Shown here: positions 1 to 64,000 of the stretch, piece after piece
Layout of the letters: each line of letters starts with the position of its first letter
Position numbering within the stretch: the first letter of the stretch is position 1
Assembly: GCA_037442505.1 (NCBI GenBank)
Contig: JBBIPZ010000001.1
Span: 1-64,000, forward strand
Direction: 5' to 3'
Origin: JBBIPZ01 sp037442505 [NCBI: Deltaproteobacteria bacterium]
GTDB lineage: Bacteria; CALINM01
Length of the DNA: 64,000 nucleotides
Made by a program: the position numbers and the translations under genes
The notes under the pieces: generated by a model
The model's input: the letters and a program-made list of their open reading frames with translations, nothing else
Database searches by the model: none
Told to the model about the DNA's origin: nothing

Positions 1-582
1 TTTCTGGTCGATCGCACTGGAAAGCTCAGCCTTAATATACATAGCACTTACACCAACACCAACACTTAGCTTGTCTGTAACTTTATATCCAAAAGAAGGA
101 TTAATGTTAACAGTTTTCATATCAGACTTTATGGCATGGTATCTGCCTATCCAGTCATTTGGATACTCAGTTGCAAGCCCAAAAGGCACATTTATTCCAA
201 GTCCAAAAACTGCTTTATCCCCTAAGTTTCTTAAGTAATATAAATTTGGAACCAATGCATTTACACCTCCGTCACCACCATTATTAGTCCCAAGTGAACC
301 GAGCAAAGGATTTAATCTTGATGAGCCAGCATCTTTAAACTTTGCAGAAGGGGATATGAAATGAACTCCCGCAATAAACTGGCTTTTCAGCCTTGTCATA
401 CCGGCTGGATTGTAAAAAATGGTTGTTGCATCTTCTGCAGATGCAGCACCACCAGCAAAAGCATTTCCAAGTCCACTAACGCTTTGTTCAATTAACTGAA
501 AACCAGCTGCAAAACCATTGCTTACGTTAACTACAAAAACTGCTGTTAGCAAAACTAAACTTAACAAAAACTTTTTCTTCAT
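1..582 (-). CDS. fadL: FadL/OmpP1-family outer-membrane fatty acid transporter (3' end cut by window)
   Basis: Reading the complement from the start codon at 582 gives 194 codons open to the window edge, so the C-terminal part of the beta-barrel is missing. Residues 1-25 are a Sec signal peptide (MKKKFLLSLVLL core, ending near NGFA). The mature start, AGFQLIEQSVSGLGNAFAG, followed by a YNPAGMTRL segment, is the FadL/OmpP1/TodX hatch signature. These barrels pass long-chain fatty acids or other hydrophobic compounds across the outer membrane. A GGAGGG ribosome site lies about 6 nt upstream of ATG. It is divergent from the fadD-led beta-oxidation operon and shares a regulatory region with it, which supports a fatty acid role. 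The exact substrate is inferred. Confidence 0.9.
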   Translation of the reverse strand, partial: MKKKFLLSLVLLTAVFVVNVSNGFAAGFQLIEQSVSGLGNAFAGGAASAEDATTIFYNPAGMTRLKSQFIAGVHFISPSAKFKDAGSSRLNPLLGSLGTNNGGDGGVNALVPNLYYLRNLGDKAVFGLGINVPFGLATEYPNDWIGRYHAIKSDMKTVNINPSFGYKVTDKLSVGVGVSAMYIKAELSSAIDQK

Positions 583-704
583 GAATGCCCTCCATTTTTT
601 TAGAAAATTACCTTTAATATTAAACCAAAACAACAAAAATTCAAGACTTTATTGCTTATCACCTCCTTCTTTTTCAAAAAACTATTTTAAAAAAATGTTT
701 TTTA

Positions 705-733
705 ATATTATATAACATTGACGTTGATGTCAA
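705..733 (-). promoter_or_regulatory. Predicted fadL promoter
   Basis: On the complement, TTGACA (733-728) is followed after 17 nt by TAATAT (710-705), with an overlapping TATAAT two bases upstream (712-707). The -35 lies inside operator 718-733, an arrangement expected for repression. Confidence 0.65.
718..733. promoter_or_regulatory. Operator A, 16-bp inverted repeat over the fadL -35
   Basis: TTGACGTTGATGTCAA is an inverted repeat with half-site TTGACRT. Its complement, TTGACATCAACGTCAA, matches operator B at 891-906 in 14 of 16 positions. The repeat is seen directly; its role and its binding protein (candidate: the MerR regulator at 33995) are inferred. Confidence 0.6.
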
Positions 734-890
734 GTTAAATTTAGTTGTTGATATTAAATGTCTTGATAACGATAAATAGAATATAACATTTTTAATTTTG
801 CTGATCATCGATGCGAATTTTTTAATGATATAAAGAGTAATCTATATCAAAAAAAAACAAAAAATTTTTTTGAATGAAAAAATATTTTAC

Positions 891-906
891 TTGACATGAA
901 CGTAAA
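891..906. promoter_or_regulatory. Operator B, 16-bp inverted repeat over the fadD -35
   Basis: TTGACATGAACGTAAA has half-sites TTGACAT and ACGTAAA (complement TTTACGT). It has the same position relative to the promoter as operator A has for fadL, so both divergent promoters look controlled by one repressor. The function is inferred. Confidence 0.6.
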
Positions 907-920
907 GGATAAAATATTAT
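891..920 (+). promoter_or_regulatory. Predicted fadD operon promoter
   Basis: TTGACA (891-896), an 18-nt spacer and TATTAT (915-920) lie 27 nt before the fadD ATG. The -35 hexamer is the first six bases of operator B. Confidence 0.65.
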
Positions 921-947
921 ATAAAAAACGTGAGGAGGAGAGGTAAA

Positions 948-2753
948 ATGGAGGGGATACCTTTTAAATCTGTGCCTGATATGCTCAGGCAAAATGCAAA
1001 AAAATACAAAGATAAACCCGCCCTTATGTACAAATATAATGGCAAATACATCACTCTTTCTTATGAAGAGTATTATAACAGGGCTTTGATGGTTGCGAGG
1101 GGGCTGCGTAACTTTGGAATAAAAAAGGGCGACAAAGTTGCCATTCTATCAGAAAACAGAGGCGGCTGGGTTATTGCTGATATGGGTATTCAATGTGCAG
1201 GAGCAGTTACTGTTCCTATCTATCCTACCAATACACCTGAGCAGGTAGAGTATGTTATCAACCATTCTGATGCAGTTGCAGTTTTTGTGTCAACCAAACT
1301 TCAATATCAGAAGTTATTAAAAATTAGAGATAAAATTCCTAACTTAAAGAATGTCTTTTCTTTTGATAGATTTGTTGGCGAAAAAAATCTTCCCGTATGT
1401 TCTTTGCATCAACTTTCTGAAATAGACACATCCATAACAGAAAATGAGCAAAAAGAAATAGAGCAGATTATTGATAGTATCGAAGGTGACGATTTAATAA
1501 CTATAATTTACACATCTGGGACCACTGGTGTGCCTAAGGGTGTTATGTTAACTCAGGATAATGTGATATATGATGCATATTATGGAATAAAAAAGGTAGA
1601 GAACTTAGTTACTGACAAAGATATCTTTTTAAGTTTTTTACCACTAAGCCACTCTCTTGAGAGAACGGTTGGATATTACATCTGTTTAATGGCTGGTGCC
1701 TTAATGGCATTTGCGGAAAGTGTGGAAAAGGTGCCTGAGAACATGATGGAGATTAAACCTACACTAATGGTAAGCGTGCCAAGGTTGTTCGAGAAGATAT
1801 ATGCAAGAATTTTAGACAATGTTCATAACTTGCCCGATGCCAGAAAAAAGATTTTTCATTGGGCGTTGCAGGTAGGCAAACAGTATGTTCATGCAAAATA
1901 TATCGAGAAAAAACCCTTAGGATTTCTAAAAACAAAGTATGCAATTGCGAATAAACTTGTGTTTAGCAAGGTAAGAGAAAGATTTGGTGGAAGAATGAAA
2001 TTTTTTGTAAGTGGTGGTGCGCCGCTTGATAAGACGATAAACGAGTTTTTCTGGATCATTGGGATACCAATTTTTGAAGGGTATGGTTTGACTGAAACTA
2101 CGCCTGCGGTTAGTATTAACAATCTGAGTCATGTCAGATTTGGTTCTGTAGGAACTGCATTTGAAAAGACATTTATTAAAACAGCTGAAGATGGTGAAAT
2201 CTTGATAAAAGGTCCACAGGTAATGAAAGGCTATTATAAGAATCCTGAGGCAACACAGGAAGCAATTGAAGATGGCTGGTTTAAAACAGGGGACATAGGT
2301 GTGATAGACGAAAATGGGTTCATTTACATAACAGACAGGAAAAAAGAGTTGATTATAACCGCTGGCGGCAAAAACATCGCACCGCAACCTTTAGAAAACG
2401 AACTTAAAATGGATAAGTATATTGGACAGGCGTTTGTTTATGGAGATAAAAAGCCATTTCTTACAGCATTGATAGTGCCTAATTTTGAAAGACTTATAGA
2501 ATATGCAAGAGAAAATCATATCAAGTATATCGGCATGGAAGATCTCATAGCTAATGAAAAAATAGTTAAGCTTTATGAAAAACGTATAGCAGATATCAAT
2601 GCCAAGTTAGCAAAGTATGAGACTATTAAAAAGTTTGCTCTTTTACCAATCGATTTTTCTATCGAAGGTGGAGAATTGACGCCTACTTTGAAATTAAGAA
2701 GAAAGATCATTTACAACAAATATAAAGACAAAATTGAACAGATGTATTTGTAA
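948..2753 (+). CDS. fadD: Long-chain fatty acid-CoA ligase (AMP-forming)
   Basis: 601-aa acyl-CoA synthetase of the FAA1/COG1022 group, which adenylates a fatty acid with ATP and transfers it to CoA. The AMP-binding loop YTSGTTGVPKG lies near residue 187, the YGLTET motif near 380 and the DRKKELIITAGGKN hinge near 460. Length is normal for the group. ATG 948 is chosen over the in-frame GTG at 930 because the strong GAGGAGGAG ribosome site lies between them and would fall inside a longer protein. It is the first gene of the operon with fadN, fadA and fadE and feeds them acyl-CoA. Chain length is inferred from FadL and the neighbouring genes. Confidence 0.92.
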   Translation: MEGIPFKSVPDMLRQNAKKYKDKPALMYKYNGKYITLSYEEYYNRALMVARGLRNFGIKKGDKVAILSENRGGWVIADMGIQCAGAVTVPIYPTNTPEQVEYVINHSDAVAVFVSTKLQYQKLLKIRDKIPNLKNVFSFDRFVGEKNLPVCSLHQLSEIDTSITENEQKEIEQIIDSIEGDDLITIIYTSGTTGVPKGVMLTQDNVIYDAYYGIKKVENLVTDKDIFLSFLPLSHSLERTVGYYICLMAGALMAFAESVEKVPENMMEIKPTLMVSVPRLFEKIYARILDNVHNLPDARKKIFHWALQVGKQYVHAKYIEKKPLGFLKTKYAIANKLVFSKVRERFGGRMKFFVSGGAPLDKTINEFFWIIGIPIFEGYGLTETTPAVSINNLSHVRFGSVGTAFEKTFIKTAEDGEILIKGPQVMKGYYKNPEATQEAIEDGWFKTGDIGVIDENGFIYITDRKKELIITAGGKNIAPQPLENELKMDKYIGQAFVYGDKKPFLTALIVPNFERLIEYARENHIKYIGMEDLIANEKIVKLYEKRIADINAKLAKYETIKKFALLPIDFSIEGGELTPTLKLRRKIIYNKYKDKIEQMYL

Positions 2754-2776
2754 AAATTAAAATACGGAGGAGTGCA

Positions 2777-5164
2777 ATGAAACAGATTAACAAAGTGGCT
2801 GTGCTTGGGGCAGGTGTTATGGGAGCTACTATTGCTGCCCACCTTGCAAATGCAGGGCTTGATGTATTGTTGCTCGATATAGTCCCGAAGGAACCTAACG
2901 ACGCTGAAAAGGCAAAAGGCTTGACATTAAACGATAAGGCTGTTCGAAACAGATTTGCAGCATCTGGTTTGGAAAATGCAAAAAAGATGAAACCAGCTGC
3001 TTTTTTTCTGCAGGATTATGCTGCAAATATCGAGATTGGTAATTTTGAGGACGATATTGTTCGACTTAAAGAGTGCGATTGGGTTATCGAGGTAGTTGTA
3101 GAAAACATGGATATAAAAAAGAAGTTGTTTGCTGATAAGGTTGTTCCAAATATGAAAGATGGGGCAATTTTATCGTCAAATACGAGTGGACTCTCTATTA
3201 ATGAAATGTCAACAGTTCTCCCAGAAAGTTTAAGAAAGAGATTTTTAGGCACGCACTTTTTTAATCCACCAAGATACATGAGACTATTAGAGATAATACC
3301 TTGCAAAGATACAGAACCTGCCGTTATTGAGTTTATGGCTAATTTTATAGAAAAAAAACTTGGCAAAGGAATTGTTTACGCAAATGATACCGTTAACTTT
3401 ATTGCCAACAGGATTGGTGTTTACGCAATTTGCAATGCAATAAAGCATATGATAAGTATGGATATGACGGTTGAAGAAGTGGACGCTGTTAACGGACCAG
3501 CCACTGCAAAACCTAAAACAGCGGTATTTAAAACAGCAGACCTCGTTGGTCTTGATGTGCTTTATCATGTTGCCAACAACTCATATAATCTGTTGCCAAA
3601 TGATGAAGAAAGAGACATTTTTAAGCTTCCAGAATTTTTTGTGGAGATGGTTAAGAAAGGCGTATTGGGTAACAAAACAAAGGGAGGATTTTACAAAAAA
3701 GAGAAAGGTGCCAATGGCTCAAAAAGCTACTACTTTGATTATAAAACAAAAGAATATGTTGAGGTTAAAAAGCCAAAGTTTGCTTCCTTAGAATCTGTTA
3801 AGATGATTGACGATCCTGTAAAACGTTTACAAGCTGTTGTTTTTGCGGGCGATAAGGCTTCTAATTTTGCTTGGAATAATTTAAGAGATACGTTAATTTA
3901 TACGCTCAACAGAATTCCAGAAATAGCAGATAACATTGTAAATATTGATAACGCAATGAAGTGGGGATTTAACTGGGAGTTAGGTCCTTTTGAGATATTT
4001 GATGCAATAGGTGTGAAGAACTTTGTGAAAAGAGCAGAAAAAGATGGTAAAGCGATTCCAGAAGTACTGAAAAACATTGATAGCTTCTATAAATTTGAAA
4101 ATGGAAAAGAGTATTACTACTGTGTATTAGACAGGCAATACAAAGAAGTGCCAGGAAAACCGTCTCATATCAACCTGACAATCCTTAAGAAAGCCAATGG
4201 TGTCGTAGAGAAGAACAGTGGCGCCTCTCTTGTGGACATTGGTGATGGCGTTTTTTGTTTAGAGTTCCACACAAAGATGAATGCGATTGGTGGCGAAATA
4301 CTTTCTATGATTCACAAAAGCCTGAAAAAGGCTGAAGAGGAAGGTATAGGGCTTGTCATTGCAAATCATGGGAGTGTGTTTTCAGCAGGTGCAAACCTGA
4401 TGTTGTTAACAATTGCGATAGCAGAAGGTGCGTTTGATGATATCAACATGACCGTTAAAACCTTCCAAAAGGCAATGATGGCAATTAAATATTCTAAGGT
4501 GCCAGTAGTTGCTGCCCCTCATAACTTAGCTCTTGGTGGTGGATGCGAAACATGTCTCCACGCAGATGCAATTAATCCTTATGCCGAAACTTACATGGGA
4601 TTGGTTGAAATTGGTGTTGGTTTATTGCCAGCAGGTGGTGGAACAAAAGAAATGGCAATTAGAGCAATAAATCTTGCAGAAGAAAACAATGCAGATGTTT
4701 CTGCCTTTATATTCAAGAACTTTATGAATATTGCACAGGCTAAGGTAAGCATGTCTGCAGCAGAACTTTATAAAATGGGCTTTTTGAAAAAAGGCGATCA
4801 GATTACCATGAACATAGACAATCTAATCCACGATGCAAAACAAAAAGTTATTGCATTGGCAGCAAACTACAGACCTTCCAGACCGCTTGTTGATATAAAA
4901 GCGCCTGGAAGAAGCGTTGCTGCAAGCATTCATTCTCAGCTCTGGAATATGAAGGCTGGTGGATTTATCACAGAATACGAAGAATTTCTTGGGAAAACCA
5001 TTGCTTATGTAATTACTGGTGGTGATGTACCTGCAGGTACGCTTATAACAGAACAGTATCTACTTGATTTAGAAAGAGAAGCCTTCTTAAAGCTGTGCGG
5101 ACAGAAAAAGACACTGGAACGTATCCAGCATATGCTTAAGAAAGGCAAACCATTGAGAAACTAA
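2777..5164 (+). CDS. fadN: 3-hydroxyacyl-CoA dehydrogenase/enoyl-CoA hydratase fusion, FadN type
   Basis: 795-aa bifunctional beta-oxidation enzyme. The N-terminal half is an NAD-dependent 3-hydroxyacyl-CoA dehydrogenase, with Rossmann motif GAGVMGATIAAHLANAG (residues 11-27) and catalytic-His segment GTHFFNPPRYM near 160. The C-terminal part is a crotonase fold, with the oxyanion region near 525-590 (LALGGGCE and GLVEIGVGLLPAGGG) retaining both catalytic glutamates. This domain order is that of Bacillus FadN and the reverse of enterobacterial FadB. A GGAGG site precedes ATG. The order fadN-fadA-fadE with 22-23 nt spacing matches the B. subtilis fadNAE operon. Confidence 0.92.
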   Translation: MKQINKVAVLGAGVMGATIAAHLANAGLDVLLLDIVPKEPNDAEKAKGLTLNDKAVRNRFAASGLENAKKMKPAAFFLQDYAANIEIGNFEDDIVRLKECDWVIEVVVENMDIKKKLFADKVVPNMKDGAILSSNTSGLSINEMSTVLPESLRKRFLGTHFFNPPRYMRLLEIIPCKDTEPAVIEFMANFIEKKLGKGIVYANDTVNFIANRIGVYAICNAIKHMISMDMTVEEVDAVNGPATAKPKTAVFKTADLVGLDVLYHVANNSYNLLPNDEERDIFKLPEFFVEMVKKGVLGNKTKGGFYKKEKGANGSKSYYFDYKTKEYVEVKKPKFASLESVKMIDDPVKRLQAVVFAGDKASNFAWNNLRDTLIYTLNRIPEIADNIVNIDNAMKWGFNWELGPFEIFDAIGVKNFVKRAEKDGKAIPEVLKNIDSFYKFENGKEYYYCVLDRQYKEVPGKPSHINLTILKKANGVVEKNSGASLVDIGDGVFCLEFHTKMNAIGGEILSMIHKSLKKAEEEGIGLVIANHGSVFSAGANLMLLTIAIAEGAFDDINMTVKTFQKAMMAIKYSKVPVVAAPHNLALGGGCETCLHADAINPYAETYMGLVEIGVGLLPAGGGTKEMAIRAINLAEENNADVSAFIFKNFMNIAQAKVSMSAAELYKMGFLKKGDQITMNIDNLIHDAKQKVIALAANYRPSRPLVDIKAPGRSVAASIHSQLWNMKAGGFITEYEEFLGKTIAYVITGGDVPAGTLITEQYLLDLEREAFLKLCGQKKTLERIQHMLKKGKPLRN

Positions 5165-5186
5165 AATAAAAATGGAGGATTAAAAA

Positions 5187-6359
5187 ATGAGAACGGCATA
5201 TATTTTAGCAGCTTATCGTACACCAGGTTGCAAAGCAAAAAGAGGCAAACTAAAAGATATGAGGCCTGACGATCTGGCAGCCATTGCTATCAAAGGTTTG
5301 ATCGAAAGGACAGGTGTTGACCCTATGGATATCGAAGATGTTATTCTGGGTTGTGCCTTTCCTGAAGCAGAGCAGGGGATGAATTTTGCCAGAGTTGCTG
5401 TGATGAAGGCGGGGTTGCCATATCAGGTATCAGGACAGACTGTAAACCGCTTTTGTTCTTCAGGACTTCAGAGTATCGCTATGGCTGCAGAAAGGATTAT
5501 GGCTGGTTTTGCAGACTGCATCATAGCAGGTGGTGCAGAAAGTATGACGTGTGTCCCGATGGGGGGCAATAAATTTAGTGCCAATCCCACATTAATGGAA
5601 GTATGGCCAGAATCATTTGCCAATATGGGTATTACCGCTGAATTCGTTTCTGAAAGATATAATGTGACAAGAGAGGATCAGGATGCCTTTGCGGTAGAAA
5701 GCCATAAAAAAGCAGCAGCTGCTATAAAAGAAGGTAAATTTGCAGATGAAATAATACCTGTTGAGATAGAGAAGTGCCAGCTTGTTAATGGCAAAATTCA
5801 AAAAACAAAAGAACTTGTCAGCGTTGATGACGGTGTGAGAGAAGATACTACAATGGATAGCCTTGCCAAGCTAAAACCTGCTTTTAAAGCAAACGGAACA
5901 GTAACTGCTGGTAATGCCTCTCAGATGACTGATGGTGCAGCAGCCGCTCTGGTAGTTTCGGAAGATTTTCTAAAGAAGTTGGGGAAAAAGCCAATGGCGA
6001 AATTTTTAGCATTTGCAGTTAAGGGAGTGCCACCAGAGGTGATGGGTATTGGCCCTATCGAAGCGATACCAGCTGCACTAAAATTGGCTGGATTAAAAAA
6101 AGAGGATATCGGGCTGTTCGAACTTAATGAGGCTTTTGCAGCTCAGGCATTAGCATCTATAAGAACGTTGGGACTGGACATGTCTAAAATTAATGTAAAT
6201 GGTGGTGCAATAGCTCTTGGGCATCCGCTGGGTTGCACAGGGGCAAAATTAACAGCCACGCTGCTTCACGAAATGAAAAGAAGAAATGTTAAATATGGTG
6301 TAGTATCAATGTGTATTGGTGGCGGTATGGGCGCTGCTGGTATTTTTGAAAATGTTTAA
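5187..6359 (+). CDS. fadA: Acetyl-CoA C-acyltransferase (3-ketoacyl-CoA thiolase)
   Basis: 390-aa thiolase that cleaves 3-ketoacyl-CoA with CoA to give acetyl-CoA and a chain shortened by two carbons. The nucleophilic cysteine is in [10 protein letters not shown] near residue 90. NEAFAAQ is near 315, the catalytic His is in [16 protein letters not shown] near 345, and the second Cys is in MCIGGGMG near 376. Length is typical. It starts at ATG after GGAGG, 22 nt behind fadN. It completes the thiolytic step of the long-chain spiral in this operon. Confidence 0.93.
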
Positions 6360-6382
6360 ATTTAGATAAAAGGAGAAAGATT

Positions 6383-8161
6383 ATGGAGAGAAAAATTTTT
6401 AAAGGTGGAGAATTTTTAGTAACAGAAGTTTCAAAGAACGACGTTTTTGTTCCAGAAGAGTTTACAGATGAACAGAAACAGATTGGTAAGACCACAGAGG
6501 ACTTTGTAGCAAAAGAAGTGGTGCCTCATCAGGAAGAGATAGAACACCAGAATTTTGAAGTTGTTGTTAAACTGATGCAGAAGTGCGGAGAGTTGGGACT
6601 GCTGATGATTGATGCACCAGAAGAGTATGGCGGACTTGAGTTAGACAAGGTGACAAGTATGCTCGCTGCAGAGAAGATTGCTCCTGCGGGGTCTTTCTCC
6701 GTTACCTATGCCGCTCACACAGGTATCGGAACCCTTCCTCTGGTTTATTATGGTACAAAAGAACAGAAAGAGAAGTATCTCAATAAAATTATCAGTGGTG
6801 AATGGGTAGCTGCATACTGTCTCACAGAGCCAGATGCTGGAAGCGACGCATTAGCTGCAAAAACTACAGCAGTTCTTTCTGAAGATGGTAAGTACTATAT
6901 TTTAAACGGGACAAAGCAGTTCATCACAAATGGTAGCTTTGCAAATTTATACACCGTTTTTGCAAAGATAGACAAAAAACATTTTACTGCTTTTTTGGTA
7001 GAAAGAGACTTTGAAGGTGTTTCGATCAGCCCAGAAGAAAAGAAGATGGGAATAAAAGGCTCTTCAACTACTCAGGTTATTCTTGAGAATGCCAAAGTGC
7101 CAGTAGAGAATGTTTTAGGAGAGATTGGAAAAGGCCACAAAATTGCATTTAACGTTTTAAACGTGGGGCGTTTTAAATTGGGCGCAGCTGTTACAGGTGC
7201 AGCAAAATACGCAATGTCAGAAGCAATTAAATATGCCAAAGATAGAAAGCAGTTTGGCAAACCAATAGCATCTTTTGGTGCAATTAAGGAAAAAATTGCT
7301 GATATGACCGCCTCTATCTTTGCAGCAGAATCTTTAGTTTACCGCCTTGCAGGCATGATTGACGATAAGCTCTCCAAGTTAGATAAAAAGACACCAAATT
7401 ACTATGAAGAGTATCAGAAATGTATAGAGGAGTATGCTATCGAATGTGCAATTTCAAAGGTGTTCTGTAGTGAAGTTCTGGCAGATGTTGTTGACGAAGT
7501 AGTGCAGATTTACGGAGGATATGGCTTTGTGCAGGAATATCCTGCTGAAAGGTTTTATAGAGATGAAAGGATTAACAGACTTTTTGAGGGCACAAACGAG
7601 ATTAACAGAATGCTGGTGCCGGGCATGATTTTGCAAAGGGCAATGAAAGGTGAACTTTCATTACAGAAAGAGGCTATGAAAGCTATAGAATCACTTATGT
7701 CGCCTTCTTTTGAAGAGATTGACGAGACTGTTCCATTTGCAGCAGAAAAGGCATTGCTTAAAAACCTGAAATCTACGTTTTTGGTAGTTGCTGGTAGTGC
7801 TGTTCAAAAGTTTATGAATAACATCAAAGATGAACAGGAAATTTTGATGGCGGTTGCTGATGTTGTAATAAACATTTTTGCTCTTGAAAGTGCAATTCTC
7901 AGGGCAGAAAAATTGATTAATAGCGTAACAGAAAGTAAAAAGACTGCATTGACAGCTGCTGTAAAGGTATGCGCATTTAACTATGTTGAGAAAATTGGCT
8001 CCTTTGCAAGAAAGGCCGCTTTTTACATCGAAGAAGGTGATACCTTAACCATGCTTTTAAGTGGTATTAGACGTTTCACCAAATATGATGCATCAGGGCT
8101 GTTAAATGCTAAAAGAACACTTGCTGATGCTGCTATAGAAGCTGAAAAGTATATTTTTTAA
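6383..8161 (+). CDS. fadE: Acyl-CoA dehydrogenase, long FadE (YusJ) type
   Basis: 592-aa FAD enzyme making trans-2-enoyl-CoA and passing electrons to ETF. It is longer than the usual 380-aa family because of a C-terminal extension of about 180 residues, as in Bacillus FadE and the VLCAD-like group. Seen: the N-terminal KGGEFL segment, CLTEPDAGSDA near 145, and the catalytic base in RLFEGTNEINRM near residue 405. AGGAGA lies upstream of ATG. It is the last gene before the terminator at 8196. No ETF genes lie in this window, so its electron acceptor is encoded elsewhere. Confidence 0.92.
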   Translation: MERKIFKGGEFLVTEVSKNDVFVPEEFTDEQKQIGKTTEDFVAKEVVPHQEEIEHQNFEVVVKLMQKCGELGLLMIDAPEEYGGLELDKVTSMLAAEKIAPAGSFSVTYAAHTGIGTLPLVYYGTKEQKEKYLNKIISGEWVAAYCLTEPDAGSDALAAKTTAVLSEDGKYYILNGTKQFITNGSFANLYTVFAKIDKKHFTAFLVERDFEGVSISPEEKKMGIKGSSTTQVILENAKVPVENVLGEIGKGHKIAFNVLNVGRFKLGAAVTGAAKYAMSEAIKYAKDRKQFGKPIASFGAIKEKIADMTASIFAAESLVYRLAGMIDDKLSKLDKKTPNYYEEYQKCIEEYAIECAISKVFCSEVLADVVDEVVQIYGGYGFVQEYPAERFYRDERINRLFEGTNEINRMLVPGMILQRAMKGELSLQKEAMKAIESLMSPSFEEIDETVPFAAEKALLKNLKSTFLVVAGSAVQKFMNNIKDEQEILMAVADVVINIFALESAILRAEKLINSVTESKKTALTAAVKVCAFNYVEKIGSFARKAAFYIEEGDTLTMLLSGIRRFTKYDASGLLNAKRTLADAAIEAEKYIF

Positions 8162-8195
8162 CAGCTTAGTAGTACCCTCCCTCCCCCTTTGTTTA

Positions 8196-8229
8196 GCCCT
8201 CTCTATCACCCCATAGAGAGGGCATTTTT
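8196..8229 (+). terminator. Rho-independent terminator after fadE
   Basis: A perfect 11-bp stem (8196-8206 with 8213-8223, GCCCTCTCTAT arm) with a 6-nt loop is followed by ATTTTTA. It separates the fadD-fadN-fadA-fadE block from the genes downstream and argues against the long in-frame TTG start at 8189 for the next gene. Confidence 0.85.
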
Positions 8230-8248
8230 ACATAAGAGGATGGAAAAG

Positions 8249-9208
8249 ATGATGAAAAAAATTAGAAAACATACAGTACCGACACCATATCTTGTAGGTG
8301 ATATACATTACTACTCAATGGAGATTGATGGCGATGTTATTCTTTTTGACACAGGGCCACCTACTCAAGAGGCTATAGATGCGCTTGAAAAAAACATCGA
8401 CATTAAGAGGCTAAAGTATGTTTTCATCACGCATACACACGTGGATCATTTTGGATTAGCGTACTATATTGCAGATAAAACGGATGCAGAAATTTTTATT
8501 TCAAGAAGAGATGCATTAAAGCTAAAAAGGCATCACGACCGTATCTTTTATATGAAAAGGATTCTTACAAAAGAAGCTGGATTCGACGAAGCATTTATAG
8601 AAGAATTAGAAGCGATTTTTGAAAGAGGCAGGGTCTTTCCAGAAGTGCCAAAACGCTACAGTATTGTAGAAGAATCTGATATTCCAGAAAGATTAGGGAT
8701 CTACTGGGTTTCTTGTCCAGGGCATTCTCAAAGCGATCTTATATACATTGTTGATGATAATGCAATTACTGGCGATACCCTGTTAAGGGAGATATTTCAG
8801 GTGCCTCTTTTAGATGCAGATATGGAGTCGATATATGAACGTTTTAGAAACTACGATGCATACTGCGATACTGTAGTAAAATTCAAAAAATTGAAAAATT
8901 TGAACATTTTACCTGCACATAATGAATATGTCAATAGTCTTGAAAATACCGTTATATTTTATGTTAGTAAAATCTTTGAACGTGCCGCGCTATTAAAAGA
9001 TATCCCCAATGAACAGACCGTTAAGAATGTAATAGATAACGTGTTCAAAGGAGAGAAGTTCGATGCGTTTATTAAGTATTTAAAAGCATCAGAAATAGTG
9101 TTTTTTAGAGATTTTCTTTCAAATCCTGAAAAACTTAAAAGATCACTTGAGCATCTTGGCATATTTGATTCTGTCAAAGAAAAGTATAATGCATTGATAA
9201 GAAAGTAG
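8249..9208 (+). CDS. Metallo-beta-lactamase-fold hydrolase
   Basis: About 319 aa. The zinc motif THTHVDHFG is near residue 62. Further ligand segments are CPGHSQSD (His) near 160, GDTLL (Asp) near 178 and a late PAHNEY His near 228, so the binuclear site looks complete. This is the glyoxalase II-like branch of the superfamily. Several homologues hydrolyse thioesters, and the beta-oxidation context makes an acyl-CoA or lactone thioesterase role possible, but the substrate cannot be read from sequence. ATG 8249 is chosen (8240 and 8252 are also in frame) because GAGGA lies 8 nt upstream. The terminator sits just 5' of it. Confidence 0.75.
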   Translation: MMKKIRKHTVPTPYLVGDIHYYSMEIDGDVILFDTGPPTQEAIDALEKNIDIKRLKYVFITHTHVDHFGLAYYIADKTDAEIFISRRDALKLKRHHDRIFYMKRILTKEAGFDEAFIEELEAIFERGRVFPEVPKRYSIVEESDIPERLGIYWVSCPGHSQSDLIYIVDDNAITGDTLLREIFQVPLLDADMESIYERFRNYDAYCDTVVKFKKLKNLNILPAHNEYVNSLENTVIFYVSKIFERAALLKDIPNEQTVKNVIDNVFKGEKFDAFIKYLKASEIVFFRDFLSNPEKLKRSLEHLGIFDSVKEKYNALIRK

Positions 9209-9218
9209 GAGATTAAAA

Positions 9219-11228
9219 ATGGGGGCAAATATGAACATACTTTTAGAGCCTATACAAATTAATAAGTTGCTGATTAAAAATAGGTTTTATATGCCTGCAA
9301 TGCATCTAAATATGGCAAAAAACTTTTTTGTGACAGATAAACTTCTGGCTTTTTATCGTGAACGTGCAAAAGGTGGCGTTGGAATGATAACAGTTGGGTA
9401 TGCGACAGTTGATGAACTCTCAGGAAGCACTGGATTTATTGGTGCACATCTTGATGAGCACATTGAAGGACTATCAAAACTGGCTACTGTGATTAAAACT
9501 GAAGGCGCAAATGCATGCGTTCAGCTAAATCATGCGGGACGTTATATGCATTCCTTTATGTTAGGCGGCAAGCAACCTGTGGCACCATCTGCGATAGCAT
9601 CTAAATTTACAAAAGAGACTCCAAAAGAGCTAACAGTTGAAGAAATTAAACAGATTATCAAAAAGTTTGCAGATGCTGCTGATAGAGTGAAAAAGGCAGG
9701 TTTTGATGCTGTTGAAGTGCTTAGTGGAACGGGCTATCTTATAAGTGAGTTTTTGTCGCCACTAACAAACAAAAGAACCGATGAATATGGTGGCAGCTTA
9801 GAAAACAGAATGAGATTTGGCTTAGAAATTATTCAAGCGATAAGAGATAAGGTTGGAAAAGACTTTCCTATAATAGTCAGAATTAACGGGAATGATTTGA
9901 TGGAAGGTGGGCTAACAAAAGAAGAGACACTTGTTTATGCTCAGAGACTTGAATCTATTGGAGTGGATGCGTTAAACGTGAACGTCGGCTGGCATGAGGC
10001 TATGATCCCTCAAATTGTCACAAATGTTCCGAGAGGTGTATATGCCTATCTTGCTAGGTCTGTAAAGGAAAAAGTTTCGATTCCTGTTATAGCCTGTCAT
10101 AGAATAAATGATCCTCTAACTGCAGAAGAACTTATCTCAGATGGCTTTTGCGATATGGTCTCGATAGGCAGGGCTCTCATAGCTGACCCATATTTCCCCA
10201 AGAAAATCTATGAAGGTAGAGAACAAGATATAATTCACTGCACCGCATGTGCTCAGGGTTGCTTTGATAATCTTTTTAAAATGAAATCGGTTGAGTGTCT
10301 ATGTAATCCAAGGGCTGGACACGAAACGGAAAGGTTGGTTGAAAAGACATTGAAACCTCTCAAGATATTAATAGTAGGCGGAGGTGCAGCTGGAATGATG
10401 GCGGCATTAACTGCTTTTGAAGCAGGACACAATGTAACGCTGTATGAAAAAGGAGCAGAACTTGGCGGGCAACTAAATATTGCGGGTGTCCCGGGAGGCA
10501 GAGAAGAGTTTAAGGTTTTGTCTGACGACCTGAAGTGGCAGGTTTACAAAGCAGGGATTAAGGTTAAGCTTAATACTGAGGTTACAGAGGAGATAATTGA
10601 TAAAGAAAAACCAGATTATATAATTCTTGCCACAGGTGCACTACCTGTAAAACCTCCGATTAAAGGTGTGGAACTACCACACGTGATTGATGCATGGGAG
10701 ATTTTGAAGAAGAATCCGGTAGTTGGTAAAAATGTGGTAATTATTGGTGGTGGTGCTGTTGGTGTTGAAGTAGCGTTGTTTTTAGCCGAAAAAGGCACGC
10801 TTTCGCCAGAGGCTGTTAAGTTTTTGTTAGTACATCGTGTAGAAAAACCGGAGTACCTTTACGAAATGTCTATAAAAGGCACGAAAAACGTTACAATAAT
10901 CGAAATGCTCCCAGAAATTGGAACAAATTTTGGAAAATCAACAAGATGGGTTATGTTACAGGAGCTTTTAAGGCACAGGGTTAACGTCCTTACTGGCAAA
11001 AAGGTTACTGAAATAAAAGAAGATGTAGTGATTTTTACTGAAGATGGAGAGACAAAAGAAGTTGTTGTTGATACCGTTGTGATAGCGGTAGGGAGTAAAT
11101 CATATAACCCCCTTGAAGAAATAATTATTAAGAAAGGTGTTAAGTATGCCGTTGTAGGCGATGCTTTGAAGGTAGGTTTTGCTTTTGATGCGATTCATTC
11201 GGCTTTTGAAGCCATAAGAAAACTTTAA
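9219..11228 (+). CDS. fadH: 2,4-dienoyl-CoA reductase / enoate reductase-like flavoprotein
   Basis: 669 aa, close to E. coli FadH (672). Residues 1-330 form an FMN old-yellow-enzyme barrel (NHAGRYMHS, LSPLTNKRTDEYGGS). Next comes a 4Fe-4S ligand set C-x2-C-x3-C-x11-C starting near residue 341. It is followed by an FAD motif (VGGGAAGMMAALTAFEAG, near 385) and an NAD(P) motif (IIGGGAVGVEVALFL, near 507). FadH reduces 2,4-dienoyl-CoA formed during oxidation of unsaturated fatty acids; related clostridial enzymes reduce enoates. Neighbouring fadE and the isomerase-like gene at 11676 favour FadH. AGGAG lies 7 nt before ATG. Confidence 0.82.
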   Translation: MGANMNILLEPIQINKLLIKNRFYMPAMHLNMAKNFFVTDKLLAFYRERAKGGVGMITVGYATVDELSGSTGFIGAHLDEHIEGLSKLATVIKTEGANACVQLNHAGRYMHSFMLGGKQPVAPSAIASKFTKETPKELTVEEIKQIIKKFADAADRVKKAGFDAVEVLSGTGYLISEFLSPLTNKRTDEYGGSLENRMRFGLEIIQAIRDKVGKDFPIIVRINGNDLMEGGLTKEETLVYAQRLESIGVDALNVNVGWHEAMIPQIVTNVPRGVYAYLARSVKEKVSIPVIACHRINDPLTAEELISDGFCDMVSIGRALIADPYFPKKIYEGREQDIIHCTACAQGCFDNLFKMKSVECLCNPRAGHETERLVEKTLKPLKILIVGGGAAGMMAALTAFEAGHNVTLYEKGAELGGQLNIAGVPGGREEFKVLSDDLKWQVYKAGIKVKLNTEVTEEIIDKEKPDYIILATGALPVKPPIKGVELPHVIDAWEILKKNPVVGKNVVIIGGGAVGVEVALFLAEKGTLSPEAVKFLLVHRVEKPEYLYEMSIKGTKNVTIIEMLPEIGTNFGKSTRWVMLQELLRHRVNVLTGKKVTEIKEDVVIFTEDGETKEVVVDTVVIAVGSKSYNPLEEIIIKKGVKYAVVGDALKVGFAFDAIHSAFEAIRKL

Positions 11229-11244
11229 AGTCAGGAGAAAAAGT

Positions 11245-11640
11245 ATGTCAAAACAGTTTACAGTACAGATGGACGTCAGATTTGCGGATTTAGATATGTA
11301 TGGACATGTTAACAGCACAACATTTTTTACGTATATGGAAACTGCAAGGGTAAAACTCTTTATGGATACTTTTCAGGAGTTGACGAAAAAGGGAATACTT
11401 TTAGTTGTTGTTAGTGCCGAGTGTAACTACAAAAAAGAAATTTTTTTAAATGATAAAGTTTTCGTTACGGTCAGCCTGGATAAATTAGGTAACAGCAGCT
11501 TCGATCTTACATATGACATTCACAATGGAGATGGAAAACTTTTTGCCGTTGGTAAAACTACACTTGTTGCGATAGATGCCAAACAGAAGGCTCCTATAGC
11601 CTTGCCAAAAGAAATTCTGGATATGGCAAAAAATGAATAA
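11245..11640 (+). CDS. Hotdog-fold acyl-CoA thioesterase (4HBT/YbgC-like)
   Basis: 131-aa single-domain hotdog protein. The DLDMYGHVNSTTFFTYMETAR segment near residues 15-35 carries the 4HBT active-site Asp and the helix that cradles the thioester. Such enzymes hydrolyse acyl-CoA to free acid and CoA and often relieve CoA depletion during beta-oxidation. It starts at ATG after AGGAG, 16 nt behind the fadH-like gene, and is probably co-transcribed. The substrate is unassigned. Confidence 0.8.
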   Translation: MSKQFTVQMDVRFADLDMYGHVNSTTFFTYMETARVKLFMDTFQELTKKGILLVVVSAECNYKKEIFLNDKVFVTVSLDKLGNSSFDLTYDIHNGDGKLFAVGKTTLVAIDAKQKAPIALPKEILDMAKNE

Positions 11641-11641
11641 A

Positions 11642-11655
11642 TTTTTACGTAAAAA
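11642..11655. repeat. Perfect 14-bp palindrome
   Basis: TTTTTACGTAAAAA lies in the 35-nt gap before the enoyl-CoA isomerase-like gene. The two halves resemble the operator half-sites TTTACGT/ACGTAAA, but sharing one centre rather than spaced. No promoter is evident beside it, so it could be chance in AT-rich DNA or a weak hairpin. Confidence 0.35.
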
Positions 11656-11675
11656 GTATCACGAAGGGGGGATTA

Positions 11676-12425
11676 ATGAGTAATGTCGTGCGAACAGAGC
11701 TACAGGATGGTATATATAAAATTTTTATGTCAAGGGTTGAGAAGAAAAACGCAATTAATGGTGAGATGTATCTTGGGCTTAAGGATGCAATAGAGTTTGC
11801 CGAATCAAACGAACAGGTTAAAGTTATTATGATTTCTGGTGATGGTGGGTGCTTTACAAGCGGCAACGATTTGTCTGATTTTCTTAGCTTTAGAGAAGAC
11901 ATTAACAGTAATCCTGCGTTACAATTTATTCACGCAATTATAAATACCAATAAACCTGTCATTGCAGTTGTTAACGGTATGGCGGTTGGCATAGGTGTTA
12001 CGATGTTGTTGCATTGTGATATTGTGATTGCTGCCAAAGATGCAATTTTTCAGATGCCTTTTGTTAATTTAGGATTATGCCCGGAGGCGGGATCTACTGC
12101 TTTGCTTCCTTATTTTATAGGCTATCAGAATGCAGCCAAGTTGACTTTGCTTGGAGAAATGTTCACTGCTGAAGAGGCATTCAGGTTGGGAATAGCAAGC
12201 TATGTCATTGATTCTGAAGAAATAAACAAGTTTGCTGATGATGTTGCAAAAAAACTCTCTTTAAAATCAACAAAAGCCGTTATTGTGACGAAAAAGCTTT
12301 TAAAAAGTAACCTTAAAACAGCGCTTTCTACATTAATTGATGAAGAGAGTAAAACATTTTTCGAACTATTAAAGAGCGAAGAGGTAAAAAACAATATTTA
12401 TAGTTTTCTAAACAAGAAGAATTGA
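11676..12425 (+). CDS. Crotonase-fold delta3,delta2-enoyl-CoA isomerase (probable)
   Basis: 249-aa crotonase. The two hydratase glutamates are absent: the usual GGGCE reads GIGVT and the usual PEI reads PFV. The LGLCPEAGS segment near residue 133 instead keeps the glutamate used by delta3,delta2-enoyl-CoA isomerases (ECI/PECI type). Isomerisation of cis-3 to trans-2 double bonds is the partner step to FadH for unsaturated fatty acids, so the gene pair makes sense. The sequence pattern is seen and the function is inferred from the family. GGGGGG lies upstream of ATG. It ends 2 bp from the convergent pilT-like gene, with no terminator visible. Confidence 0.75.
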   Translation: MSNVVRTELQDGIYKIFMSRVEKKNAINGEMYLGLKDAIEFAESNEQVKVIMISGDGGCFTSGNDLSDFLSFREDINSNPALQFIHAIINTNKPVIAVVNGMAVGIGVTMLLHCDIVIAAKDAIFQMPFVNLGLCPEAGSTALLPYFIGYQNAAKLTLLGEMFTAEEAFRLGIASYVIDSEEINKFADDVAKKLSLKSTKAVIVTKKLLKSNLKTALSTLIDEESKTFFELLKSEEVKNNIYSFLNKKN

Positions 12426-12427
12426 GA

Positions 12428-13501
12428 TTAATCTTCGCCTAAGAGCAGTTTGCGTTCAAAATCTGTGGAGCGAGAAAGTCTCTTTGCATCTTCAAGACTG
12501 ATTTTGTTTTCACGGTATAGCTGAAGTATGTGGCTTTCCATCGTTTGCATTTTGTATATGGACTGACCGTTTTCGATATGTTTTTCAATCTCGTCTAATC
12601 TTCCGTCTCTTATGCATGCCTGAATTGTTGCTGTTGCGCGCATAATCTCAACGACAGGAAGGATATTTTCTCCAGACTTATCCTTAATTAGCCTTAAAGA
12701 AACTGTTGCTACAAGAATATCTGCAAGACGATGACGGATTATCTCTTGCGCATCAGGGGGAAAATATCCCATAATGCGGTTAATTGTAGAGACAGCACTA
12801 TGTGTATGTAACGTAGAAAAAACAAGGTGTCCCGTTTCTGCAGCCTTGATACAGGCATCAATTGCATCCCTATCACGCAACTCGCCAACCATTATCACAT
12901 CTGGATCCATTCTCAATGCCGCTTTTAATGCAGCATTGAAATCTTCTGTATCAAAACCAACCTCTCTTTGTATGACGCAGCTTTGTTTCGATTTAAAAAG
13001 AAACTCTATGGGATCTTCAATTGTAATAATATTGTAACTGAACTTTTCGTTTAAGTAGTTTATCATTGCAGCAAGAGTAGTTGATTTGCCATTTCCGGTT
13101 GGACCTGTTACAAGAATAAGGCCATTTGGAGCCTCGATAATTTCTGAAAGAATAGTAGGAAGATTAAGTTCTTCAAAGCTGCCAATGTTAGGCGGAATTA
13201 CACGCATTATTATGCCAAAATAACCTCTTTGGTGAAAAATACTTACCCTGAAACGTCCTCCGTTTGGTAGCGAGTAAGTGGTGTCCATTTCTTTAATATT
13301 CTTGTCGAGCTCTTTTTCATGAGAAGATAATATTATCGTAACTATGCTCTCTGTGTCCTGAGGTGTTAAGTTAGGCAGCTTAGACTTAACAAGTTGACCC
13401 TTAACTCTAAAAAAAGGTGGATTATCAACTTCAAAATGAATATCTGAAACCTTTTTTTGAAAGGCAATTTCTAAAATCTGTTTAAAAGTTTTTGCATCCA
13501 T
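12428..13501 (-). CDS. PilT/PilU-family pilus retraction ATPase
   Basis: 357-aa cytoplasmic hexameric ATPase that powers retraction of type IV pili (twitching). Walker A is GPTGNGKSTTLAAMI near residue 133. The Asp-box/Walker B region has MDPDVIMVGELRDRDA near 205, and the His-box TGHLVFSTLHTHSA is near 228. The N-terminal PAS-like domain starts MDAKTFKQILEIA. It follows the DUF4388-like gene by 10 nt, so the two are likely an operon. No Shine-Dalgarno is obvious before the ATG. No pilin or pilB gene is in the window, so it could be either a PilT or a PilU paralogue. Confidence 0.85.
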   Translation of the reverse strand: MDAKTFKQILEIAFQKKVSDIHFEVDNPPFFRVKGQLVKSKLPNLTPQDTESIVTIILSSHEKELDKNIKEMDTTYSLPNGGRFRVSIFHQRGYFGIIMRVIPPNIGSFEELNLPTILSEIIEAPNGLILVTGPTGNGKSTTLAAMINYLNEKFSYNIITIEDPIEFLFKSKQSCVIQREVGFDTEDFNAALKAALRMDPDVIMVGELRDRDAIDACIKAAETGHLVFSTLHTHSAVSTINRIMGYFPPDAQEIIRHRLADILVATVSLRLIKDKSGENILPVVEIMRATATIQACIRDGRLDEIEKHIENGQSIYKMQTMESHILQLYRENKISLEDAKRLSRSTDFERKLLLGED

Positions 13502-13511
13502 TTTTTATAGT

Positions 13512-15152
13512 TTATTCTGTTTTTTTAGTTTTTTCAAATAGTTTTCTGTATAGAAGGGCGTCGATTGCAAAGTTAGTAATATTTTGAAACAATTCTAAAT
13601 ACTGTATTTTAATTTCACTATAGGGCTCATCCGCATAAAACAAATAAATCGTCTTGTTTATGCCCCTTAAAGGTAATACACAAACACGTTTGTTGGATGG
13701 CTTTGGATTACTTACGTAAAAAATCTTTTCTAACTCTTCGTTATAGACATCATAGTAAATATTACCAGTCGTAATACAGTTAAGAATGGTTGGACTTTTA
13801 AGCAAATTAGCCGTATCAAAGTCGGCAATAAAACCTTTATTTTTTTCAACCATGGTGGTGTCTTTCTGCAACTGAAATGTGATAATGCGTTGAAAGTATT
13901 GTTCAAGAAACTCTGTCGCAATAATTGCAGAATCAGATATCTTTAAGATTTTTTTCGTCTTTTTTGTTATGAAGTATATGTTATTTAAAAACATTTCAGG
14001 GTCTTTATTTAGATTTTCTAAGTAGTTATAAAATGCTTTATAAAACGAAATAATATTTGTGGCATCAGTTTTATCAGGCTTTAGAATAAAATCAAATATT
14101 TGTTTTTGAAAATACTCGAAATATGCCGGGTAATCCCCTATGGTAACCAATCGAATAATCTTGGCTGCGGGGTATGATTTTTGTATTGCAAAGTTTTTAT
14201 CAATTATGATGATTGGTAATAGCTCTTTGGCTATAGATTGGTTGATTATTACGCTTAAATTTTCTTCGCTATCAGTAGAAAACATAAACGCGCCTAAATT
14301 TTTGCATATAGTTGTAGTAGCATGAATGGTAAAATTATCATCTGTTAGTAAAATAAGCGCAAAATTATATTTTTTAGTTATAACCTTACTACGGTCTAAG
14401 TCTGCCAAAAAACCGGCAAGCTGGATTTGTTCGTCATTGCTAAAGTCTGGAAAACAGGTCTTGATTTTATTAAGGTGGGTAGAAAAGTAATCATGTTCTT
14501 TGATACCAGTAAAGACATTTGGTATCTTTCTTTCAAGCTTATCAATATTGCTTAGTCCCAAAATATCTTCTGTGATAGTAATATCACTCTCTGTATCAGA
14601 TAGAGAAACATTATGAATAAAAAGCCTGTCAGGTAATCTATTGTCGCGACGCCACTCATCGTAAATACGTAAAGCCTCCATCAAAGTGTTCTGAGTGCTA
14701 AAACGTATTTTTTGTGACAAAGAATCAGAGAGATATTTATACTCGTTGGGAATATCTATAGAATTTACCAACAGCTCAAAGTTGCCTGTACTCCATAACA
14801 AAATGTCAACAACAGTTAACTCTATAAGATTAGCCAATACAGCGTGTAGTGATTTTATTGAAACAATTCCGTGTTCGACGAGATAATTCAATATTGATTT
14901 TTTATTGACGGTGCAACTGTCATAAATTTTTGAAAAGGTGTCTTCATCAATAATTTTATTTATTGCCAACACCTTGCCCAAGGACAAACTTGTATCAGGA
15001 TGAGTTACGCTAACAATATAACCATCTTCAAACCCAAACTTGTAGATACAGTTGTCATTCTTTACAATCAGTGTGCCACTTTTTTTAGTGGTTTCAAGAA
15101 GTTGTAACACATCTACAATTGGTAAATGCTCTAAACTGCCCGAAAAAGACAT
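13512..15152 (-). CDS. DUF4388 (PatA N-terminal-like) domain protein
   Basis: 546 aa. Residues 1-100 (MSFSGSLEHLPIVDVLQLLE, then SGTLIV and GYIVSV) match the DUF4388/PatA N-terminal domain, found beside response regulators and in motility or gliding regulators. The middle holds a degenerate receiver-like stretch (FALILLTDDNF, later IIIIDKNF). The C-terminal 170 residues look like a GAF-type sensor (ICVL/RGINKTIYLFYADEP). There are no membrane segments. ATG 15152 has AAGGAG 6 nt upstream, better than the upstream in-frame start at 15194. Co-transcription with the PilT-like gene suggests a role in pilus or surface-motility control, by inference. Confidence 0.65.
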   Translation of the reverse strand: MSFSGSLEHLPIVDVLQLLETTKKSGTLIVKNDNCIYKFGFEDGYIVSVTHPDTSLSLGKVLAINKIIDEDTFSKIYDSCTVNKKSILNYLVEHGIVSIKSLHAVLANLIELTVVDILLWSTGNFELLVNSIDIPNEYKYLSDSLSQKIRFSTQNTLMEALRIYDEWRRDNRLPDRLFIHNVSLSDTESDITITEDILGLSNIDKLERKIPNVFTGIKEHDYFSTHLNKIKTCFPDFSNDEQIQLAGFLADLDRSKVITKKYNFALILLTDDNFTIHATTTICKNLGAFMFSTDSEENLSVIINQSIAKELLPIIIIDKNFAIQKSYPAAKIIRLVTIGDYPAYFEYFQKQIFDFILKPDKTDATNIISFYKAFYNYLENLNKDPEMFLNNIYFITKKTKKILKISDSAIIATEFLEQYFQRIITFQLQKDTTMVEKNKGFIADFDTANLLKSPTILNCITTGNIYYDVYNEELEKIFYVSNPKPSNKRVCVLPLRGINKTIYLFYADEPYSEIKIQYLELFQNITNFAIDALLYRKLFEKTKKTE

Positions 15153-15223
15153 CGCTAACTCCTTTTTCATTTTAGCTTTATGTTTGTCAATCATGCAACC
15201 TTTTTATTTTAATGATGGAATGT

Positions 15224-15252
15224 TTTACAAAAAAAGCAAATTGTGTTATTAC
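15224..15252 (+). promoter_or_regulatory. Possible promoter for the MetE-C-like gene
   Basis: TTTACA (15224-15229), a 17-nt spacer and TATTAC (15247-15252) lie 23 nt before the ATG, with AAAGGAGGG between. The match is moderate. Confidence 0.4.
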
Positions 15253-15274
15253 ATAAAGATAAAGGAGGGAAGCA

Positions 15275-16315
15275 ATGTCACAAAAACTGATGCCGTTTGA
15301 TGGCAATCTTATCACGACTGGTATGGGAATACTGCCTCATAAAGATATGGAAAGGGCTTTAAAGCTTGCGATGAGTGTTGATATTCCTTTCTGGCCACAA
15401 CTGCCAAGGATGAGTTTTTTTGAAGATATGTACGTTCAGGCGTCCGAAAACTTTCCGGGCATAGTACTGGAGCCAGAAAATTTAAACATCTGGTTGAACA
15501 CAGAAAAGTTTTACAATGAACTTGAGAATGCACTTGCGCGTTTTTCAGATGACGATTTTTTCAGGATGTCGCCTGAATTTTCCGCGACCTACCATAGTTT
15601 TCTTTCAAAGGATCTTTCAGCTTTTGTTTCGATCAGGGGACAGCTTGAAGGTCCAGTTAGTTTTGGGTTGAAAGTACTTAATGAGGATAAAAAACCGATA
15701 ATCTTTAGTGAAGAAGTTCGCTCTATCCTGTTTGATTTTATGGCAAGAAGGGCAAATGTTCAGCTTAAGGAATTAAAAGAAAAGAATAAAAACGCCTTTA
15801 TGTTTATTGATGAACCGGGCTTGCAATATATATTTAGCAGTGTCTCAGGCTACACTAATGATATGGCAAGGGCAGACTTTGAGGGCTTTTTTAATCAGAT
15901 CGAACACCCAAGAGGCATACATCTTTGTGGCAATCCCGACTGGGATTTTTTGCTAAACCTTGATATAGATATATTATCGTTCAATGCTTATAACTGTGGA
16001 GATATTTTTATAAAGTATCGTAGCAGCATTAAACGATTTCTGGATAGAGGGGGAATAATTGGTTGGGGACTAATCCCTGCTAATTACGATGAATTTAAAA
16101 AGGAGTCGTTAGAAGGCCTTGTCCACCATATAGAAAAGTTGTGGCTTGACCTTGTTAAAGTTGGTTTTGACATGGAAGAGATTATCAAAAAAAGCATATT
16201 GATGCCAGCAACATGTGCATTGCTCAATCCTGACGAGTTTAAAACAGTGGAAGATGCGTATGGTTGGTTAAAAGAAGTTTCTCTGAAATTACGTGAAAAG
16301 TATGTTAAATTCTAA
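15275..16315 (+). CDS. MetE C-terminal/UROD-superfamily protein, function unknown
   Basis: 346-aa TIM-barrel protein related to the catalytic domain of cobalamin-independent methionine synthase and to uroporphyrinogen decarboxylase-like methyltransferases. Zinc-type ligands are present: His216 and Cys218 in HLCGNPDW and Cys314 in ATCALLNPDE, corresponding to the His-x-Cys and late Cys of MetE. It lacks the MetE N-terminal half (MetE is about 750 aa), as in archaeal and corrinoid-linked core-MetE proteins. It could be a methyltransferase acting with an unknown methyl donor. GGAGGG precedes ATG. It stands alone between the DUF4388 gene and dksA. Confidence 0.65.
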   Translation: MSQKLMPFDGNLITTGMGILPHKDMERALKLAMSVDIPFWPQLPRMSFFEDMYVQASENFPGIVLEPENLNIWLNTEKFYNELENALARFSDDDFFRMSPEFSATYHSFLSKDLSAFVSIRGQLEGPVSFGLKVLNEDKKPIIFSEEVRSILFDFMARRANVQLKELKEKNKNAFMFIDEPGLQYIFSSVSGYTNDMARADFEGFFNQIEHPRGIHLCGNPDWDFLLNLDIDILSFNAYNCGDIFIKYRSSIKRFLDRGGIIGWGLIPANYDEFKKESLEGLVHHIEKLWLDLVKVGFDMEEIIKKSILMPATCALLNPDEFKTVEDAYGWLKEVSLKLREKYVKF

Positions 16316-16332
16316 AAAAATGCTAATTTAAT

Positions 16333-16361
16333 TTGACTTGATTCTATTTTTCTATTATATT
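16333..16361 (+). promoter_or_regulatory. Predicted dksA-like promoter
   Basis: TTGACT (16333-16338), 17-nt spacer, TATATT (16356-16361). The predicted transcript starts about 25 nt before ATG 16393. Confidence 0.6.
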
Positions 16362-16392
16362 GATATGCCATTATTTAGTATGGAGGCATGTT

Positions 16393-16809
16393 ATGAAAGA
16401 GATTAAGCAGATACTTTTAAAGATGAAAGAACAACTTCTTAAAGATATGGATGATTTAAGATTGAGGGAACATACTGAACATGATGAGGTAGGAGATGAC
16501 TACGACAAGGCATCTCAGGAAAGAGAAAGGGAGCTTGGCATAATAATATCTGCACAGGAAAAAAATAAACTGCTTGCGATTGAAGATGCACTTAGAAGGA
16601 TTGAAGAAGGGACATTCGGAATTTGTGAAGAGTGTGGGGAGAAGATCTCTAAACAGCGTTTAAAGGCAGTTCCTTTTGCCACGCTTTGTGTTGCTTGTAA
16701 AAGCAGAAAAGAGTCAGAAGAAGGCATCTTCACGCCTTTTGAAGAAGAGGAAGAACCCTTTAAAGAAGAATTAGAAGAAAATCTTCCTGAAGAAGAGGAA
16801 GAAGAGTAA
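16393..16809 (+). CDS. TraR/DksA-family C4 zinc-finger protein
   Basis: 138 aa. An acidic N-terminal coiled-coil (residues 1-75) is followed by CEECGEKISKQRLKAVPFA and CVACKSRKE, the four-cysteine finger of DksA/TraR proteins. These enter the RNA polymerase secondary channel and tune promoters with ppGpp; Bacillus YteA-like relatives are less studied. The last 25 residues are a run of Glu (EEEEEP, EEEEEE), an unusual acidic tail. ATG 16393 is preferred over the in-frame upstream ATG 16360 because GGAGG lies just before it and the predicted -10 lies across the longer start. It is a single-gene transcript. Confidence 0.8.
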   Translation: MKEIKQILLKMKEQLLKDMDDLRLREHTEHDEVGDDYDKASQERERELGIIISAQEKNKLLAIEDALRRIEEGTFGICEECGEKISKQRLKAVPFATLCVACKSRKESEEGIFTPFEEEEEPFKEELEENLPEEEEEE

Positions 16810-16816
16810 AGTAATA

Positions 16817-16841
16817 AGAGACCTTTGAAAAAGGCCTCTTT
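16817..16841. terminator. Probable terminator between dksA-like and arginine decarboxylase genes
   Basis: A 9-bp stem with one mismatch (16817-16825 with 16831-16839) and a TGAAA loop lies 8 nt after the stop and is followed by a weak TTCT tract. It may serve both convergent genes. Confidence 0.5.
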
Positions 16842-16912
16842 CTCAGGGCACATTCTAAAGCAACCCAGTTTATTAATGCCCCTTGCAATGTTTTGCAATG
16901 GTCTGTGAAAGT

Positions 16913-17500
16913 TTAAAAAATAAAGATAGCCGCAGATAGCACAGTAGCATATTTCTTTTTTGGTACAATCGCTTCCTGCGCGATAGATGAGGATACAACG
17001 ATTTTGTCGCTTATTTTCCAGACCTGTCTTTTTTCATCCCAGTTTAGATCCTCATCGAACTCAATACCGAGTGTAGTTGCCAGCATCATTGTGGCTAAAT
17101 CTTCTGCATAGTCACCAGCCTCTTTTTCGTTTTCACCATAAGAGTGGTATTCGGATAGATATCCGTAATTATTTTTTTCTTTAGGTATTGCACAACCTAC
17201 CGATGCAACGATAAGTCTATGTCTTTCATTGGAAGTCAATCTGCTCATAACACAAAATGTTATTTGTCCCGGATGGATAAGTTTTAACCCTTCTTCCTTA
17301 GAAATGATTTCACAATGAGGTGGAAAGATACTTGATACTGTAACTAAATTGCATTTTTCTATTCCAGCGTCTCTTAAAGCCAGCTCAAAAGAAGCCAATT
17401 CTTCTGTGTGATAACCTACCCCTTTTGTAAAAAACACCTTTTTTGGAATGAAATTAAAACCATCTTTTAAAATCACTGGTTGTTCTTTTTTAGCAGCCAC
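16913..17500 (-). CDS. Pyruvoyl-dependent arginine decarboxylase
   Basis: 195-aa proenzyme that self-cleaves at the Ser-Ser bond in LVTVSSIFPPHC (Ser56-Ser57) to form the pyruvoyl cofactor and converts arginine to agmatine. GVGYHTEELASFELAL near 27 and CVMSR near 83 are family hallmarks. GTG 17500 is chosen because AAGGAGG lies 7 nt upstream. A longer ATG start at 17533 would place that ribosome site inside the protein. The start overlaps the end of the agmatinase gene by 11 nt, which suggests translational coupling and places the two consecutive enzymes in one operon. Confidence 0.9.
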   Translation of the reverse strand: MAAKKEQPVILKDGFNFIPKKVFFTKGVGYHTEELASFELALRDAGIEKCNLVTVSSIFPPHCEIISKEEGLKLIHPGQITFCVMSRLTSNERHRLIVASVGCAIPKEKNNYGYLSEYHSYGENEKEAGDYAEDLATMMLATTLGIEFDEDLNWDEKRQVWKISDKIVVSSSIAQEAIVPKKKYATVLSAAIFIF

Positions 17501-18392
17501 TTTCCATCCTCCTTTTATAGGTAATGTATCCAATAATTTTGTAAATTAGTTTAGATATGATGAACTCTGACGGTGAAGGTGTGTTTGGAGCCAATTCCAC
17601 CACATCAAAACCTATAATACTGAATTTTTGGGCAAGCTCTTTTATTATAGAAATTGTCTGATACCATGTTAAACCGCCAGGCTCAGGCGTTCCAGTTGAG
17701 GAAATTATTGAGGGATCAAATGCATCAACGTCAAAGGATATATATATCTTTTCAGTCTTTATGCTGTCAATTATTTCAGAGAAGTCTGTTTTATTATAAA
17801 GGTCTCTCGCAAAGAATGTTTTAATTAAACTGGAAGACTTTAAAAAGTCAGCATCCTCTCTTGATAAACTTCTTATACCTATTTGAGTAATTGGAATGCC
17901 AAGTTCAGAAACACGCCTCATCACACATGCATGGCTGAATTTTGAGCCTTGATACTGTTCTCTCAAATCAGTGTGTGCATCAAAATGGACAACAGTAAAG
18001 GTCTCTTTAGCTTCAAAGAATGTTTTTATCGGGGCAAAGCTTATAGAATGGTCTCCACCTATGACTACAGGTATCTTTCCGTTTTCTATGATGTTTTGCA
18101 AACAACCTTGAATTGATGCTTGCATCTTTTCAGGGTCTATCATAGGTTCAAGGGATGGCAATGTGTGAATGCCATACATATAACTATCAATATCAAGCTC
18201 GTCATCATAAAGCTCTAACTGTATGGAAGATTCTATGATAGCGTTCGGACCTCTTCTCGCGCCAGAACCGTAGGATGTAGTGGCATCATAAGGAACAGGC
18301 ACAACTACAAAGAGCGATTTTTCAAAGTCAACCAGTTCACCTTCTAAGCCAGCAAAACTAAAGTGATAGAATGAATATTCCTGACTTGCCAT
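17490..18392 (-). CDS. speB: Agmatinase (ureohydrolase)
   Basis: 300-aa manganese ureohydrolase that splits agmatine into putrescine and urea. The metal ligands are intact: GGDHS near 108, HFDAHTD near 130 and SFDVDAFDP near 210. STGTPEPGGL, a substrate-loop signature, follows. AGGAG precedes the ATG. It is transcribed ahead of, and overlaps, the arginine decarboxylase gene and is divergent from the carboxyspermidine genes, so the whole block forms a polyamine locus. Confidence 0.92.
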   Translation of the reverse strand: MASQEYSFYHFSFAGLEGELVDFEKSLFVVVPVPYDATTSYGSGARRGPNAIIESSIQLELYDDELDIDSYMYGIHTLPSLEPMIDPEKMQASIQGCLQNIIENGKIPVVIGGDHSISFAPIKTFFEAKETFTVVHFDAHTDLREQYQGSKFSHACVMRRVSELGIPITQIGIRSLSREDADFLKSSSLIKTFFARDLYNKTDFSEIIDSIKTEKIYISFDVDAFDPSIISSTGTPEPGGLTWYQTISIIKELAQKFSIIGFDVVELAPNTPSPSEFIISKLIYKIIGYITYKRRMESGC

Positions 18393-18591
18393 CTAAAAAA
18401 CTCCTGACTTTGTAAACAATTGTAGATTTTGAAAAAAAAGATAATGATGTGGTGGTGAAAATATGCAGTGTTTTAAGAAATATTTTATCAAAGCTATCGC
18501 ATTCAACCCTTTTTATCCTTGTTATTCATACTTTAAAAATAATGCTATTCTTTTTTCAGAAAAAATCAAGAAAAAATTGCAACCTTTTTTC

Positions 18592-18619
18592 TTGTTATAG
18601 CAAAGAAAAGTAGTATAAT
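18592..18619 (+). promoter_or_regulatory. Predicted promoter for the carboxyspermidine genes
   Basis: TTGTTA (18592-18597), 16-nt spacer and a consensus TATAAT (18614-18619), about 42 nt before the ATG. Confidence 0.6.
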
Positions 18620-18661
18620 ATAAAGCTTGAAAATTTCAAAGAGTTTTTTACGGAGGTCTGT

Positions 18662-19879
18662 ATGGGAAAAGTTTTGATTATTGGTGCAGGTGGAGTAGGA
18701 AACGTTGTTGCAAAAAAGTGTGCGAGTTTACCTGAAGTTTTTTCTGAAATATGTCTTGCAAGCAGAACATTAGAAAAGTGTGAAAAGATTAGAGACGATA
18801 TAAAAAAGCTGTATAAAAGACAGATACAGATTTCACAGGTTAATGCTGATAGCGTAGAAGATACAGTAAAGGTTATTAAAAAGTTTAATCCTGACATTGT
18901 TGTTAATGTTGCTCTTCCCTATCAGGATCTAACTATTATGGAAGCTTGTTTAAAGACGGGAGTTCATTATCTTGATACTGCTAATTATGAACCGCCAGAT
19001 GAGGCTCACTTTGAATATAGCTGGCAGTGGGCTTATCATGAAAAGTTTGAAAAAAAAGGTATAATGGCAGTTTTAGGTTGTGGTTTTGACCCTGGAGTTA
19101 CCAATGTCTTTTGTGCTTATGCACAAAAACACCTGTTTGACAGGATAAAAACAATAGATATTCTTGATGCAAATGCAGGTGATCATGGACATCCATTTGC
19201 TACGAACTTTAATCCAGAAATAAATATAAGAGAAGTAACACAGGTAGTAAGACACTGGAAAAAAGGAAAATGGATCGAAACTCCACCTATTTTATCGCCC
19301 AAATGCGTACATTTTACTTTTAAATACCCTGTTGCTGGAGAAAGAGAAAGCTACCTGCTTTATCACGAAGAGTTGGAGTCGCTTGTAAAGCATATAAAAG
19401 GCCTGGAAAGGATTCGTTTCTGGATGACGTTTTCTGATAACTACCTAACACATCTTAAAGTTCTTCACAATATTGGAATGACAAGAATAGACGAAGTTGA
19501 ATATGAAGGCAAAAAGATAGTGCCGCTAAAGTTTTTAAAAGCTTTGCTACCGGATCCTGGAAGCCTGGGGGCTAACTATAAAGGTAAAACCGTTATAGGT
19601 TGCATATTTGATGGCATCAAAAACGGTAAACTTAAAAAGGTTTATATTTACAATGTCTGTGATCATGCAGAGGCTTATAGGGAAGTACAGGCACAAGCGG
19701 TATCTTACACAACAGGTGTTCCAGCCATGATAGGGGCAATGATGGTAATTAAAGGTATTTGGAAAGGAAAAGGTGTGTTTAATGTAGAGCAACTTGACCC
19801 GGATGAGTTTATGAATGCGCTTAACCAGTATGGTTTGCCATGGAAAAAGGCGCCATTTAAGGGAGAGTTGCCTAAGTGA
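18662..19879 (+). CDS. Carboxy(nor)spermidine dehydrogenase
   Basis: 405-aa saccharopine-dehydrogenase-fold enzyme. The Rossmann motif IIGAGGVGNVVAKKCA begins at residue 6. YLDTANYEPPDEAHFEYSWQ near 102 and GCGFDPGVTNVFCAYA near 139 are typical of CASDH/CANSDH. It condenses putrescine (or diaminopropane) with aspartate semialdehyde, using NADPH, to carboxyspermidine (or carboxynorspermidine). GGAGG lies before ATG. The next gene, with which it overlaps by 4 nt, is the matching decarboxylase. The nearby putrescine-forming genes favour carboxyspermidine as product. Confidence 0.9.
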   Translation: MGKVLIIGAGGVGNVVAKKCASLPEVFSEICLASRTLEKCEKIRDDIKKLYKRQIQISQVNADSVEDTVKVIKKFNPDIVVNVALPYQDLTIMEACLKTGVHYLDTANYEPPDEAHFEYSWQWAYHEKFEKKGIMAVLGCGFDPGVTNVFCAYAQKHLFDRIKTIDILDANAGDHGHPFATNFNPEINIREVTQVVRHWKKGKWIETPPILSPKCVHFTFKYPVAGERESYLLYHEELESLVKHIKGLERIRFWMTFSDNYLTHLKVLHNIGMTRIDEVEYEGKKIVPLKFLKALLPDPGSLGANYKGKTVIGCIFDGIKNGKLKKVYIYNVCDHAEAYREVQAQAVSYTTGVPAMIGAMMVIKGIWKGKGVFNVEQLDPDEFMNALNQYGLPWKKAPFKGELPK

Positions 19880-21015
19880 GAGTTTTTGATTTAGTGCCAA
19901 CCCCATGCTACCTTATAGACGAAAGCAAGATAGAGGAAAACTGTAAGATACTTGATCTTATTCAGAAAAAAACTGGTGCAAAGATACTGTTGGCATTGAA
20001 AGCCTATGCGCTTCCTGCCACGTTTAGTACTATTGCACGTTATTTACATGGTGTTTGTGCAAGTGGACCAATAGAGGCAAGACTGGGAAGAGAAGAGTTT
20101 GGAAAAGAGGTGCATACTTATGCGCCAGCTTATTCTGACGCGGATATTGAAGAAGTAATAAAATATTCAGACTGTATCGTGTTTAACTCAATTAATCAAT
20201 TGAGGCTTTTTAGCAAAAGGATACGTAACAGTGGTAAAAATATTGATATCGGCATACGTGTTAATCCAATGCATTCAGAGGTTAGTATAGAGCTTTACAA
20301 TCCTTGTGCCCCTTATTCTCGTTTTGGTGTATTGCCAGAAGAGTTGGAAAATATTGATATGTCAGATTTGCAGGGGTTACATTTTCATGCACTTTGTGAA
20401 CAGGATTCTGATGTTTTAGAAAGGGTTTTAGATTCGTTTGAGAAACATTTTGGTAAATTTGTTGCAAACGTAAAATGGGTAAACTTTGGTGGAGGACATC
20501 ATATAACAAGAGAAGGTTACGATATACAACTGCTATGCAGGATAATAAACGATTTTAAAAAACGTCACAAATCAGTGGATGTCTATTTAGAACCGGGCGA
20601 AGCTGTGGTATTAAACGCTGGCTATCTTGTTGCCACAGTTCTGGATGTATTGGAACGTCCGAACAAAATTGCTATCCTTGATACTTCTGCAGAGACACAT
20701 ATGCCAGACGTTCTTGCAATGCCCTATCGGCCATCTATTATTGGCACAAAAAAACCTGGAGAACTTCCTTACACATATCGTTTGGGTGGAGTTTCATGTC
20801 TTGCGGGAGATGTTATAGGCGATTACTCTTTTGAGAAGCCTTTAAAGAGAGGCGATAGGCTTATTTTTGAAGACATGGCATTGTATTCCTTTGTAAAAAA
20901 CACTACCTTTAATGGTGTTAGGCTGCCTTACTTAATTGTTTTCAATTCGCAAAAAGATGGATTTAAAATCATCCGTAGTTTTGGTTACGATGACTACAAA
21001 TCAAGAATTGCCTAA
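19876..21015 (+). CDS. nspC: Carboxy(nor)spermidine decarboxylase
   Basis: 379-aa PLP enzyme of the alanine-racemase-fold decarboxylases. The Schiff-base lysine is in LLALKAYAL near residue 38. HALCEQDSD near 172, NFGGGHHITREGY near 200, EPGEAV near 240 and the GVSCLAGDVIGDY active-site Cys segment near 304 are family marks. It removes the carboxyl group to give spermidine (or norspermidine). The GTG start overlaps the upstream stop (GTGA), with GGGAG upstream, indicating translational coupling. No S-adenosylmethionine-dependent speD/speE is seen here. Confidence 0.9.
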   Translation: MRVFDLVPTPCYLIDESKIEENCKILDLIQKKTGAKILLALKAYALPATFSTIARYLHGVCASGPIEARLGREEFGKEVHTYAPAYSDADIEEVIKYSDCIVFNSINQLRLFSKRIRNSGKNIDIGIRVNPMHSEVSIELYNPCAPYSRFGVLPEELENIDMSDLQGLHFHALCEQDSDVLERVLDSFEKHFGKFVANVKWVNFGGGHHITREGYDIQLLCRIINDFKKRHKSVDVYLEPGEAVVLNAGYLVATVLDVLERPNKIAILDTSAETHMPDVLAMPYRPSIIGTKKPGELPYTYRLGGVSCLAGDVIGDYSFEKPLKRGDRLIFEDMALYSFVKNTTFNGVRLPYLIVFNSQKDGFKIIRSFGYDDYKSRIA

Positions 21016-21145
21016 AACATCTCTTTCACTAAGTTAATTTCCGACATAAAAATTTCTGTTTTTTTTAAATTGAATATGGTAAAATTCTCCTGACATAAGT
21101 TGAATTTAATATTTTTTTTTGTGAAAAAAAATAAAACATTGTTTG

Positions 21146-21151
21146 TATAAT
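21146..21151 (+). promoter_or_regulatory. -10 box of the histidine kinase gene
   Basis: A consensus TATAAT ends 9 nt before the GTG start codon. Transcription would begin within a few bases of the start codon, so the message is probably leaderless. No convincing -35 hexamer is present at 16-18 nt. Confidence 0.5.
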
Positions 21152-21160
21152 GGTTAATTA

Positions 21161-22450
21161 GTGCTCGAAAGAAGAAAATTAGAGATAATTGCTAACATTA
21201 TTGATGTCGTCTATGGTGACGAAACTGACAAACACCGATTTGATCAGGTGTTGGCAATAACTGCAAAATATCTAAACCTTTCTTCAATCTGGTTGAATAT
21301 CTGGGAAGGCGACACTTCCTGTTTGTTTGCCTCTTTTGGACTTCCGAAACAGTTGAAAGAATTAGAAGAAAAAAAACATAAAGACTGTCTTTGTCAACAG
21401 TATTATTGCAAAAAGAACGATACAGATGGGAAAGTATTCAAGGTCAAAGACTGTAAATATATAAAGGACAAATTGGTTTTTGAAGATGTTTTTTGTCATT
21501 ATTCTTTGCCATTGAAGACTGGAAATAACAATATTGGTGTTTTGAATTTTGGTTTAAAACAAGAGAAGGATTTTGACAGTAATTTTATGAGGCTCGTGTG
21601 CAAGGTTATTTCTGCCGGTATAGCAAATATGATTTTTTGTCAAAAGCTTGAAGAACAAAAAGAGTTGTTATCAAAAAGCAATAAAGATATGGAGGTTTTC
21701 GTTTCAGCTGTTTCACATGATATGAAAACGCCTATTATAGCAGTTAAAGGCTTTCTAAATCTTATTCACAAAAAGTATGATAAAAATTTACCTAAAGGAC
21801 TTGTAAGGTATATAAACCAGCTGGAAAAAGGCATAAACAGGATAGAAGAACTTGCCAAGGATTTGCTTAACCTTAGCAGGGTTGAGAAAGTATTGAATAA
21901 GATAGAAAAAATTGAAATAGATGAAGTTTTACAAGCCTCTTTAAAGAGTGTAAGACCACTTATAAGAAATAGAAAACCAAAGATAAAAGTATTTGGCGAA
22001 AGACCTGTTATTGTTGGAAACTGGATGGCATTTTTTCAGATATTTACAAATTTGATAGCCAATGCAATAAAATACACACCTGACGACAGACGTCCAGATG
22101 TTAAAATTATTATTAACAAAGATAAACAAGGCTGGTCTTTTGAAGTGTCCGATAATGGTGTAGGCTTGACAGAAAAGGAAAAGGACAAAATTTTTGAACC
22201 ATTTAATAAGGTCAAGACATTGGCGAGAGAAGGTAGCGGCGTTGGGTTGTCAATAGTGAAGAGGCTTGTGGAAGGTCTTGGAGGACAGATCTGGGTAGAA
22301 AGCGAAAAAGGTAAAGGTACACGTTTTTTTGTTTTTATACCTTTTATTGAGCTGAAGAATGCCGAAGGCGAGACTCGAACTCGCACGGGTTTGACCCCAC
22401 TAGACCCTGAACCTAGCGTGTCTGCCAATTCCACCACTTCGGCATCGTGA
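21161..22450 (+). CDS. Cytosolic GAF-like sensor histidine kinase
   Basis: 429 aa without membrane segments. Residues 1-165 look like a GAF-type sensor with many Cys and His (KDCLCQQYYC, DCKYIK), so a metal or redox signal is possible. HisKA has the phospho-acceptor His186 in SHDMKTPI. The ATPase domain shows NLIANAIKYTPD (N box), DNGVGLTEKEK (G1) and GSGVGLSIVKRL (G2). The conserved domain ends at FVFIPF near 394. The last 34 residues are encoded by the strand opposite tRNA-Leu, an unusual overlap. There is no response regulator next to it, so it is an orphan. GTG start, no ribosome site. Confidence 0.8.
   Translation: MLERRKLEIIANIIDVVYGDETDKHRFDQVLAITAKYLNLSSIWLNIWEGDTSCLFASFGLPKQLKELEEKKHKDCLCQQYYCKKNDTDGKVFKVKDCKYIKDKLVFEDVFCHYSLPLKTGNNNIGVLNFGLKQEKDFDSNFMRLVCKVISAGIANMIFCQKLEEQKELLSKSNKDMEVFVSAVSHDMKTPIIAVKGFLNLIHKKYDKNLPKGLVRYINQLEKGINRIEELAKDLLNLSRVEKVLNKIEKIEIDEVLQASLKSVRPLIRNRKPKIKVFGERPVIVGNWMAFFQIFTNLIANAIKYTPDDRRPDVKIIINKDKQGWSFEVSDNGVGLTEKEKDKIFEPFNKVKTLAREGSGVGLSIVKRLVEGLGGQIWVESEKGKGTRFFVFIPFIELKNAEGETRTRTGLTPLDPEPSVSANSTTSAS
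22360..22443 (-). tRNA. tRNA-Leu (anticodon CAG)
   Basis: 84-nt class II tRNA read on the complement. The acceptor GCCGAAG pairs with CTTCGGC, with discriminator A. The anticodon arm CTAGG-TTCAGGG-TCTAG gives anticodon CAG, and the T arm contains GTTCGAGTC. The extra arm is long, as expected for leucine. The CCA end is not encoded. It lies entirely inside the antisense of the 3' end of the histidine kinase frame. Confidence 0.95.
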
Positions 22451-22456
22451 AATTAT

Positions 22457-22485
22457 ATTATAGATTTTGTTGAGCAAAAGGTCAA
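22457..22485 (-). promoter_or_regulatory. tRNA-Leu promoter
   Basis: On the complement, TTGACC (22485-22480), exactly 17 nt, then consensus TATAAT (22462-22457), 13 nt before the first tRNA base. The element occupies the gap before the divergent aminopeptidase gene. Confidence 0.8.
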
Positions 22486-22487
22486 GG

Positions 22488-23528
22488 ATGGATAAAGAAA
22501 AGATTGATAAAGTTATAAAAAATATATACAAGTCATCCTTAGGATGTAAACAAAACGAGAAAATATTTATCTTTACTGACCATTGTTGGTTGAAAAAATC
22601 ACCGGATAATTTAGAACTTTTTGAATTATTTAAGACAGCAGCTTTAAGTTTGGGGTTAAATGCAGTAGAACTTATTTATGAGGATACTGGAAGACATGGG
22701 GCTGAACCACCAGAGAGTTTGTGGGAAGCTTCTTTGGGCAAACAATTTATGAATAAGTTTGATTTTTCAAAGATTAACGATAAGAAGATAGATTTTCATG
22801 ATGTTTTAAAATACAGTGATTTAATAGAACGCGATAAATTGCCAGATATAGTGATTGCGCTGTCTTATTATTCGACCAGTCATACCAACTTTAGAAAAAC
22901 ACTTAATGCTCTTGGAGTCAGGTATGCAAGTATGCCTGGTATTGAAGAAGAAATGTTTTATAGTTCATTAGATGTTGATTTTTTAGAACTTGAAAAAGAA
23001 ACATTAGAAAATATGCTGAAAATGCAGCAGCATAATTCTGTTATAATAACATCGCCAGCTGGAACCGATATTTATATAAATTACGATGGAAGAGAAGTTA
23101 AGCCCGACACCGGAATTTTAGGCAAGCCGGGTAGTTTTGGAAATCTGCCTGCAGGTGAAGTTTATGTAGCGCCTAACGAAAACAGGACGCAGGGTGTATT
23201 TGTGGTTGAGTATGCCGCAAGCAGGAGATTGGAGCCGCCACTCGAGATTTTTGTAAAAGCAGGCAAGATTGTGAGAATAGAAGGTGACAGTGGCTTTAAA
23301 GCGTATCTTGAATCAATTTTAGAGTTACATCCAAACAATAATATTGTTGCGGAATTAGGAATTGGAACAAACAAAAACGCCAAAAATGTATTTAACACAC
23401 TGGAAGCAGAAAAGATTTTTAACACCTGTCATATAGCAATAGGAGACAATTCTACCTTTGGTGGAGAAAACAGGGCAACAGTCCATTTAGATTTTGTTAT
23501 TTTCGAACCTACAATGAGGTGGCTTTGA
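22488..23528 (+). CDS. Putative M29-like metallo-aminopeptidase
   Basis: 346 aa. The C-terminal half has the pattern of thermophilic-type (M29) aminopeptidases: GNLPAGEVYVAP near 226, AELGIGTN near 290, NTCHIAIGDN near 310 and VHLDFVIFEP at the end. These supply the Glu/His/Asp residues expected to bind two metals. It would release N-terminal residues from peptides in the cytosol. ATG 22488 with AAAAGG is chosen over a TTG at 22467 that overlaps the tRNA promoter. The stop overlaps the next gene by 1 nt (TGATG). The family call is from motifs only. Confidence 0.7.
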   Translation: MDKEKIDKVIKNIYKSSLGCKQNEKIFIFTDHCWLKKSPDNLELFELFKTAALSLGLNAVELIYEDTGRHGAEPPESLWEASLGKQFMNKFDFSKINDKKIDFHDVLKYSDLIERDKLPDIVIALSYYSTSHTNFRKTLNALGVRYASMPGIEEEMFYSSLDVDFLELEKETLENMLKMQQHNSVIITSPAGTDIYINYDGREVKPDTGILGKPGSFGNLPAGEVYVAPNENRTQGVFVVEYAASRRLEPPLEIFVKAGKIVRIEGDSGFKAYLESILELHPNNNIVAELGIGTNKNAKNVFNTLEAEKIFNTCHIAIGDNSTFGGENRATVHLDFVIFEPTMRWL

Positions 23529-24439
23529 TGTTTAAAGAATTATTTGTCTTAAGAAATGATGTGCATTCAATTAGTGGCAAATTGCTGATAAAAAAAGGTG
23601 TACCTTTTGATTTTTCTACTCTGGAAGAGCTTTGTAACAAGGCATCAGGGGCTCTGCTTAAGGTGAAACTCAAAGAGACATTTGTTATAAAAGATATTTT
23701 TGTTTTAACAAAGAACGAGCCTTATATAGATTTTTGCGCCAAGGTTGGAGAAGACAATTTATTAAAACTGATTGGAGAAATTTCGTTGCCAGTCGCTGTG
23801 TTAGAAGAGTATCGCTTTATGCGGATTAAGGATGAATATACCTATAAACACTGTTTGAACACTTCAATACTTTCTGCAGCAATGGCTATACAGTTTTTTG
23901 ATGATAGACAAAAGGTGTTTCAGGTAACGTCTTCTTCTTTTACACATGATATTGGTAAATCCCGCATACCAAGCAAAATCATTCATGCTAATATGCCGCT
24001 TACTGAATCAGAGTTTGAAATTATCAAAGAACATCCGATATACGGCGGGGCCCTTTGCAGCTACTATTTTGGTGATCCATACTGTCATAACTCTATAGCA
24101 TCCTTTCAGCATCATGAGAAAAAAAATGCCAAAGGCTATCCCTTAGGTATTCATCTAAAAGATGATGATATTATGTTTATTATTGTGGCTGATATTTTCG
24201 ATGCACTTATTTCTAAAAGGCCATATAGAAGTGAGCCTTATGATACGCGAGGTGCAATTGATATTCTGTGTCAATCTGTGGAATGTGGAGAAATTGATAG
24301 CGAAAAACTAAAGATGCTTATTCACCTCAACAGAAAAAATCCTCCCCCACTTAATGAGTTAAATTATTCCAAAATTTATCGAGGTTTTTATCCAAAAGTT
24401 AATTACTATGGATTTAGGAAATGCTTTTATTCAGCTTGA
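23528..24439 (+). CDS. HD-GYP domain protein (likely c-di-GMP phosphodiesterase)
   Basis: 303 aa. After about 100 N-terminal residues of unknown type, the HD-GYP domain shows YKHCLNTSILS, FTHDIGKSRIPSKII near 140, a HPIYGG His near 175, FQHHEKKNAKGYPLG near 196 and VADIFDALISKRPYR near 222. The HD pair and GYP triad are intact, so hydrolysis of cyclic di-GMP is likely. ATG 23528 has GAGGTGG upstream and overlaps the preceding stop. The 3' end overlaps trmB by 32 nt. Confidence 0.82.
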   Translation: MFKELFVLRNDVHSISGKLLIKKGVPFDFSTLEELCNKASGALLKVKLKETFVIKDIFVLTKNEPYIDFCAKVGEDNLLKLIGEISLPVAVLEEYRFMRIKDEYTYKHCLNTSILSAAMAIQFFDDRQKVFQVTSSSFTHDIGKSRIPSKIIHANMPLTESEFEIIKEHPIYGGALCSYYFGDPYCHNSIASFQHHEKKNAKGYPLGIHLKDDDIMFIIVADIFDALISKRPYRSEPYDTRGAIDILCQSVECGEIDSEKLKMLIHLNRKNPPPLNELNYSKIYRGFYPKVNYYGFRKCFYSA

Positions 24440-25010
24440 TATAGCATTACTTAGATATTTTAACTATGATATAAATACATTTTCTTGTTTTGCCAACAAT
24501 CAGTTAGAGATTGGCTTTGGTAATGGGGAGTTTCTGCTTAATATGGCGTCTCACTTCAAAGCTTGTACATTTTATGGTATTGAATATCAGAAAAAGTTTT
24601 ATCATAAAGCGTTAAAGTGGGCTCAGATAAAAAATCTTAAAAATGTTAAACTTTTTTGTAGTGAGGCAGAAGCCACAATATCATTGCTTTTTCCAGACAA
24701 TTTTTTCGATGTAGTTCATATCAATTTTCCAGACCCATGGCACAAAAGAAGACATTCAGTAAGACGACTTATAGACGATGATTTTGCCAGAGAAGTTCAT
24801 AGAATTCTGAAAAATAATGGAAAACTTTTTTTTGCAACTGATGTAGAACAGTATTTTTTAAACGCTGTTTCAATATTAAGGCAAAACAATTTTGAGTCAC
24901 TTGATTGGCATGAATATGCTACAGCACAGCGTCCATTCAAAACTAAGTATGAGAAGGCTTTCCTGGCAGAAGGCAAAAAAATATTTTACTTTCTAACAAA
25001 AAAAAGTTGA
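24408..25010 (+). CDS. trmB: tRNA (guanine-N7-)-methyltransferase
   Basis: 200-aa SAM enzyme that makes m7G46 in tRNA. The SAM motif LEIGFGNGEFLLNMA is near residue 33, INFPDPWHKRRH near 104 carries the family signature, and the TKYEKAFLAEGKKIFYF tail is typical. The start lies 32 nt inside the upstream HD-GYP gene, with no ribosome site, so translation probably depends on coupling. No better internal start precedes the SAM motif. The following gap contains the promoter of the transporter operon. Confidence 0.88.
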   Translation: MDLGNAFIQLDIALLRYFNYDINTFSCFANNQLEIGFGNGEFLLNMASHFKACTFYGIEYQKKFYHKALKWAQIKNLKNVKLFCSEAEATISLLFPDNFFDVVHINFPDPWHKRRHSVRRLIDDDFAREVHRILKNNGKLFFATDVEQYFLNAVSILRQNNFESLDWHEYATAQRPFKTKYEKAFLAEGKKIFYFLTKKS

Positions 25011-25035
25011 CAAACATAATTTCTTTTTTTAACAT
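25007..25035 (+). promoter_or_regulatory. Predicted promoter of the Liv-type transporter operon
   Basis: TTGACA (25007-25012), 17-nt spacer, TAACAT (25030-25035). The -35 overlaps the trmB stop region. The leader of about 70 nt contains the degenerate operator C. Confidence 0.6.
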
Positions 25036-25056
25036 AAACCTAATTATATTTTCCAG

Positions 25057-25075
25057 TTTACGTTAAATGTATCAA
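25057..25075. promoter_or_regulatory. Operator C, degenerate copy of the fad operator
   Basis: TTTACGTT followed by AAATGT and ATCAA. The left eight bases equal the complement of operator B exactly; the right half (ATGT) is displaced by one base and poorly kept. It lies downstream of the predicted -10 of the transporter operon. It is suggestive only. Confidence 0.35.
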
Positions 25076-25112
25076 ATTATAAATTAAAACATTGTATTTA
25101 GGGGGAGGCATT

Positions 25113-25919
25113 GTGGCAGAGGGTCGAATAAAAGATGAGGTGTTGTTAAGGGGAGAAAACATCACCTTAAGTTTTGGTGGTATTACTGCGCTACTCGACG
25201 TTAGCTTTGCTGTTAAAAGGGGTGAAATTTTTTCAATTATTGGTCCAAATGGTGCAGGTAAGAGTAGTCTTTACAACGTTATCAACGGCTTTTACAAACC
25301 GCAAAAGGGTAAGGTTATTTTTAAAGACAAAGAAATAACCCATCTTAAACCCTTTGAGATTGCAAAGTTAGGAATCGCGAGAAGCTTTCAGAACATTGAG
25401 TTATTTAAGCACATGACAGTTCTCGACAATTTGATGATGGGAAGGCACATCCACATCAAATACGGTCTATTAAAATCACTGTTTTATTTTGGACCTTGTC
25501 TAAAGGAAGAGGTTGAGCACAGGAAACGCGTAGAAGATGTGATAGATTTCATGGAAATTGAGCATGTGCGTAAAAAACCCGTGGGTACGTTGCCTTACGG
25601 TGTCCAGAAGAGGGTTGAGATGGCGAGGGCATTGTGTCTTGAGCCAGAGATTTTACTTTTAGACGAACCAATGGCAGGTATGAATCTGGAAGAGACGGAA
25701 GATATGGCTCGTTTTATACTTGATGTCAATAACGAATGGGGAGTAACAGTTTTGTTGATAGAACACGATATGGGTGTCGTTATGGACTTGTCCGATAGGG
25801 TAATGGTTCTGGATTTTGGTGAAAAGATTGCAGAAGGAACACCAGAAGAGGTTCAGAAAAACGAGGCTGTTGCAAAGGCTTATTTAGGCGATACAGAAGG
25901 CGCATTTTTAGGAAGATAA
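25113..25919 (+). CDS. livG: LivG-type ABC transporter ATP-binding protein
   Basis: 268 aa. Walker A GPNGAGKSSLYN near 47, Q-loop FQNIELFKHMTV near 100, the signature region LPYGVQKRVEMARAL near 162 and Walker B ILLLDEPMAGMN near 182 are present. The D loop and H-loop (LLIEHDMGVV) follow. It energises the permeases LivH/LivM. The GTG start follows GGGGGAGG (spacing short, 4 nt); an upstream in-frame ATG at 25092 would swallow that site. It is the first gene of an operon that alternates ABC components with acyl-CoA ligase-type genes, so the cargo may be an organic acid rather than a branched-chain amino acid. Confidence 0.9.
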   Translation: MAEGRIKDEVLLRGENITLSFGGITALLDVSFAVKRGEIFSIIGPNGAGKSSLYNVINGFYKPQKGKVIFKDKEITHLKPFEIAKLGIARSFQNIELFKHMTVLDNLMMGRHIHIKYGLLKSLFYFGPCLKEEVEHRKRVEDVIDFMEIEHVRKKPVGTLPYGVQKRVEMARALCLEPEILLLDEPMAGMNLEETEDMARFILDVNNEWGVTVLLIEHDMGVVMDLSDRVMVLDFGEKIAEGTPEEVQKNEAVAKAYLGDTEGAFLGR

Positions 25920-25929
25920 TGGAGGTAGT

Positions 25930-27822
25930 ATGTCAGCGGATACATTTCCAAAACTGCTTGTTGAACAGGCAAAAAAATATGGACACAAAAAGATAGCCTT
26001 AAGGGAAAAAGATTATGGAATATGGCAATCCACAACCTGGGCAGAGTATTTAGATAAAGTAAAATACTTCTCACTTGGACTTATCAGTTTAGGTTTTGAG
26101 CCCGGAGACAAAATTTCTATCATTGGTGATAACAAGCCAGAATGGGTTATAGCAGAGCTTGCGGCCCAGTCGGCAGGTGGGTTCGGTGTTGGAATTTATC
26201 AGGACTCAATTTTAAAAGAGGTTGCTTACGTCATTAACCATTCAGAATCAAAGTTTGTTATTGCGGAAGATCAGGAGCAGGTTGACAAAATACTTGATAT
26301 GCAAGAAGAATTACCTGGTGTAAAAAAGGTAATTTATTACGACCCCAAAGGACTAAGAAGTTACAAGTCAGACTTGCTTGCTTACTTTCCAGATGTGATT
26401 GAAATGGGGAAGGAATACGAAAAAAAGCATCCGGGTTTGTTTGAAAAAAATGTTGAAAATACCAAATCTGAAGATTGTGCATGGATTTGCACCACTTCTG
26501 GAACGACGGGTTTCCCCAAATTGGCTATGCTTTCGCACAGAAATCTTATCTCTATGGCGATTAATTTAGGTAAGTTTGACCCCAAGTATGATACAGATGA
26601 GTTCGTTTCATTTTTGCCATTACCATGGGTTGGAGAGCAGATGATGGCGATAGCAAGCTCACTGCTATTTGGTTTTACAGTAAACTTTCCTGAAAGCACC
26701 GAGTCAGCACAGGCGGATTTAAGAGAAATAGGTCCTAATATAATGTTCTCGCCTCCAAGGGTCTGGGAAAACATGTGTGCTTCAGTGCAGGTGAAGGTAA
26801 TGGATGCCTCATGGTTCAAAAGATTTATGTTTGACCTGTGCTTGCCTATAGGCTACAAATGGTCTGAATATAAGTTTGACAAGAAAAGACCGCCACTTTA
26901 TTTTAAAATCTTATACTATCTTGCCTATCTGGCAGTATTCAAGCCTTTAAAAGACAGGTTGGGCTTCTCCAACATCCGTTCGGCTATGACAGGCGGAGCT
27001 GCATTAGGCCCTGATACATTCAAGTTTTTTCATGCGCTTGGTATTTCATTAAAACAGATTTATGGACAGACAGAAATTAGCGGTATTTCATGTATCCACA
27101 AAGATGATGATATTAACCCCGATACTATGGGTGTTCCAATACCTGAAACTGAGGTTAAGATATCAGAAACAGGTGAAATTCTTTCAAAAAGTCCCGCAGT
27201 ATTTATGGGATACTACAAGCAGCCTGAAGAGACAGCAAAAACGGTTATTCATGGTTGGTTACATTCGGGTGATGCTGGATATCTAACTCCAGAAGGGCAT
27301 ATCGTTGTTATCGACCGTATAAAAGATGTTATGAGTTTGCGAGATGGAGTTAAGTTCTCTCCGCAGTTTATCGAAAACAAACTTAAATTTAGTCCATATA
27401 TAAAAGAGGCTGTTACCGTTGGGCATAACAGAGATTTTATTATAGCATTAATTTGTATAGACTTTGGTATTGTTGGTAACTGGGCAGAAAGAAACAAAAT
27501 AAATTACACTACCTACACAGACCTTTCGTCTAAACCGGAAGTTTACGACCTTATTCAAAAAGAGGTAGAGAAGGTTAATAAAGGTTTGCCAGAAAATGCA
27601 AAGGTTAAAAGGTTTGCACTTTTATACAAAGAACTGGATCCTGATGATGATGAGTTGACTCGTACGAGAAAAGTCAGGAGGCACTTTGTTGAAGAGAAGT
27701 ATAAAGAGATTATTGAAGGCATGTATGAAGGTAAGGATTCTATTAAAATTGAAGCGGTTATTAAATTTCAGGACGGTAAAACTTCTACAATCAGAACAGT
27801 TATAGCTGTTAGAAATGTGTAA
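25930..27822 (+). CDS. AMP-dependent acyl-CoA synthetase inside the transporter operon
   Basis: 630-aa COG1022-type ligase, full length. The AMP-binding loop TTSGTTGFPKLAM is near residue 189, YGQTEISG near 377 and IDRIKDVMSLRDG near 458. It is paralogous to the FadD at 948 but clearly divergent. It sits between livG and livH with 10-nt and 16-nt gaps and its own GGAGG sites. Placement suggests that the imported compound is trapped as a CoA thioester as it enters. Substrate unknown; fatty, branched or aromatic acids are all possible. Confidence 0.88.
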   Translation: MSADTFPKLLVEQAKKYGHKKIALREKDYGIWQSTTWAEYLDKVKYFSLGLISLGFEPGDKISIIGDNKPEWVIAELAAQSAGGFGVGIYQDSILKEVAYVINHSESKFVIAEDQEQVDKILDMQEELPGVKKVIYYDPKGLRSYKSDLLAYFPDVIEMGKEYEKKHPGLFEKNVENTKSEDCAWICTTSGTTGFPKLAMLSHRNLISMAINLGKFDPKYDTDEFVSFLPLPWVGEQMMAIASSLLFGFTVNFPESTESAQADLREIGPNIMFSPPRVWENMCASVQVKVMDASWFKRFMFDLCLPIGYKWSEYKFDKKRPPLYFKILYYLAYLAVFKPLKDRLGFSNIRSAMTGGAALGPDTFKFFHALGISLKQIYGQTEISGISCIHKDDDINPDTMGVPIPETEVKISETGEILSKSPAVFMGYYKQPEETAKTVIHGWLHSGDAGYLTPEGHIVVIDRIKDVMSLRDGVKFSPQFIENKLKFSPYIKEAVTVGHNRDFIIALICIDFGIVGNWAERNKINYTTYTDLSSKPEVYDLIQKEVEKVNKGLPENAKVKRFALLYKELDPDDDELTRTRKVRRHFVEEKYKEIIEGMYEGKDSIKIEAVIKFQDGKTSTIRTVIAVRNV

Positions 27823-27838
27823 GTAAGGAGAGAAAGCT

Positions 27839-28723
27839 ATGGAGATGATTTTACAATCTTTAATAAGTGGAATAGTAATTGGTAGTATTTATGCGCTTGT
27901 TGCGTTAGGTTTTGTTCTCATATATAAATCTACGGCTGTAATTAACTTTGCCCAGGGAGAGTTACTACTTTTTGGGGCATATATCTGTCTAACCTTAGTA
28001 ACAACATTAAAAATACCGTTCTGGATCGCATTTTTTGTTACACTCATAGCTGCAGCTTTGTTAGGATTTTTGTTAGAAAGGCTCTTTTTACGACCGATGA
28101 TTGGTGAACCAATCATATCAATCATTATGTTAACAATAGGTCTTGCCAGTTTGCTCAAAGCGGTTTTGCATCTAATATGGGGTTCTGAAACACTGGTATT
28201 TTCAGAAGTTTTTCCCACTGAACCAATGAAGTTTGGACCTGTTGCTATATCTCAGGTGTATATTTATAGTGTGTTTTTTGCTGTTGTGTGCCTTGTCTTA
28301 TTTAACATTTACTTTAGATTTTCTCGTTCAGGTATTGCGATGAGGGCGGTTGCAAATGACCAGCAGGCTGCCCAGTCGATGGGTATCAGTATTAAAAGAA
28401 TCTTTGCAAATGCTTGGGCAATAGCTGCCGTCGTGGCTAGTATAGGTGGTATATTGATAGGGAATATAAATGGTGTCAATTCAAGCTTAAGTGCTTTTGG
28501 TTTGAAGGTTTTTCCTGCCGTTATTTTGGGTGGGCTGGATAGTATTCCAGGAGCTATTGTAGGCGGCTTTACTGTTGGTATATTAGAGGCTGTAGCAGGA
28601 ATATACATAGACCCGATTTTAGAAGGTGGTTCAAAAGAGGTTGTGCCTTTTATCATTCTTGTAATTGTTCTGATGCTCAAGCCGTATGGTCTTTTTGGCA
28701 CAGAAGAAATTGAAAAGGTTTAA
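27839..28723 (+). CDS. livH: LivH-type ABC permease
   Basis: 294-aa inner-membrane permease with about eight hydrophobic helices. The N-terminal GSIYALVALGFVLIYK and INFAQGELLLFGAY segments (near 30-45) are the LivH signature. The FGLKVFPAVILGGLDSIPGAIVGGF loop region near 222-246 is the contact with the ATPases. GGAGAG lies before ATG. It pairs with the following LivM. Confidence 0.9.
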   Translation: MEMILQSLISGIVIGSIYALVALGFVLIYKSTAVINFAQGELLLFGAYICLTLVTTLKIPFWIAFFVTLIAAALLGFLLERLFLRPMIGEPIISIIMLTIGLASLLKAVLHLIWGSETLVFSEVFPTEPMKFGPVAISQVYIYSVFFAVVCLVLFNIYFRFSRSGIAMRAVANDQQAAQSMGISIKRIFANAWAIAAVVASIGGILIGNINGVNSSLSAFGLKVFPAVILGGLDSIPGAIVGGFTVGILEAVAGIYIDPILEGGSKEVVPFIILVIVLMLKPYGLFGTEEIEKV

Positions 28724-28734
28724 AGGGGGAAAAA

Positions 28735-29790
28735 ATGGCAATTAAGTGTGGAGTATTTAAAACTAATTATAAAGATGATATGGCTATCTGGCAGACGAAA
28801 GCTGTCAAGTTTTGGCTTTATCTTTTTCTTCTGGGATTGATAGTTTTCCCATTTGTTTTTAAAGATTCAAAATATTTACTGTATGTTATGAACACTGTTT
28901 TGATAGCGGTTATTGCTACGCATGGATTAAACATCTTAACAGGATTTACCGGACAGATTTCGTTAGGACATGGTGCTTTTATTGGAGTTGGGGCATACAC
29001 TTCGGGTTACCTGATGAACCAGTTTGGGTTGCCTTTCCTTTTGTGTGTAGTTGCTGCTGGATTTGTAACAGCTATTGTAGGAATGTTTTTTGGTATTCCA
29101 TCACTCAGGTTAAAAGGTCTATATCTGGCAATAGCAACACTTGCTGCACAGGTTATATTAGAGTTTGTGTTTATCAGGTGGAGGGATGTAACTGGTGGTA
29201 ATCAGGGGTTACTTGTTCAACCTGCAAGCATTGGAAAGTTTGTGTTTGATACAGATTTTAGATTTTATTTCCTTGCACTCTTTTTTACAGTATTAGCGAC
29301 AATTGTTGCAAAAAATATTGTTAGAACTGCACCCGGAAGGGCATTTATGGCTATAAGAGATAGGTATATTTCTGCAGAAATTATAGGAGTGCCGCTTTTC
29401 AGGTACAAGCTTATCTCTTTCGGTGTAAGCTCCTTTTTTGCTGGTGTAGCAGGAAGTCTCTGGGGGCATTATATTGGTATTATTACCCCAGAGCATTTTA
29501 ATGTTATGGTTTCTGTTCAGTACCTTTCAATGATTATTGTTGGTGGTCTTGGTAGTGTTGTGGGAAGTATCATGGGGGCAAGCTTTATTACATTGTTACC
29601 GGAGGTATTGAGGGCTATAAGCAACCTTTTCTCCGACAAGTATCCTTTTCTTGTAAACGCCTTTGGTGCAATAAGAGAGGGTATTTTTGGTTTGGTTATC
29701 ATTCTGTTTTTAATTTTTGAACCAGATGGTCTTGCTGCGAGGTGGAGAACTATAAAAAACTACTGGAAGTTGTGGCCATTTTCATATTAA
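28735..29790 (+). CDS. livM: LivM-type ABC permease
   Basis: 351-aa inner-membrane permease. NILTGFTGQISLGHGAF near 66 and VGGLGSVVGSIMGASF near 263 are the LivM marks. An N-terminal extension of about 25 polar residues precedes the first helix. It starts 11 nt after livH with GGGGGA. The transporter gene order continues to the binding protein after a 136-nt gap. Confidence 0.9.
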   Translation: MAIKCGVFKTNYKDDMAIWQTKAVKFWLYLFLLGLIVFPFVFKDSKYLLYVMNTVLIAVIATHGLNILTGFTGQISLGHGAFIGVGAYTSGYLMNQFGLPFLLCVVAAGFVTAIVGMFFGIPSLRLKGLYLAIATLAAQVILEFVFIRWRDVTGGNQGLLVQPASIGKFVFDTDFRFYFLALFFTVLATIVAKNIVRTAPGRAFMAIRDRYISAEIIGVPLFRYKLISFGVSSFFAGVAGSLWGHYIGIITPEHFNVMVSVQYLSMIIVGGLGSVVGSIMGASFITLLPEVLRAISNLFSDKYPFLVNAFGAIREGIFGLVIILFLIFEPDGLAARWRTIKNYWKLWPFSY

Positions 29791-29805
29791 AACAACGGTT
29801 TACTC

Positions 29806-29833
29806 TTGAAAAAAACTTAAATTGTGTTATTGT
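29806..29833 (+). promoter_or_regulatory. Weak possible promoter before livK
   Basis: TTGAAA (29806-29811), 16-nt spacer, TATTGT (29828-29833). A separate promoter or a processing site would explain the 136-nt gap and the usual need for excess binding protein. The gap also has an 8-bp inverted repeat (29843-29850 with 29883-29890) of uncertain meaning. Confidence 0.3.
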
Positions 29834-29926
29834 GTAAATACCAATGTAAAAGAAGGGGGTGGTGAGAAAAGTAAAAACTTTATTTACATTTCTTTGGGGG
29901 GGACAAACAAAAAATAAGGAGGAGTT

Positions 29927-31069
29927 ATGAAGAGATTGTTTTCAGCTTTATTTCTAGTATTGTTATTTTCTAGCTTTAGTTTTGCTGACACCATTAAAAT
30001 CGGTGGTATCTTTGACATCACAGGTGCAACAGGTGATGTTGGAGGTCCCTATGCAGAGGCAGCCAGAGACTATATTTCATACGTTAACAAACATGGTGGT
30101 GTTAACGGGAAGAAGATTGAGTTGATTAACGTTGACTATCAATACAAGATTCCACAGGCGGTATCAGCTTACAAAGAGATGGTTTCAAAGGGTGTTATTG
30201 CAATATTAGGATGGGGAACAGGTGATACAGAGGCTATGGCTCCAATGATAGCAAAAGATAAGATACCTTATATTTCTGCATCTTACTCTGAACATCTGGT
30301 TTTTGACAAAACCCCTTATAACTTTATTGGTGCTACAACATACTCAGATCAAGCAAGGCTTGCAATTAAGTGGATTAAAGATAACTGGAAAGATAAAAGC
30401 AGGGCACCAAAATTGGCTTTAATTTATAACGATACAGGTTTTGGGCGTTCCCCCATTCAGGATGCCGAAGAGTTTGCTAAGAAGGTTGGTGTAGAAGTTG
30501 TTGATAAACAGATAGTTGGATTAAAAGACCTTGATGCAACAACACAGTTGCTTAATATGCAGAAAAAAAATCCTGATTTTGCAATCATTCAGGAGACTAC
30601 AATGGCAACAAGCACAATTTTAAAAGATGCAAAAAAGTTAGGAATTAAAACCAAGTTTATTGGACTTAACTGGACATTCTCAGAGAAGCTTATTCAACAG
30701 GCTGGCAATGCAACAGAAGGCTATTATGCTGTAATGCCATTTGCATTCTGGCATGAAACAAACGTTGAAGGCATTAAACTTATGCATAAAGTTAGAAAAG
30801 AAATAAAAGGTAAAACAGATGCTCAGCCTGTTAACTATACTCAGGGCTTTTTGGCTGCATACCTTCTTGTAGAGGCATTAAAGAAGTGTGGCAAAAACCT
30901 TACAGGCGAGAACATAAAAGCAGTGTTAGAAAGCAACACATTTGACATGAAAGGTCTTTCCGCCCCAATCGCATATAAACCTAACTTAAGAAAACCGAAT
31001 CTTTCGGCAAAGATGTACACAGTTGAAAAAGGTAAGATTAAAGCAATTTCTGGATTCTTGAAATACTAA
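29927..31069 (+). CDS. livK: Periplasmic substrate-binding protein, LivK/Leu-Ile-Val family
   Basis: 380 aa. The signal peptide MKRLFSALFLVLLFSSFSFA is cleaved before DTIKIGG; there is no lipobox cysteine, so the protein is free in the periplasm, which implies an outer membrane. The mature part is a type I periplasmic binding fold: GGIFDITGATGDVGGPYAE near 26, ASYSEHLV near 118, GLNWTFSEKL near 244. The usual amino-acid contacts cannot be judged without a model. GGAGG lies 7 nt before ATG. Its neighbours suggest an organic-acid ligand. Confidence 0.9.
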   Translation: MKRLFSALFLVLLFSSFSFADTIKIGGIFDITGATGDVGGPYAEAARDYISYVNKHGGVNGKKIELINVDYQYKIPQAVSAYKEMVSKGVIAILGWGTGDTEAMAPMIAKDKIPYISASYSEHLVFDKTPYNFIGATTYSDQARLAIKWIKDNWKDKSRAPKLALIYNDTGFGRSPIQDAEEFAKKVGVEVVDKQIVGLKDLDATTQLLNMQKKNPDFAIIQETTMATSTILKDAKKLGIKTKFIGLNWTFSEKLIQQAGNATEGYYAVMPFAFWHETNVEGIKLMHKVRKEIKGKTDAQPVNYTQGFLAAYLLVEALKKCGKNLTGENIKAVLESNTFDMKGLSAPIAYKPNLRKPNLSAKMYTVEKGKIKAISGFLKY

Positions 31070-31079
31070 ATTAGACTCT

Positions 31080-31103
31080 GGAGTCGGGAGCAATCCCGAC
31101 TCC
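31080..31103 (+). other. Intercistronic GCAA-loop hairpin between livK and livF
   Basis: A perfect 10-bp GC-rich stem (31080-31089 with 31094-31103, arm GGAGTCGGGA) is closed by a GCAA (GNRA) tetraloop, 11 nt after the livK stop. It has no U-run, so it is more likely a 3' stabilising or partial-termination structure that raises livK over livF than a full terminator. Confidence 0.75.
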
Positions 31104-31134
31104 TTGGAAAAAATATTAAAAGAGGCAAAAGGTT

Positions 31135-31929
31135 ATGTTAAAACTAAACAATGTCGAAGTTATTTATGATGATGTGATTCTTGTGCTTAAAGGCATGTCT
31201 ATGACAGTAAAGGAAGGAGAGATAACTGTTCTGCTTGGTGCAAATGGTGCGGGTAAGACAACCACTCTTAAAGCAATCTCTGGTCTTTTAAAGGCAGAAG
31301 AGGGTGAAGTAACGGACGGAACCATAGAGTTTATGGGCCAAAAAATAAACAACAAGGATGCAGAAGACATCGTAAAGATGGGTATATTTCAGGTAATGGA
31401 AGGCAGACGCATTTTTAAAGATCTTACTGTCACAGAAAATTTATTGGCAGGTGCTTATACAAGAAAGGATAAGCAAAACATTAAAAGAGATATTGACCTT
31501 GTTTTTGATTACTTCCCTAAACTTAGGGACAGAAGAAATCAAATAGCAGGTTATATGAGTGGTGGAGAACAACAGATGTTGGCAATTGGAAGGGCTTTAA
31601 TGGCAAGACCAAAGCTGATGTTGCTGGATGAACCATCATTGGGTCTTGCTCCGTTATTGGTTAAAGAGATATTTGATATTGTCTCCAAGATTAATAAAGA
31701 AGAGAAAACAACTGTTTTACTGGTTGAACAGAACGCTAATTTAGCGTTATCTGTTGGTAGTTATGGTTATGTGATGGAGATGGGTAAAGTGGTGCTTGAT
31801 GGTGAGTGTGAAAAACTTAGAGAAAACGAAGATGTTAAAGAGTTTTATTTAGGGCTTTCAGAGGTTGGAAAGAAAAAGTCTTTTAAAGAAGCAAAGCACT
31901 ATAAAAGAAGAAAAAGATGGCTTTCATAA
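31135..31929 (+). CDS. livF: LivF-type ABC transporter ATP-binding protein
   Basis: 264 aa. Walker A GANGAGKTTTLKAISG near 36, signature MSGGEQQMLAIGRALMARP near 141 and Walker B LMLLDEPSLGLAP near 161 are complete. The last 20 residues form a strongly basic tail (KKKSFKEAKHYKRRKRWLS), longer than usual for LivF. It follows livK after the hairpin and is the second ATPase of the importer. Confidence 0.9.
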   Translation: MLKLNNVEVIYDDVILVLKGMSMTVKEGEITVLLGANGAGKTTTLKAISGLLKAEEGEVTDGTIEFMGQKINNKDAEDIVKMGIFQVMEGRRIFKDLTVTENLLAGAYTRKDKQNIKRDIDLVFDYFPKLRDRRNQIAGYMSGGEQQMLAIGRALMARPKLMLLDEPSLGLAPLLVKEIFDIVSKINKEEKTTVLLVEQNANLALSVGSYGYVMEMGKVVLDGECEKLRENEDVKEFYLGLSEVGKKKSFKEAKHYKRRKRWLS

Positions 31930-31954
31930 AGCCTTGACATAAAAAGGAGCGAAT

Positions 31955-33244
31955 ATGTCCAAGCGAACACAAACAGAAAGAAATTCAGGATATTACAGTG
32001 AAGTCGCAGAAAAGATGGATAGAGCTAAGAGAGCAGCTTTAAAAGAAAAAGAAGTAATTAAGATACTCAACTACGCATATGAAAAAGCCCCCGGATATAA
32101 AAAGTTTCTCGACGAAAGTGGGGTCAATCCAAAAGATATCAAAAACATAACAGATTTTTCTAAAATACCCGTGTTGAAAAAAAACAGGATGCCAGAGTTT
32201 CACCATGCAGATCCGCCATTTGGTGGTTTTCTTGCTGTGCCAGTAGAGAGTTTAAAAAGGATTTATGTTTCTCCAGGCCCAATATATGACCCGCAAGGGC
32301 GGAAGGAAGATTATTGGGGACTCAAAAAGTGTGTATATAACGTAGGTTTTCGACCTGGTGATATTGTAATGAACACTTTTTCATACCATCTTACACCAGC
32401 GGGGATATTTCTTGATGAAGCCTGTAACGGTATTGGATGTGTTACGGTGCCAACAGGTGTAGGTAATACCGAAATACAGGTTAAAACTATGGTAGAACTG
32501 AAAATTAATGGCTATATTGGTGTTCCATCATTTTTAATGGCACTTATAAATAAGTTTTCTGATTTAGGCTATGATACCAGGAAAGATCTATCTATGGAGA
32601 TAGCGCTTGTAGCAGGAGAAATTCTTTCACCATCATTAAGGAAGGGGCTGAACGATTATGGCATAATCGTAAGACAGGCTTATATTACTGCTGATTTAGG
32701 AGGTATTGCTTACGAATGTCCTTTGGAGAACGGAATGCATATCTCTGACGATATATATTTAGAAATATGTGATCCATCAACTGGTGAACCTCTACCATTT
32801 GGTGAAGTGGGCGAGGTTGTAGTTACTGATTTTAGTAACGAGTGTTATCCACTTGTTAGGTATGGCACTGGAGACCTGTCTGCCATAGACGTTTCCGAAT
32901 GTAGCTGTGGAAGGACATCATACAAGATTAAAGGCATAATGGGAAGGGCAGATGAGGTAACCAAGATAAAAGGGATGTTTGTTCATCCTCGTCAGATTGA
33001 TGAGGCGTTATCAAAACTCTCTGATATAATTGAAAAGATGAGAGTGGTTGTAACTCGTGAGGGTGTTTCAGATATAATGACTGTTGAGGTAGTACTTAAA
33101 CCAGGTATAACGCAGTCAGATGACTTGGTTGATGTAATCATTAATAAAGTTAGGGAAACTACCAAATTGCGTTCAGAAGTTAAGTTCGTAAACAACATTT
33201 CAGAGGGAAGCAAAAAAATCGAAGATTTGAGAAAATGGGAATAG
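31955..33244 (+). CDS. PaaK-like phenylacetate-CoA ligase family protein with altered nucleotide loop
   Basis: 429 aa, the length of PaaK ligases. It opens with AAEKMDRAKRAAL. C-terminal marks are RYGTGDLSAIDVSECSCGRT near 305 and the hinge KIKGIMGRADEVTKIKGMFVHP. The place where PaaK has the glycine-rich S-S/T-G-T-T-G loop reads YVSPGPIYDPQG (near 107), so ATP binding may be altered. I recall the SPGPIY variant from other transporter-linked homologues. It may activate an aromatic or small acid or play a non-canonical role. GGAG lies before ATG; it is in operon with livF. Confidence 0.75.
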   Translation: MSKRTQTERNSGYYSEVAEKMDRAKRAALKEKEVIKILNYAYEKAPGYKKFLDESGVNPKDIKNITDFSKIPVLKKNRMPEFHHADPPFGGFLAVPVESLKRIYVSPGPIYDPQGRKEDYWGLKKCVYNVGFRPGDIVMNTFSYHLTPAGIFLDEACNGIGCVTVPTGVGNTEIQVKTMVELKINGYIGVPSFLMALINKFSDLGYDTRKDLSMEIALVAGEILSPSLRKGLNDYGIIVRQAYITADLGGIAYECPLENGMHISDDIYLEICDPSTGEPLPFGEVGEVVVTDFSNECYPLVRYGTGDLSAIDVSECSCGRTSYKIKGIMGRADEVTKIKGMFVHPRQIDEALSKLSDIIEKMRVVVTREGVSDIMTVEVVLKPGITQSDDLVDVIINKVRETTKLRSEVKFVNNISEGSKKIEDLRKWE

Positions 33245-33257
33245 GAGGATACATAAT

Positions 33258-33923
33258 ATGCGAGTAAAAGATTTCATGCAAACAAAGATTATATCTGTAC
33301 CAAGCAGCACTTCTCTTTACGATGCAAGAAAGATAATGGTTGAAAACAAGATTAAAAGGCTTCCTATAGTTGATAATGGTAAGCTTGTTGGTATCACAAC
33401 GCTAAATAAAATCAGGGAGGCAACGCCCTCACAGGCAACAACATTGTCTATACACGAACTTCATTATCTAATTTCTAAAATGACAGTGAAGGATATAATG
33501 CACAGGGATGTCATAACCTGCCATCCTGATGACCCGGTTGAAGAAGTGGGGATGATTATGCATACAAGGCAGATTGGTGGACTGCCTGTTTTAAACGAGA
33601 AAGGCGACCTTGTTGGCTACATTAGCAGTAACGACCTTTTTAAAGTGTTTGTGATAATGCTTGGACTTGACAAACCTGTCTCAAGGGTAACTTTCGAGTT
33701 TGCAGTTGCAGATGTCTGTGAAAAATTAGATGCGCTTGTGAAACTTTTTGATGAACACAATCTTTGCATCAGAAGCATTGTAAGATTTGATGTTAATAGT
33801 GAAGTGTCACAGGTTGTTTTCAGGATTGAGACTGCTGATGTTAATGGACTTGTTAAAGAAGCAATCTCTAAGGGATACAAGGTGGTTTCTTATCTGACTG
33901 GTAAAAAAGAAGTAAAATTTTAA
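33258..33923 (+). CDS. CBS-pair protein with ACT-like C-terminus
   Basis: 221 aa. Two CBS motifs occupy residues 1-130 (RVKDFMQTKIISVPSS and VKDIMHRDVITCHPDD). A C-terminal ACT-like segment (VTFEFAVADVCEKLDALVKLFDE...) fills 135-215. This AcuB-like layout binds adenosyl ligands and senses energy or cofactor state. It is the last gene of the transporter operon, 13 nt after the PaaK-like gene and before a terminator, so it may regulate the importer or ligases. That role is inference. Confidence 0.75.
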   Translation: MRVKDFMQTKIISVPSSTSLYDARKIMVENKIKRLPIVDNGKLVGITTLNKIREATPSQATTLSIHELHYLISKMTVKDIMHRDVITCHPDDPVEEVGMIMHTRQIGGLPVLNEKGDLVGYISSNDLFKVFVIMLGLDKPVSRVTFEFAVADVCEKLDALVKLFDEHNLCIRSIVRFDVNSEVSQVVFRIETADVNGLVKEAISKGYKVVSYLTGKKEVKF

Positions 33924-33926
33924 CAT

Positions 33927-33948
33927 AGGGGCTTTAGCCCCTTTTTTT
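33927..33948 (+). terminator. Rho-independent terminator of the transporter operon
   Basis: AGGGGC and GCCCCT arms (33927-33932 with 33937-33942) around a TTTA loop are followed by a run of seven T. It ends the livG operon 4 nt after the CBS gene. Confidence 0.88.
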
Positions 33949-33964
33949 AATCACGTGTTCTCAG

Positions 33965-33980
33965 TTAACGTTAACGAGAA
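33965..33980. promoter_or_regulatory. Operator D before the MerR gene
   Basis: TTAACGTTAACGAGAA matches the TTKACRT-N2-AYGTMAA pattern of operators A and B in 13 of 16 positions and contains the perfect palindrome GTTAACGTTAAC (33964-33975). It lies 14 nt before the MerR start codon, suggesting autoregulation. No clear -10/-35 pair was found in the 46-nt gap after the terminator. Confidence 0.5.
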
Positions 33981-33994
33981 TTAAGGAGACCTCG

Positions 33995-34387
33995 ATGAAG
34001 GTGAATAACTCTTATAGTATAGGTGAAATAGCACATATGGTTGGATTGACACAAAGAACAATACGCTATTATGAAGAGATTGGGCTTCTTAATTCAGTCA
34101 AACGTTTGGAGGGCGGAAAGAGGATTTATACAGACGAGGATTTAAGAAGACTTAAGTTCATTAAACGTCTAAAAATTTTAGGACTTTCGCTTACTGAGAT
34201 GAAGGAGTTAGAAGATATCTATATTGTCAGTAAAAGTAACAGAGCTGCACTCTTAAAACTGATAGATATATTGAACAAAAACTTAAATGAGATAGAGAAG
34301 CGTCAGCAATCACTTAAAAAACTTAGCGAAGAAATTATCGAATATAAAAAACATGTTGAGAAAAAACTCAAAGAGTTAAAGGAGTAA
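33995..34387 (+). CDS. MerR-family regulator, LiuR-like
   Basis: 130 aa. Residues 5-72 are the MerR winged helix (YSIGEIAHMVGLTQRTIRYY, EEIGLL, GGKRIYTDEDLRRLKFI) and 75-130 an antiparallel coiled-coil dimerisation helix. There are no cysteines, so it is not a metal or redox MerR. This short, ligand-domain-free form located at the head of acyl-CoA degradation genes resembles LiuR/GnyR regulators of branched-chain and fatty acid catabolism. AGGAG lies before ATG. It ends 4 nt before the first thiolase, so it is in the operon and is the best candidate to bind operators A-D. Confidence 0.8.
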   Translation: MKVNNSYSIGEIAHMVGLTQRTIRYYEEIGLLNSVKRLEGGKRIYTDEDLRRLKFIKRLKILGLSLTEMKELEDIYIVSKSNRAALLKLIDILNKNLNEIEKRQQSLKKLSEEIIEYKKHVEKKLKELKE

Positions 34388-34391
34388 CAAA

Positions 34392-35573
34392 ATGCAGAAT
34401 GTTTATATTGTTGCAGCAGCAAGGACGGCAATTGGTGCATTTGAAGGCAGTTTGTCAGGTTTTTCTGCTCCAGAATTAGGTGGAATAGCTATTAAAGAGG
34501 CTGTAAAAAGGGCAGGGATAGATGCTAACCTTGTTGAAGAATCTATTATGGGGTGTGTTATTCAGGCTGGGTTAGGGCAAAACCCGGCAAGGCAAGCGGC
34601 TTTAAAAGCCGGGTTGCCTAATGGTGTTGAATCCCTAACTGTAAACAAAGTATGTGGTTCGGGTTTAAAAGCTGTTATGCTTGCTGCACAGGCGATTCAA
34701 AGCAATGATGCAGATGTTATAGTAGCAGGTGGTATGGAAAATATGACAAGGGCACCATATCTTATGCCTTCATTACGCAGTGGTGCTCGCATGAATAACA
34801 CAAAGATGATAGATGCAATGATCTGGGATGGTCTGTGGGAGGCTTACTATAATATGCATATGGGGGAGACTGCTGATAGGGTTTCGGAAAAATATGGAAT
34901 CTCAAGAGAAGAGCAAGATAGATATGCAGCTTATAGCTATGTAAAGGCAAAAGAAAGCATTGAAAAAGGCTATTTTAAAGATGAAATTGTTGAAGTGCTT
35001 GTCCCTCAAAGAAAAGGAGAACCAAAACCATTTGTTGTTGATGAAATATACAGAGAAACATCATTTGATGCACTGCAGGCACTGAAACCAGCATTTAATA
35101 AAAATGGCACTGTTACAGCAGGCAATGCCTCAAAAATCAGCGATGGTGCGGCTGCAGTTATAGTTATGTCTGAAAAAAAGGTGAAAGAACTTGGCATAAA
35201 ACCCATGGCAAGAATAGTAGCACAATGTGCAGCAGCATGGGACCCGATGTGGGTTTTAGTGACACCAATTTTGAGTATCCCTAAATGTTTAAGGAAGGCA
35301 GGGTTACAGGAAAAAGATATTGCATTTCACGAGATTAACGATGCTTTTGCAGCCTCATCTCTGACGGTTGTAAAAGAACTGGGTATAGATGAGAGAAAGG
35401 TGAACGTTAGAGGAAGTGCAATCTCTCTTGGACATCCAATAGGTGCATCTGGCGCAAGATTATTAACAACGCTTTTATATACAATGCGTGATAAAGGCGG
35501 AAAGTATGGTATGGCTTCTCTATGCCTTGGTGGTGGAGAGGCAGTTTCCTTAATTATAGAAAACTTAATGTAA
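34392..35573 (+). CDS. Acetyl-CoA acetyltransferase-type thiolase (first of a pair)
   Basis: 393-aa thiolase. The nucleophile is in [12 protein letters not shown] near residue 88. The usual NEAFA reads NDAFAAS near 318, the usual [10 protein letters not shown] reads [15 protein letters not shown] near 345, and the second Cys is in LCLGGGEA near 380. Catalytic residues are kept but their surroundings are altered, which hints at a different substrate from its neighbour at 35588. It cleaves or forms short 3-ketoacyl-CoA, for example acetoacetyl-CoA or 2-methylacetoacetyl-CoA. It starts 4 nt after the MerR gene. Confidence 0.88.
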
Positions 35574-35587
35574 AGGAGCTATATAAA

Positions 35588-36763
35588 ATGGAAAGAGTAG
35601 CAATTTTAGGTGCAGTAAGAACGGCTGTAGGAACATTTGGGGGTATGTTAAAGGATGTGCCACCACAACAGCTTGGAAGCATAGTAATAAAAGAGGTCTT
35701 AAATCGCGTTAATATGGATGCTCAAGACATAGAAGAGGTCATAATGGGCTGTGTTTTACAGGCGGGCTTGGGACAGAATCCTGCAAGACAGGCTTCGATT
35801 CTTGCAGGAATACCGGAAACGGTTCCTGCCTTTACTGTTAATAAAGTGTGTGGTTCAGGACTAAAAAGTGTTGCACTTGCAGCACAAAGCATTATGGTTG
35901 GCGATAGAAACGTGGTTGTGTGCGGTGGGATGGAAAATATGAGCAAATCACCTTATGTGATTCCTTCTGCGCGTTTTGGTGCGAGAATGGGGCATACAGA
36001 GGCTATCGACACGATGATAAAAGACGGGTTGGAAGATGCGTTTAATCAATATCATATGGGTATAACCGCAGAAAATCTGGCAGAAAAATTTGGTGTTACA
36101 CGAGAAGAGCAGGACAAATTTGCTTTAGCCAGTCAAAATAAGGCTGAGGCTGCAATTAAGTCAGGCAGGTTTAAAGATGAAATTGTTCCTGTCCCCGTCA
36201 AGGTTAAAAAAGAAACAATAAACTTCGAAACTGACGAGCACCCCCGTTTTGGGACAACTTTAGAGGCTTTATCTAAATTAAAACCTGCTTTCAAAGCAGA
36301 TGGAACGGTTACAGCCGGTAACGCCTCTGGAATCAACGATGGTGCAGCTGCGCTTGTATTATGTTCTGAAAGTTATGCAAAAAAAATGGGTAAAAAACCC
36401 ATCGCATATATCAAGTCTTACGGCGAAGCTGGGGTTGACCCTAAGATTATGGGCATAGGACCGGTTGGTGCTGTAAAGAACGCATTATCAAGGGCAAACC
36501 TAAAGGTTGAAGACCTGGGGCTTATAGAGGCAAACGAGGCTTTTGCTGTTCAGGCATTATGTGTGATGAAGGAACTCAATTTTAATCCAGAGATAACCAA
36601 TGTGAACGGGGGTGCAATCGCGTTGGGGCACCCCATTGGTGCTTCTGGTGCGAGAATACTAACAACGTTACTTTACGAAATGATTAAGAGAGACGTAAAG
36701 TATGGGTTAGCAACGCTTTGCATTGGCGGCGGCATGGGTATCTCCTGTATTGTAGAAAGATAA
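35588..36763 (+). CDS. Acetyl-CoA acetyltransferase-type thiolase (second of a pair)
   Basis: 391-aa thiolase with canonical motifs: [12 protein letters not shown] near 88, NEAFAVQ near 316, [17 protein letters not shown] near 343 and LCIGGGMG near 378. ATG 35588 with AGGAG 9 nt upstream is chosen over an in-frame start at 35522 that overlaps the preceding gene. Its sequence is typical of acetoacetyl-CoA thiolases of butyrate/PHB pathways. It is followed 30 nt later by a 3-hydroxybutyryl-CoA dehydrogenase. Confidence 0.9.
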
Positions 36764-36793
36764 AAAATCTTTGAGATAAAAGGAGGTTTTACT

Positions 36794-37648
36794 ATGGAAA
36801 TTAAGGTTTTTGGTGTGGTAGGTGCAGGGCAAATGGGCTCGGGTATTGCTCAGGTAGCGGCTCAGTCGGGGTTAACTGTGATTATGAGTGACATAAAAAT
36901 GGAGTTTGTGCAGAGGGGACTTTCTACAATAGAAAAAAATCTGGCTCGTTCTGTAGAAAAAGGCAAGATGACAGATGAAGAGAAAAAAAAGGTGCTTTCT
37001 CGTATTAAAGGGACTGATAATATAGAAGACCACAAGGATGCTGACTTTGTAGTAGAGGCAGCCACAGAAAATCTTACACTAAAACTTGATATTTTTAAAA
37101 AGCTTGATGAGATTACAAAAAATGATGTCATACTATCATCAAACACATCATCAATATCTATAACAAAGATAGCTGCTGCAACTAAAAGACCAGAGAAGGT
37201 TATAGGTATGCACTTTATGAATCCGGTGCCTGTTATGCAGCTTGTAGAGGTGATAAAAGGACTTTTGACCTCTAAAGAAACATTTGATACAGTCTGGGAA
37301 TTATCAAAAAAACTTGGTAAGACACCAGTTGAAGCAAACGATTTTCCAGGATTTATCTCAAATCGTATTCTATTGCCAATGATTAACGAGGCTATTTATG
37401 CCTTGTACGAAGGGGTTGGAACTGTTGAAGCCATTGATACTGTTATGAAATTGGGAATGAATCACCCGATGGGTCCTCTTGCTTTGGCAGACCTGATTGG
37501 TTTAGACACATGCCTTGCTATTATGAATGTGCTTTACGAAGGTTTAGGAGATTCAAAATACAGACCATGTCCACTGCTTAAAAAGTATGTAGATGCGGGT
37601 CTTTTAGGCAGAAAAGTTGGCAGAGGCTTTTATAATTACGAAAAGTAA
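36794..37648 (+). CDS. hbd: 3-hydroxybutyryl-CoA dehydrogenase
   Basis: 284-aa NAD(P) enzyme. The Rossmann motif [19 protein letters not shown] starts at residue 8, the catalytic His is in [15 protein letters not shown] near 139, and [12 protein letters not shown] near 180 and the closing [13 protein letters not shown] are standard. It interconverts 3-hydroxybutyryl-CoA and acetoacetyl-CoA. GGAGG lies before ATG. With the thiolase and crotonase it forms a complete short-chain set. Confidence 0.92.
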
Positions 37649-37665
37649 AAAAGGGGGAGGACATC

Positions 37666-38448
37666 ATGAATTTTAAAAATGTGATACTTGAGGTAAAAGA
37701 TAACGTTGCTTTTATAACTATTAATAGAGAAGCAAAACTAAATGCCCTAAACTCCGAAACTATTCTCGAATTAACTTGTCTTTTTGAAGGACTTTACTCA
37801 AGAGAAGATGTAAGGGTTGCTGTTTTAACTGGCGCTGGAAACAAAGCATTTGTTGCCGGTGCAGATATATCTGAAATGTCAAACATGAGTGTTCTTGAGG
37901 CAAAAGAGTTTGCAAACAGAGGCCACAATTTGATGAATAAGATTGAAAATGCGCCATTTTCAGTGATTGCAGCAGTAAATGGTTATGCCTTAGGTGGTGG
38001 AAGTGAAATTGCTTTAGCCTGCGATTTTATATATGCCTCTGATAAGGCAAAATTTGGTTTGCCTGAGGTTAGTTTAGGTGTATTTCCGGGTTTTGGTGGC
38101 ACACAGAGATTAACAAAAAAAGTTGGGCCAGCAAAGGCAAAAGAGCTTATTCTTACAGGAGAAATGATAGATGCCTGTAAAGCTTACGAATTTGGGTTAG
38201 TAAATAAGGTTGTTGAGGCTGATAAACTTATCGAAGAAGTAACTGCAGTTGCTAAGAAAATTGCTTCGAGGGCGCCTTTTGCTGTGAAATTAGCAAAAGA
38301 ACTTGTAGATTTAGCAGCAAGTACTGATTTAAAGAGGGGACTAAAGGTTGAAGCGGATTATTTTTCACTATGCTTCGCAACGGAGGATCAGAAGGCTGGA
38401 ATGAAGGCGTTTCTTGAAAAAACAAAGGTTGAATTTAAAGGCAGATAA
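37666..38448 (+). CDS. crt: Enoyl-CoA hydratase (crotonase)
   Basis: 260 aa. Both catalytic glutamates are in place, in NGYALGGGSEIALACD near 107 and FGLPEVSLGVFPGFGGTQRL near 128, so it should hydrate crotonyl-CoA or related short enoyl-CoA. GGGGAGG lies upstream of ATG. It is between hbd and two acyl-CoA dehydrogenases, as in butyryl-CoA modules. Confidence 0.9.
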   Translation: MNFKNVILEVKDNVAFITINREAKLNALNSETILELTCLFEGLYSREDVRVAVLTGAGNKAFVAGADISEMSNMSVLEAKEFANRGHNLMNKIENAPFSVIAAVNGYALGGGSEIALACDFIYASDKAKFGLPEVSLGVFPGFGGTQRLTKKVGPAKAKELILTGEMIDACKAYEFGLVNKVVEADKLIEEVTAVAKKIASRAPFAVKLAKELVDLAASTDLKRGLKVEADYFSLCFATEDQKAGMKAFLEKTKVEFKGR

Positions 38449-38477
38449 AACGTTAATTATTTACTGAAGGAGGATTT

Positions 38478-39620
38478 ATGGATTTTTTATTGAATGAAGA
38501 AGAAAAGATGATGCAGGATATGGTGCGAAATTTTGCAGCAAAGGAAGTGGCACCTCTGGCAGCAAAGATGGATGAGACAGGTGAGTTTCCTGTTGAATTG
38601 GTGAAGAAGATGGGAGAGTTAGGGCTTATGGGCGTAGATGTTCCTGAGGAGTATGGCGGGGCAGGAATGAATTATATGTGTTACGCCATTGCGATAGAAG
38701 AACTTGCAAGGTATTGTGGTAACACTTCAGTTATAATGTCTGTTAACAACTCACTTGTTTGTTCTCCTCTACAGAAGTTTGCAACGGAAGAACAAAAAAA
38801 GAAGTATCTTGTTCCGCTTGCTTCCGGGAAAAAACTGGGCTGTTTTGGCTTGACTGAGCCAAATGCCGGTTCTGACGCAGGAAGTATCCAGACAACAGCG
38901 GTAAAAGATGGAGATTATTATGTTTTGAATGGTAACAAAATCTTTATAACTAATGCCACTCATGCAGACACTGCCCTTATCTTTGCATCAACGGATAGGT
39001 CATTAAAACACAAGGGTATCACTTGTTTTATTGTAGAAAAAGGCATGAAAGGCTTTGAAGTAGGTAAAGTTGAGCACAAATTGGGTATAAATGCATCTGG
39101 TACTGCAGAGCTGGTTTTGCAGGATGTGAGAGTGCCAGCAGAAAATAGACTTGGCAGTGAGGGCGAGGGCTTTAAAGTTGCCATGTACACTCTTGATTGT
39201 GGCAGAATTGGTATCGCTGCTCAGGCGCTTGGAATAGCAAGAGGTGCGTTGGAAGAGTCCATAAAGTTTGCAAAGGAGAGGGTGCAGTTTGGCAAGCCAA
39301 TTGCTGAGTTTCAGGCAATACAGTGGATGATTGCAGATATGGCTACAGAGATCGATGCAGCAAGGCTTCTTGTAAGAAGAGCCGCATTTTTGAAAGATAG
39401 TGGACATAAATTTTCGAAAGAATCCTCTATGGCAAAACTTTTTGCGGCAGAAACCGCAATGAGAGCAACAACAAAGGCGATTCAGATTCACGGCGGATAT
39501 GGTTACAGTAAGGAGTATCCCGTCGAACGTTACTTTAGAGATGCGAAAATTACCGAAATTTACGAAGGCACATCAGAGATACAAAGACTTGTTATCGCTT
39601 CAAATATACTTAAAGGGTAG
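38478..39620 (+). CDS. Short-chain acyl-CoA dehydrogenase (butyryl-CoA type)
   Basis: 380-aa FAD enzyme. FGLTEPNAGSDAGSIQTTA is near 130 and the catalytic base is in EIYEGTSEIQRLV near residue 367. The HGGYGYSKEYPVERYFRDAKI segment is typical of butyryl/short-chain enzymes. AAGGAGG lies 5 nt before ATG. It precedes a second paralogue by 5 nt; the pair may differ in straight versus branched substrate. Electron transfer flavoprotein genes are not in the window. Confidence 0.88.
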   Translation: MDFLLNEEEKMMQDMVRNFAAKEVAPLAAKMDETGEFPVELVKKMGELGLMGVDVPEEYGGAGMNYMCYAIAIEELARYCGNTSVIMSVNNSLVCSPLQKFATEEQKKKYLVPLASGKKLGCFGLTEPNAGSDAGSIQTTAVKDGDYYVLNGNKIFITNATHADTALIFASTDRSLKHKGITCFIVEKGMKGFEVGKVEHKLGINASGTAELVLQDVRVPAENRLGSEGEGFKVAMYTLDCGRIGIAAQALGIARGALEESIKFAKERVQFGKPIAEFQAIQWMIADMATEIDAARLLVRRAAFLKDSGHKFSKESSMAKLFAAETAMRATTKAIQIHGGYGYSKEYPVERYFRDAKITEIYEGTSEIQRLVIASNILKG

Positions 39621-39625
39621 GAAAG

Positions 39626-40765
39626 ATGAATCTAACTTTAACTGAAGAACAAAAGTTGATTCGAGACACTGCAAAAAGTTTTGCAGAAAAAGAGATTGCA
39701 CCCGTGATAAATGAATATGAAGAAAACCACAAATTTCCTGCTCACATTGTCAAAAAGCTTGCAGAACTTGGTTTTATGGGAATGAATATAAAAGAAGAGT
39801 ATGGTGGACAGGAGGCTGGTTCTGTCGCATTGTCGCTTTCAATAACAGAGGTCGCCAAAGCGAGTGCTTCTGTTGCTGTTACAATGTCTGTAACAAACAT
39901 GGTTGCAGAGGTGATTCAGGAATTTGGGACAGAAGAAGCGAAGAAAAGGTTTTTACCTCCACTATGTAGCGGAGAATATCTTGCAGGAGGTTTTTGTTTA
40001 ACTGAGCCTGACGCAGGGTCTGACGCTTCATCAATCAAAACAAGGGCAGATAAAGTAGATGGTGGCTACCTGCTGAACGGCAACAAGATCTTTATCACAA
40101 GTGGTGAAGTTGCTGGTTGTTTTGTTGTGTGGGCTGTTACCGACAAGAAGGCTGGCAAGAAAGGTATTTCTGCGTTTGTTGTTCCTGCAGATACAAAAGG
40201 CTTGATAGTGGGGAAGAAAGAAGAAAAAATGGGTCAATGTGCATCCCCAACCAACGAAATTGCGTTTTCAGACTGTTTTGTATCCTACGAACAGCTGCTT
40301 GGGACAGAAGGGGATGGTTATAAAATAGCGCTTATGGAGCTTGCCGGAGGTAGAATAGGTATTGCCTCACTTTCTGTTGGAGTCGGTTATGCAGCGATGG
40401 ACTGCGCAGTGAAGTTTGCAAAAGAGAGGGTGCAGTTTGGCAAACCAATAACCGAATTTCAGGCGATCCAATGGATGGTTGCTGATTCTTATACTCAGCT
40501 TGATGCGGCAAGGTTACTGACACTTAGAGCCGCGTATTTAAAGGAAAAAAAACTTCCTTTTACTAAAGAAGGCTCGATGGCGAAACTGTATGCATCAGAA
40601 GCGGCAAACAGGGCGTGTTTAAAGGCTGTCCAGATTATGGGTGGATATGGCTACAGCAAAGAGTATTCAGTAGAAAGGTATTTGAGAGACATTAAGGTAA
40701 CTACAATTTATGAAGGTACATCAGAAGTGCAAAGAATGGTTATTGCGAGGGAAGTGATTAAGTGA
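39626..40765 (+). CDS. Acyl-CoA dehydrogenase (second paralogue)
   Basis: 379 aa with FCLTEPDAGSDASSIKT near 126 and the catalytic Glu in TIYEGTSEVQRMV near 366. It differs from its neighbour in the active-site lid (GQCASPTNEIAF versus GINASGTAELVL), so substrate preference probably differs. The stop overlaps the cobalamin adenosyltransferase start by 4 nt (GTGA), which ties fatty-acyl oxidation and cofactor supply in one transcript. Confidence 0.87.
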   Translation: MNLTLTEEQKLIRDTAKSFAEKEIAPVINEYEENHKFPAHIVKKLAELGFMGMNIKEEYGGQEAGSVALSLSITEVAKASASVAVTMSVTNMVAEVIQEFGTEEAKKRFLPPLCSGEYLAGGFCLTEPDAGSDASSIKTRADKVDGGYLLNGNKIFITSGEVAGCFVVWAVTDKKAGKKGISAFVVPADTKGLIVGKKEEKMGQCASPTNEIAFSDCFVSYEQLLGTEGDGYKIALMELAGGRIGIASLSVGVGYAAMDCAVKFAKERVQFGKPITEFQAIQWMVADSYTQLDAARLLTLRAAYLKEKKLPFTKEGSMAKLYASEAANRACLKAVQIMGGYGYSKEYSVERYLRDIKVTTIYEGTSEVQRMVIAREVIK

Positions 40766-41283
40766 TACAGGTGTATACTGGAGATGGCAAGGGGAAGACA
40801 ACTGCTGCACTGGGATTAGCGTTGAGGGCTGCCGGGCATTCGGTTAAGAGCGTAGTGATACAGTTTATGAAGAGCCACAGTTGCGGTTATGGCGAGCACG
40901 AGTCGATAAGGATGCTTTATCCTTATGTTGAAATATATGCGTTTGGCAGAGATTGTTTTGTAAGCAAGGAAAAGCCCAATCAAATTGACAGAGAGTATGC
41001 AATAGAGGCATTTGAATTTTTTAAAAAATGCCTAAAATCAGGCAACTACAGGATATACATTCTTGATGAAATCTGCGTTGCGCTCGATTATGGTCTCATA
41101 CCTCTGGTTGAGCTTATTAAAATTTTACGAAATATTGATAAAGATGAAATTGAAGTAGTATTAACAGGACGGTATGCACCACAAGAGTTGTTAGAAATAG
41201 CCGATTTAGTGACCGAGTTTAAAGAGTTAAAGCACTATTATGCCAGGGAAGGCATAATGGGCAGAAAAGGGATAGATTATTGA
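40762..41283 (+). CDS. Cob(I)yrinic acid a,c-diamide adenosyltransferase (CobO/BtuR family)
   Basis: 173-aa ATP:corrinoid adenosyltransferase, with P-loop VYTGDGKGKTTAALGLALRA at residues 4-23, ILDEICVALDYGLI near 94 and GRYAPQEL near 134. It makes adenosylcobalamin, the cofactor of the mutase encoded next. GTG start overlapping the upstream stop. Position inside the acyl-CoA operon, not with corrin synthesis genes, points to local cofactor loading or repair of the mutase. No cobalamin riboswitch is possible upstream because the genes overlap. Confidence 0.88.
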   Translation: MIQVYTGDGKGKTTAALGLALRAAGHSVKSVVIQFMKSHSCGYGEHESIRMLYPYVEIYAFGRDCFVSKEKPNQIDREYAIEAFEFFKKCLKSGNYRIYILDEICVALDYGLIPLVELIKILRNIDKDEIEVVLTGRYAPQELLEIADLVTEFKELKHYYAREGIMGRKGIDY

Positions 41284-41309
41284 ATTAAGCTTTTTTTAAG
41301 GAGTTTTGT

Positions 41310-42974
41310 ATGATCGGAAGAATTAAAGACAGTTTTGAAAGATGGGAAAAAGAATGTGTAGAGAAACATCTTAAGAAAAATCCCGAGAGAGAAAGCAAGT
41401 TCACCACGGTTTCGAATCAAGAAATTAAAAGACTCTACACACCCGTTGATTTAGATGGATTTGATTATCTAAACGACCTCGGTTTTCCAGGCGAGTATCC
41501 TTATACAAGGGGCGTTCAATCCACAATGTATAGAGGAAAGATATGGACAATGAGGCAGTTTGCAGGCTTTGGTACGGCTGAAGATACTAATAAAAGATAT
41601 AAATACCTTTTGAGTCATGGGACAACTGGACTTTCTGTTGCGTTTCATATGCCAACTTTAATGGGGGTTGATTCCGATAGCCCACGTGCAAGAGGAGAGG
41701 TTGGAAAATGTGGCGTTGCCATAGATTCCTTAGCTGATATGGAAATATTATTTGACGGTATTCCTCTTGATAAAGTCACTACTTCTATGACAATCAATGG
41801 CCCAGCATCAATACTGCTTTGTATGTATATGGCTGTTGCAGAAAAACAAGGGGTATCCTGGGACAAGATTGGCGGGACCATTCAAAACGACATTCTTAAA
41901 GAATATATCGCACAAAAATCATGGCTATTTCCGCCAGAACCTTCCTTGAGAATAATAACAGATATTTTTGCATTTTGTTCTAAACACGTGCCCAGGTGGA
42001 ACACAATTTCAATTTCGGGATATCATATAAGGGAGGCAGGCTCATCTGCGCTTCAGGAGTTGGCGTTCACTTTAAAAGATGGTTTGACATATGTTGAGGC
42101 GGGCATAAAAGCTGGCTTAGATGTGGACGAATTTGCTCCAAGATTATCCTTCTTTTTCAATGCACACAATGACTTTTTTGAAGAGATAGCCAAATATCGT
42201 GCAGCAAGAAGGATCTGGGCAAGAGAGATGAGGGAAACATTTAAAGCAAAGGATCCAAGAAGCTGGATGCTAAGATTTCATACTCAAACTGCGGGTTGTA
42301 CATTAACAGCCCAACAACCGTTAAACAATATTGTTAGAGTAGCAATTCAGGCGTTGGCTGCTGTTATGGGAGGAACACAATCACTACATACAAACTCGAT
42401 GGATGAGACGCTTGCTCTACCAACGGAGCTTGCTGTTACAGTAGCGCTAAGGACTCAACAGATTATTGCAGAGGAGTCAGGTGTTGTTAATACAATAGAT
42501 CCTTTGGGAGGCTCTTATTTTGTTGAAAAGCTGACAAACGAAATGGAGAAAGGCGCCTACGACTATTTCAAAAAGATAGATGATTTGGGTGGAATGGTTA
42601 AGGCAATTGAACATGGTTATCCTCAAAGAGAGATAATGGATCATGCATACTGGTTCCAACAGGCGGTTGATAAAGGTGAAAAAACAATAGTTGGAGTAAA
42701 CAAGTATGTAATGCAAGAAGAGATACCAATACCGCTATTAAAGATAGATGATGAAGTTGAGAAAAAACAGATAGCAAGAACAAAAGAAGTACGCAACACA
42801 AGGGATAAAAAGGCGTGGGAACATTCTTTGAGGGAGTTAAAGAAAGCCGCTGCGAGTAAAGATAACCTTATCCCTTATATTTATCAAGCTGTTAAATCAT
42901 ATGCTACTATTGGCGAAATTGTGGACACACTAAAAGAAGTTTTTGGAGAATATAAAGAACCAGCCATGTTTTAA
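41310..42974 (+). CDS. B12-dependent acyl-CoA mutase, large subunit (methylmalonyl/isobutyryl-CoA mutase family)
   Basis: 554-aa substrate-binding barrel of a two-subunit mutase. [20 protein letters not shown] near 68-86 has the Tyr (Y74) of methylmalonyl-CoA mutase. The residue matching the carboxylate-binding Arg of that enzyme (Arg207 in P. shermanii numbering) is Gln202 in KEYIAQKSW, as in isobutyryl-CoA mutase. The usual VAFDLPT reads VAFHMPT (His113). SGYHIREAG near 236 and RFHTQTAG near 330 are standard. So the carbon skeleton moved is uncertain: isobutyryl-CoA to butyryl-CoA, or another acyl-CoA. Propionyl-CoA carboxylase and epimerase genes are absent here. The Arg207/Gln comparison is from memory of the family. 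Confidence 0.85.
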
Positions 42975-43021
42975 ATTGATAGAATTCAACAAATAATACC
43001 TGTAATGGGGGTTAGTTAAAT

Positions 43022-43420
43022 ATGCAAAAAATTAGAATTTTAATGGCAAAACCAGGTCTTGACGGGCATGACAGGGGAGTAAAAATTGTGTCAAGAGCAC
43101 TCAGGGATGCAGGTTTCGAAGTGATTTATACAGGACTTCATCAGACACCCGAAGAGGTTGTAAACATTGCTTTGCAGGAAGATGTTGATGCTATTGGTAT
43201 GAGTGTATTATCTGGTGCACATAACTATCTTTTTACGCGTGTTCTTGAACTTTTAAAAGAAAAAGGTGCCGAAGATATAATACTTTTTGGCGGTGGAATT
43301 ATTCCAGACGAAGATATTGCATTCTTAAAAAGCAAAGGGGTTTCGGAGCTTTTTACCCCCGGTACACCACTTGAGACAGTTGTGGACTGGGCAAAAAAAA
43401 CGATAAAACCAAAAGTTTAG
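43022..43420 (+). CDS. Cobalamin-binding small subunit of the acyl-CoA mutase
   Basis: 132 aa. The B12 lower-ligand motif D-x-H-x-x-G is in GLDGHDRG near residue 15, followed by [10 protein letters not shown] near 61 and [10 protein letters not shown] near 91, the complete base-off/His-on signature. It binds adenosylcobalamin and joins the large subunit 47 nt upstream. Separate subunits are the archaeal/ICM-like arrangement. GGGGGT lies before ATG. Confidence 0.92.
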
Positions 43421-43453
43421 AAAAGATAAATAGAAAAAGGGGGGAGTAGGGGT

Positions 43454-44620
43454 ATGGCTATCAGTTTTGAACTTACACCTGAGCAGGAGCAGCTGAGGAA
43501 AACGGTAAGAGAGTTTGCAGAAAAAGAAATTGCTCCAAAAGCACAGGAACTTGATGAAAAAGAAGAGTTTTCTTATGAACTCACCAAGAAAATGGCAGAG
43601 CTTGGATTTTTTGGGATGATTGTTCCAGAAGAGTATGGAGGAGCAGGTTTGGACTACCTTTCATATATTATCGTTGTGGAAGAATTGGCTCGAGTAGATG
43701 CATCTCAGGCTGCAACAGTTGCAGCAGGTAACTCACTTGGTATTTCGCCTATCTATTATTTTGGCAATGAAGAACAAAAAAAATACTGGTTGCCAAAACT
43801 ATGCGCTGGTGAAATTCTTGCAGCATTTGGCTTGACAGAACCTAATGCAGGCTCTGATGCCGGAAACTCAAAAACTACAGCAGTTTTAGACGGAAACGAA
43901 TGGGTAATTAATGGTAGTAAAATTTTTATAACCAATGGTGCCAATGATATGACAGGTGTAATCGTTGTTCAGGCAAGGACTGGAACGTTATCTGACGGAA
44001 AACCGGAGATGTCTTGCATTCTTGTGCCAGCTGATGCACCTGGTTTAACAAGACAGGCTATGCATAAAAAAATGGTCTGGCGAGCAAGCAATACTGCGGA
44101 GCTTTTTTTTACTGACTGTAGAGTCCCCAAAGAGAATCTGTTGGGACGTAGGGGCGATGGCTTCAAGCAAATGCTAAAAACCCTTGATGGTGGAAGATTA
44201 TCAATCGGGGCGATGGGACTTGGTGGTGCGCAGGGAGCTTTAGAGTTAGGTTTGAAATACGCTAAAGAAAGAGTTCAGTTTGGCAAAACTATTGGGGAGT
44301 TTCAGGCAAATGCCTTTAAATTAGCTGATTGTGCAACACAGATAGAAGCAGCAAGAAGCCTGCTTTACAAGGCATGCTGGCTTGCAGACAACAAAAAACC
44401 TTTTGGAAAAGAGGCTGCTATGGCGAAGTTATACTGTTCTGAGACGATGAGGCTTTGTGTTTGGCATGCCCAGCAAATACATGGTGGATATGGCTTGATG
44501 AAGGATTACCCAATCGAACGTTTTTACCGTGATCAAAGATTACTTGAGGTGGGCGAAGGAACATCAGAAATTCAAAGGATAGTCATAGCAAGACACCTTG
44601 GACTGGGGAAAATTTTATGA
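43454..44620 (+). CDS. Acyl-CoA dehydrogenase linked to the mutase
   Basis: 388 aa. FGLTEPNAGSDAGNSKTTA is near 134; the catalytic Glu is in EVGEGTSEIQRIV near 372. The lid reads VWRASNTAELFF, unlike the two paralogues upstream. Position after the mutase and before MeaB suggests a substrate or product of the mutase, for example isobutyryl-CoA or a methyl-branched acyl-CoA, but this is inference. GGGGGGAG lies upstream of ATG; it overlaps the next start by 4 nt. Confidence 0.85.
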   Translation: MAISFELTPEQEQLRKTVREFAEKEIAPKAQELDEKEEFSYELTKKMAELGFFGMIVPEEYGGAGLDYLSYIIVVEELARVDASQAATVAAGNSLGISPIYYFGNEEQKKYWLPKLCAGEILAAFGLTEPNAGSDAGNSKTTAVLDGNEWVINGSKIFITNGANDMTGVIVVQARTGTLSDGKPEMSCILVPADAPGLTRQAMHKKMVWRASNTAELFFTDCRVPKENLLGRRGDGFKQMLKTLDGGRLSIGAMGLGGAQGALELGLKYAKERVQFGKTIGEFQANAFKLADCATQIEAARSLLYKACWLADNKKPFGKEAAMAKLYCSETMRLCVWHAQQIHGGYGLMKDYPIERFYRDQRLLEVGEGTSEIQRIVIARHLGLGKIL

Positions 44621-45135
44621 GATTTCCAGAACTTGAAAACCTTTCAAAAGAAGAATTAATTGAAATAATCGTTGACGAAGCTAAGAACTGGCTTGCACAT
44701 GATGGACTTTGGTTTCAGGCTGTAGAAAGACATTTTGGTATGGATGCCGCAATAAAGTTAGACGCAGAGGCATGGAAGTATTTTACTGTTATTGAAGCCA
44801 ACCGCATTAAAGAAAGACTTAAACTTCCTGAAAATAGTGGCATTGAAGGGTTAGAAAAGGCTCTTACCTTCAGGATGTATCGCAGGATTAACAATCAAGT
44901 AATTGAGCGGATTGATGAAAACACGATAATTCTTAAAATGGTCGATTGCAGGGTGCAGTCTGCGAGAGAAAGAAAAAACATGCCTCTTTTTCCATGCAAA
45001 AGTGTAGGCATTGTAGAATACAGTTACTTTGCCAAGGCAATAGATGAGAGATTTGAAACAGAGGCGGTTAGTGCACCACCAGAACGCATCAGTAACGAAT
45101 ATTACTGTGCATGGAAATTTACTTTGAAAAAGTAA
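44617..45135 (+). CDS. Uncharacterised 172-aa protein between acyl-CoA dehydrogenase and MeaB genes
   Basis: Not confidently recognised. It is soluble, without signal peptide. An N-terminal helical part (LSKEELIEIIVDEAKNWLAHDGLWFQ) is followed by RRINNQVIERIDE and a segment with two conserved-looking cysteines (MVDCRVQSARERKNMPLFPCKS), then a late WKF end. The layout resembles DUF6125 or ATC-hydrolase-like proteins of anaerobes, at low certainty. It overlaps the dehydrogenase stop by 4 nt and lies 10 nt before the MeaB gene, so it belongs to the mutase operon and may help that pathway. Confidence 0.6.
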   Translation: MRFPELENLSKEELIEIIVDEAKNWLAHDGLWFQAVERHFGMDAAIKLDAEAWKYFTVIEANRIKERLKLPENSGIEGLEKALTFRMYRRINNQVIERIDENTIILKMVDCRVQSARERKNMPLFPCKSVGIVEYSYFAKAIDERFETEAVSAPPERISNEYYCAWKFTLKK

Positions 45136-45145
45136 AGGAAAGATT

Positions 45146-46093
45146 ATGGGCTTAGCTGAAAAGGTTTTAGAAGGTGATATCAGGGCTTCTGCACGCCTTA
45201 TGCGTCTTTTAGATGACGAGATGGAAGAAGGCAGGGACGAGTTAAAAAAGCTTTATAGTTACACTGGCAAGGCTTTTATAATTGGGATAACAGGACCTCC
45301 TGGTGCTGGGAAAAGTACTCTTGTTGATCAATTAATTGCTGTATTCAGGAAAGATAATAAAAAGGTTGGCGTTATAGCTGTCGATCCCTCAAGTCCATTT
45401 ACTGGTGGTGCTATCTTAGGAGACAGAATTCGCATGCAGAGACATAGCAACGACCCTGAAGTTTTTATAAGAAGCTTAGCAAGCAGGGGGCATTTAGGTG
45501 GCTTGACTGCTTCAACAGAAGAGATTTCGCTAATTATGGATGCTATGGGTAAGGATATCATTCTCTTAGAAACAGTAGGTGTTGGACAGGATGAAGTAGA
45601 GGTCGTTGATCTGGCTCACACATCAATCCTTGTTACAGTGCCAGGATTGGGGGATGATGTTCAGGCTATAAAAGCAGGTGTAATGGAGATAGGTAACATA
45701 TTTGTTGTCAACAAGGCTGATAGAGAAGGTGCAGACAGGGCATACAGGGAAATTGTAGCAATGCTTGATATGGTTAACTGGGATGGACGTTTTAGACCAC
45801 CGGTTATGATGGTAGAAGCTAACACAGGAAAAGGCATAAAAGAGTTAGTGGAAAAGATATACGAACACAAAAAGTTTCTTGAAAAAACCGGTAAATTCAA
45901 GACATTTTTTTCCGAAAGAGCAAAAAAGATGTTTGAAAAGGTGCTGTTAGATGACCTGTCAAAAAACTTGATAAAAAGAATTAAAAGTGACGCAATGTGG
46001 GAGACCTTGGAAAAAAGACTTGCAAATAGGGAAATTGACCCATATTCCTTAGCATTAGAAGTGTTAAAAGAATTTGTTTGTATAAAAGCTTAG
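45146..46093 (+). CDS. meaB: MeaB/ArgK-family G3E GTPase, mutase chaperone
   Basis: 315 aa. Walker A ITGPPGAGKSTLVDQLI near 51, the switch region VDPSSPFTGGAILGDRIRM near 82, ETVGVGQDEVEVVD near 146 and NKADREGADR near 188 are complete. MeaB gates adenosylcobalamin loading and protects acyl-CoA mutases from inactivation. Co-localised with the adenosyltransferase and both mutase subunits, it completes a cofactor-servicing set. Confidence 0.92.
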   Translation: MGLAEKVLEGDIRASARLMRLLDDEMEEGRDELKKLYSYTGKAFIIGITGPPGAGKSTLVDQLIAVFRKDNKKVGVIAVDPSSPFTGGAILGDRIRMQRHSNDPEVFIRSLASRGHLGGLTASTEEISLIMDAMGKDIILLETVGVGQDEVEVVDLAHTSILVTVPGLGDDVQAIKAGVMEIGNIFVVNKADREGADRAYREIVAMLDMVNWDGRFRPPVMMVEANTGKGIKELVEKIYEHKKFLEKTGKFKTFFSERAKKMFEKVLLDDLSKNLIKRIKSDAMWETLEKRLANREIDPYSLALEVLKEFVCIKA

Positions 46094-46105
46094 CAGGGGG
46101 GAGAA

Positions 46106-46897
46106 ATGGCATATAAAAATTATGAATTTATTACCGTTGCTTCAGAAAACGATGTCGTTATGGTAACATTAAATCGTCCAGAACTACATAATGCATTTAA
46201 CGAATTTATGATAGAAGAAATAACCGATGCTTTTAAAAATATTGCTGAAGGTGAAGAGAGGGTTGTAGTTATAAGAGGGGCTGGCAAATCCTTTTGTGCC
46301 GGGGCAGATTTAAACTGGATGAAAAAGATGAAAGATTACACAGAATCAGAAAATGAAATGGACGCAAGAGGATTGGATGGCATGTTTTATGCAATATATA
46401 CCTGTCCAAAGCCTGTGATATCGATGGTTCAAGGTGGTGTTTTTGGTGGTGGGACAGGCATTTTAGCTTCATCTGATATAGTGATTACTCATAAAGATAC
46501 TAAATTTGGCTTTACAGAAGTAAAATTGGGATTAGTTCCAGCTGTAATCTCGTCTTATCTTGTAAAAAGACTAAACTTTTATGCACTAAAGGAGTTTTTA
46601 ATAACAGGCGCTCTTTTTGATGCAAATGAAGCCAGACAGATGGGTTTGGTTAACTATATTGAAGAAGATTTCGATAGGATGGAAGAAAGACTATCAAAAT
46701 TGACAAAAACATTTTTTTCGTGTGGGCCTTCAGGCATTGCAGAAACTAAGAAGCTTGTTGCATATCAGTTAGAAAATCCAATGGAAAAAAGAAGAGAATT
46801 AGCCCCAAAGGTTATAGCAAAGGCACGTATTTCAAAAGAGGGGCAGGAAGGTATAACAGCATTCTTAGAAAAAAGAAAGGCAAGTTTTGTTAAATAG
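46106..46897 (+). CDS. liuC: Enoyl-CoA hydratase, methylglutaconyl-CoA hydratase (LiuC)-like
   Basis: 263 aa. SFCAGADLNWMKKM near 60, GGVFGGGTGILASSD near 109 and FTEVKLGLVPAVISSYLV near 134 are the pattern I associate with bacterial LiuC. It has the second catalytic Glu but Thr-Gly at the first site, as LiuC also does. LiuC hydrates 3-methylglutaconyl-CoA in leucine breakdown. The carboxylase subunits (LiuB/LiuD) are not here, so another branched substrate is possible. GGGGGGAG lies before ATG. It is the last gene of the operon and ends 2 bp from the convergent glycosyltransferase. Confidence 0.75.
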   Translation: MAYKNYEFITVASENDVVMVTLNRPELHNAFNEFMIEEITDAFKNIAEGEERVVVIRGAGKSFCAGADLNWMKKMKDYTESENEMDARGLDGMFYAIYTCPKPVISMVQGGVFGGGTGILASSDIVITHKDTKFGFTEVKLGLVPAVISSYLVKRLNFYALKEFLITGALFDANEARQMGLVNYIEEDFDRMEERLSKLTKTFFSCGPSGIAETKKLVAYQLENPMEKRRELAPKVIAKARISKEGQEGITAFLEKRKASFVK

Positions 46898-46899
46898 TC

Positions 46900-47703
46900 T
46901 TATACTTTATAAAGCCTTTTAATTCTGATGATATCTGTAAAAATTCTGAAAGAGTCCCAGAAGGGGTTCAGCTTACCCTTTGGGACTGCTTTCCAGTTAA
47001 TTGGCACTTCTTTAATTTTATATCCGGCATTCTTAGCTAAAAAAAGCAACTCCATGTCAAAACCATAACCTGACAGCTGTTGTTTTTCAAAAAGATATTT
47101 AGCAGATTCTCTGGTGAACATCTTAAATCCGCATTGGGTGTCGTATATACCATCAAATAAAAACATTCTAACAACAATGTTTAAAACTTTTCTTAAAATT
47201 GCCCTTACAAATTTCGTCGAAACGTTAATGTCAGGAGACTTAATCACACGGGAACCTATAGCGATATCAGCTCCATTTTTAATTGCAGAAACAAGTTTGA
47301 ATATATCAGAAATCTCAGCTGCTCCATCTGCATCCATAAAAATTAAAAGGTCTCCATTTGCAGCTAATATGCCTGATTTTACAGCAAAACCTTTGCCCTG
47401 ATTGTTTTGTAATCTAATCAGTTTAACAGAGGGGTTGACAGAAGAAAAGCGGTTAATGATGTCAGGCGTGTTATCGGTGCTTCCGTCATCAACAACGATA
47501 ATCTCATATTGAAGTTGATTTGACAAAAAAAAACTTATAAGGGTGTTGATGGTGGGTGTAATTCTTTTTGCTTCGTTGAAAGCGGGTATAACAACAGAAA
47601 TTTTCACATTGGAAAGCAGGTTGTTAGTGTTCTTATCGCAATTAATGTTTTGATTGGAATTGATATGTAAGCAATTGTTAAGATTGTTTTTATTAATTGT
47701 CAC
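46900..47703 (-). CDS. GT2 glycosyltransferase, dolichyl-phosphate glucosyltransferase-like
   Basis: 267 aa. The GT-A core has ISVVIPAFNEAKRI near 35, VVDDGSTDNT near 71, IFMDADGAAEI (DxD) near 119, GSRV near 147 and TQCGFKMFTRE near 183. This is the Alg5/GtrB-like group that charges polyprenyl phosphate with a sugar. There is no membrane helix. The first 31 residues are Asn-rich and unlike the family; the alternative GTG at 47607 would start at VKISVV. I keep GTG 47703 because a -10 box lies just upstream, which would make the message leaderless. Confidence 0.78.
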   Translation of the reverse strand: MTINKNNLNNCLHINSNQNINCDKNTNNLLSNVKISVVIPAFNEAKRITPTINTLISFFLSNQLQYEIIVVDDGSTDNTPDIINRFSSVNPSVKLIRLQNNQGKGFAVKSGILAANGDLLIFMDADGAAEISDIFKLVSAIKNGADIAIGSRVIKSPDINVSTKFVRAILRKVLNIVVRMFLFDGIYDTQCGFKMFTRESAKYLFEKQQLSGYGFDMELLFLAKNAGYKIKEVPINWKAVPKGKLNPFWDSFRIFTDIIRIKRLYKV

Positions 47704-47709
47704 AGCATC

Positions 47710-47738
47710 ATAATATCAAAAATACTGAAATTCTGCAA
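47710..47738 (-). promoter_or_regulatory. Predicted glycosyltransferase promoter (leaderless)
   Basis: On the complement, TTGCAG (47738-47733), 17 nt, then an extended -10 TGA-TATTAT (box 47715-47710). The expected first transcribed base is at about 47703, the first base of the GTG start codon. Confidence 0.5.
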
Positions 47739-47833
47739 ACCGCACAGAAGACTTTTGAATAACTTCAAACTTATTGAATCTATAAACTATCTCTATAATT
47801 AACCTTTTTGGCTTTTCAAAGCTGGTATCGGTG

Positions 47834-48706
47834 TTATCCGGATTCAAAAATAACTTGTCGTACCCTGTATTTTTTTACCAGTAAATCAGGTTCGTAGGAC
47901 ATCTTAGAAAGTCTTAAATTTTCTTTATCTAAATCCTGTTCAAAATTAACAAACCTGTATTTATCAGGCAGAATATTGGAGAAGTTATTAAACATGAACT
48001 GATATATCCCTTTGTAACAGGTAACTCCCTTTGCAAAATGAAGGGCAAATGTGTCATCACACAGCTCTTCACCGATTATAAATCCAGCAGGTTTGTTATC
48101 CACATAGTAAATAAATCCACATAAAACAAGCTCGTCATAAAGCTCAAGTGCTTCCATGCAGGCATCGTAATCCGTATCTTCTCGTTTTTGTCCCGACTCT
48201 TCCTGCCACATCGCTAATATTTTTTTTGCATCATACATTTTTTCAGCACCATATAGTGGTAAGGCTTCATAAGCATAGCTTTTTTCAAATTGATGCAGCA
48301 GGTTTCTCTTACCATGTAACTTTTTGCCGGCATAGGTGCGCATTTTTTCTATGTTATAAACATAATCTGTATCGCCATCTTTATAGGAAAATTGATATTT
48401 CCCGTCAGAGAAGAAGGGCAGCCAATTCTCATCAACAGGAAATAAAAAATCTGCATCTTTTAACAGTTCGTTAATTAGTTGGTTGTCTGATAATTTTTGA
48501 ATGCCTATGGGCATAATGTATATTTTACCATCATAGCTTTTACCTTTAATAAGGTAAATGTCATCAAATTTTATCACCTCATATGCATGGCTTTTCCGAA
48601 AAAGGTATAGATTGGCAAAGCTATACTCTGCAATTTTCGTTTTAACGCCTTTAAGTAGTGGAAAAAGCTCTTTTTTATGTACGAGGCTCAATTTTTCTAA
48701 TTTCAT
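47834..48706 (-). CDS. DUF2156-family (LPG synthase C-terminal-like) protein
   Basis: 290 aa. MKLEKLSLVHKKELFPLL opens a GNAT-like double fold. FANLYLFRK near 26, GKRNLLHQFEKSYAYEALPL near 130, AGFIIGEELCDDTFALHFAKG near 200 and the YKGIYQFMFNNFS stretch are typical of DUF2156. Relatives aminoacylate phosphatidylglycerol, but stand-alone soluble forms are uncharacterised; an acyl- or aminoacyl-tRNA-dependent transferase is possible. ATG 48706 with AAGGGG is chosen over an upstream in-frame start at 48730. It is a single gene, divergent from hrcA. Confidence 0.75.
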   Translation of the reverse strand: MKLEKLSLVHKKELFPLLKGVKTKIAEYSFANLYLFRKSHAYEVIKFDDIYLIKGKSYDGKIYIMPIGIQKLSDNQLINELLKDADFLFPVDENWLPFFSDGKYQFSYKDGDTDYVYNIEKMRTYAGKKLHGKRNLLHQFEKSYAYEALPLYGAEKMYDAKKILAMWQEESGQKREDTDYDACMEALELYDELVLCGFIYYVDNKPAGFIIGEELCDDTFALHFAKGVTCYKGIYQFMFNNFSNILPDKYRFVNFEQDLDKENLRLSKMSYEPDLLVKKYRVRQVIFESG

Positions 48707-48829
48707 AAAATACCCCTTATAAAAGCACAAAACACTTGATAATAATGTATCAGAAATTTTTATAAAGTCAATCTGCTTAAAAGTATAAATTTACGAAAAC
48801 AAAGCGGAATTTTGTCGTGATAGGGGGGC

Positions 48830-48858
48830 TTGACAATATCGTTTAAGATTATTAACTT
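48830..48858 (+). promoter_or_regulatory. Predicted hrcA operon promoter, no CIRCE element
   Basis: TTGACA (48830-48835), 17 nt, TAACTT (48853-48858); the -10 is weak. The ATG follows 12 nt later without a ribosome site. The standard CIRCE repeat (TTAGCACTC-N9-GAGTGCTAA) is not present in the 164 bp upstream of hrcA. Confidence 0.45.
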
Positions 48859-48870
48859 ATCTGTGTAACT

Positions 48871-49908
48871 ATGAAAGAGATGGAGTCTAAAGAATTAAAC
48901 AACAGGCAAAAAGAAGTTCTCAAGTACTTGATAACTCACTATATAAATAGTTCTGAGCCGGTTGGTTCTAAAACAATCTCAGAACTTTATCTAAAAAACT
49001 TGAGTGCTGCAACAATAAGAAACGTACTTGAGGAAATGGAAGAGATGGGGTATATTTATAAACCTCACACATCTGCAGGTAGGGTGCCCACTGAGAAAAG
49101 CTTCAGGATTTTTATATCTGATATCATAAAAAATTATAGTGAAAAGCAGGATGAAGTTAATATTTTAAATGAGAAGATAGAAGCTGTAAAAAAAGAAAAG
49201 GTGCAACTGTTTAGTTATGTCGCTCGTTTGCTTGCGGAGCTTTCTCACCAGACGGCATTGATGTTATTGCCACGTTTTGATTATACAGGAATCAGAGCTG
49301 TTGACTTTTTTAAACTAAGTAGTAGCAGAGTTCTTGTTGTTACAGTGTTCGAACACGGTTTTCTTGAGCATAAAGTAATAGAGGTTATTAATAACTATTC
49401 TCAAGAACAACTTAAAAACTATGCTAACCAGATAAACAGATTGTTAGAAAACAGGTATTCACTTGTTGAAATAAGAGATAGACTTCTTAACGAGATGAGA
49501 CAATTAAAGGAGTTGTTTGATAGACTTTTTGAAAATTTTGGTAATAGAATTTCTTTGGACTCGGTAATAGTTGAAGGCCAAAGCAATCTTTTTGGTACAC
49601 CGGAGTTTTCCGATGTAAAAAAGATGAAAAAGATATTCAGGTTGTTTGAAGAAAAAAGTCGCATTGTGTCACTTCTTGACAGCAGTCTTAGTGTAGAGGG
49701 TATTAAAGTTTTTATTGGTTCTGAGGTGTGTGAAGATTTATATGATACAGCAATGATAGCAGCACCATACAGGGACGTTAATAATAATGTTGGTACGCTC
49801 GGTATACTCGGACCACTACGGATGGATTATGCAAGAATTCTGCCACTTGTTATTTCTGCTGCTAATTTGCTCAGTCGTAAATTAAGTTTGGCAAGCAATA
49901 ACGATTGA
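48871..49908 (+). CDS. hrcA: Heat-inducible transcription repressor HrcA
   Basis: 345 aa. The N-terminal winged helix reads LNNRQKEVLKYLITHYINSS, EPVGSKTISELY, SAATIRNVLEEMEEMGYIYKPHTSAGRVPTEKSFR (residues 6-75). The GAF-like HrcA core follows, ending IGSEVC and GTLGILGPLRMDYARILPLV. It represses chaperone operons and needs GroE for activity. It is the first gene of hrcA-grpE-dnaK-dnaJ. The start is near-leaderless; an in-frame ATG at 48880 is an alternative. Confidence 0.93.
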   Translation: MKEMESKELNNRQKEVLKYLITHYINSSEPVGSKTISELYLKNLSAATIRNVLEEMEEMGYIYKPHTSAGRVPTEKSFRIFISDIIKNYSEKQDEVNILNEKIEAVKKEKVQLFSYVARLLAELSHQTALMLLPRFDYTGIRAVDFFKLSSSRVLVVTVFEHGFLEHKVIEVINNYSQEQLKNYANQINRLLENRYSLVEIRDRLLNEMRQLKELFDRLFENFGNRISLDSVIVEGQSNLFGTPEFSDVKKMKKIFRLFEEKSRIVSLLDSSLSVEGIKVFIGSEVCEDLYDTAMIAAPYRDVNNNVGTLGILGPLRMDYARILPLVISAANLLSRKLSLASNND

Positions 49909-49919
49909 AAGGAGAACAA

Positions 49920-50528
49920 ATGACATCAGAAAAAGAAGAAATAAAAACTGACATAGAAGAAGTTAAGGAAGAGGTTGCTTCTGAGAATCAAGAAAAGGCA
50001 GAAGAAATGTCTTTAGAGGAGAAGATCAAACAAATTACGGAAGAACGAGATAAATATTATAACAATTGGCTTAGGGCTGAAGCTGAGCTTGAAAACTACA
50101 GAAAAAGAGTACAAAAGGAAAAGGAAGAGTTTAGAAAATTTGCCATAGAGAGCTTTGCTAAGGATATACTAACACCGATAGACTACTTAGAAATGGCTAT
50201 AAGTCATGCAAAAAACACTCAAAATGTTGAGGCGCTTATACAGGGTGTAGAATACACCCATAAGTGTCTGATAGATATTTTGAAAAATTATGATATAACA
50301 CCAGTTTCCTCAGAAGGCGAAATGTTTGATCCATCACTTTACGAGGCTCAAGAGATTAAGGAAACGGATGAGGTGAAAGAAGGAACAGTTATAAAAGAAC
50401 TCAGGAAGGCTTATAAAATCTGTGGAAGGCTTTTGAGAGCCGGGATAGTGACTGTTGCAAAGGCTCCAGCAAAAGCCGAAGAAGAAAATAAAGATAATGA
50501 GGAAATAAAGGAAAACAAGGAGGAATGA
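49920..50528 (+). CDS. grpE: Nucleotide exchange factor GrpE
   Basis: 202 aa. A Glu/Lys-rich disordered N-terminus (1-30) precedes the long dimer coil ([22 protein letters not shown]). The beta-wing domain follows ([17 protein letters not shown] and [25 protein letters not shown]). The C-terminus is again acidic. It releases ADP from DnaK. ATG 49920 with AGGAG is chosen over a TTG at 49905 that overlaps hrcA. It ends 1 nt before dnaK. Confidence 0.93.
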
Positions 50529-50529
50529 T

Positions 50530-52422
50530 ATGGGTAAGGTAATAGGGATTGATTTGGGGACAACTAACTCTTGTGTTGCTATAATGCAAGGTAAAGATGT
50601 TACGGTTATCCCTAATGCAGAGGGCTCAAGAACTACACCGTCTGTTGTTGCGTTTTCTGATAGTGGAGAAACGCTTGTTGGTCAGCTGGCAAAAAGGCAG
50701 GCTGTAACAAATCCACTAAAAACAATCTATGCGGTAAAACGTTTGATTGGAAGAAAGTTTAGCTCCCCAGAGGTAAAAAAGCATCAGCAACTTGTTCCTT
50801 ATAAAGTTGTGGATTCTAATATCGGCGATGCATGGGTAGAAGTAAATGGTAAGACGTATAGTCCACAACAGATATCTGCAATGATTTTACAGAAGATGAA
50901 GCAAACCGCAGAAGATTTTTTAGGCGAAAAGGTTACAGAAGCAGTAATAACTGTTCCTGCTTATTTTAACGACAGTCAAAGACAGGCAACAAAAGATGCA
51001 GGGGCGATAGCAGGATTAGAGGTTCTAAGAATCATCAACGAACCAACTGCAGCTGCACTTGCATATGGTCTTGGAAAGGACAAAAAGGATGAAAAAGTGG
51101 CCGTGTTCGATCTGGGCGGAGGAACATTTGATATTTCTATTCTTGAAATTGGAGAGGGTGTTTATGAAGTTAAGGCTACAAATGGAGACACATTCTTAGG
51201 TGGAGAAGATTTTGACCAACGAATAGTCGATTATATTGCAGAGGAGTTTAAAAAAGAACACGGTATAGACCTTAAAAATGACAGGATGGCATTGCAAAGA
51301 TTAAAAGAGGCTGCTGAAAAAGCAAAGTGCGAACTATCAACTGTTTTAGAGACAGAAATAAATCTGCCATTTATAACTGCTGACGCTACCGGGCCCAAAC
51401 ATCTTTTGATGAAGTTAACACGTGCAAAGTTAGAGGCGTTAGTTGACGACCTTATTGAGAGATTAGAAGAACCGTGTCGTATCGCTATGAAAGATGCGGG
51501 ATTGACTCCTGACCAGATTGAAGAGGTTATACTTGTTGGTGGTATGACGCGTATGCCGAAGGTGCAGGAGAAGGTAAAAAAGATTTTTGGTAAAGACCCC
51601 CACAAAGGTGTAAACCCAGACGAGGTAGTTGCGATAGGTGCAGCGATTCAGGCTGCAGTTTTAAAAGGAGAGGTAAGAGACGTACTTTTACTTGATGTTA
51701 CTCCTCTTTCCTTAGGAATAGAAACATTAGGTGGTGTTTTTACAAAGATAATCGAAAAGAACACAACGATACCATGCAAGAGGAGTCAAGTCTTTACTAC
51801 TGCAGCAGATAACCAGACGGCTGTGACGATAAAGGTATATCAGGGCGAGAGGGAGATGGCTTCAGACAATAAGTTCTTAGGGCAGTTTGATCTGATTGGA
51901 ATTCCTCCCGCGCCTCGTGGTGTGCCACAGATAGAGGTTACGTTTGATATTGATGCGAACGGAATAGTTCACGTAAATGCAAAAGATTTAGCTACCCAGA
52001 AAGAACAATCAATCAGGATTACACCAAGTAGCGGGCTTTCTAAAGAAGAGATTGAAAAGATGATTAAAGATGCGGAGGCTCATGCAGAAGAGGATAAGAA
52101 GAAGAAAGAGGTGATTGACGCAAGAAATCACCTTGATGGTTTGATCTATACCGTAGAGAAGAGTCTTAAAGATTTTGGAGATAAAGTCGATGCTTCAGTC
52201 AAATCTGGTGTTGAAGATGCACTTAAAAATGCAAAAGATGCTTTAAACAGCAATGATGCAGGGGTTTTGAAAAAGGCTGCAGATGAGCTTATGACAAAGT
52301 CTCATCAATTGGCTGAACTGATGTATAAGCATGCATCACAAACACAACAAACCAATGATACTAACGAAAAAAAGGAAGACGTTGTCGATGCAACTTATGA
52401 AGAAGTAAAAGACAACAAATAG
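50530..52422 (+). CDS. dnaK: Chaperone DnaK (Hsp70)
   Basis: 630 aa. The ATPase domain has [17 protein letters not shown] at the N-terminus, [16 protein letters not shown] near 192 and [12 protein letters not shown] near 336. The linker [13 protein letters not shown] lies near 386 and the substrate domain follows. It binds exposed hydrophobic peptides with DnaJ and GrpE. AAGGAGG lies before ATG. A terminator-like hairpin lies between it and dnaJ, so dnaJ may be made in smaller amounts. Confidence 0.97.
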
Positions 52423-52451
52423 TTTAATATGTTTGTATAAGGTATCTGGAA

Positions 52452-52483
52452 GGGCGGGGTATTTATTATCCCGTCCATTTTTT
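52452..52483 (+). terminator. Terminator/attenuator between dnaK and dnaJ
   Basis: A 10-bp stem with two G-U pairs (52452-52461 with 52467-52476) and a TTTAT loop is followed by A and six T. It lies 29 nt after dnaK and 24 nt before dnaJ, so it likely gives partial read-through. Confidence 0.75.
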
Positions 52484-52506
52484 ATATAAAAGTTAAGGAG
52501 TGAGTT

Positions 52507-53628
52507 TTGGCAAAGAGGGACTACTACGAAGTGTTAGGCGTTTCGAGGGGAGCCACAGAAGAAGAAATAAAAAAGGCTTATCGTAAGCTGGCATTAGAGT
52601 TGCATCCAGATCGCAATCCTGGTAACAAGGCTGCTGAAGAACGTTTTAAAGAAGTTACAGAGGCTTACGAAGTCCTTTCAAACAGCGAAAAAAGGGCTAT
52701 GTATGACAGATTTGGACATGCTGGGGCTGCAGGTGGTGATCCCTTTGGGGGTAGTGGTTTTGGTGGCTTTGGCTTCGGAACAACTTTTTCTGATGTGTTT
52801 AATGATATTTTTTCTGACTTTTTTGGAGGCACAACTTCAAGAAATCGCCCTGAACGGGGAGAAGACCTTTTATATAGAATTGAAATCTCTTTTTTAGAGG
52901 CTGCCAAGGGGGCTGAAAAAGAGATAAAAGTAGAAAAAAAGGTTGTATGTGACACCTGTAAGGGTGATGGGGTTAAGCCCGGTACAAAACCGATAATTTG
53001 TGGAACCTGTGGTGGAACTGGAACTATAAGATATCAGCAAGGTTTTTTTAGTATTGGTAGGACTTGTAGTAGCTGTAGAGGTACTGGCAAGGTTATAAAA
53101 GAACATTGTCCTGATTGTAAAGGAAATGGTGTAAAATTCACAGTGAAAAATATTAAAATCGATATTCCTGCTGGTGTGGACAATGGCAACAAACTTAGGC
53201 TACCTGGCGAGGGCAACCATGGCTTGCATGGTGGACGTCCAGGAGACCTTTATGTTGAGATCACTTTAAAAAAACACGACTTTTTTACGAGAAAGAATAA
53301 CGATATCATTTGTGAAGTTCCCATCTCTTTTGTTATGGCTGCTCTTGGTTGTGAAATAGATGTTCCCACAATTGATGGCAAAACAGCAATTAAAATTCCT
53401 GAAGGTACACAAAATGGTGCTGTGTTCACAATCAAAGGCAAAGGCTTTCCGGATATCTACTCTAAGCGAAAAGGCGACCAGTTAGTTTATATAAAGGTAG
53501 AAGTGCCTAAGCATTTGAATAGCAAACAAAAGCAGCTATTATTGGAGTTTGACAAATTATCAAATGTCAAAAATAATCCGGATACCTCAAGTTTTTTTGA
53601 GAAGATAAAAAGCTTTTTAAATATGTGA
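52507..53628 (+). CDS. dnaJ: Co-chaperone DnaJ (Hsp40)
   Basis: 373-aa class A J-protein. The J domain (1-70) has the HPD motif in [11 protein letters not shown] Gly/Phe region ([13 protein letters not shown], near 78-92) follows, then four zinc repeats: [24 protein letters not shown] and CPDCKGNG. The C-terminal substrate domains complete it. It starts with TTG, preceded by AAGGAG at 6 nt; the usual MAKRDYY start confirms it. The rare start codon and the hairpin upstream would both lower DnaJ relative to DnaK. Confidence 0.95.
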
Positions 53629-53655
53629 TTGTGAATAATTTGGCATATTTGTTTT

Positions 53656-53684
53656 TTGACAATGTTGTAAAGTTGTTTTAATAT
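53656..53684 (+). promoter_or_regulatory. Predicted yjbQ-phoH promoter (leaderless)
   Basis: Consensus TTGACA (53656-53661), 17 nt, TAATAT (53679-53684). The -10 ends 7 nt before ATG 53692, so the transcript should begin at or within 1 nt of the start codon. There is no ribosome site. Confidence 0.65.
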
Positions 53685-53691
53685 TATCAGT

Positions 53692-54105
53692 ATGAAATTT
53701 CACACTGAGTACTTAACTTTCAAGACAGAAAAGAAGAAACAACTAATAAACATCACTGATAAAGTTTCTCAAGCTGTTGATAAAGCCAATGTTAAAGAAG
53801 GTATGGTTCTGGTATCTGCTATGCATATTACTGCTGGAGTGTTTGTCAATGACGAAGAATCTGGCTTGCACTCAGATATCTGGAAGTGGCTCGAAGAACT
53901 TGCGCCATTTTCTGAAGATTACCACCACCATAGGACTGGCGAAACCAATGGTGATGCTCATTTAAAAAGCTTGTTAATCCACCATCAGGTTATTTTGCCC
54001 ATAACGAATGGTAAACTTGATTTAGGACCATGGCAGCAAGTTTTTTATGCTGAGTTTGACGGCATGCGTCCGAAACGTCTTATAATAAAGGTAATGGGAG
54101 AGTAA
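53692..54105 (+). CDS. yjbQ: YjbQ/UPF0047 family protein
   Basis: 137 aa, full length for the family. [21 protein letters not shown] near 41, the [18 protein letters not shown] segment near 83 with the conserved histidines, and [15 protein letters not shown] near 112 are the signature. E. coli YjbQ has thiamine-phosphate synthase activity in vitro; the physiological role is unclear. It heads a three-gene operon and overlaps phoH by 1 nt. Confidence 0.88.
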
Positions 54106-55088
54106 TGAAACGCAAAAAAGCGGCAACCGCAGAGCTATCACTGCAGATAGAAGATTTGAATATTTTAAAAACCATAATAGGCCAACGTAGTGAGTTTTTA
54201 AGCTATATTGAAAAAAAACTACCGGTAACCATTTTTCAGAAAGGTAACTTTTTAAAAATATCTGGCGAAGAAAATGCTGTTGACTCTGCACACCGTATCA
54301 TTCAAGAATTGATGAAATTAGCGAAAAAGAACAGGGCTATTAACGTCTGGGAAATTGATTTTATTATCAAAAACATCATGACTGCGGATGACAATTTAGA
54401 CGAACTTTATGATGATGTCATAATGGTCACGTCTCGCAGAAAGCCAATTGTGCCAAAAACGCCTTCCCAAAAGCGTTATGTAGATGCTGTCAGGGAAAAT
54501 GACATGGTATTTGCGATAGGTCCTGCCGGTACTGGAAAAACGTACCTTGCAGTGGCTCTTGCAGTGGCAGATTTAATCAACCAGCGGGTTCAAAGGATTG
54601 TTCTTACACGCCCTGCCGTAGAGGCTGGTGAAAAGCTTGGTTTTTTGCCTGGTGGGCTTGCAGAAAAGGTTGATCCATACTTGCGACCATTATATGATGC
54701 ACTTTATGACATGCTTGACTATGATAAAGTGATGCGTTTTATTGAAAAGGGCATAATTGAAATTGCACCCATAGCTTTTATGAGAGGGAGAACACTAAAT
54801 GATTCCTTTGTTATAATGGATGAAGCACAAAACACAACATCAGAGCAGATGAAGATGTTTTTGACACGTTTGGGTTTTAATTCAAAAGCTGTAATAACGG
54901 GAGACATTACCCAAATTGATATTCCTAAAACAAATGTTTCTGGACTTGTTGAGGTTCAGGAAATACTTAAAAGTTTAAAAGGTATTGAGTTTGTATATTT
55001 TAACGAAAAAGATGTAGTTAGACATCCACTTGTTCAGGATGTCATCAGGGCTTACGAGATGTATGAACACAAGTTAAGGGGGGAGTGA
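54105..55088 (+). CDS. phoH: PhoH/YbeZ family ATPase
   Basis: 327 aa. An N-terminal KH-like portion (1-110) precedes the PhoH ATPase: Walker A GPAGTGKTYLAVALAV near 140, RPAVEAGEKLGFLPGGL near 166, Walker B FVIMDEAQNTTSEQMK near 238 and ITGDITQIDIP near 265. YbeZ-type PhoH proteins work with the RNase YbeY in ribosome and RNA processing; ybeY is not in this window. GGGAG lies before ATG. Confidence 0.9.
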   Translation: MKRKKAATAELSLQIEDLNILKTIIGQRSEFLSYIEKKLPVTIFQKGNFLKISGEENAVDSAHRIIQELMKLAKKNRAINVWEIDFIIKNIMTADDNLDELYDDVIMVTSRRKPIVPKTPSQKRYVDAVRENDMVFAIGPAGTGKTYLAVALAVADLINQRVQRIVLTRPAVEAGEKLGFLPGGLAEKVDPYLRPLYDALYDMLDYDKVMRFIEKGIIEIAPIAFMRGRTLNDSFVIMDEAQNTTSEQMKMFLTRLGFNSKAVITGDITQIDIPKTNVSGLVEVQEILKSLKGIEFVYFNEKDVVRHPLVQDVIRAYEMYEHKLRGE

Positions 55089-55498
55089 TGAAAAAGCTTC
55101 TTTTTTTATTCCTGGTCTTTTTTATACTAACTGGCATGGGTGGCTTTGGTGGTGAAGATCAGACAAAACTTCCAAAAACCATAGAAAACTATTCGATCTC
55201 TTTGCTTGATACTGAGGGATATACAGCAAAACTATCACAGGTTTCTATCTCAGATGGTTTATATTTATCTGGTAGCATTGGCAAAGGTAAACACATTATA
55301 AATTTTAGCGAGATTAAAAAGATTGTTATAACACCGATAAACGATAAAGAAGTTCAGGCGAAAGTTTTATTTAAAGATGGCACGGAAGTTAATTTATTAA
55401 CTAACGCAAAGTATAAGTTAAAAGGCAAATCAAAATACGGAATTTTCATCATAGCACTTAAAGATGTCAGTGAGATTACCTTTCTGGGAAAGGAGTAG
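55088..55498 (+). CDS. Exported hypothetical protein
   Basis: 136 aa, unrecognised. A signal peptide covers residues 1-20 (MKKLLFLFLVFFILTG) without a lipobox cysteine. The mature part is beta-rich (TKLPKTIENYSISLLD, VQAKVLFKDGTEVNL, YGIFIIALKDVSEITF), so a small periplasmic protein is likely. ATG 55088 with GGGGGAG overlaps the phoH stop by 1 nt; a GTG one codon upstream is an alternative. It ends inside the convergent terminator hairpin. Confidence 0.7.
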   Translation: MKKLLFLFLVFFILTGMGGFGGEDQTKLPKTIENYSISLLDTEGYTAKLSQVSISDGLYLSGSIGKGKHIINFSEIKKIVITPINDKEVQAKVLFKDGTEVNLLTNAKYKLKGKSKYGIFIIALKDVSEITFLGKE

Positions 55499-55536
55499 GG
55501 GGTGTCCTTAAATATAGCCCCTACATCCCAGAAAGG
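55479..55536. terminator. Two-tier inverted repeat between convergent genes
   Basis: An outer perfect 11-bp stem (55479-55489 with 55526-55536, arm CCTTTCTGGGA) encloses an inner perfect 7-bp stem (55495-55501 with 55518-55524, GTAGGGG). It overlaps the last codons of the exported protein and ends 7 nt before the YtxH stop. No T-run is evident, so it may act as a bidirectional terminator or as protection for both mRNA ends. Confidence 0.7.
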
Positions 55537-55542
55537 CAATAG

Positions 55543-55812
55543 TTATTCACCTTCGTAAGCCTTCTTGATCGCCTCTTTTCCTGCAGCGACTGCGTCAGAT
55601 ATAGCCCTTTTTTGCTCAGACAAGAAATCTTTTGTATCACCAACAAGGTCACTAATTTTATCTTTTACATCCTCAGCTACATCTTTAATCTTGTCTCTTG
55701 TCTCTTTTCCTGATTGTGGAGCAAAAAGCAGAGCAATACCCGCGCCTATTGCAGCACCTGATAAAAAACCAATCAAAAAGGTTCCAAAACTTGTTTTTTC
55801 TTCACAACTCAT
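55543..55812 (-). CDS. YtxH-domain membrane protein
   Basis: 89 aa. A glycine-rich single membrane helix (TFLIGFLSGAAIGAGIALLFAP, 8-29) leads into QSGKETRDKIKDVAEDV and a long amphipathic helix. YtxH/gas-vesicle-like proteins are stress-associated and of unknown function. ATG 55812 has AAAGGAGG 7 nt upstream; an upstream in-frame start at 55845 would overlap the preceding gene. It is the last gene of the ruvX-to-ytxH operon, next to the DUF948 gene as often seen in Firmicutes. Confidence 0.8.
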   Translation of the reverse strand: MSCEEKTSFGTFLIGFLSGAAIGAGIALLFAPQSGKETRDKIKDVAEDVKDKISDLVGDTKDFLSEQKRAISDAVAAGKEAIKKAYEGE

Positions 55813-55813
55813 T

Positions 55814-56203
55814 TTATTTCCTCCTTTTATTAAGATAATATCCAATAAGGCTGCTTACGCCTGCCTGAATGCCAAACTTGAAGACAGAAATCTTGCCCTT
55901 TGTTTTGTCATAACTATTTTTTATATTTACACAGACATCTTCTACTGATTTGGCGGCATTTTGCAGTTTTACCAGAATATTTGTTGCTGATTCTGCACCT
56001 TTGCTTACTGCTGCCATTATTTTGTTCATCGATTCGATACCAGACTTAGCCTCTTTAACAAGGGGTGTCAGTTCTTTCTTTAGCTCAGACAATTCTAAAG
56101 ATAATCGTTCAATTTCCTTTTTAAGTGTGACAAGAAAATAGATAAAAACTACAAGGATCGCTACGATAGCTACTGTCTGTACCACTTGCAATGCTTCAAT
56201 CAT
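55814..56203 (-). CDS. DUF948 membrane-anchored coiled-coil protein
   Basis: 129 aa. One membrane helix (VAIVAILVVFIYFLVTL, near 11-27) is followed by a coiled coil (LKKEIERLSLELSELKKEL) and a hydrophobic C-terminal stretch ending in Lys/Arg. This is the DUF948 layout (general stress protein family); function unknown. It has GGAG before ATG, and 1 nt separates it from the YtxH gene. Confidence 0.8.
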   Translation of the reverse strand: MIEALQVVQTVAIVAILVVFIYFLVTLKKEIERLSLELSELKKELTPLVKEAKSGIESMNKIMAAVSKGAESATNILVKLQNAAKSVEDVCVNIKNSYDKTKGKISVFKFGIQAGVSSLIGYYLNKRRK

Positions 56204-56241
56204 AGGTAACTCCTTATAATGATTAAAAAGCCTTAGTATAA

Positions 56242-56970
56242 TTATATAGTGTCTAATTTTTTTTGCAACTTTTGTCTTTCAGTGACAAGAACTACAATAA
56301 TGCCTAATTCATAAAGCACCTGCAAAGGCACCATCATAAGCATCAGATTGAATACGTCTGGTGTGGGTGTCAAAACTGCTGACAGGATAGAGTTTCCCAG
56401 AATAAAAAATCTGCGCTTTTGGTTTAACATTTTTACAGAAATGATACCAAGACTGCCAAGTATAAACATAAAAAGTGGCAGCTCAAACATTATCCCAAAT
56501 GTAAAAACAAATGTAAAAACAAAGGATAGATAAGATGATAATGCAATCATTGGCTTTATGGTTTCGGTTTGGTACTGTAGCAAAAACTTTATGCCAGAAG
56601 GAAGCACAATTAAGTAACAAAACGCAGCACCGGAATAAAATAGCAAGGTAGCAACGATTACAACTATGAAATTTTTATTTCCTTTAAACCTTGTGTGTTT
56701 ATTCAATATCTTGACAATCTCAAAAATAATATAAGGCACAACAACCAAAAGAGATAAAAAAAGTGCCAGTTTAAGGTAAGACATAAAGGCTTCTGGTAAG
56801 GAGTAAAGAATCAGTTTCATCTTTATTATTTCGTTAAGCTTTCGCATTATCTTCTCTACAAAAAAAAGCATCGCGAGAAAAATGGTAGAAGTAACGATAA
56901 GAATGCGAATTAATAAACTCCTTAAGTCTCGCAAAATATTTAAGTTGGATTCACTAAAAATGTTTGTCAT
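56242..56970 (-). CDS. tatC: TatC, divergent Sec-independent translocase subunit
   Basis: 242 aa with six predicted membrane helices. The ILTPTPDVFNLMLMMVPLQVLYELGI segment near 205-230 (two parts: SAVLTPTPDVF and VPLQVLYELGI) is the TatC hallmark. The N-terminal HLxELR element reads ILRDLRSLLIR, with Asp in place of the twin-arginine-contacting Glu, and the usual PGLY segment after helix 2 is not recognisable (ILNKHTRF). It may be a low-activity or specialised paralogue. ATGA overlap with the SPOR gene. No tatA/tatB gene lies nearby. Confidence 0.8.
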   Translation of the reverse strand: MTNIFSESNLNILRDLRSLLIRILIVTSTIFLAMLFFVEKIMRKLNEIIKMKLILYSLPEAFMSYLKLALFLSLLVVVPYIIFEIVKILNKHTRFKGNKNFIVVIVATLLFYSGAAFCYLIVLPSGIKFLLQYQTETIKPMIALSSYLSFVFTFVFTFGIMFELPLFMFILGSLGIISVKMLNQKRRFFILGNSILSAVLTPTPDVFNLMLMMVPLQVLYELGIIVVLVTERQKLQKKLDTI

Positions 56971-57485
56971 TTTTTCACCACAATACCTTTAAACCCAGCT
57001 TTATTCAATCTTTCTAAAACGTCTTCTATCTTTTCGCTTTTGTTATCAACAACAACAAGTAGTCGTGTTAGTTTTCCCTCTATAATCTTTGTTTTAAATC
57101 CGAGAGAATTTAACTTCTTTTCTATGCTTGTATAGCTTGATTTTTCTTTGTACGCGCCAATCTGAATCAGACTCTCAACGATAACTGAATTTTCCGTTTT
57201 TGGCAGGGGGGGGGATGATTTTTCAACTTTTTCCGGTTCTTTAGAAACATCTTTATTAGTAGTTTGAGTATCATTTCTCTGGTGTCTCAAGATGGTAGAG
57301 TAGTTTTCAAGACTAATTACTACTTTTGGTTTGATATCGCTTGCCATAGAAGATGCTTCAACTTCTATAGAATGTAGTAGCTTTCCAGCCTCGATACCTA
57401 AAAGAAAGGTTAAAATGGAGATTGTCGAGAAACTTACAATTAAAAATAGCAATTGACCAGTGCTCAATTCAAAGCGTTTTTTCAT
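56967..57485 (-). CDS. SPOR-domain membrane protein
   Basis: 172 aa. A short basic cytoplasmic start (MKKRFELSTG) precedes one membrane helix (LLFLIVSFSTISILTFLLG, 13-31) and a polar linker with Lys/Glu/Ser/Pro. The C-terminal SPOR fold (98-172) reads IQIGAYKEKSSYTSIEKKLNSL, FKTKIIEGKLTRLLVV and ERLNKAGFKGIVV. SPOR domains bind denuded peptidoglycan at division sites, as in FtsN. It lies 8 nt after argS, with a poor ribosome site. Confidence 0.82.
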   Translation of the reverse strand: MKKRFELSTGQLLFLIVSFSTISILTFLLGIEAGKLLHSIEVEASSMASDIKPKVVISLENYSTILRHQRNDTQTTNKDVSKEPEKVEKSSPPLPKTENSVIVESLIQIGAYKEKSSYTSIEKKLNSLGFKTKIIEGKLTRLLVVVDNKSEKIEDVLERLNKAGFKGIVVKK

Positions 57486-57493
57486 CTTTTAAT

Positions 57494-59137
57494 TTACATC
57501 CTTTCTGGACTTTCAATACCTAAAAGCAGCAACCCTTTTTTCACAGTTTTCTGAAGCAGTTTTAACAAGCTTAAACGGCTAATCGTTAGTTTCAAATCGT
57601 CCTCACAAATGAATCGGTGTGCATTATAGTAGCTATGAAACTGTTGGGCCATGTTTATCAGGTAATAAGCAATAATATGAGGTTCTAACTGCCTGGCAGC
57701 ATCTAAAACCACTTCAGGGAAGCTCAAAATTTGATCAATTAACGACTTTTCTTCATTTAAGACGAGAGACGAAAAATCCAGTTTAAAGTTTGATATATCA
57801 ATATTTCGATCTTTTGCGACTTTAAAAACACTGTTTATTCTGGCATACATATACTGAACATAAAAGACGGGATTATCACTTGTTTTTTGTTTTACCAGCT
57901 CGACATCAAAGTCAAGGGGAGAATCGTGGCGCCTTGTCAAAAACATAAACCGCATGGCGTCTTTACCGACCTCGTCAAGAACTTCCTTTAAGGTTACAAA
58001 ATCGCCAGAGCGTTTTGACATGGTGAATGGTTTTCCGTTCCTGAATAAACTTACCATCTGAACCATTAATACCTTTAGCCTCGTTTCATCGTAACCCATA
58101 GCCTTTATAGCAGATCTTATACGTGGAACATAGCCGTGATGGTCTGCTCCCCAGATGTTTATGTACTCGTCGAAGTCCTGATCAAACTTGTGTTTGTGAT
58201 AGGCGATATCAGACGCAAAGTATGTTGTTTCCTTATTTTCTTTTACTAAAACTCTATCTTTATCGTCGCCAAAATCAGTTGTTCTAAACCAGATAGCCCC
58301 ATCTTTTTCATAAGACAATGTTTTTTCCTGTATAGCTTTTAAAGTTTTTTCTACAAAACCCGACTGAAAAAGAGATTTTTCAGAAAAATAACTATCAAAC
58401 ACAACTCCGAAGTCTTTTAAAACATTTTTAATATAATCAAGCAGTATAGACATTCCATAAGCACTTGCGTTTGCTATATTTTCATCATTTATACAATCAG
58501 TATTACCACTTTTTAGGTAGTTACTTGCCAGTTCGGTAACGTAATCACCCAGATAACATCCTTCAGGGAACTCCACAGTTTTGCCTTTTAGCTCTTTTGC
58601 ACGAAGAAGAATAGATAAACCCAAGTTTTTTATCTGACTTCCAGCGTCGTTGACATAGAATTCCTGTTTCACTTCGTGCCCAACTTCTTTGAGAATTAAT
58701 GTTAAAGACGAGCCTATACAGGCGCCTCTTCCATGTCCAACATGCAAAGGACCCGTTGGGTTGGCGCTTACATACTCTAATAGGATTTTCTTTTTTGAAG
58801 ATTCCTTTGGTGAAAGAAAAGTCTCAAAATTTTCAGAAATCTTATATAACAGGTTTAGCAACTCATTTTGATTTATAAAAAAATTAATAAAACCTGCCCC
58901 AGCAATCTCTATCTTTTCAAATAGTGGATGATTAAAGTTAGAAACAAAAACATTTGCAATATCTCTTGGATTTTTCTTAAGCAGTTTGGCGGTAATTAGT
59001 GCCAGATTTGTAGAATAGTCTCCGTAGCTTTTATTTTTCGGTTTTTCTATTTCATAATAAGGCAGCTCATTAATGTTAAGTGTTTCTTTTATTTCTGAAA
59101 ATCGTTGAGAAATAATCTGTTTTACAATACCTTTCAC
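57494..59137 (-). CDS. argS: Arginyl-tRNA synthetase
   Basis: 547-aa class I synthetase charging tRNA-Arg. The HIGH motif is in SANPTGPLHVGHGRGA near residue 117. The KMSKS counterpart is FTMSKRSGDFVTL near 370, a lysine-poor variant usual in ArgS. The DALR-type anticodon domain ends at ESPERM. The GTG start has GGGGT upstream. It sits in an operon with the M42 peptidase and cell-envelope genes. Confidence 0.95.
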   Translation of the reverse strand: MKGIVKQIISQRFSEIKETLNINELPYYEIEKPKNKSYGDYSTNLALITAKLLKKNPRDIANVFVSNFNHPLFEKIEIAGAGFINFFINQNELLNLLYKISENFETFLSPKESSKKKILLEYVSANPTGPLHVGHGRGACIGSSLTLILKEVGHEVKQEFYVNDAGSQIKNLGLSILLRAKELKGKTVEFPEGCYLGDYVTELASNYLKSGNTDCINDENIANASAYGMSILLDYIKNVLKDFGVVFDSYFSEKSLFQSGFVEKTLKAIQEKTLSYEKDGAIWFRTTDFGDDKDRVLVKENKETTYFASDIAYHKHKFDQDFDEYINIWGADHHGYVPRIRSAIKAMGYDETRLKVLMVQMVSLFRNGKPFTMSKRSGDFVTLKEVLDEVGKDAMRFMFLTRRHDSPLDFDVELVKQKTSDNPVFYVQYMYARINSVFKVAKDRNIDISNFKLDFSSLVLNEEKSLIDQILSFPEVVLDAARQLEPHIIAYYLINMAQQFHSYYNAHRFICEDDLKLTISRLSLLKLLQKTVKKGLLLLGIESPERM

Positions 59138-59152
59138 TTCTGTGTACCCCTT

Positions 59153-60226
59153 TTAAAATGGAACAAAATTCATATCTGGAGTTATAGATAATAAAGCTTC
59201 TTTCAAAAGTTTGATTGTGTTTTCAAGGTCTTTTTCTGCCAGAACTTCCACAGGTGTATGCATATAACGTAATGGCACGCTTACAAGTCCTGTTGCCACT
59301 CCGCCTTTAGTCAACTGCATTACGTTAGCATCGGTGCCAGTTCCTCTTGGAGCGCCCTCAATCTGATAAGGGATTTTTCCTTTTTTTGCGGTCCTGATAA
59401 GCAAGTCAAAGATGTGAGGATTGATATTAGGACCTCTTGATATTATAGGCCCTTCGCCCAATTTACTTTCTCCAACAATTTTGCAGTCAACTGAGGGAAA
59501 GTCTGTAGCAAATCCTACATCAACAGCAATACCAACCTTTGGGTTAATATTGTATGCAGAAACAGTCGCACCTCTTAAACCAATCTCTTCCTGAACAGAT
59601 GCGACTCCGTAAATGTTAACAGATGGTCTTTTCTTTTCCAGTGAAATCAGGCGAAGCATTTCCGCAACGCAGAATGCTCCCATCCTGTCGTCAAAACCCC
59701 TACCGACCAGTAACCCATTTAGTAATCTATCAAGCCCCCATTCCACAGTTATGCAGTCACCAATATTGACATGCTTTAGAGCCTCTTTTTTATCTTTTGC
59801 TCCGATATCAATGAACAACTCGTGTATTTTAGATACTTTTTCCCTTTCCGCTGCTTCCATAAGGTGAATTGGTTTTTGTCCAATAACACCCTTAAGCTTT
59901 CCCTTTTCAGTGTGTATAATCACTCTCAAGCCTAACAATAGCCTTGTATCAACACCACCGATAGCAGAAAAGTAAATAAAACCTCTATCATCAACATACT
60001 TAACCATCAGTCCTATTTCATCTATATGGCCTGATATCATTACGTTAAAATCGGTTTTCTTTTCAGCCTTTATAACTGCAATGACGTTGCCCATTGTATC
60101 TACACAAACCTCGTCGCAAAATTTTGAAACATAGTTTTTAAAAAGCTTTGAGGCGTTCTCTTCAAAGCCTGATGGGCTTGGAAGAGCTATCAGATTTTCA
60201 AAAAAATGATACGACTCTTTTCTCAT
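59153..60226 (-). CDS. M42-family glutamyl aminopeptidase
   Basis: 357-aa metallopeptidase of the FrvX/TET group. The two-metal site is complete: SGHIDEIGLMV near 62, GRGFDDRMGAF near 175, the catalytic QEEIGLRGA near 208, AVDVGFATDFPS near 230 and YMHTPVEVL near 317. TET aminopeptidases form dodecamers that trim peptides from the proteasome or other proteases. It overlaps mltG by 4 nt with AAGGGGG upstream. Confidence 0.9.
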   Translation of the reverse strand: MRKESYHFFENLIALPSPSGFEENASKLFKNYVSKFCDEVCVDTMGNVIAVIKAEKKTDFNVMISGHIDEIGLMVKYVDDRGFIYFSAIGGVDTRLLLGLRVIIHTEKGKLKGVIGQKPIHLMEAAEREKVSKIHELFIDIGAKDKKEALKHVNIGDCITVEWGLDRLLNGLLVGRGFDDRMGAFCVAEMLRLISLEKKRPSVNIYGVASVQEEIGLRGATVSAYNINPKVGIAVDVGFATDFPSVDCKIVGESKLGEGPIISRGPNINPHIFDLLIRTAKKGKIPYQIEGAPRGTGTDANVMQLTKGGVATGLVSVPLRYMHTPVEVLAEKDLENTIKLLKEALLSITPDMNFVPF

Positions 60227-61236
60227 GCGTCCCCCTTCTTTTTCTTCTTTTTTTGGTATAGATAAACGGCTTTGTTATGTGCCTTTAGGTTGTTTGTAAA
60301 CACATGTGTACCATCATTTTTTGAGACAAAGTAGATATAATCAACCTTTGCAGGATTTAAGACACTTAAAATAGCCTCTTTTGACGGGTTGGCTATAGGT
60401 GTAGGTGGAAGTCCGAATTTTACGTAGGTGTTGTAAGGGTTTTTTGATAATAAGTCAGCCTTTGTAATGTTACCATCAAATCTTTTTATTCCATAGATGA
60501 CAGTAGGGTCACACTGCAGCTTCATATTCAACTTTAATCTGTTGGTAAAAACAGCAGCAATTAAAGGTAGTTCTTCTTTAACCTTTGCCTCTTTTTCGAC
60601 AAGAGAAGCTAAAGTTAAAATCCTGTGTATATCATGATGTTTATCATTTAGAGATATTTTTATTTCTTTGTATAAAACATCAAAAGTTTTCTGAACCATT
60701 TCCTTAATCATATCCTCTTCTTTTGTAAGAGGGGCGAAGAAATAAGTTGCCGGAAAAAGGTATCCCTCAAGGACAGGAACATTCAGCCCCAACTCTTTAA
60801 TAAATTTTTTGTCTTTGGCAAGTGCTACAAAACGTTGTTTACTACCCATTTTTTGATTTTCTATGACTTCACCTATCTGGTAAATGTTATAGCCTTCCGG
60901 GATTGTAATTTTGTAACGTTCAACTTCACCTTTTATGAACTTGTTCCAGATTGTTTCTGGGGTGTCGGTTTTTTTTAAAAGATAGTATCCATGCAGTATT
61001 GACCTTTCGCCGCCTTTTAGCTTGACCATTAGCTTAAAAAGATAGCGATTATTTAATAACCCTTTATCCACAAGATTATTTACGATAGTGTTAACGTTTT
61101 CTCCCTTTTTTACCAGAAAGAGTGTCTCATTGGCTACATTAATCGGTGAATTTAAAAAGGTATAGTAATAATATCCAACAACAATAATGAAAATTGAAAC
61201 CGAAAAAATAATTGCTTTAAAAGCCTTTTTTAACAT
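60223..61236 (-). CDS. mltG: Endolytic murein transglycosylase MltG
   Basis: 337 aa. One N-terminal membrane helix (AIIFSVSIFIIVVGYYYYTF, near 8-28) leads to a LysM-like region with VKKGENVNTIVNNLVDKG. The YceG catalytic domain has the active-site Glu in LASLVEKEAKVKEELPLIA near 215, and QCDPTVIYG near 247. It cuts nascent glycan strands. It ends in a Lys run (KKKKKKGD). It starts directly after the ruvX stop (TAA-ATG) with AAAGGA; ruvX-mltG linkage is common. Confidence 0.93.
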   Translation of the reverse strand: MLKKAFKAIIFSVSIFIIVVGYYYYTFLNSPINVANETLFLVKKGENVNTIVNNLVDKGLLNNRYLFKLMVKLKGGERSILHGYYLLKKTDTPETIWNKFIKGEVERYKITIPEGYNIYQIGEVIENQKMGSKQRFVALAKDKKFIKELGLNVPVLEGYLFPATYFFAPLTKEEDMIKEMVQKTFDVLYKEIKISLNDKHHDIHRILTLASLVEKEAKVKEELPLIAAVFTNRLKLNMKLQCDPTVIYGIKRFDGNITKADLLSKNPYNTYVKFGLPPTPIANPSKEAILSVLNPAKVDYIYFVSKNDGTHVFTNNLKAHNKAVYLYQKKKKKKGDA

Positions 61237-61659
61237 TTAGTCCTTTCTCTGTAAAAAGTCGTGTAAAATTATAGAAGCCGCAATTTTATCAATAACATTT
61301 TTTCTTTTTTCCCTTCTAACCCCGCCAAGTATAAGTGCTTCCTCAGCAATAAAAGAAGTCATCGTTTCGTCAATAAAAACGACCTCAACATTTATTGATG
61401 AGGCGAGTAACTGTCCAAACATCTGCGCCTTTTCTCCCATTTTTGTTATACTGTTGTCATTGCCATAAGGAATGCCAACAACTATAATTGAAACATTATA
61501 TTCTCGCACAATATTTGCAATTTTTTCAACGTCCTTTTTATTTCCTTCACGCTTTAATACCGTTAAAGGTTGTGCAATCTCAGCATTAATATCGCTTATC
61601 GCTATTCCAATCCTTTTTGTTCCAAAATCGATTGCTAAAACTCGTCCTTTTTTTTCCAT
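61237..61659 (-). CDS. ruvX: RuvX/YqgF Holliday-junction resolvase-like nuclease
   Basis: 140 aa, normal for the family. LAIDFGTKRIGIAISD near 8 carries the RNase H-like Asp, VVGIPYGNDNS near 61 and FIDETMTSFIAEE near 94 complete the fold. It acts in pre-16S rRNA 5' maturation or junction resolution. ATG 61659 is chosen because the longer open frame to 62016 runs antisense through the HEAT gene and has no family similarity. The ribosome site is weak. Confidence 0.9.
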   Translation of the reverse strand: MEKKGRVLAIDFGTKRIGIAISDINAEIAQPLTVLKREGNKKDVEKIANIVREYNVSIIVVGIPYGNDNSITKMGEKAQMFGQLLASSINVEVVFIDETMTSFIAEEALILGGVRREKRKNVIDKIAASIILHDFLQRKD

Positions 61660-61696
61660 TTGACTGTTTTTAAAATTTTTGATAGCTTCATTATAC

Positions 61697-62269
61697 ATGA
61701 TACCAGACATCATTAAAAAGATAAAACCGTTCCTCGTATCCCAAAATAAACTGCTTGCGAAGAAGGCTGCGAATGCAATTACATCCTTGCAGGCAAAGCA
61801 ATACTTTAATGCCTCTAATGAAAAATATGACACCTTATCTGAAGAGGCTAAAACTAAGCTTTTTTCAGCGTTAAATGGCATTTCAGCAAAGTCTTGTTTT
61901 GAGTTTATTTTAAAAGGGATTGCTGATAAATCCTCTGTTATAAGGGCAGTAGCCGTTAAAGCAGCCATTGATTTGAGAGACCCAAGATTAATTGAAAAGA
62001 TAATACCGCTTATCAAAGACGAGGATGCTGTTGTAAGGAAATTTTGTTATCAATTCCTGGCTCTTTTTCCTATACCCAAAATTGCAGAAGAGTTGAATTC
62101 AAAAATAAGTGAGGAAAAAGATGAAGATGCCCTGATAGTCTTGCTAGAGGCTGTTGGAGAGGTTGGTTCTCCTGCCTCTTTACCAACACTGATTAAGATG
62201 TTGGAAGAGCTCCACACTGACAGAGTTATAGCCGCTATAGTTGAAGCAATAGGTAAGCTTAAGATTTAA
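61697..62269 (+). CDS. HEAT-repeat protein
   Basis: About 190 aa of alpha-helical repeats: NKLLAKKAANAITSLQAKQ, FILKGIADKSSVIRAVAVKAA, IIPLIKDEDAVVRKFCYQFL, ALIVLLEAVGEVGSPASLP and IAAIVEAIGKLKI. HEAT repeats form protein-binding solenoids; no enzyme motif is visible. Neither ATG 61697 nor TTG 61679 has a ribosome site, so the start is uncertain. It is divergent from ruvX by 37 bp. Its stop codon shares the TTAA palindrome with that of the convergent HD-GYP gene. Confidence 0.7.
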   Translation: MIPDIIKKIKPFLVSQNKLLAKKAANAITSLQAKQYFNASNEKYDTLSEEAKTKLFSALNGISAKSCFEFILKGIADKSSVIRAVAVKAAIDLRDPRLIEKIIPLIKDEDAVVRKFCYQFLALFPIPKIAEELNSKISEEKDEDALIVLLEAVGEVGSPASLPTLIKMLEELHTDRVIAAIVEAIGKLKI

Positions 62270-63597
62270 ATCCCGATATAGTCACTTAAATTAACATCAT
62301 GCCACGTGGGATTGACTGTCCCAACTATAGAAATTGTCGCACCTGTTTCTGGATCCTTGGGATTTTCGGAAAGATCAAATATTTTTACCTCTGTTATTTT
62401 GTTGCCAAATACATCAAACACAATCCTTACTATTGGCTGGTCAGGGGTGTTTGGATTTGGACGGGATACTATTGCGGTTTCGCCTGTGCTTAATTTTACA
62501 AGAGTCCCTTGAGGATATATACCAAGCATCTTTATGAAAGCTTTTAGATAGTTCGGTTCAAAGTTCATACCAGCCATCTTTGCCATAAACTCTAACGCCT
62601 CTCTTGGGTCGTGACAACGCTGATATATTCTGTGTGTAGTCATAGCATCGTAACAGTCACAAATAGTGAGTATCAGACTTGCAGGATGAAGTTTATACTC
62701 TTTTCCAACTTCTGGATAGCCCGTAAGGTTATATTTCATATGGTGTTCTAATGCCACTTTATATACAACTTCTGATAGCCCTTCCATATGTTTAAGTGTA
62801 TCATATCCCGTAATGGGATGTTGCTTCATCTGCTCCCATTCTTCTTCTGTTAGTTTGTCTGGCTTTAAAACAATTTTGGGATCGATTTTTACCTTCCCAA
62901 TATCGTGAAGCATAGCTGCAGTCCCAAGCTCTCTCAAAAAGTCTGGGGTTAGTTTGAGTGTCTCCCCTAACGCCAAACTTAAAATGGTTACATTTACCGA
63001 GTGGTGGAAAAGATAGTCATCGTAACTTTTTATCAGTGTTAATGCTACCATTGTCTGTTTGTTTTGTAAAACTTGATCAACGATTTTGCCCACAACCTCT
63101 TTAACTTCGTCAGCTTTTGGAATCTTTCCCATTCTCACTTCAGCAATAACATTTTTTATTGCAGAGATAGCATCGTTATAAATCTTTTTTGCTATTTCTT
63201 TATCTTCTTTATCTATAGAGTGAAACTGAATATGTTGTGAGAACTCATCTTGTTTCAATACCTCAGGGTTTGTAGCCATTGTGACAATAAAATTTTCCCA
63301 TTCCTGAAAATCTATGCCTTTGCTAATAATAACGCCATCTTTACTTAGTTTTTTAAAAACATCCATTAATGCGTCCCACATAAACTCCTGCGGAACGGGT
63401 ATGTTTTGTACCCAAAAAATATCCTCTATTATGCCTAAATTTATCTCATCATTTTCTTTAAAGAACTCAGTGATAATATCAAAGCTGCGTTTAATTGGTT
63501 GAAAAACGTATGGATGTCCCTTAGGGTAAAATGTATAGTTTTTAATAGCAGAATTAATTTGTTGTAAGAACGCTTCGCATTGTTTAAGCTGTGGCAT
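62266..63597 (-). CDS. HD-GYP domain protein with N-terminal extension
   Basis: 443 aa. Residues 1-190 are a helical domain unlike known sensors (QINSAIKNYTFYPKGHPYVFQPIKRSF start, seen in two parts). The HD-GYP core has LFHHSVNVTILSLALG near 200, AAMLHDIGKVKIDPKIV near 230, a MKQHPITGYDTL His near 265, LEHHMKYNLTGYP near 290 and CDCYDAMTTHRIY near 320. Metal and GYP residues are intact, so c-di-GMP hydrolysis is likely. A C-terminal VKLSTGETAIV segment follows. ATG 63597 with AGGAG is chosen. It lies 1 nt after the HEAT gene upstream. Confidence 0.82.
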   Translation of the reverse strand: MPQLKQCEAFLQQINSAIKNYTFYPKGHPYVFQPIKRSFDIITEFFKENDEINLGIIEDIFWVQNIPVPQEFMWDALMDVFKKLSKDGVIISKGIDFQEWENFIVTMATNPEVLKQDEFSQHIQFHSIDKEDKEIAKKIYNDAISAIKNVIAEVRMGKIPKADEVKEVVGKIVDQVLQNKQTMVALTLIKSYDDYLFHHSVNVTILSLALGETLKLTPDFLRELGTAAMLHDIGKVKIDPKIVLKPDKLTEEEWEQMKQHPITGYDTLKHMEGLSEVVYKVALEHHMKYNLTGYPEVGKEYKLHPASLILTICDCYDAMTTHRIYQRCHDPREALEFMAKMAGMNFEPNYLKAFIKMLGIYPQGTLVKLSTGETAIVSRPNPNTPDQPIVRIVFDVFGNKITEVKIFDLSENPKDPETGATISIVGTVNPTWHDVNLSDYIGI

Positions 63598-63598
63598 A

Positions 63599-64000
63599 CT
63601 ACGCTCCTGCCTTAAACTTAACTTTTTGTAATGATTCAAATGCTGCGTCTCGAACATCCGGATCCGAATCTTTTAGTAACTGTTCAAGAATCGTTGCTGA
63701 TTCAGCTGTTCTAATTTCTCCTAACCCGTTAATAGCAGCCACTCTCAGGATTTTATTTTCTGCCTTCTTAAAAAAACTCTTTTTTAAAGCATATTTTTTT
63801 AGTATCTGAAACACCTTTTGTGTTCCTATCCTGCCGAGCGCAACGAGTGCTTCTTTTCTCATATTAATGTTTTTATCATTTTCGGCAATTTTTGCTATGT
63901 CTTCAATGGCATCAGCACTTCTCATTATTCCCAGAGAGAAGATTATGAGCAGTTTTATATCATCACTTTCTTTAGACAGCATTTCTTTTAAAAATGGGAA
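63599..64000 (-). CDS. HEAT-repeat protein (5' end beyond window)
   Basis: 134 codons are visible and the frame stays open to the window edge, so this is the C-terminal part of a longer protein; an internal ATG at 63982 is unlikely to be the true start. Repeats seen: IIFSLGIMRSADAIEDIAKI, MRKEALVALGRIGTQKVFQIL, RVAAINGLGEIRTAESATIL and VRDAAFESLQKV. It is transcribed with the HD-GYP gene, 1 nt apart, and resembles the HEAT protein at 61697. It may be a scaffold for c-di-GMP signalling. Confidence 0.75.
   Translation of the reverse strand, partial: FPFLKEMLSKESDDIKLLIIFSLGIMRSADAIEDIAKIAENDKNINMRKEALVALGRIGTQKVFQILKKYALKKSFFKKAENKILRVAAINGLGEIRTAESATILEQLLKDSDPDVRDAAFESLQKVKFKAGA

What the first reader, a model, noticed from the sequence alone, without database searches (positions are those of the whole stretch)
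25057..33980. Possible LiuR-like MerR regulon linking four loci
The MerR gene at 33995 heads the short-chain acyl-CoA operon and has its own copy of the operator (33965-33980, 13 of 16 pattern matches). A degenerate copy lies in the leader of the transporter operon (25057-25075). With sites A and B, long-chain oxidation, acid import and short/branched-chain oxidation would form one regulon. MerR-type LiuR regulators of acyl-CoA catabolism are known in proteobacteria. Here the sites cover -35 boxes, which fits repression and not classical MerR spacer remodelling.
Basis: partly seen in the sequence, partly recalled or inferred. Interest (0 to 1): 0.65.

Follow-up and report, generated by a model that had tools for sequence, protein, structure and literature searches.

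The report
MerR switch for acid uptake, breakdown
A small MerR-family regulator appears to control its own short/branched-chain acyl-CoA breakdown operon and the neighbouring acid-import operon through one conserved DNA palindrome, while the long-chain fatty-acid operon thought to share that switch carries a different palindrome that in related bacteria goes with a sister regulator.

Summary
Partly right. A matrix learned from MerR promoters of other genomes (window and its nearest relative left out) gives the palindrome CASTTWACGTWAASTG. It ranks the finding's two sites first (25054-25069, 20.7 bits) and second (33962-33977, 16.8 bits) of 63,985 window positions. In the nearest held genome, the only two exact pattern matches lie at the same two promoters. 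A two-operon regulon, acid import plus short/branched-chain beta-oxidation, is well supported.

The four-locus claim is not supported. Sites A (718) and B (891), between divergent fadL and fadD, rank 74 and 124 with that matrix, but 2 and 1 with one from long-chain-operon promoters of other genomes, which carry a sister MerR subgroup. One genome has both MerRs, each with its own operator class. The nearest homologous fadL/fadD region keeps both sites.

The window's genome is not held, so a second MerR there is inferred and one MerR reading all four sites is not excluded. Binding, repression and ligand are inferred.

The parts
33995..34387 (+). MerR-family regulator, 130 aa, no cysteine
   Evidence: PF13411/PF00376/PF09278; sequence; 76% to L001
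33962..33977 (+).
   Evidence: Rank 2 of 63,985 with an independent matrix; same place in L001
25054..25069 (+). Operator O2 (CAGTTTACGTTAAATG) in the leader of the transporter operon
   Evidence: Rank 1 of 63,985; same place in L001
25007..25035 (+). Sigma-70-like promoter TTGACA-17-TAACAT upstream of O2
   Evidence: consensus match only
33927..33942 (+). Terminator-like hairpin between transporter operon and O1
   Evidence: consensus match only
25092..33923 (+). Transporter operon: LivG-type ATPase, AMP-forming acyl-CoA synthetase, two permeases, binding protein, LivF-type ATPase, second AMP-binding enzyme (PaaK-like, my label), CBS protein
   Evidence: Pfam; ORFs; a GTG at about 25113 may be the true first start (read)
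34392..46897 (+). MerR operon: two thiolases, 3-hydroxyacyl-CoA dehydrogenase, enoyl-CoA hydratases, three acyl-CoA dehydrogenases, CobO, methylmalonyl-CoA mutase parts, DUF6125, MeaB
   Evidence: one operon inferred from spacing and strand
718..733 (.). Site A (TTGACGTTGATGTCAA), LiuR-type palindrome, over the -35 box of fadL
891..906 (.). Site B (TTGACATGAACGTAAA), LiuR-type palindrome, over the -35 box of fadD
   Evidence: orthologous sites
1..582 (-). fadL-type outer-membrane transporter, cut by the window edge
   Evidence: PF03349, E 3.3e-46
930..12425 (+). Long-chain fatty-acid oxidation operon (acyl-CoA ligase, FadN-like, thiolase, FadE-like, MBL, OYE-type, thioesterase, hydratase); FadN is my label

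Best explanation
MerR 33995 is an autoregulated repressor of a two-operon regulon: its own operon (short/branched-chain acyl-CoA beta-oxidation and the methylmalonyl-CoA mutase route) and the upstream importer/acyl-CoA-ligase operon. A dimer binds the palindrome CAGTT-N6-AASTG at 33962 and 25054, at or just past the start of transcription, and blocks RNA polymerase; an acyl-CoA of the pathway releases it. Sites A and B at fadL/fadD form a sister regulon with another palindrome, TTGAC-N6-GTCAA over the -35 box, most likely read by a second MerR encoded outside the window. Shown here: the motif, its conservation and places, and the split of operator classes between MerR subgroups. Inferred: binding, repression, ligand, and the second MerR in this organism. 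I put the two-operon part alone at about 0.85.
For: Palindrome found de novo in 18 MerR promoters, log-likelihood ratio 158.6 against 22-28 in 6 letter-shuffled sets; the finding's two sites rank 1 and 2 in the window; same two promoters in the nearest genome held; 16 of 20 distinct exact matches in 12 genomes precede merR (8), livG (3), the mutase cluster (2) or CoA-ligase genes (3); 8 of 11 livG regions carry it; 15 of 30 MerR promoters from a later draw carry it, 13 of 28 without two training genomes. For the split: A and B rank 74 and 124 with this matrix, 2 and 1 with a matrix from 11 long-chain-operon promoters; 10 of 10 loci with DNA upstream of fadD carry that site; operator classes follow the MerR subgroup; G298 has both; G146, with the FadN nearest to the window's (74%), keeps both sites between divergent fadL and fadD, and one of its three subgroup-2-like MerRs lies just past that operon.
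Against: 31 of 47 non-training, non-duplicate subgroup-1 promoters show neither operator, and 3 of 11 livG regions lack it. 24 of 25 genomes have a single MerR of this kind. 33965 also fits the LiuR frame. With a matrix from subgroup-2 MerR promoters A and B rank 3 and 2 but are not beyond chance for 64 kb (131 and 114 of 200 random sequences reach them). In G146 the livG operon carries a LiuR-type site, so importer operons are not tied to one class. Recognition helices hardly differ between subgroups. Subgroup 1 is not a clade in the tree; subgroup 2 is nested in it. No promoter was called at 33962.
Confidence: 0.6

Rival explanations
1. One MerR, one regulon: MerR 33995 reads both palindromes and joins fadL, fadD, the importer operon and its own operon.
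For: 24 of 25 genomes have a single MerR of this kind; recognition helices are nearly the same in both subgroups; the MerR's own site scores in both frames; no second MerR was found among the window proteins scanned.
Against: 25054 and A/B each fit only one class; operator class follows MerR subgroup; G298 and G146 show that MerRs of this kind coexist in a genome; 8 fadN regions of genomes with the window's MerR subgroup show no site of either class at the operon, though several contigs are short.
Confidence: 0.25
2. The two-operon regulon is right, but A and B are read by a regulator of another family (for example TetR type).
For: Fatty-acid degradation is often under TetR or GntR proteins (PMC5343134, passages seen); no owner of A/B is in the window.
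Against: Genomes with the orthologous fadD operon and site carry a subgroup-2 MerR whose own promoter has the same class of palindrome, and it lies near the operon in several.
Confidence: 0.1
3. The sites at 25057 and 33965 are chance resemblances.
Against: Ranks 1 and 2 with an independent matrix; same places in the nearest genome held.
Confidence: 0.03

Closest known systems
LiuR, MerR-family repressor of branched-chain amino acid utilisation in Proteobacteria (PMC3223726, PMC5343134, PMC7238569: passages seen)
   Same: MerR family; linked to acyl-CoA degradation genes; palindromic operator before its own gene.
   Different: This subgroup's operator is CAGTT-N6-AASTG, not the TTKACGT-N2-ACGTMAA form recalled for LiuR; its operons hold an importer, short-chain beta-oxidation and methylmalonyl-CoA mutase. 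The primary LiuR paper is not held and no named LiuR protein was compared.
Subgroup-2 MerR beside long-chain operons in Desulfobulbales/Desulfuromonadales-type genomes (L039-L056, G094)
   Same: 36-44% identical, nearly the same recognition helix, single in the genomes searched.
   Different: Operator TTGAC-N6-GTCAA-like, at fadD; wing residues differ.
Classical MerR-family activators (CueR, ZntR, MerR, SoxR)
   Same: Same DNA-binding domain; NCBIfam matches to ZntR, MerR, CueR models below their cut-offs.
   Different: No cysteine; operator not seen inside a 19-20 base promoter spacer.

Membership tests
MerR family | N-terminal MerR winged helix-turn-helix plus dimer helix | tested here: met
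   PF13411, PF00376, PF09278 above cut-off
LiuR | Operator of the TTKACGT-N2-ACGTMAA type (letters recalled) | tested here: inconclusive
   33965 fits partly (rank 3), 25057 does not (rank 26); relatives' promoters give another palindrome
LiuR | Controls liu/ivd/bkd branched-chain amino acid genes | tested here: inconclusive
   Acyl-CoA dehydrogenases, hydratases and thiolases are present; no carboxylase or keto-acid dehydrogenase seen among window proteins scanned; genome not held
LiuR | Orthology to named LiuR proteins | not tested
   No named LiuR sequence was in hand; the tree has none
Classical MerR activator | Operator within a long -35/-10 spacer | tested here: not met
   O2 lies past the -10 match; no promoter called at O1
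Classical MerR activator | Metal- or redox-binding cysteines | tested here: not met
   No cysteine in the sequence
Window subgroup (subgroup 1) | CASTTWACGTWAASTG before merR and livG | tested here: met
   Ranks 1 and 2
Window subgroup (subgroup 1) | Forms a clade apart from subgroup 2 | tested here: not met
   Subgroup 2 is nested among subgroup-1 rows; few columns, many forks unresolved

The most novel reading that the evidence does not exclude
One MerR lineage has given rise to two kinds of repressor with nearly the same recognition helix but different palindromes and different promoter geometry (past the -10 box versus over the -35 box). Where both occur in one cell they run separate regulons: short/branched-chain acids with import on one, long-chain fatty acids on the other. 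The window organism combines the first kind with operators of the second kind kept at fadL/fadD.
Probability: 0.45. Interest if true: 0.55.

Novelty: new variant of a known kind. Interest (0 to 1): 0.42.

Why it matters
It gives an operator and predicted targets to a MerR subgroup spread over many lineages (named records), and a natural pair of related repressors for asking how MerR proteins change DNA specificity while the recognition helix stays the same. It also warns against merging two regulons on the strength of a loose pattern.

Tried and rejected
It is also too strict for the LiuR class: it misses the G094 site seen.

All four sites as one motif: dropped after separate matrices. I first took the single MerR per genome as support for one regulon; G298 and G146 showed coexistence.

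A fadN operon with either operator in genomes of the window's MerR subgroup: not found in 8 regions (best intergenic score 11.2 bits, away from fadN; two LiuR-type scores of 14.8 and 15.8 lie inside ORFs; three contigs are 6-9 kb and may lack the promoter). A second genome like the window among 98 relatives of G001: none (MerR in 4, FadN in 17, best FadN 59%). The recognition helix as cause of the operator change: no consistent difference. Six proteobacterial MerRs showed no ACGT palindrome by eye and were not used as LiuR.

Literature: the primary LiuR paper is not held. Searches listed no paper on this operator by title or abstract start; the library holds open-licence papers only. No structure was predicted.
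Full report
Observation.

Independent motif. One scan of a genome collection gave 80 loci that encode relatives of the MerR. The closest, L001, is 76% identical and has the same gene order as far as its contig reaches. From promoters of 18 other loci (L001, the window and near-copies of L029 left out, as were loci without a thiolase or importer context) a palindromic search gave CASTTWACGTWAASTG, log-likelihood ratio 158.6 against 22.2-28.0 for 6 letter-shuffled sets; L027, L031 and L034 had no strong site. Over the window this matrix puts 25054 first (20.7 bits) and 33962 second (16.8); the third (11.6) is inside a gene. Of 200 order-1 random sequences of the same length, 1 and 8 hold a site as good.

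Conservation. The window's DnaK is 88-89% identical to those of G001 (the genome of L001) and G014. In G001 the exact pattern AGTTNACGTNAANNG occurs twice, before merR and before livG. Over 12 genomes it gave 21 rows, 20 distinct places, against 15 for the reversed control, so the number is not the argument; the places are: 8 before merR, 3 before livG, 2 in the mutase cluster, 3 before CoA-ligase genes (all in G009), and 4 others, of which three are inside ORFs and one precedes a gene whose family was not tested. Of 11 livG regions 8 carry the site, in five of them shared with a divergent merR, and 3 do not. In a later draw of 198 genomes of G009's phylum the MerR was found in 36. Of 30 loci fetched there, 15 carry the site at 14 bits or more; two of the 15 come from training genomes, leaving 13 of 28.

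The two operons. Transporter operon: branched-chain-type ABC importer with binding protein, an AMP-forming acyl-CoA synthetase and a second AMP-binding enzyme. MerR operon: thiolases, 3-hydroxyacyl-CoA dehydrogenase, enoyl hydratases, three acyl-CoA dehydrogenases, CobO, methylmalonyl-CoA mutase parts and MeaB. Uptake, activation and oxidation of short or branched acids ending in propionyl-CoA is inferred from this gene set.

Sites A and B. They lie between divergent fadL (PF03349) and fadD and cover TTGACA boxes. With the matrix above they score 2.2 and 0.3 bits (ranks 74 and 124). With a matrix from 11 fadD or fadN promoter sites of other genomes they rank 2 and 1 (10 and 1 of 150 random sequences reach them), 33965 is third (73 of 150) and 25051 is 26th. 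With a matrix from subgroup-2 MerR promoters alone they rank 3 and 2, yet 131 and 114 of 200 random sequences reach them, so that matrix by itself is weak evidence. Twelve genomes with subgroup-2 MerRs hold FadN at 62-67% identity to the window's, and G094 at 59%; each of the 13 has one MerR of this kind. Ten of 10 loci with DNA upstream of fadD carry the site, 8 with no and 2 with one mismatch to TTNACNTNNANGTNAA; of two further loci one begins inside fadD and one shows neither fadD nor a site. In the tree these MerRs form a clade with G094 (support 100/99), nested among the window's kind, which is therefore not a clade; the window's own place is not resolved beyond L001.

Two classes, two MerRs. 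Of 94 loci given, 90 could be scored. Outside training and marked duplicates (69 left; G008's MerR is counted twice as L026 and L261) the window's kind shows 16 CASTT-type, 0 LiuR-type and 31 neither; the other kind 17 LiuR-type, 1 called the other way (L053, 14.3 against 13.9 bits) and 4 neither. The label is a 46% identity cut, and the rows are related, so the Fisher value of 1.5e-8 is not a true probability. In G298 the MerR at 57% identity heads a thiolase-to-mutase operon with CAGCTAACGTAAGGTG; the MerR at 39% lies beside fadN-fadA-fadE, with TTGACATTAACGTTAA just before fadE and two overlapping sites at its own gene; no strong site was seen before fadN. G146 has the FadN nearest to the window's (74%), the same divergent fadL/fadD layout with TTAACGCGCATGTCAA and TTGACATGAATGTCAA, and three MerRs, all nearer to subgroup 2, one just past the 3' end of this operon. 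Its livG operon carries a LiuR-type site, and two of its three MerR promoters show neither class. The window has a secretion-ATPase ORF and a DUF4388 ORF at the 3' end of its operon.

Mechanism. At 10 of 19 CASTT-type sites a sigma-70-like promoter was called: in 8 the operator starts 3-19 bases past the -10 hexamer as best call (window 25054: 19), in L005 two equal calls disagree (-23 and 7), and in L003 the call overlaps the operator; at 9, including window 33962, none was called. At B, L171, L173, L174 and L176 the second-class operator forms the -35 box; at 9 other such sites no promoter or another one was called. Both layouts fit blocking of the promoter better than spacer remodelling. 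The protein has no cysteine; an acyl-CoA ligand is inferred from the regulated genes and from LiuR.

Limits. No genome is held for the window, so the second MerR is an inference. Recognition helices are almost the same and wings differ. A correlation study of MerR proteins places most specificity pairs in the recognition helix and some in the first wing (PMC5045206, passages seen), so what changes the operator is open. LiuR as a MerR-family regulator of branched-chain amino acid use is taken from PMC3223726, PMC5343134 and PMC7238569 (passages seen); its consensus letters are recalled.

Noticed in passing
window 16913-21015: Cluster with arginase-family, pyruvoyl-dependent arginine decarboxylase, saccharopine-dehydrogenase and Orn/DAP/Arg-decarboxylase domains, possibly polyamine metabolism.
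   Followed up: no
window 33927-33977: A terminator-like hairpin ends 19 bases before operator O1 and no sigma-70-like promoter was called for merR; how merR is transcribed is unclear.
   Followed up: partly
window 930-12425: The nearest genome held, G001, has no FadN match at E 1e-50 (completeness unknown), while the window has the whole operon; gain by transfer or loss in G001 are both possible.
   Followed up: partly
L058 6466-6487: An Archaeoglobus MerR gene is preceded by TTAACGTTTACGTAAACGTTAA, overlapping LiuR-type palindromes 6 bases apart.
   Followed up: no
L006, L013, L014, L016, L017, L022-L024, L028: Spirochaete and Smithella-type MerRs close to the window's (50-56%) show neither operator at their gene; in several of them merR lies just after CoA-ligase-like genes.
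   Followed up: no
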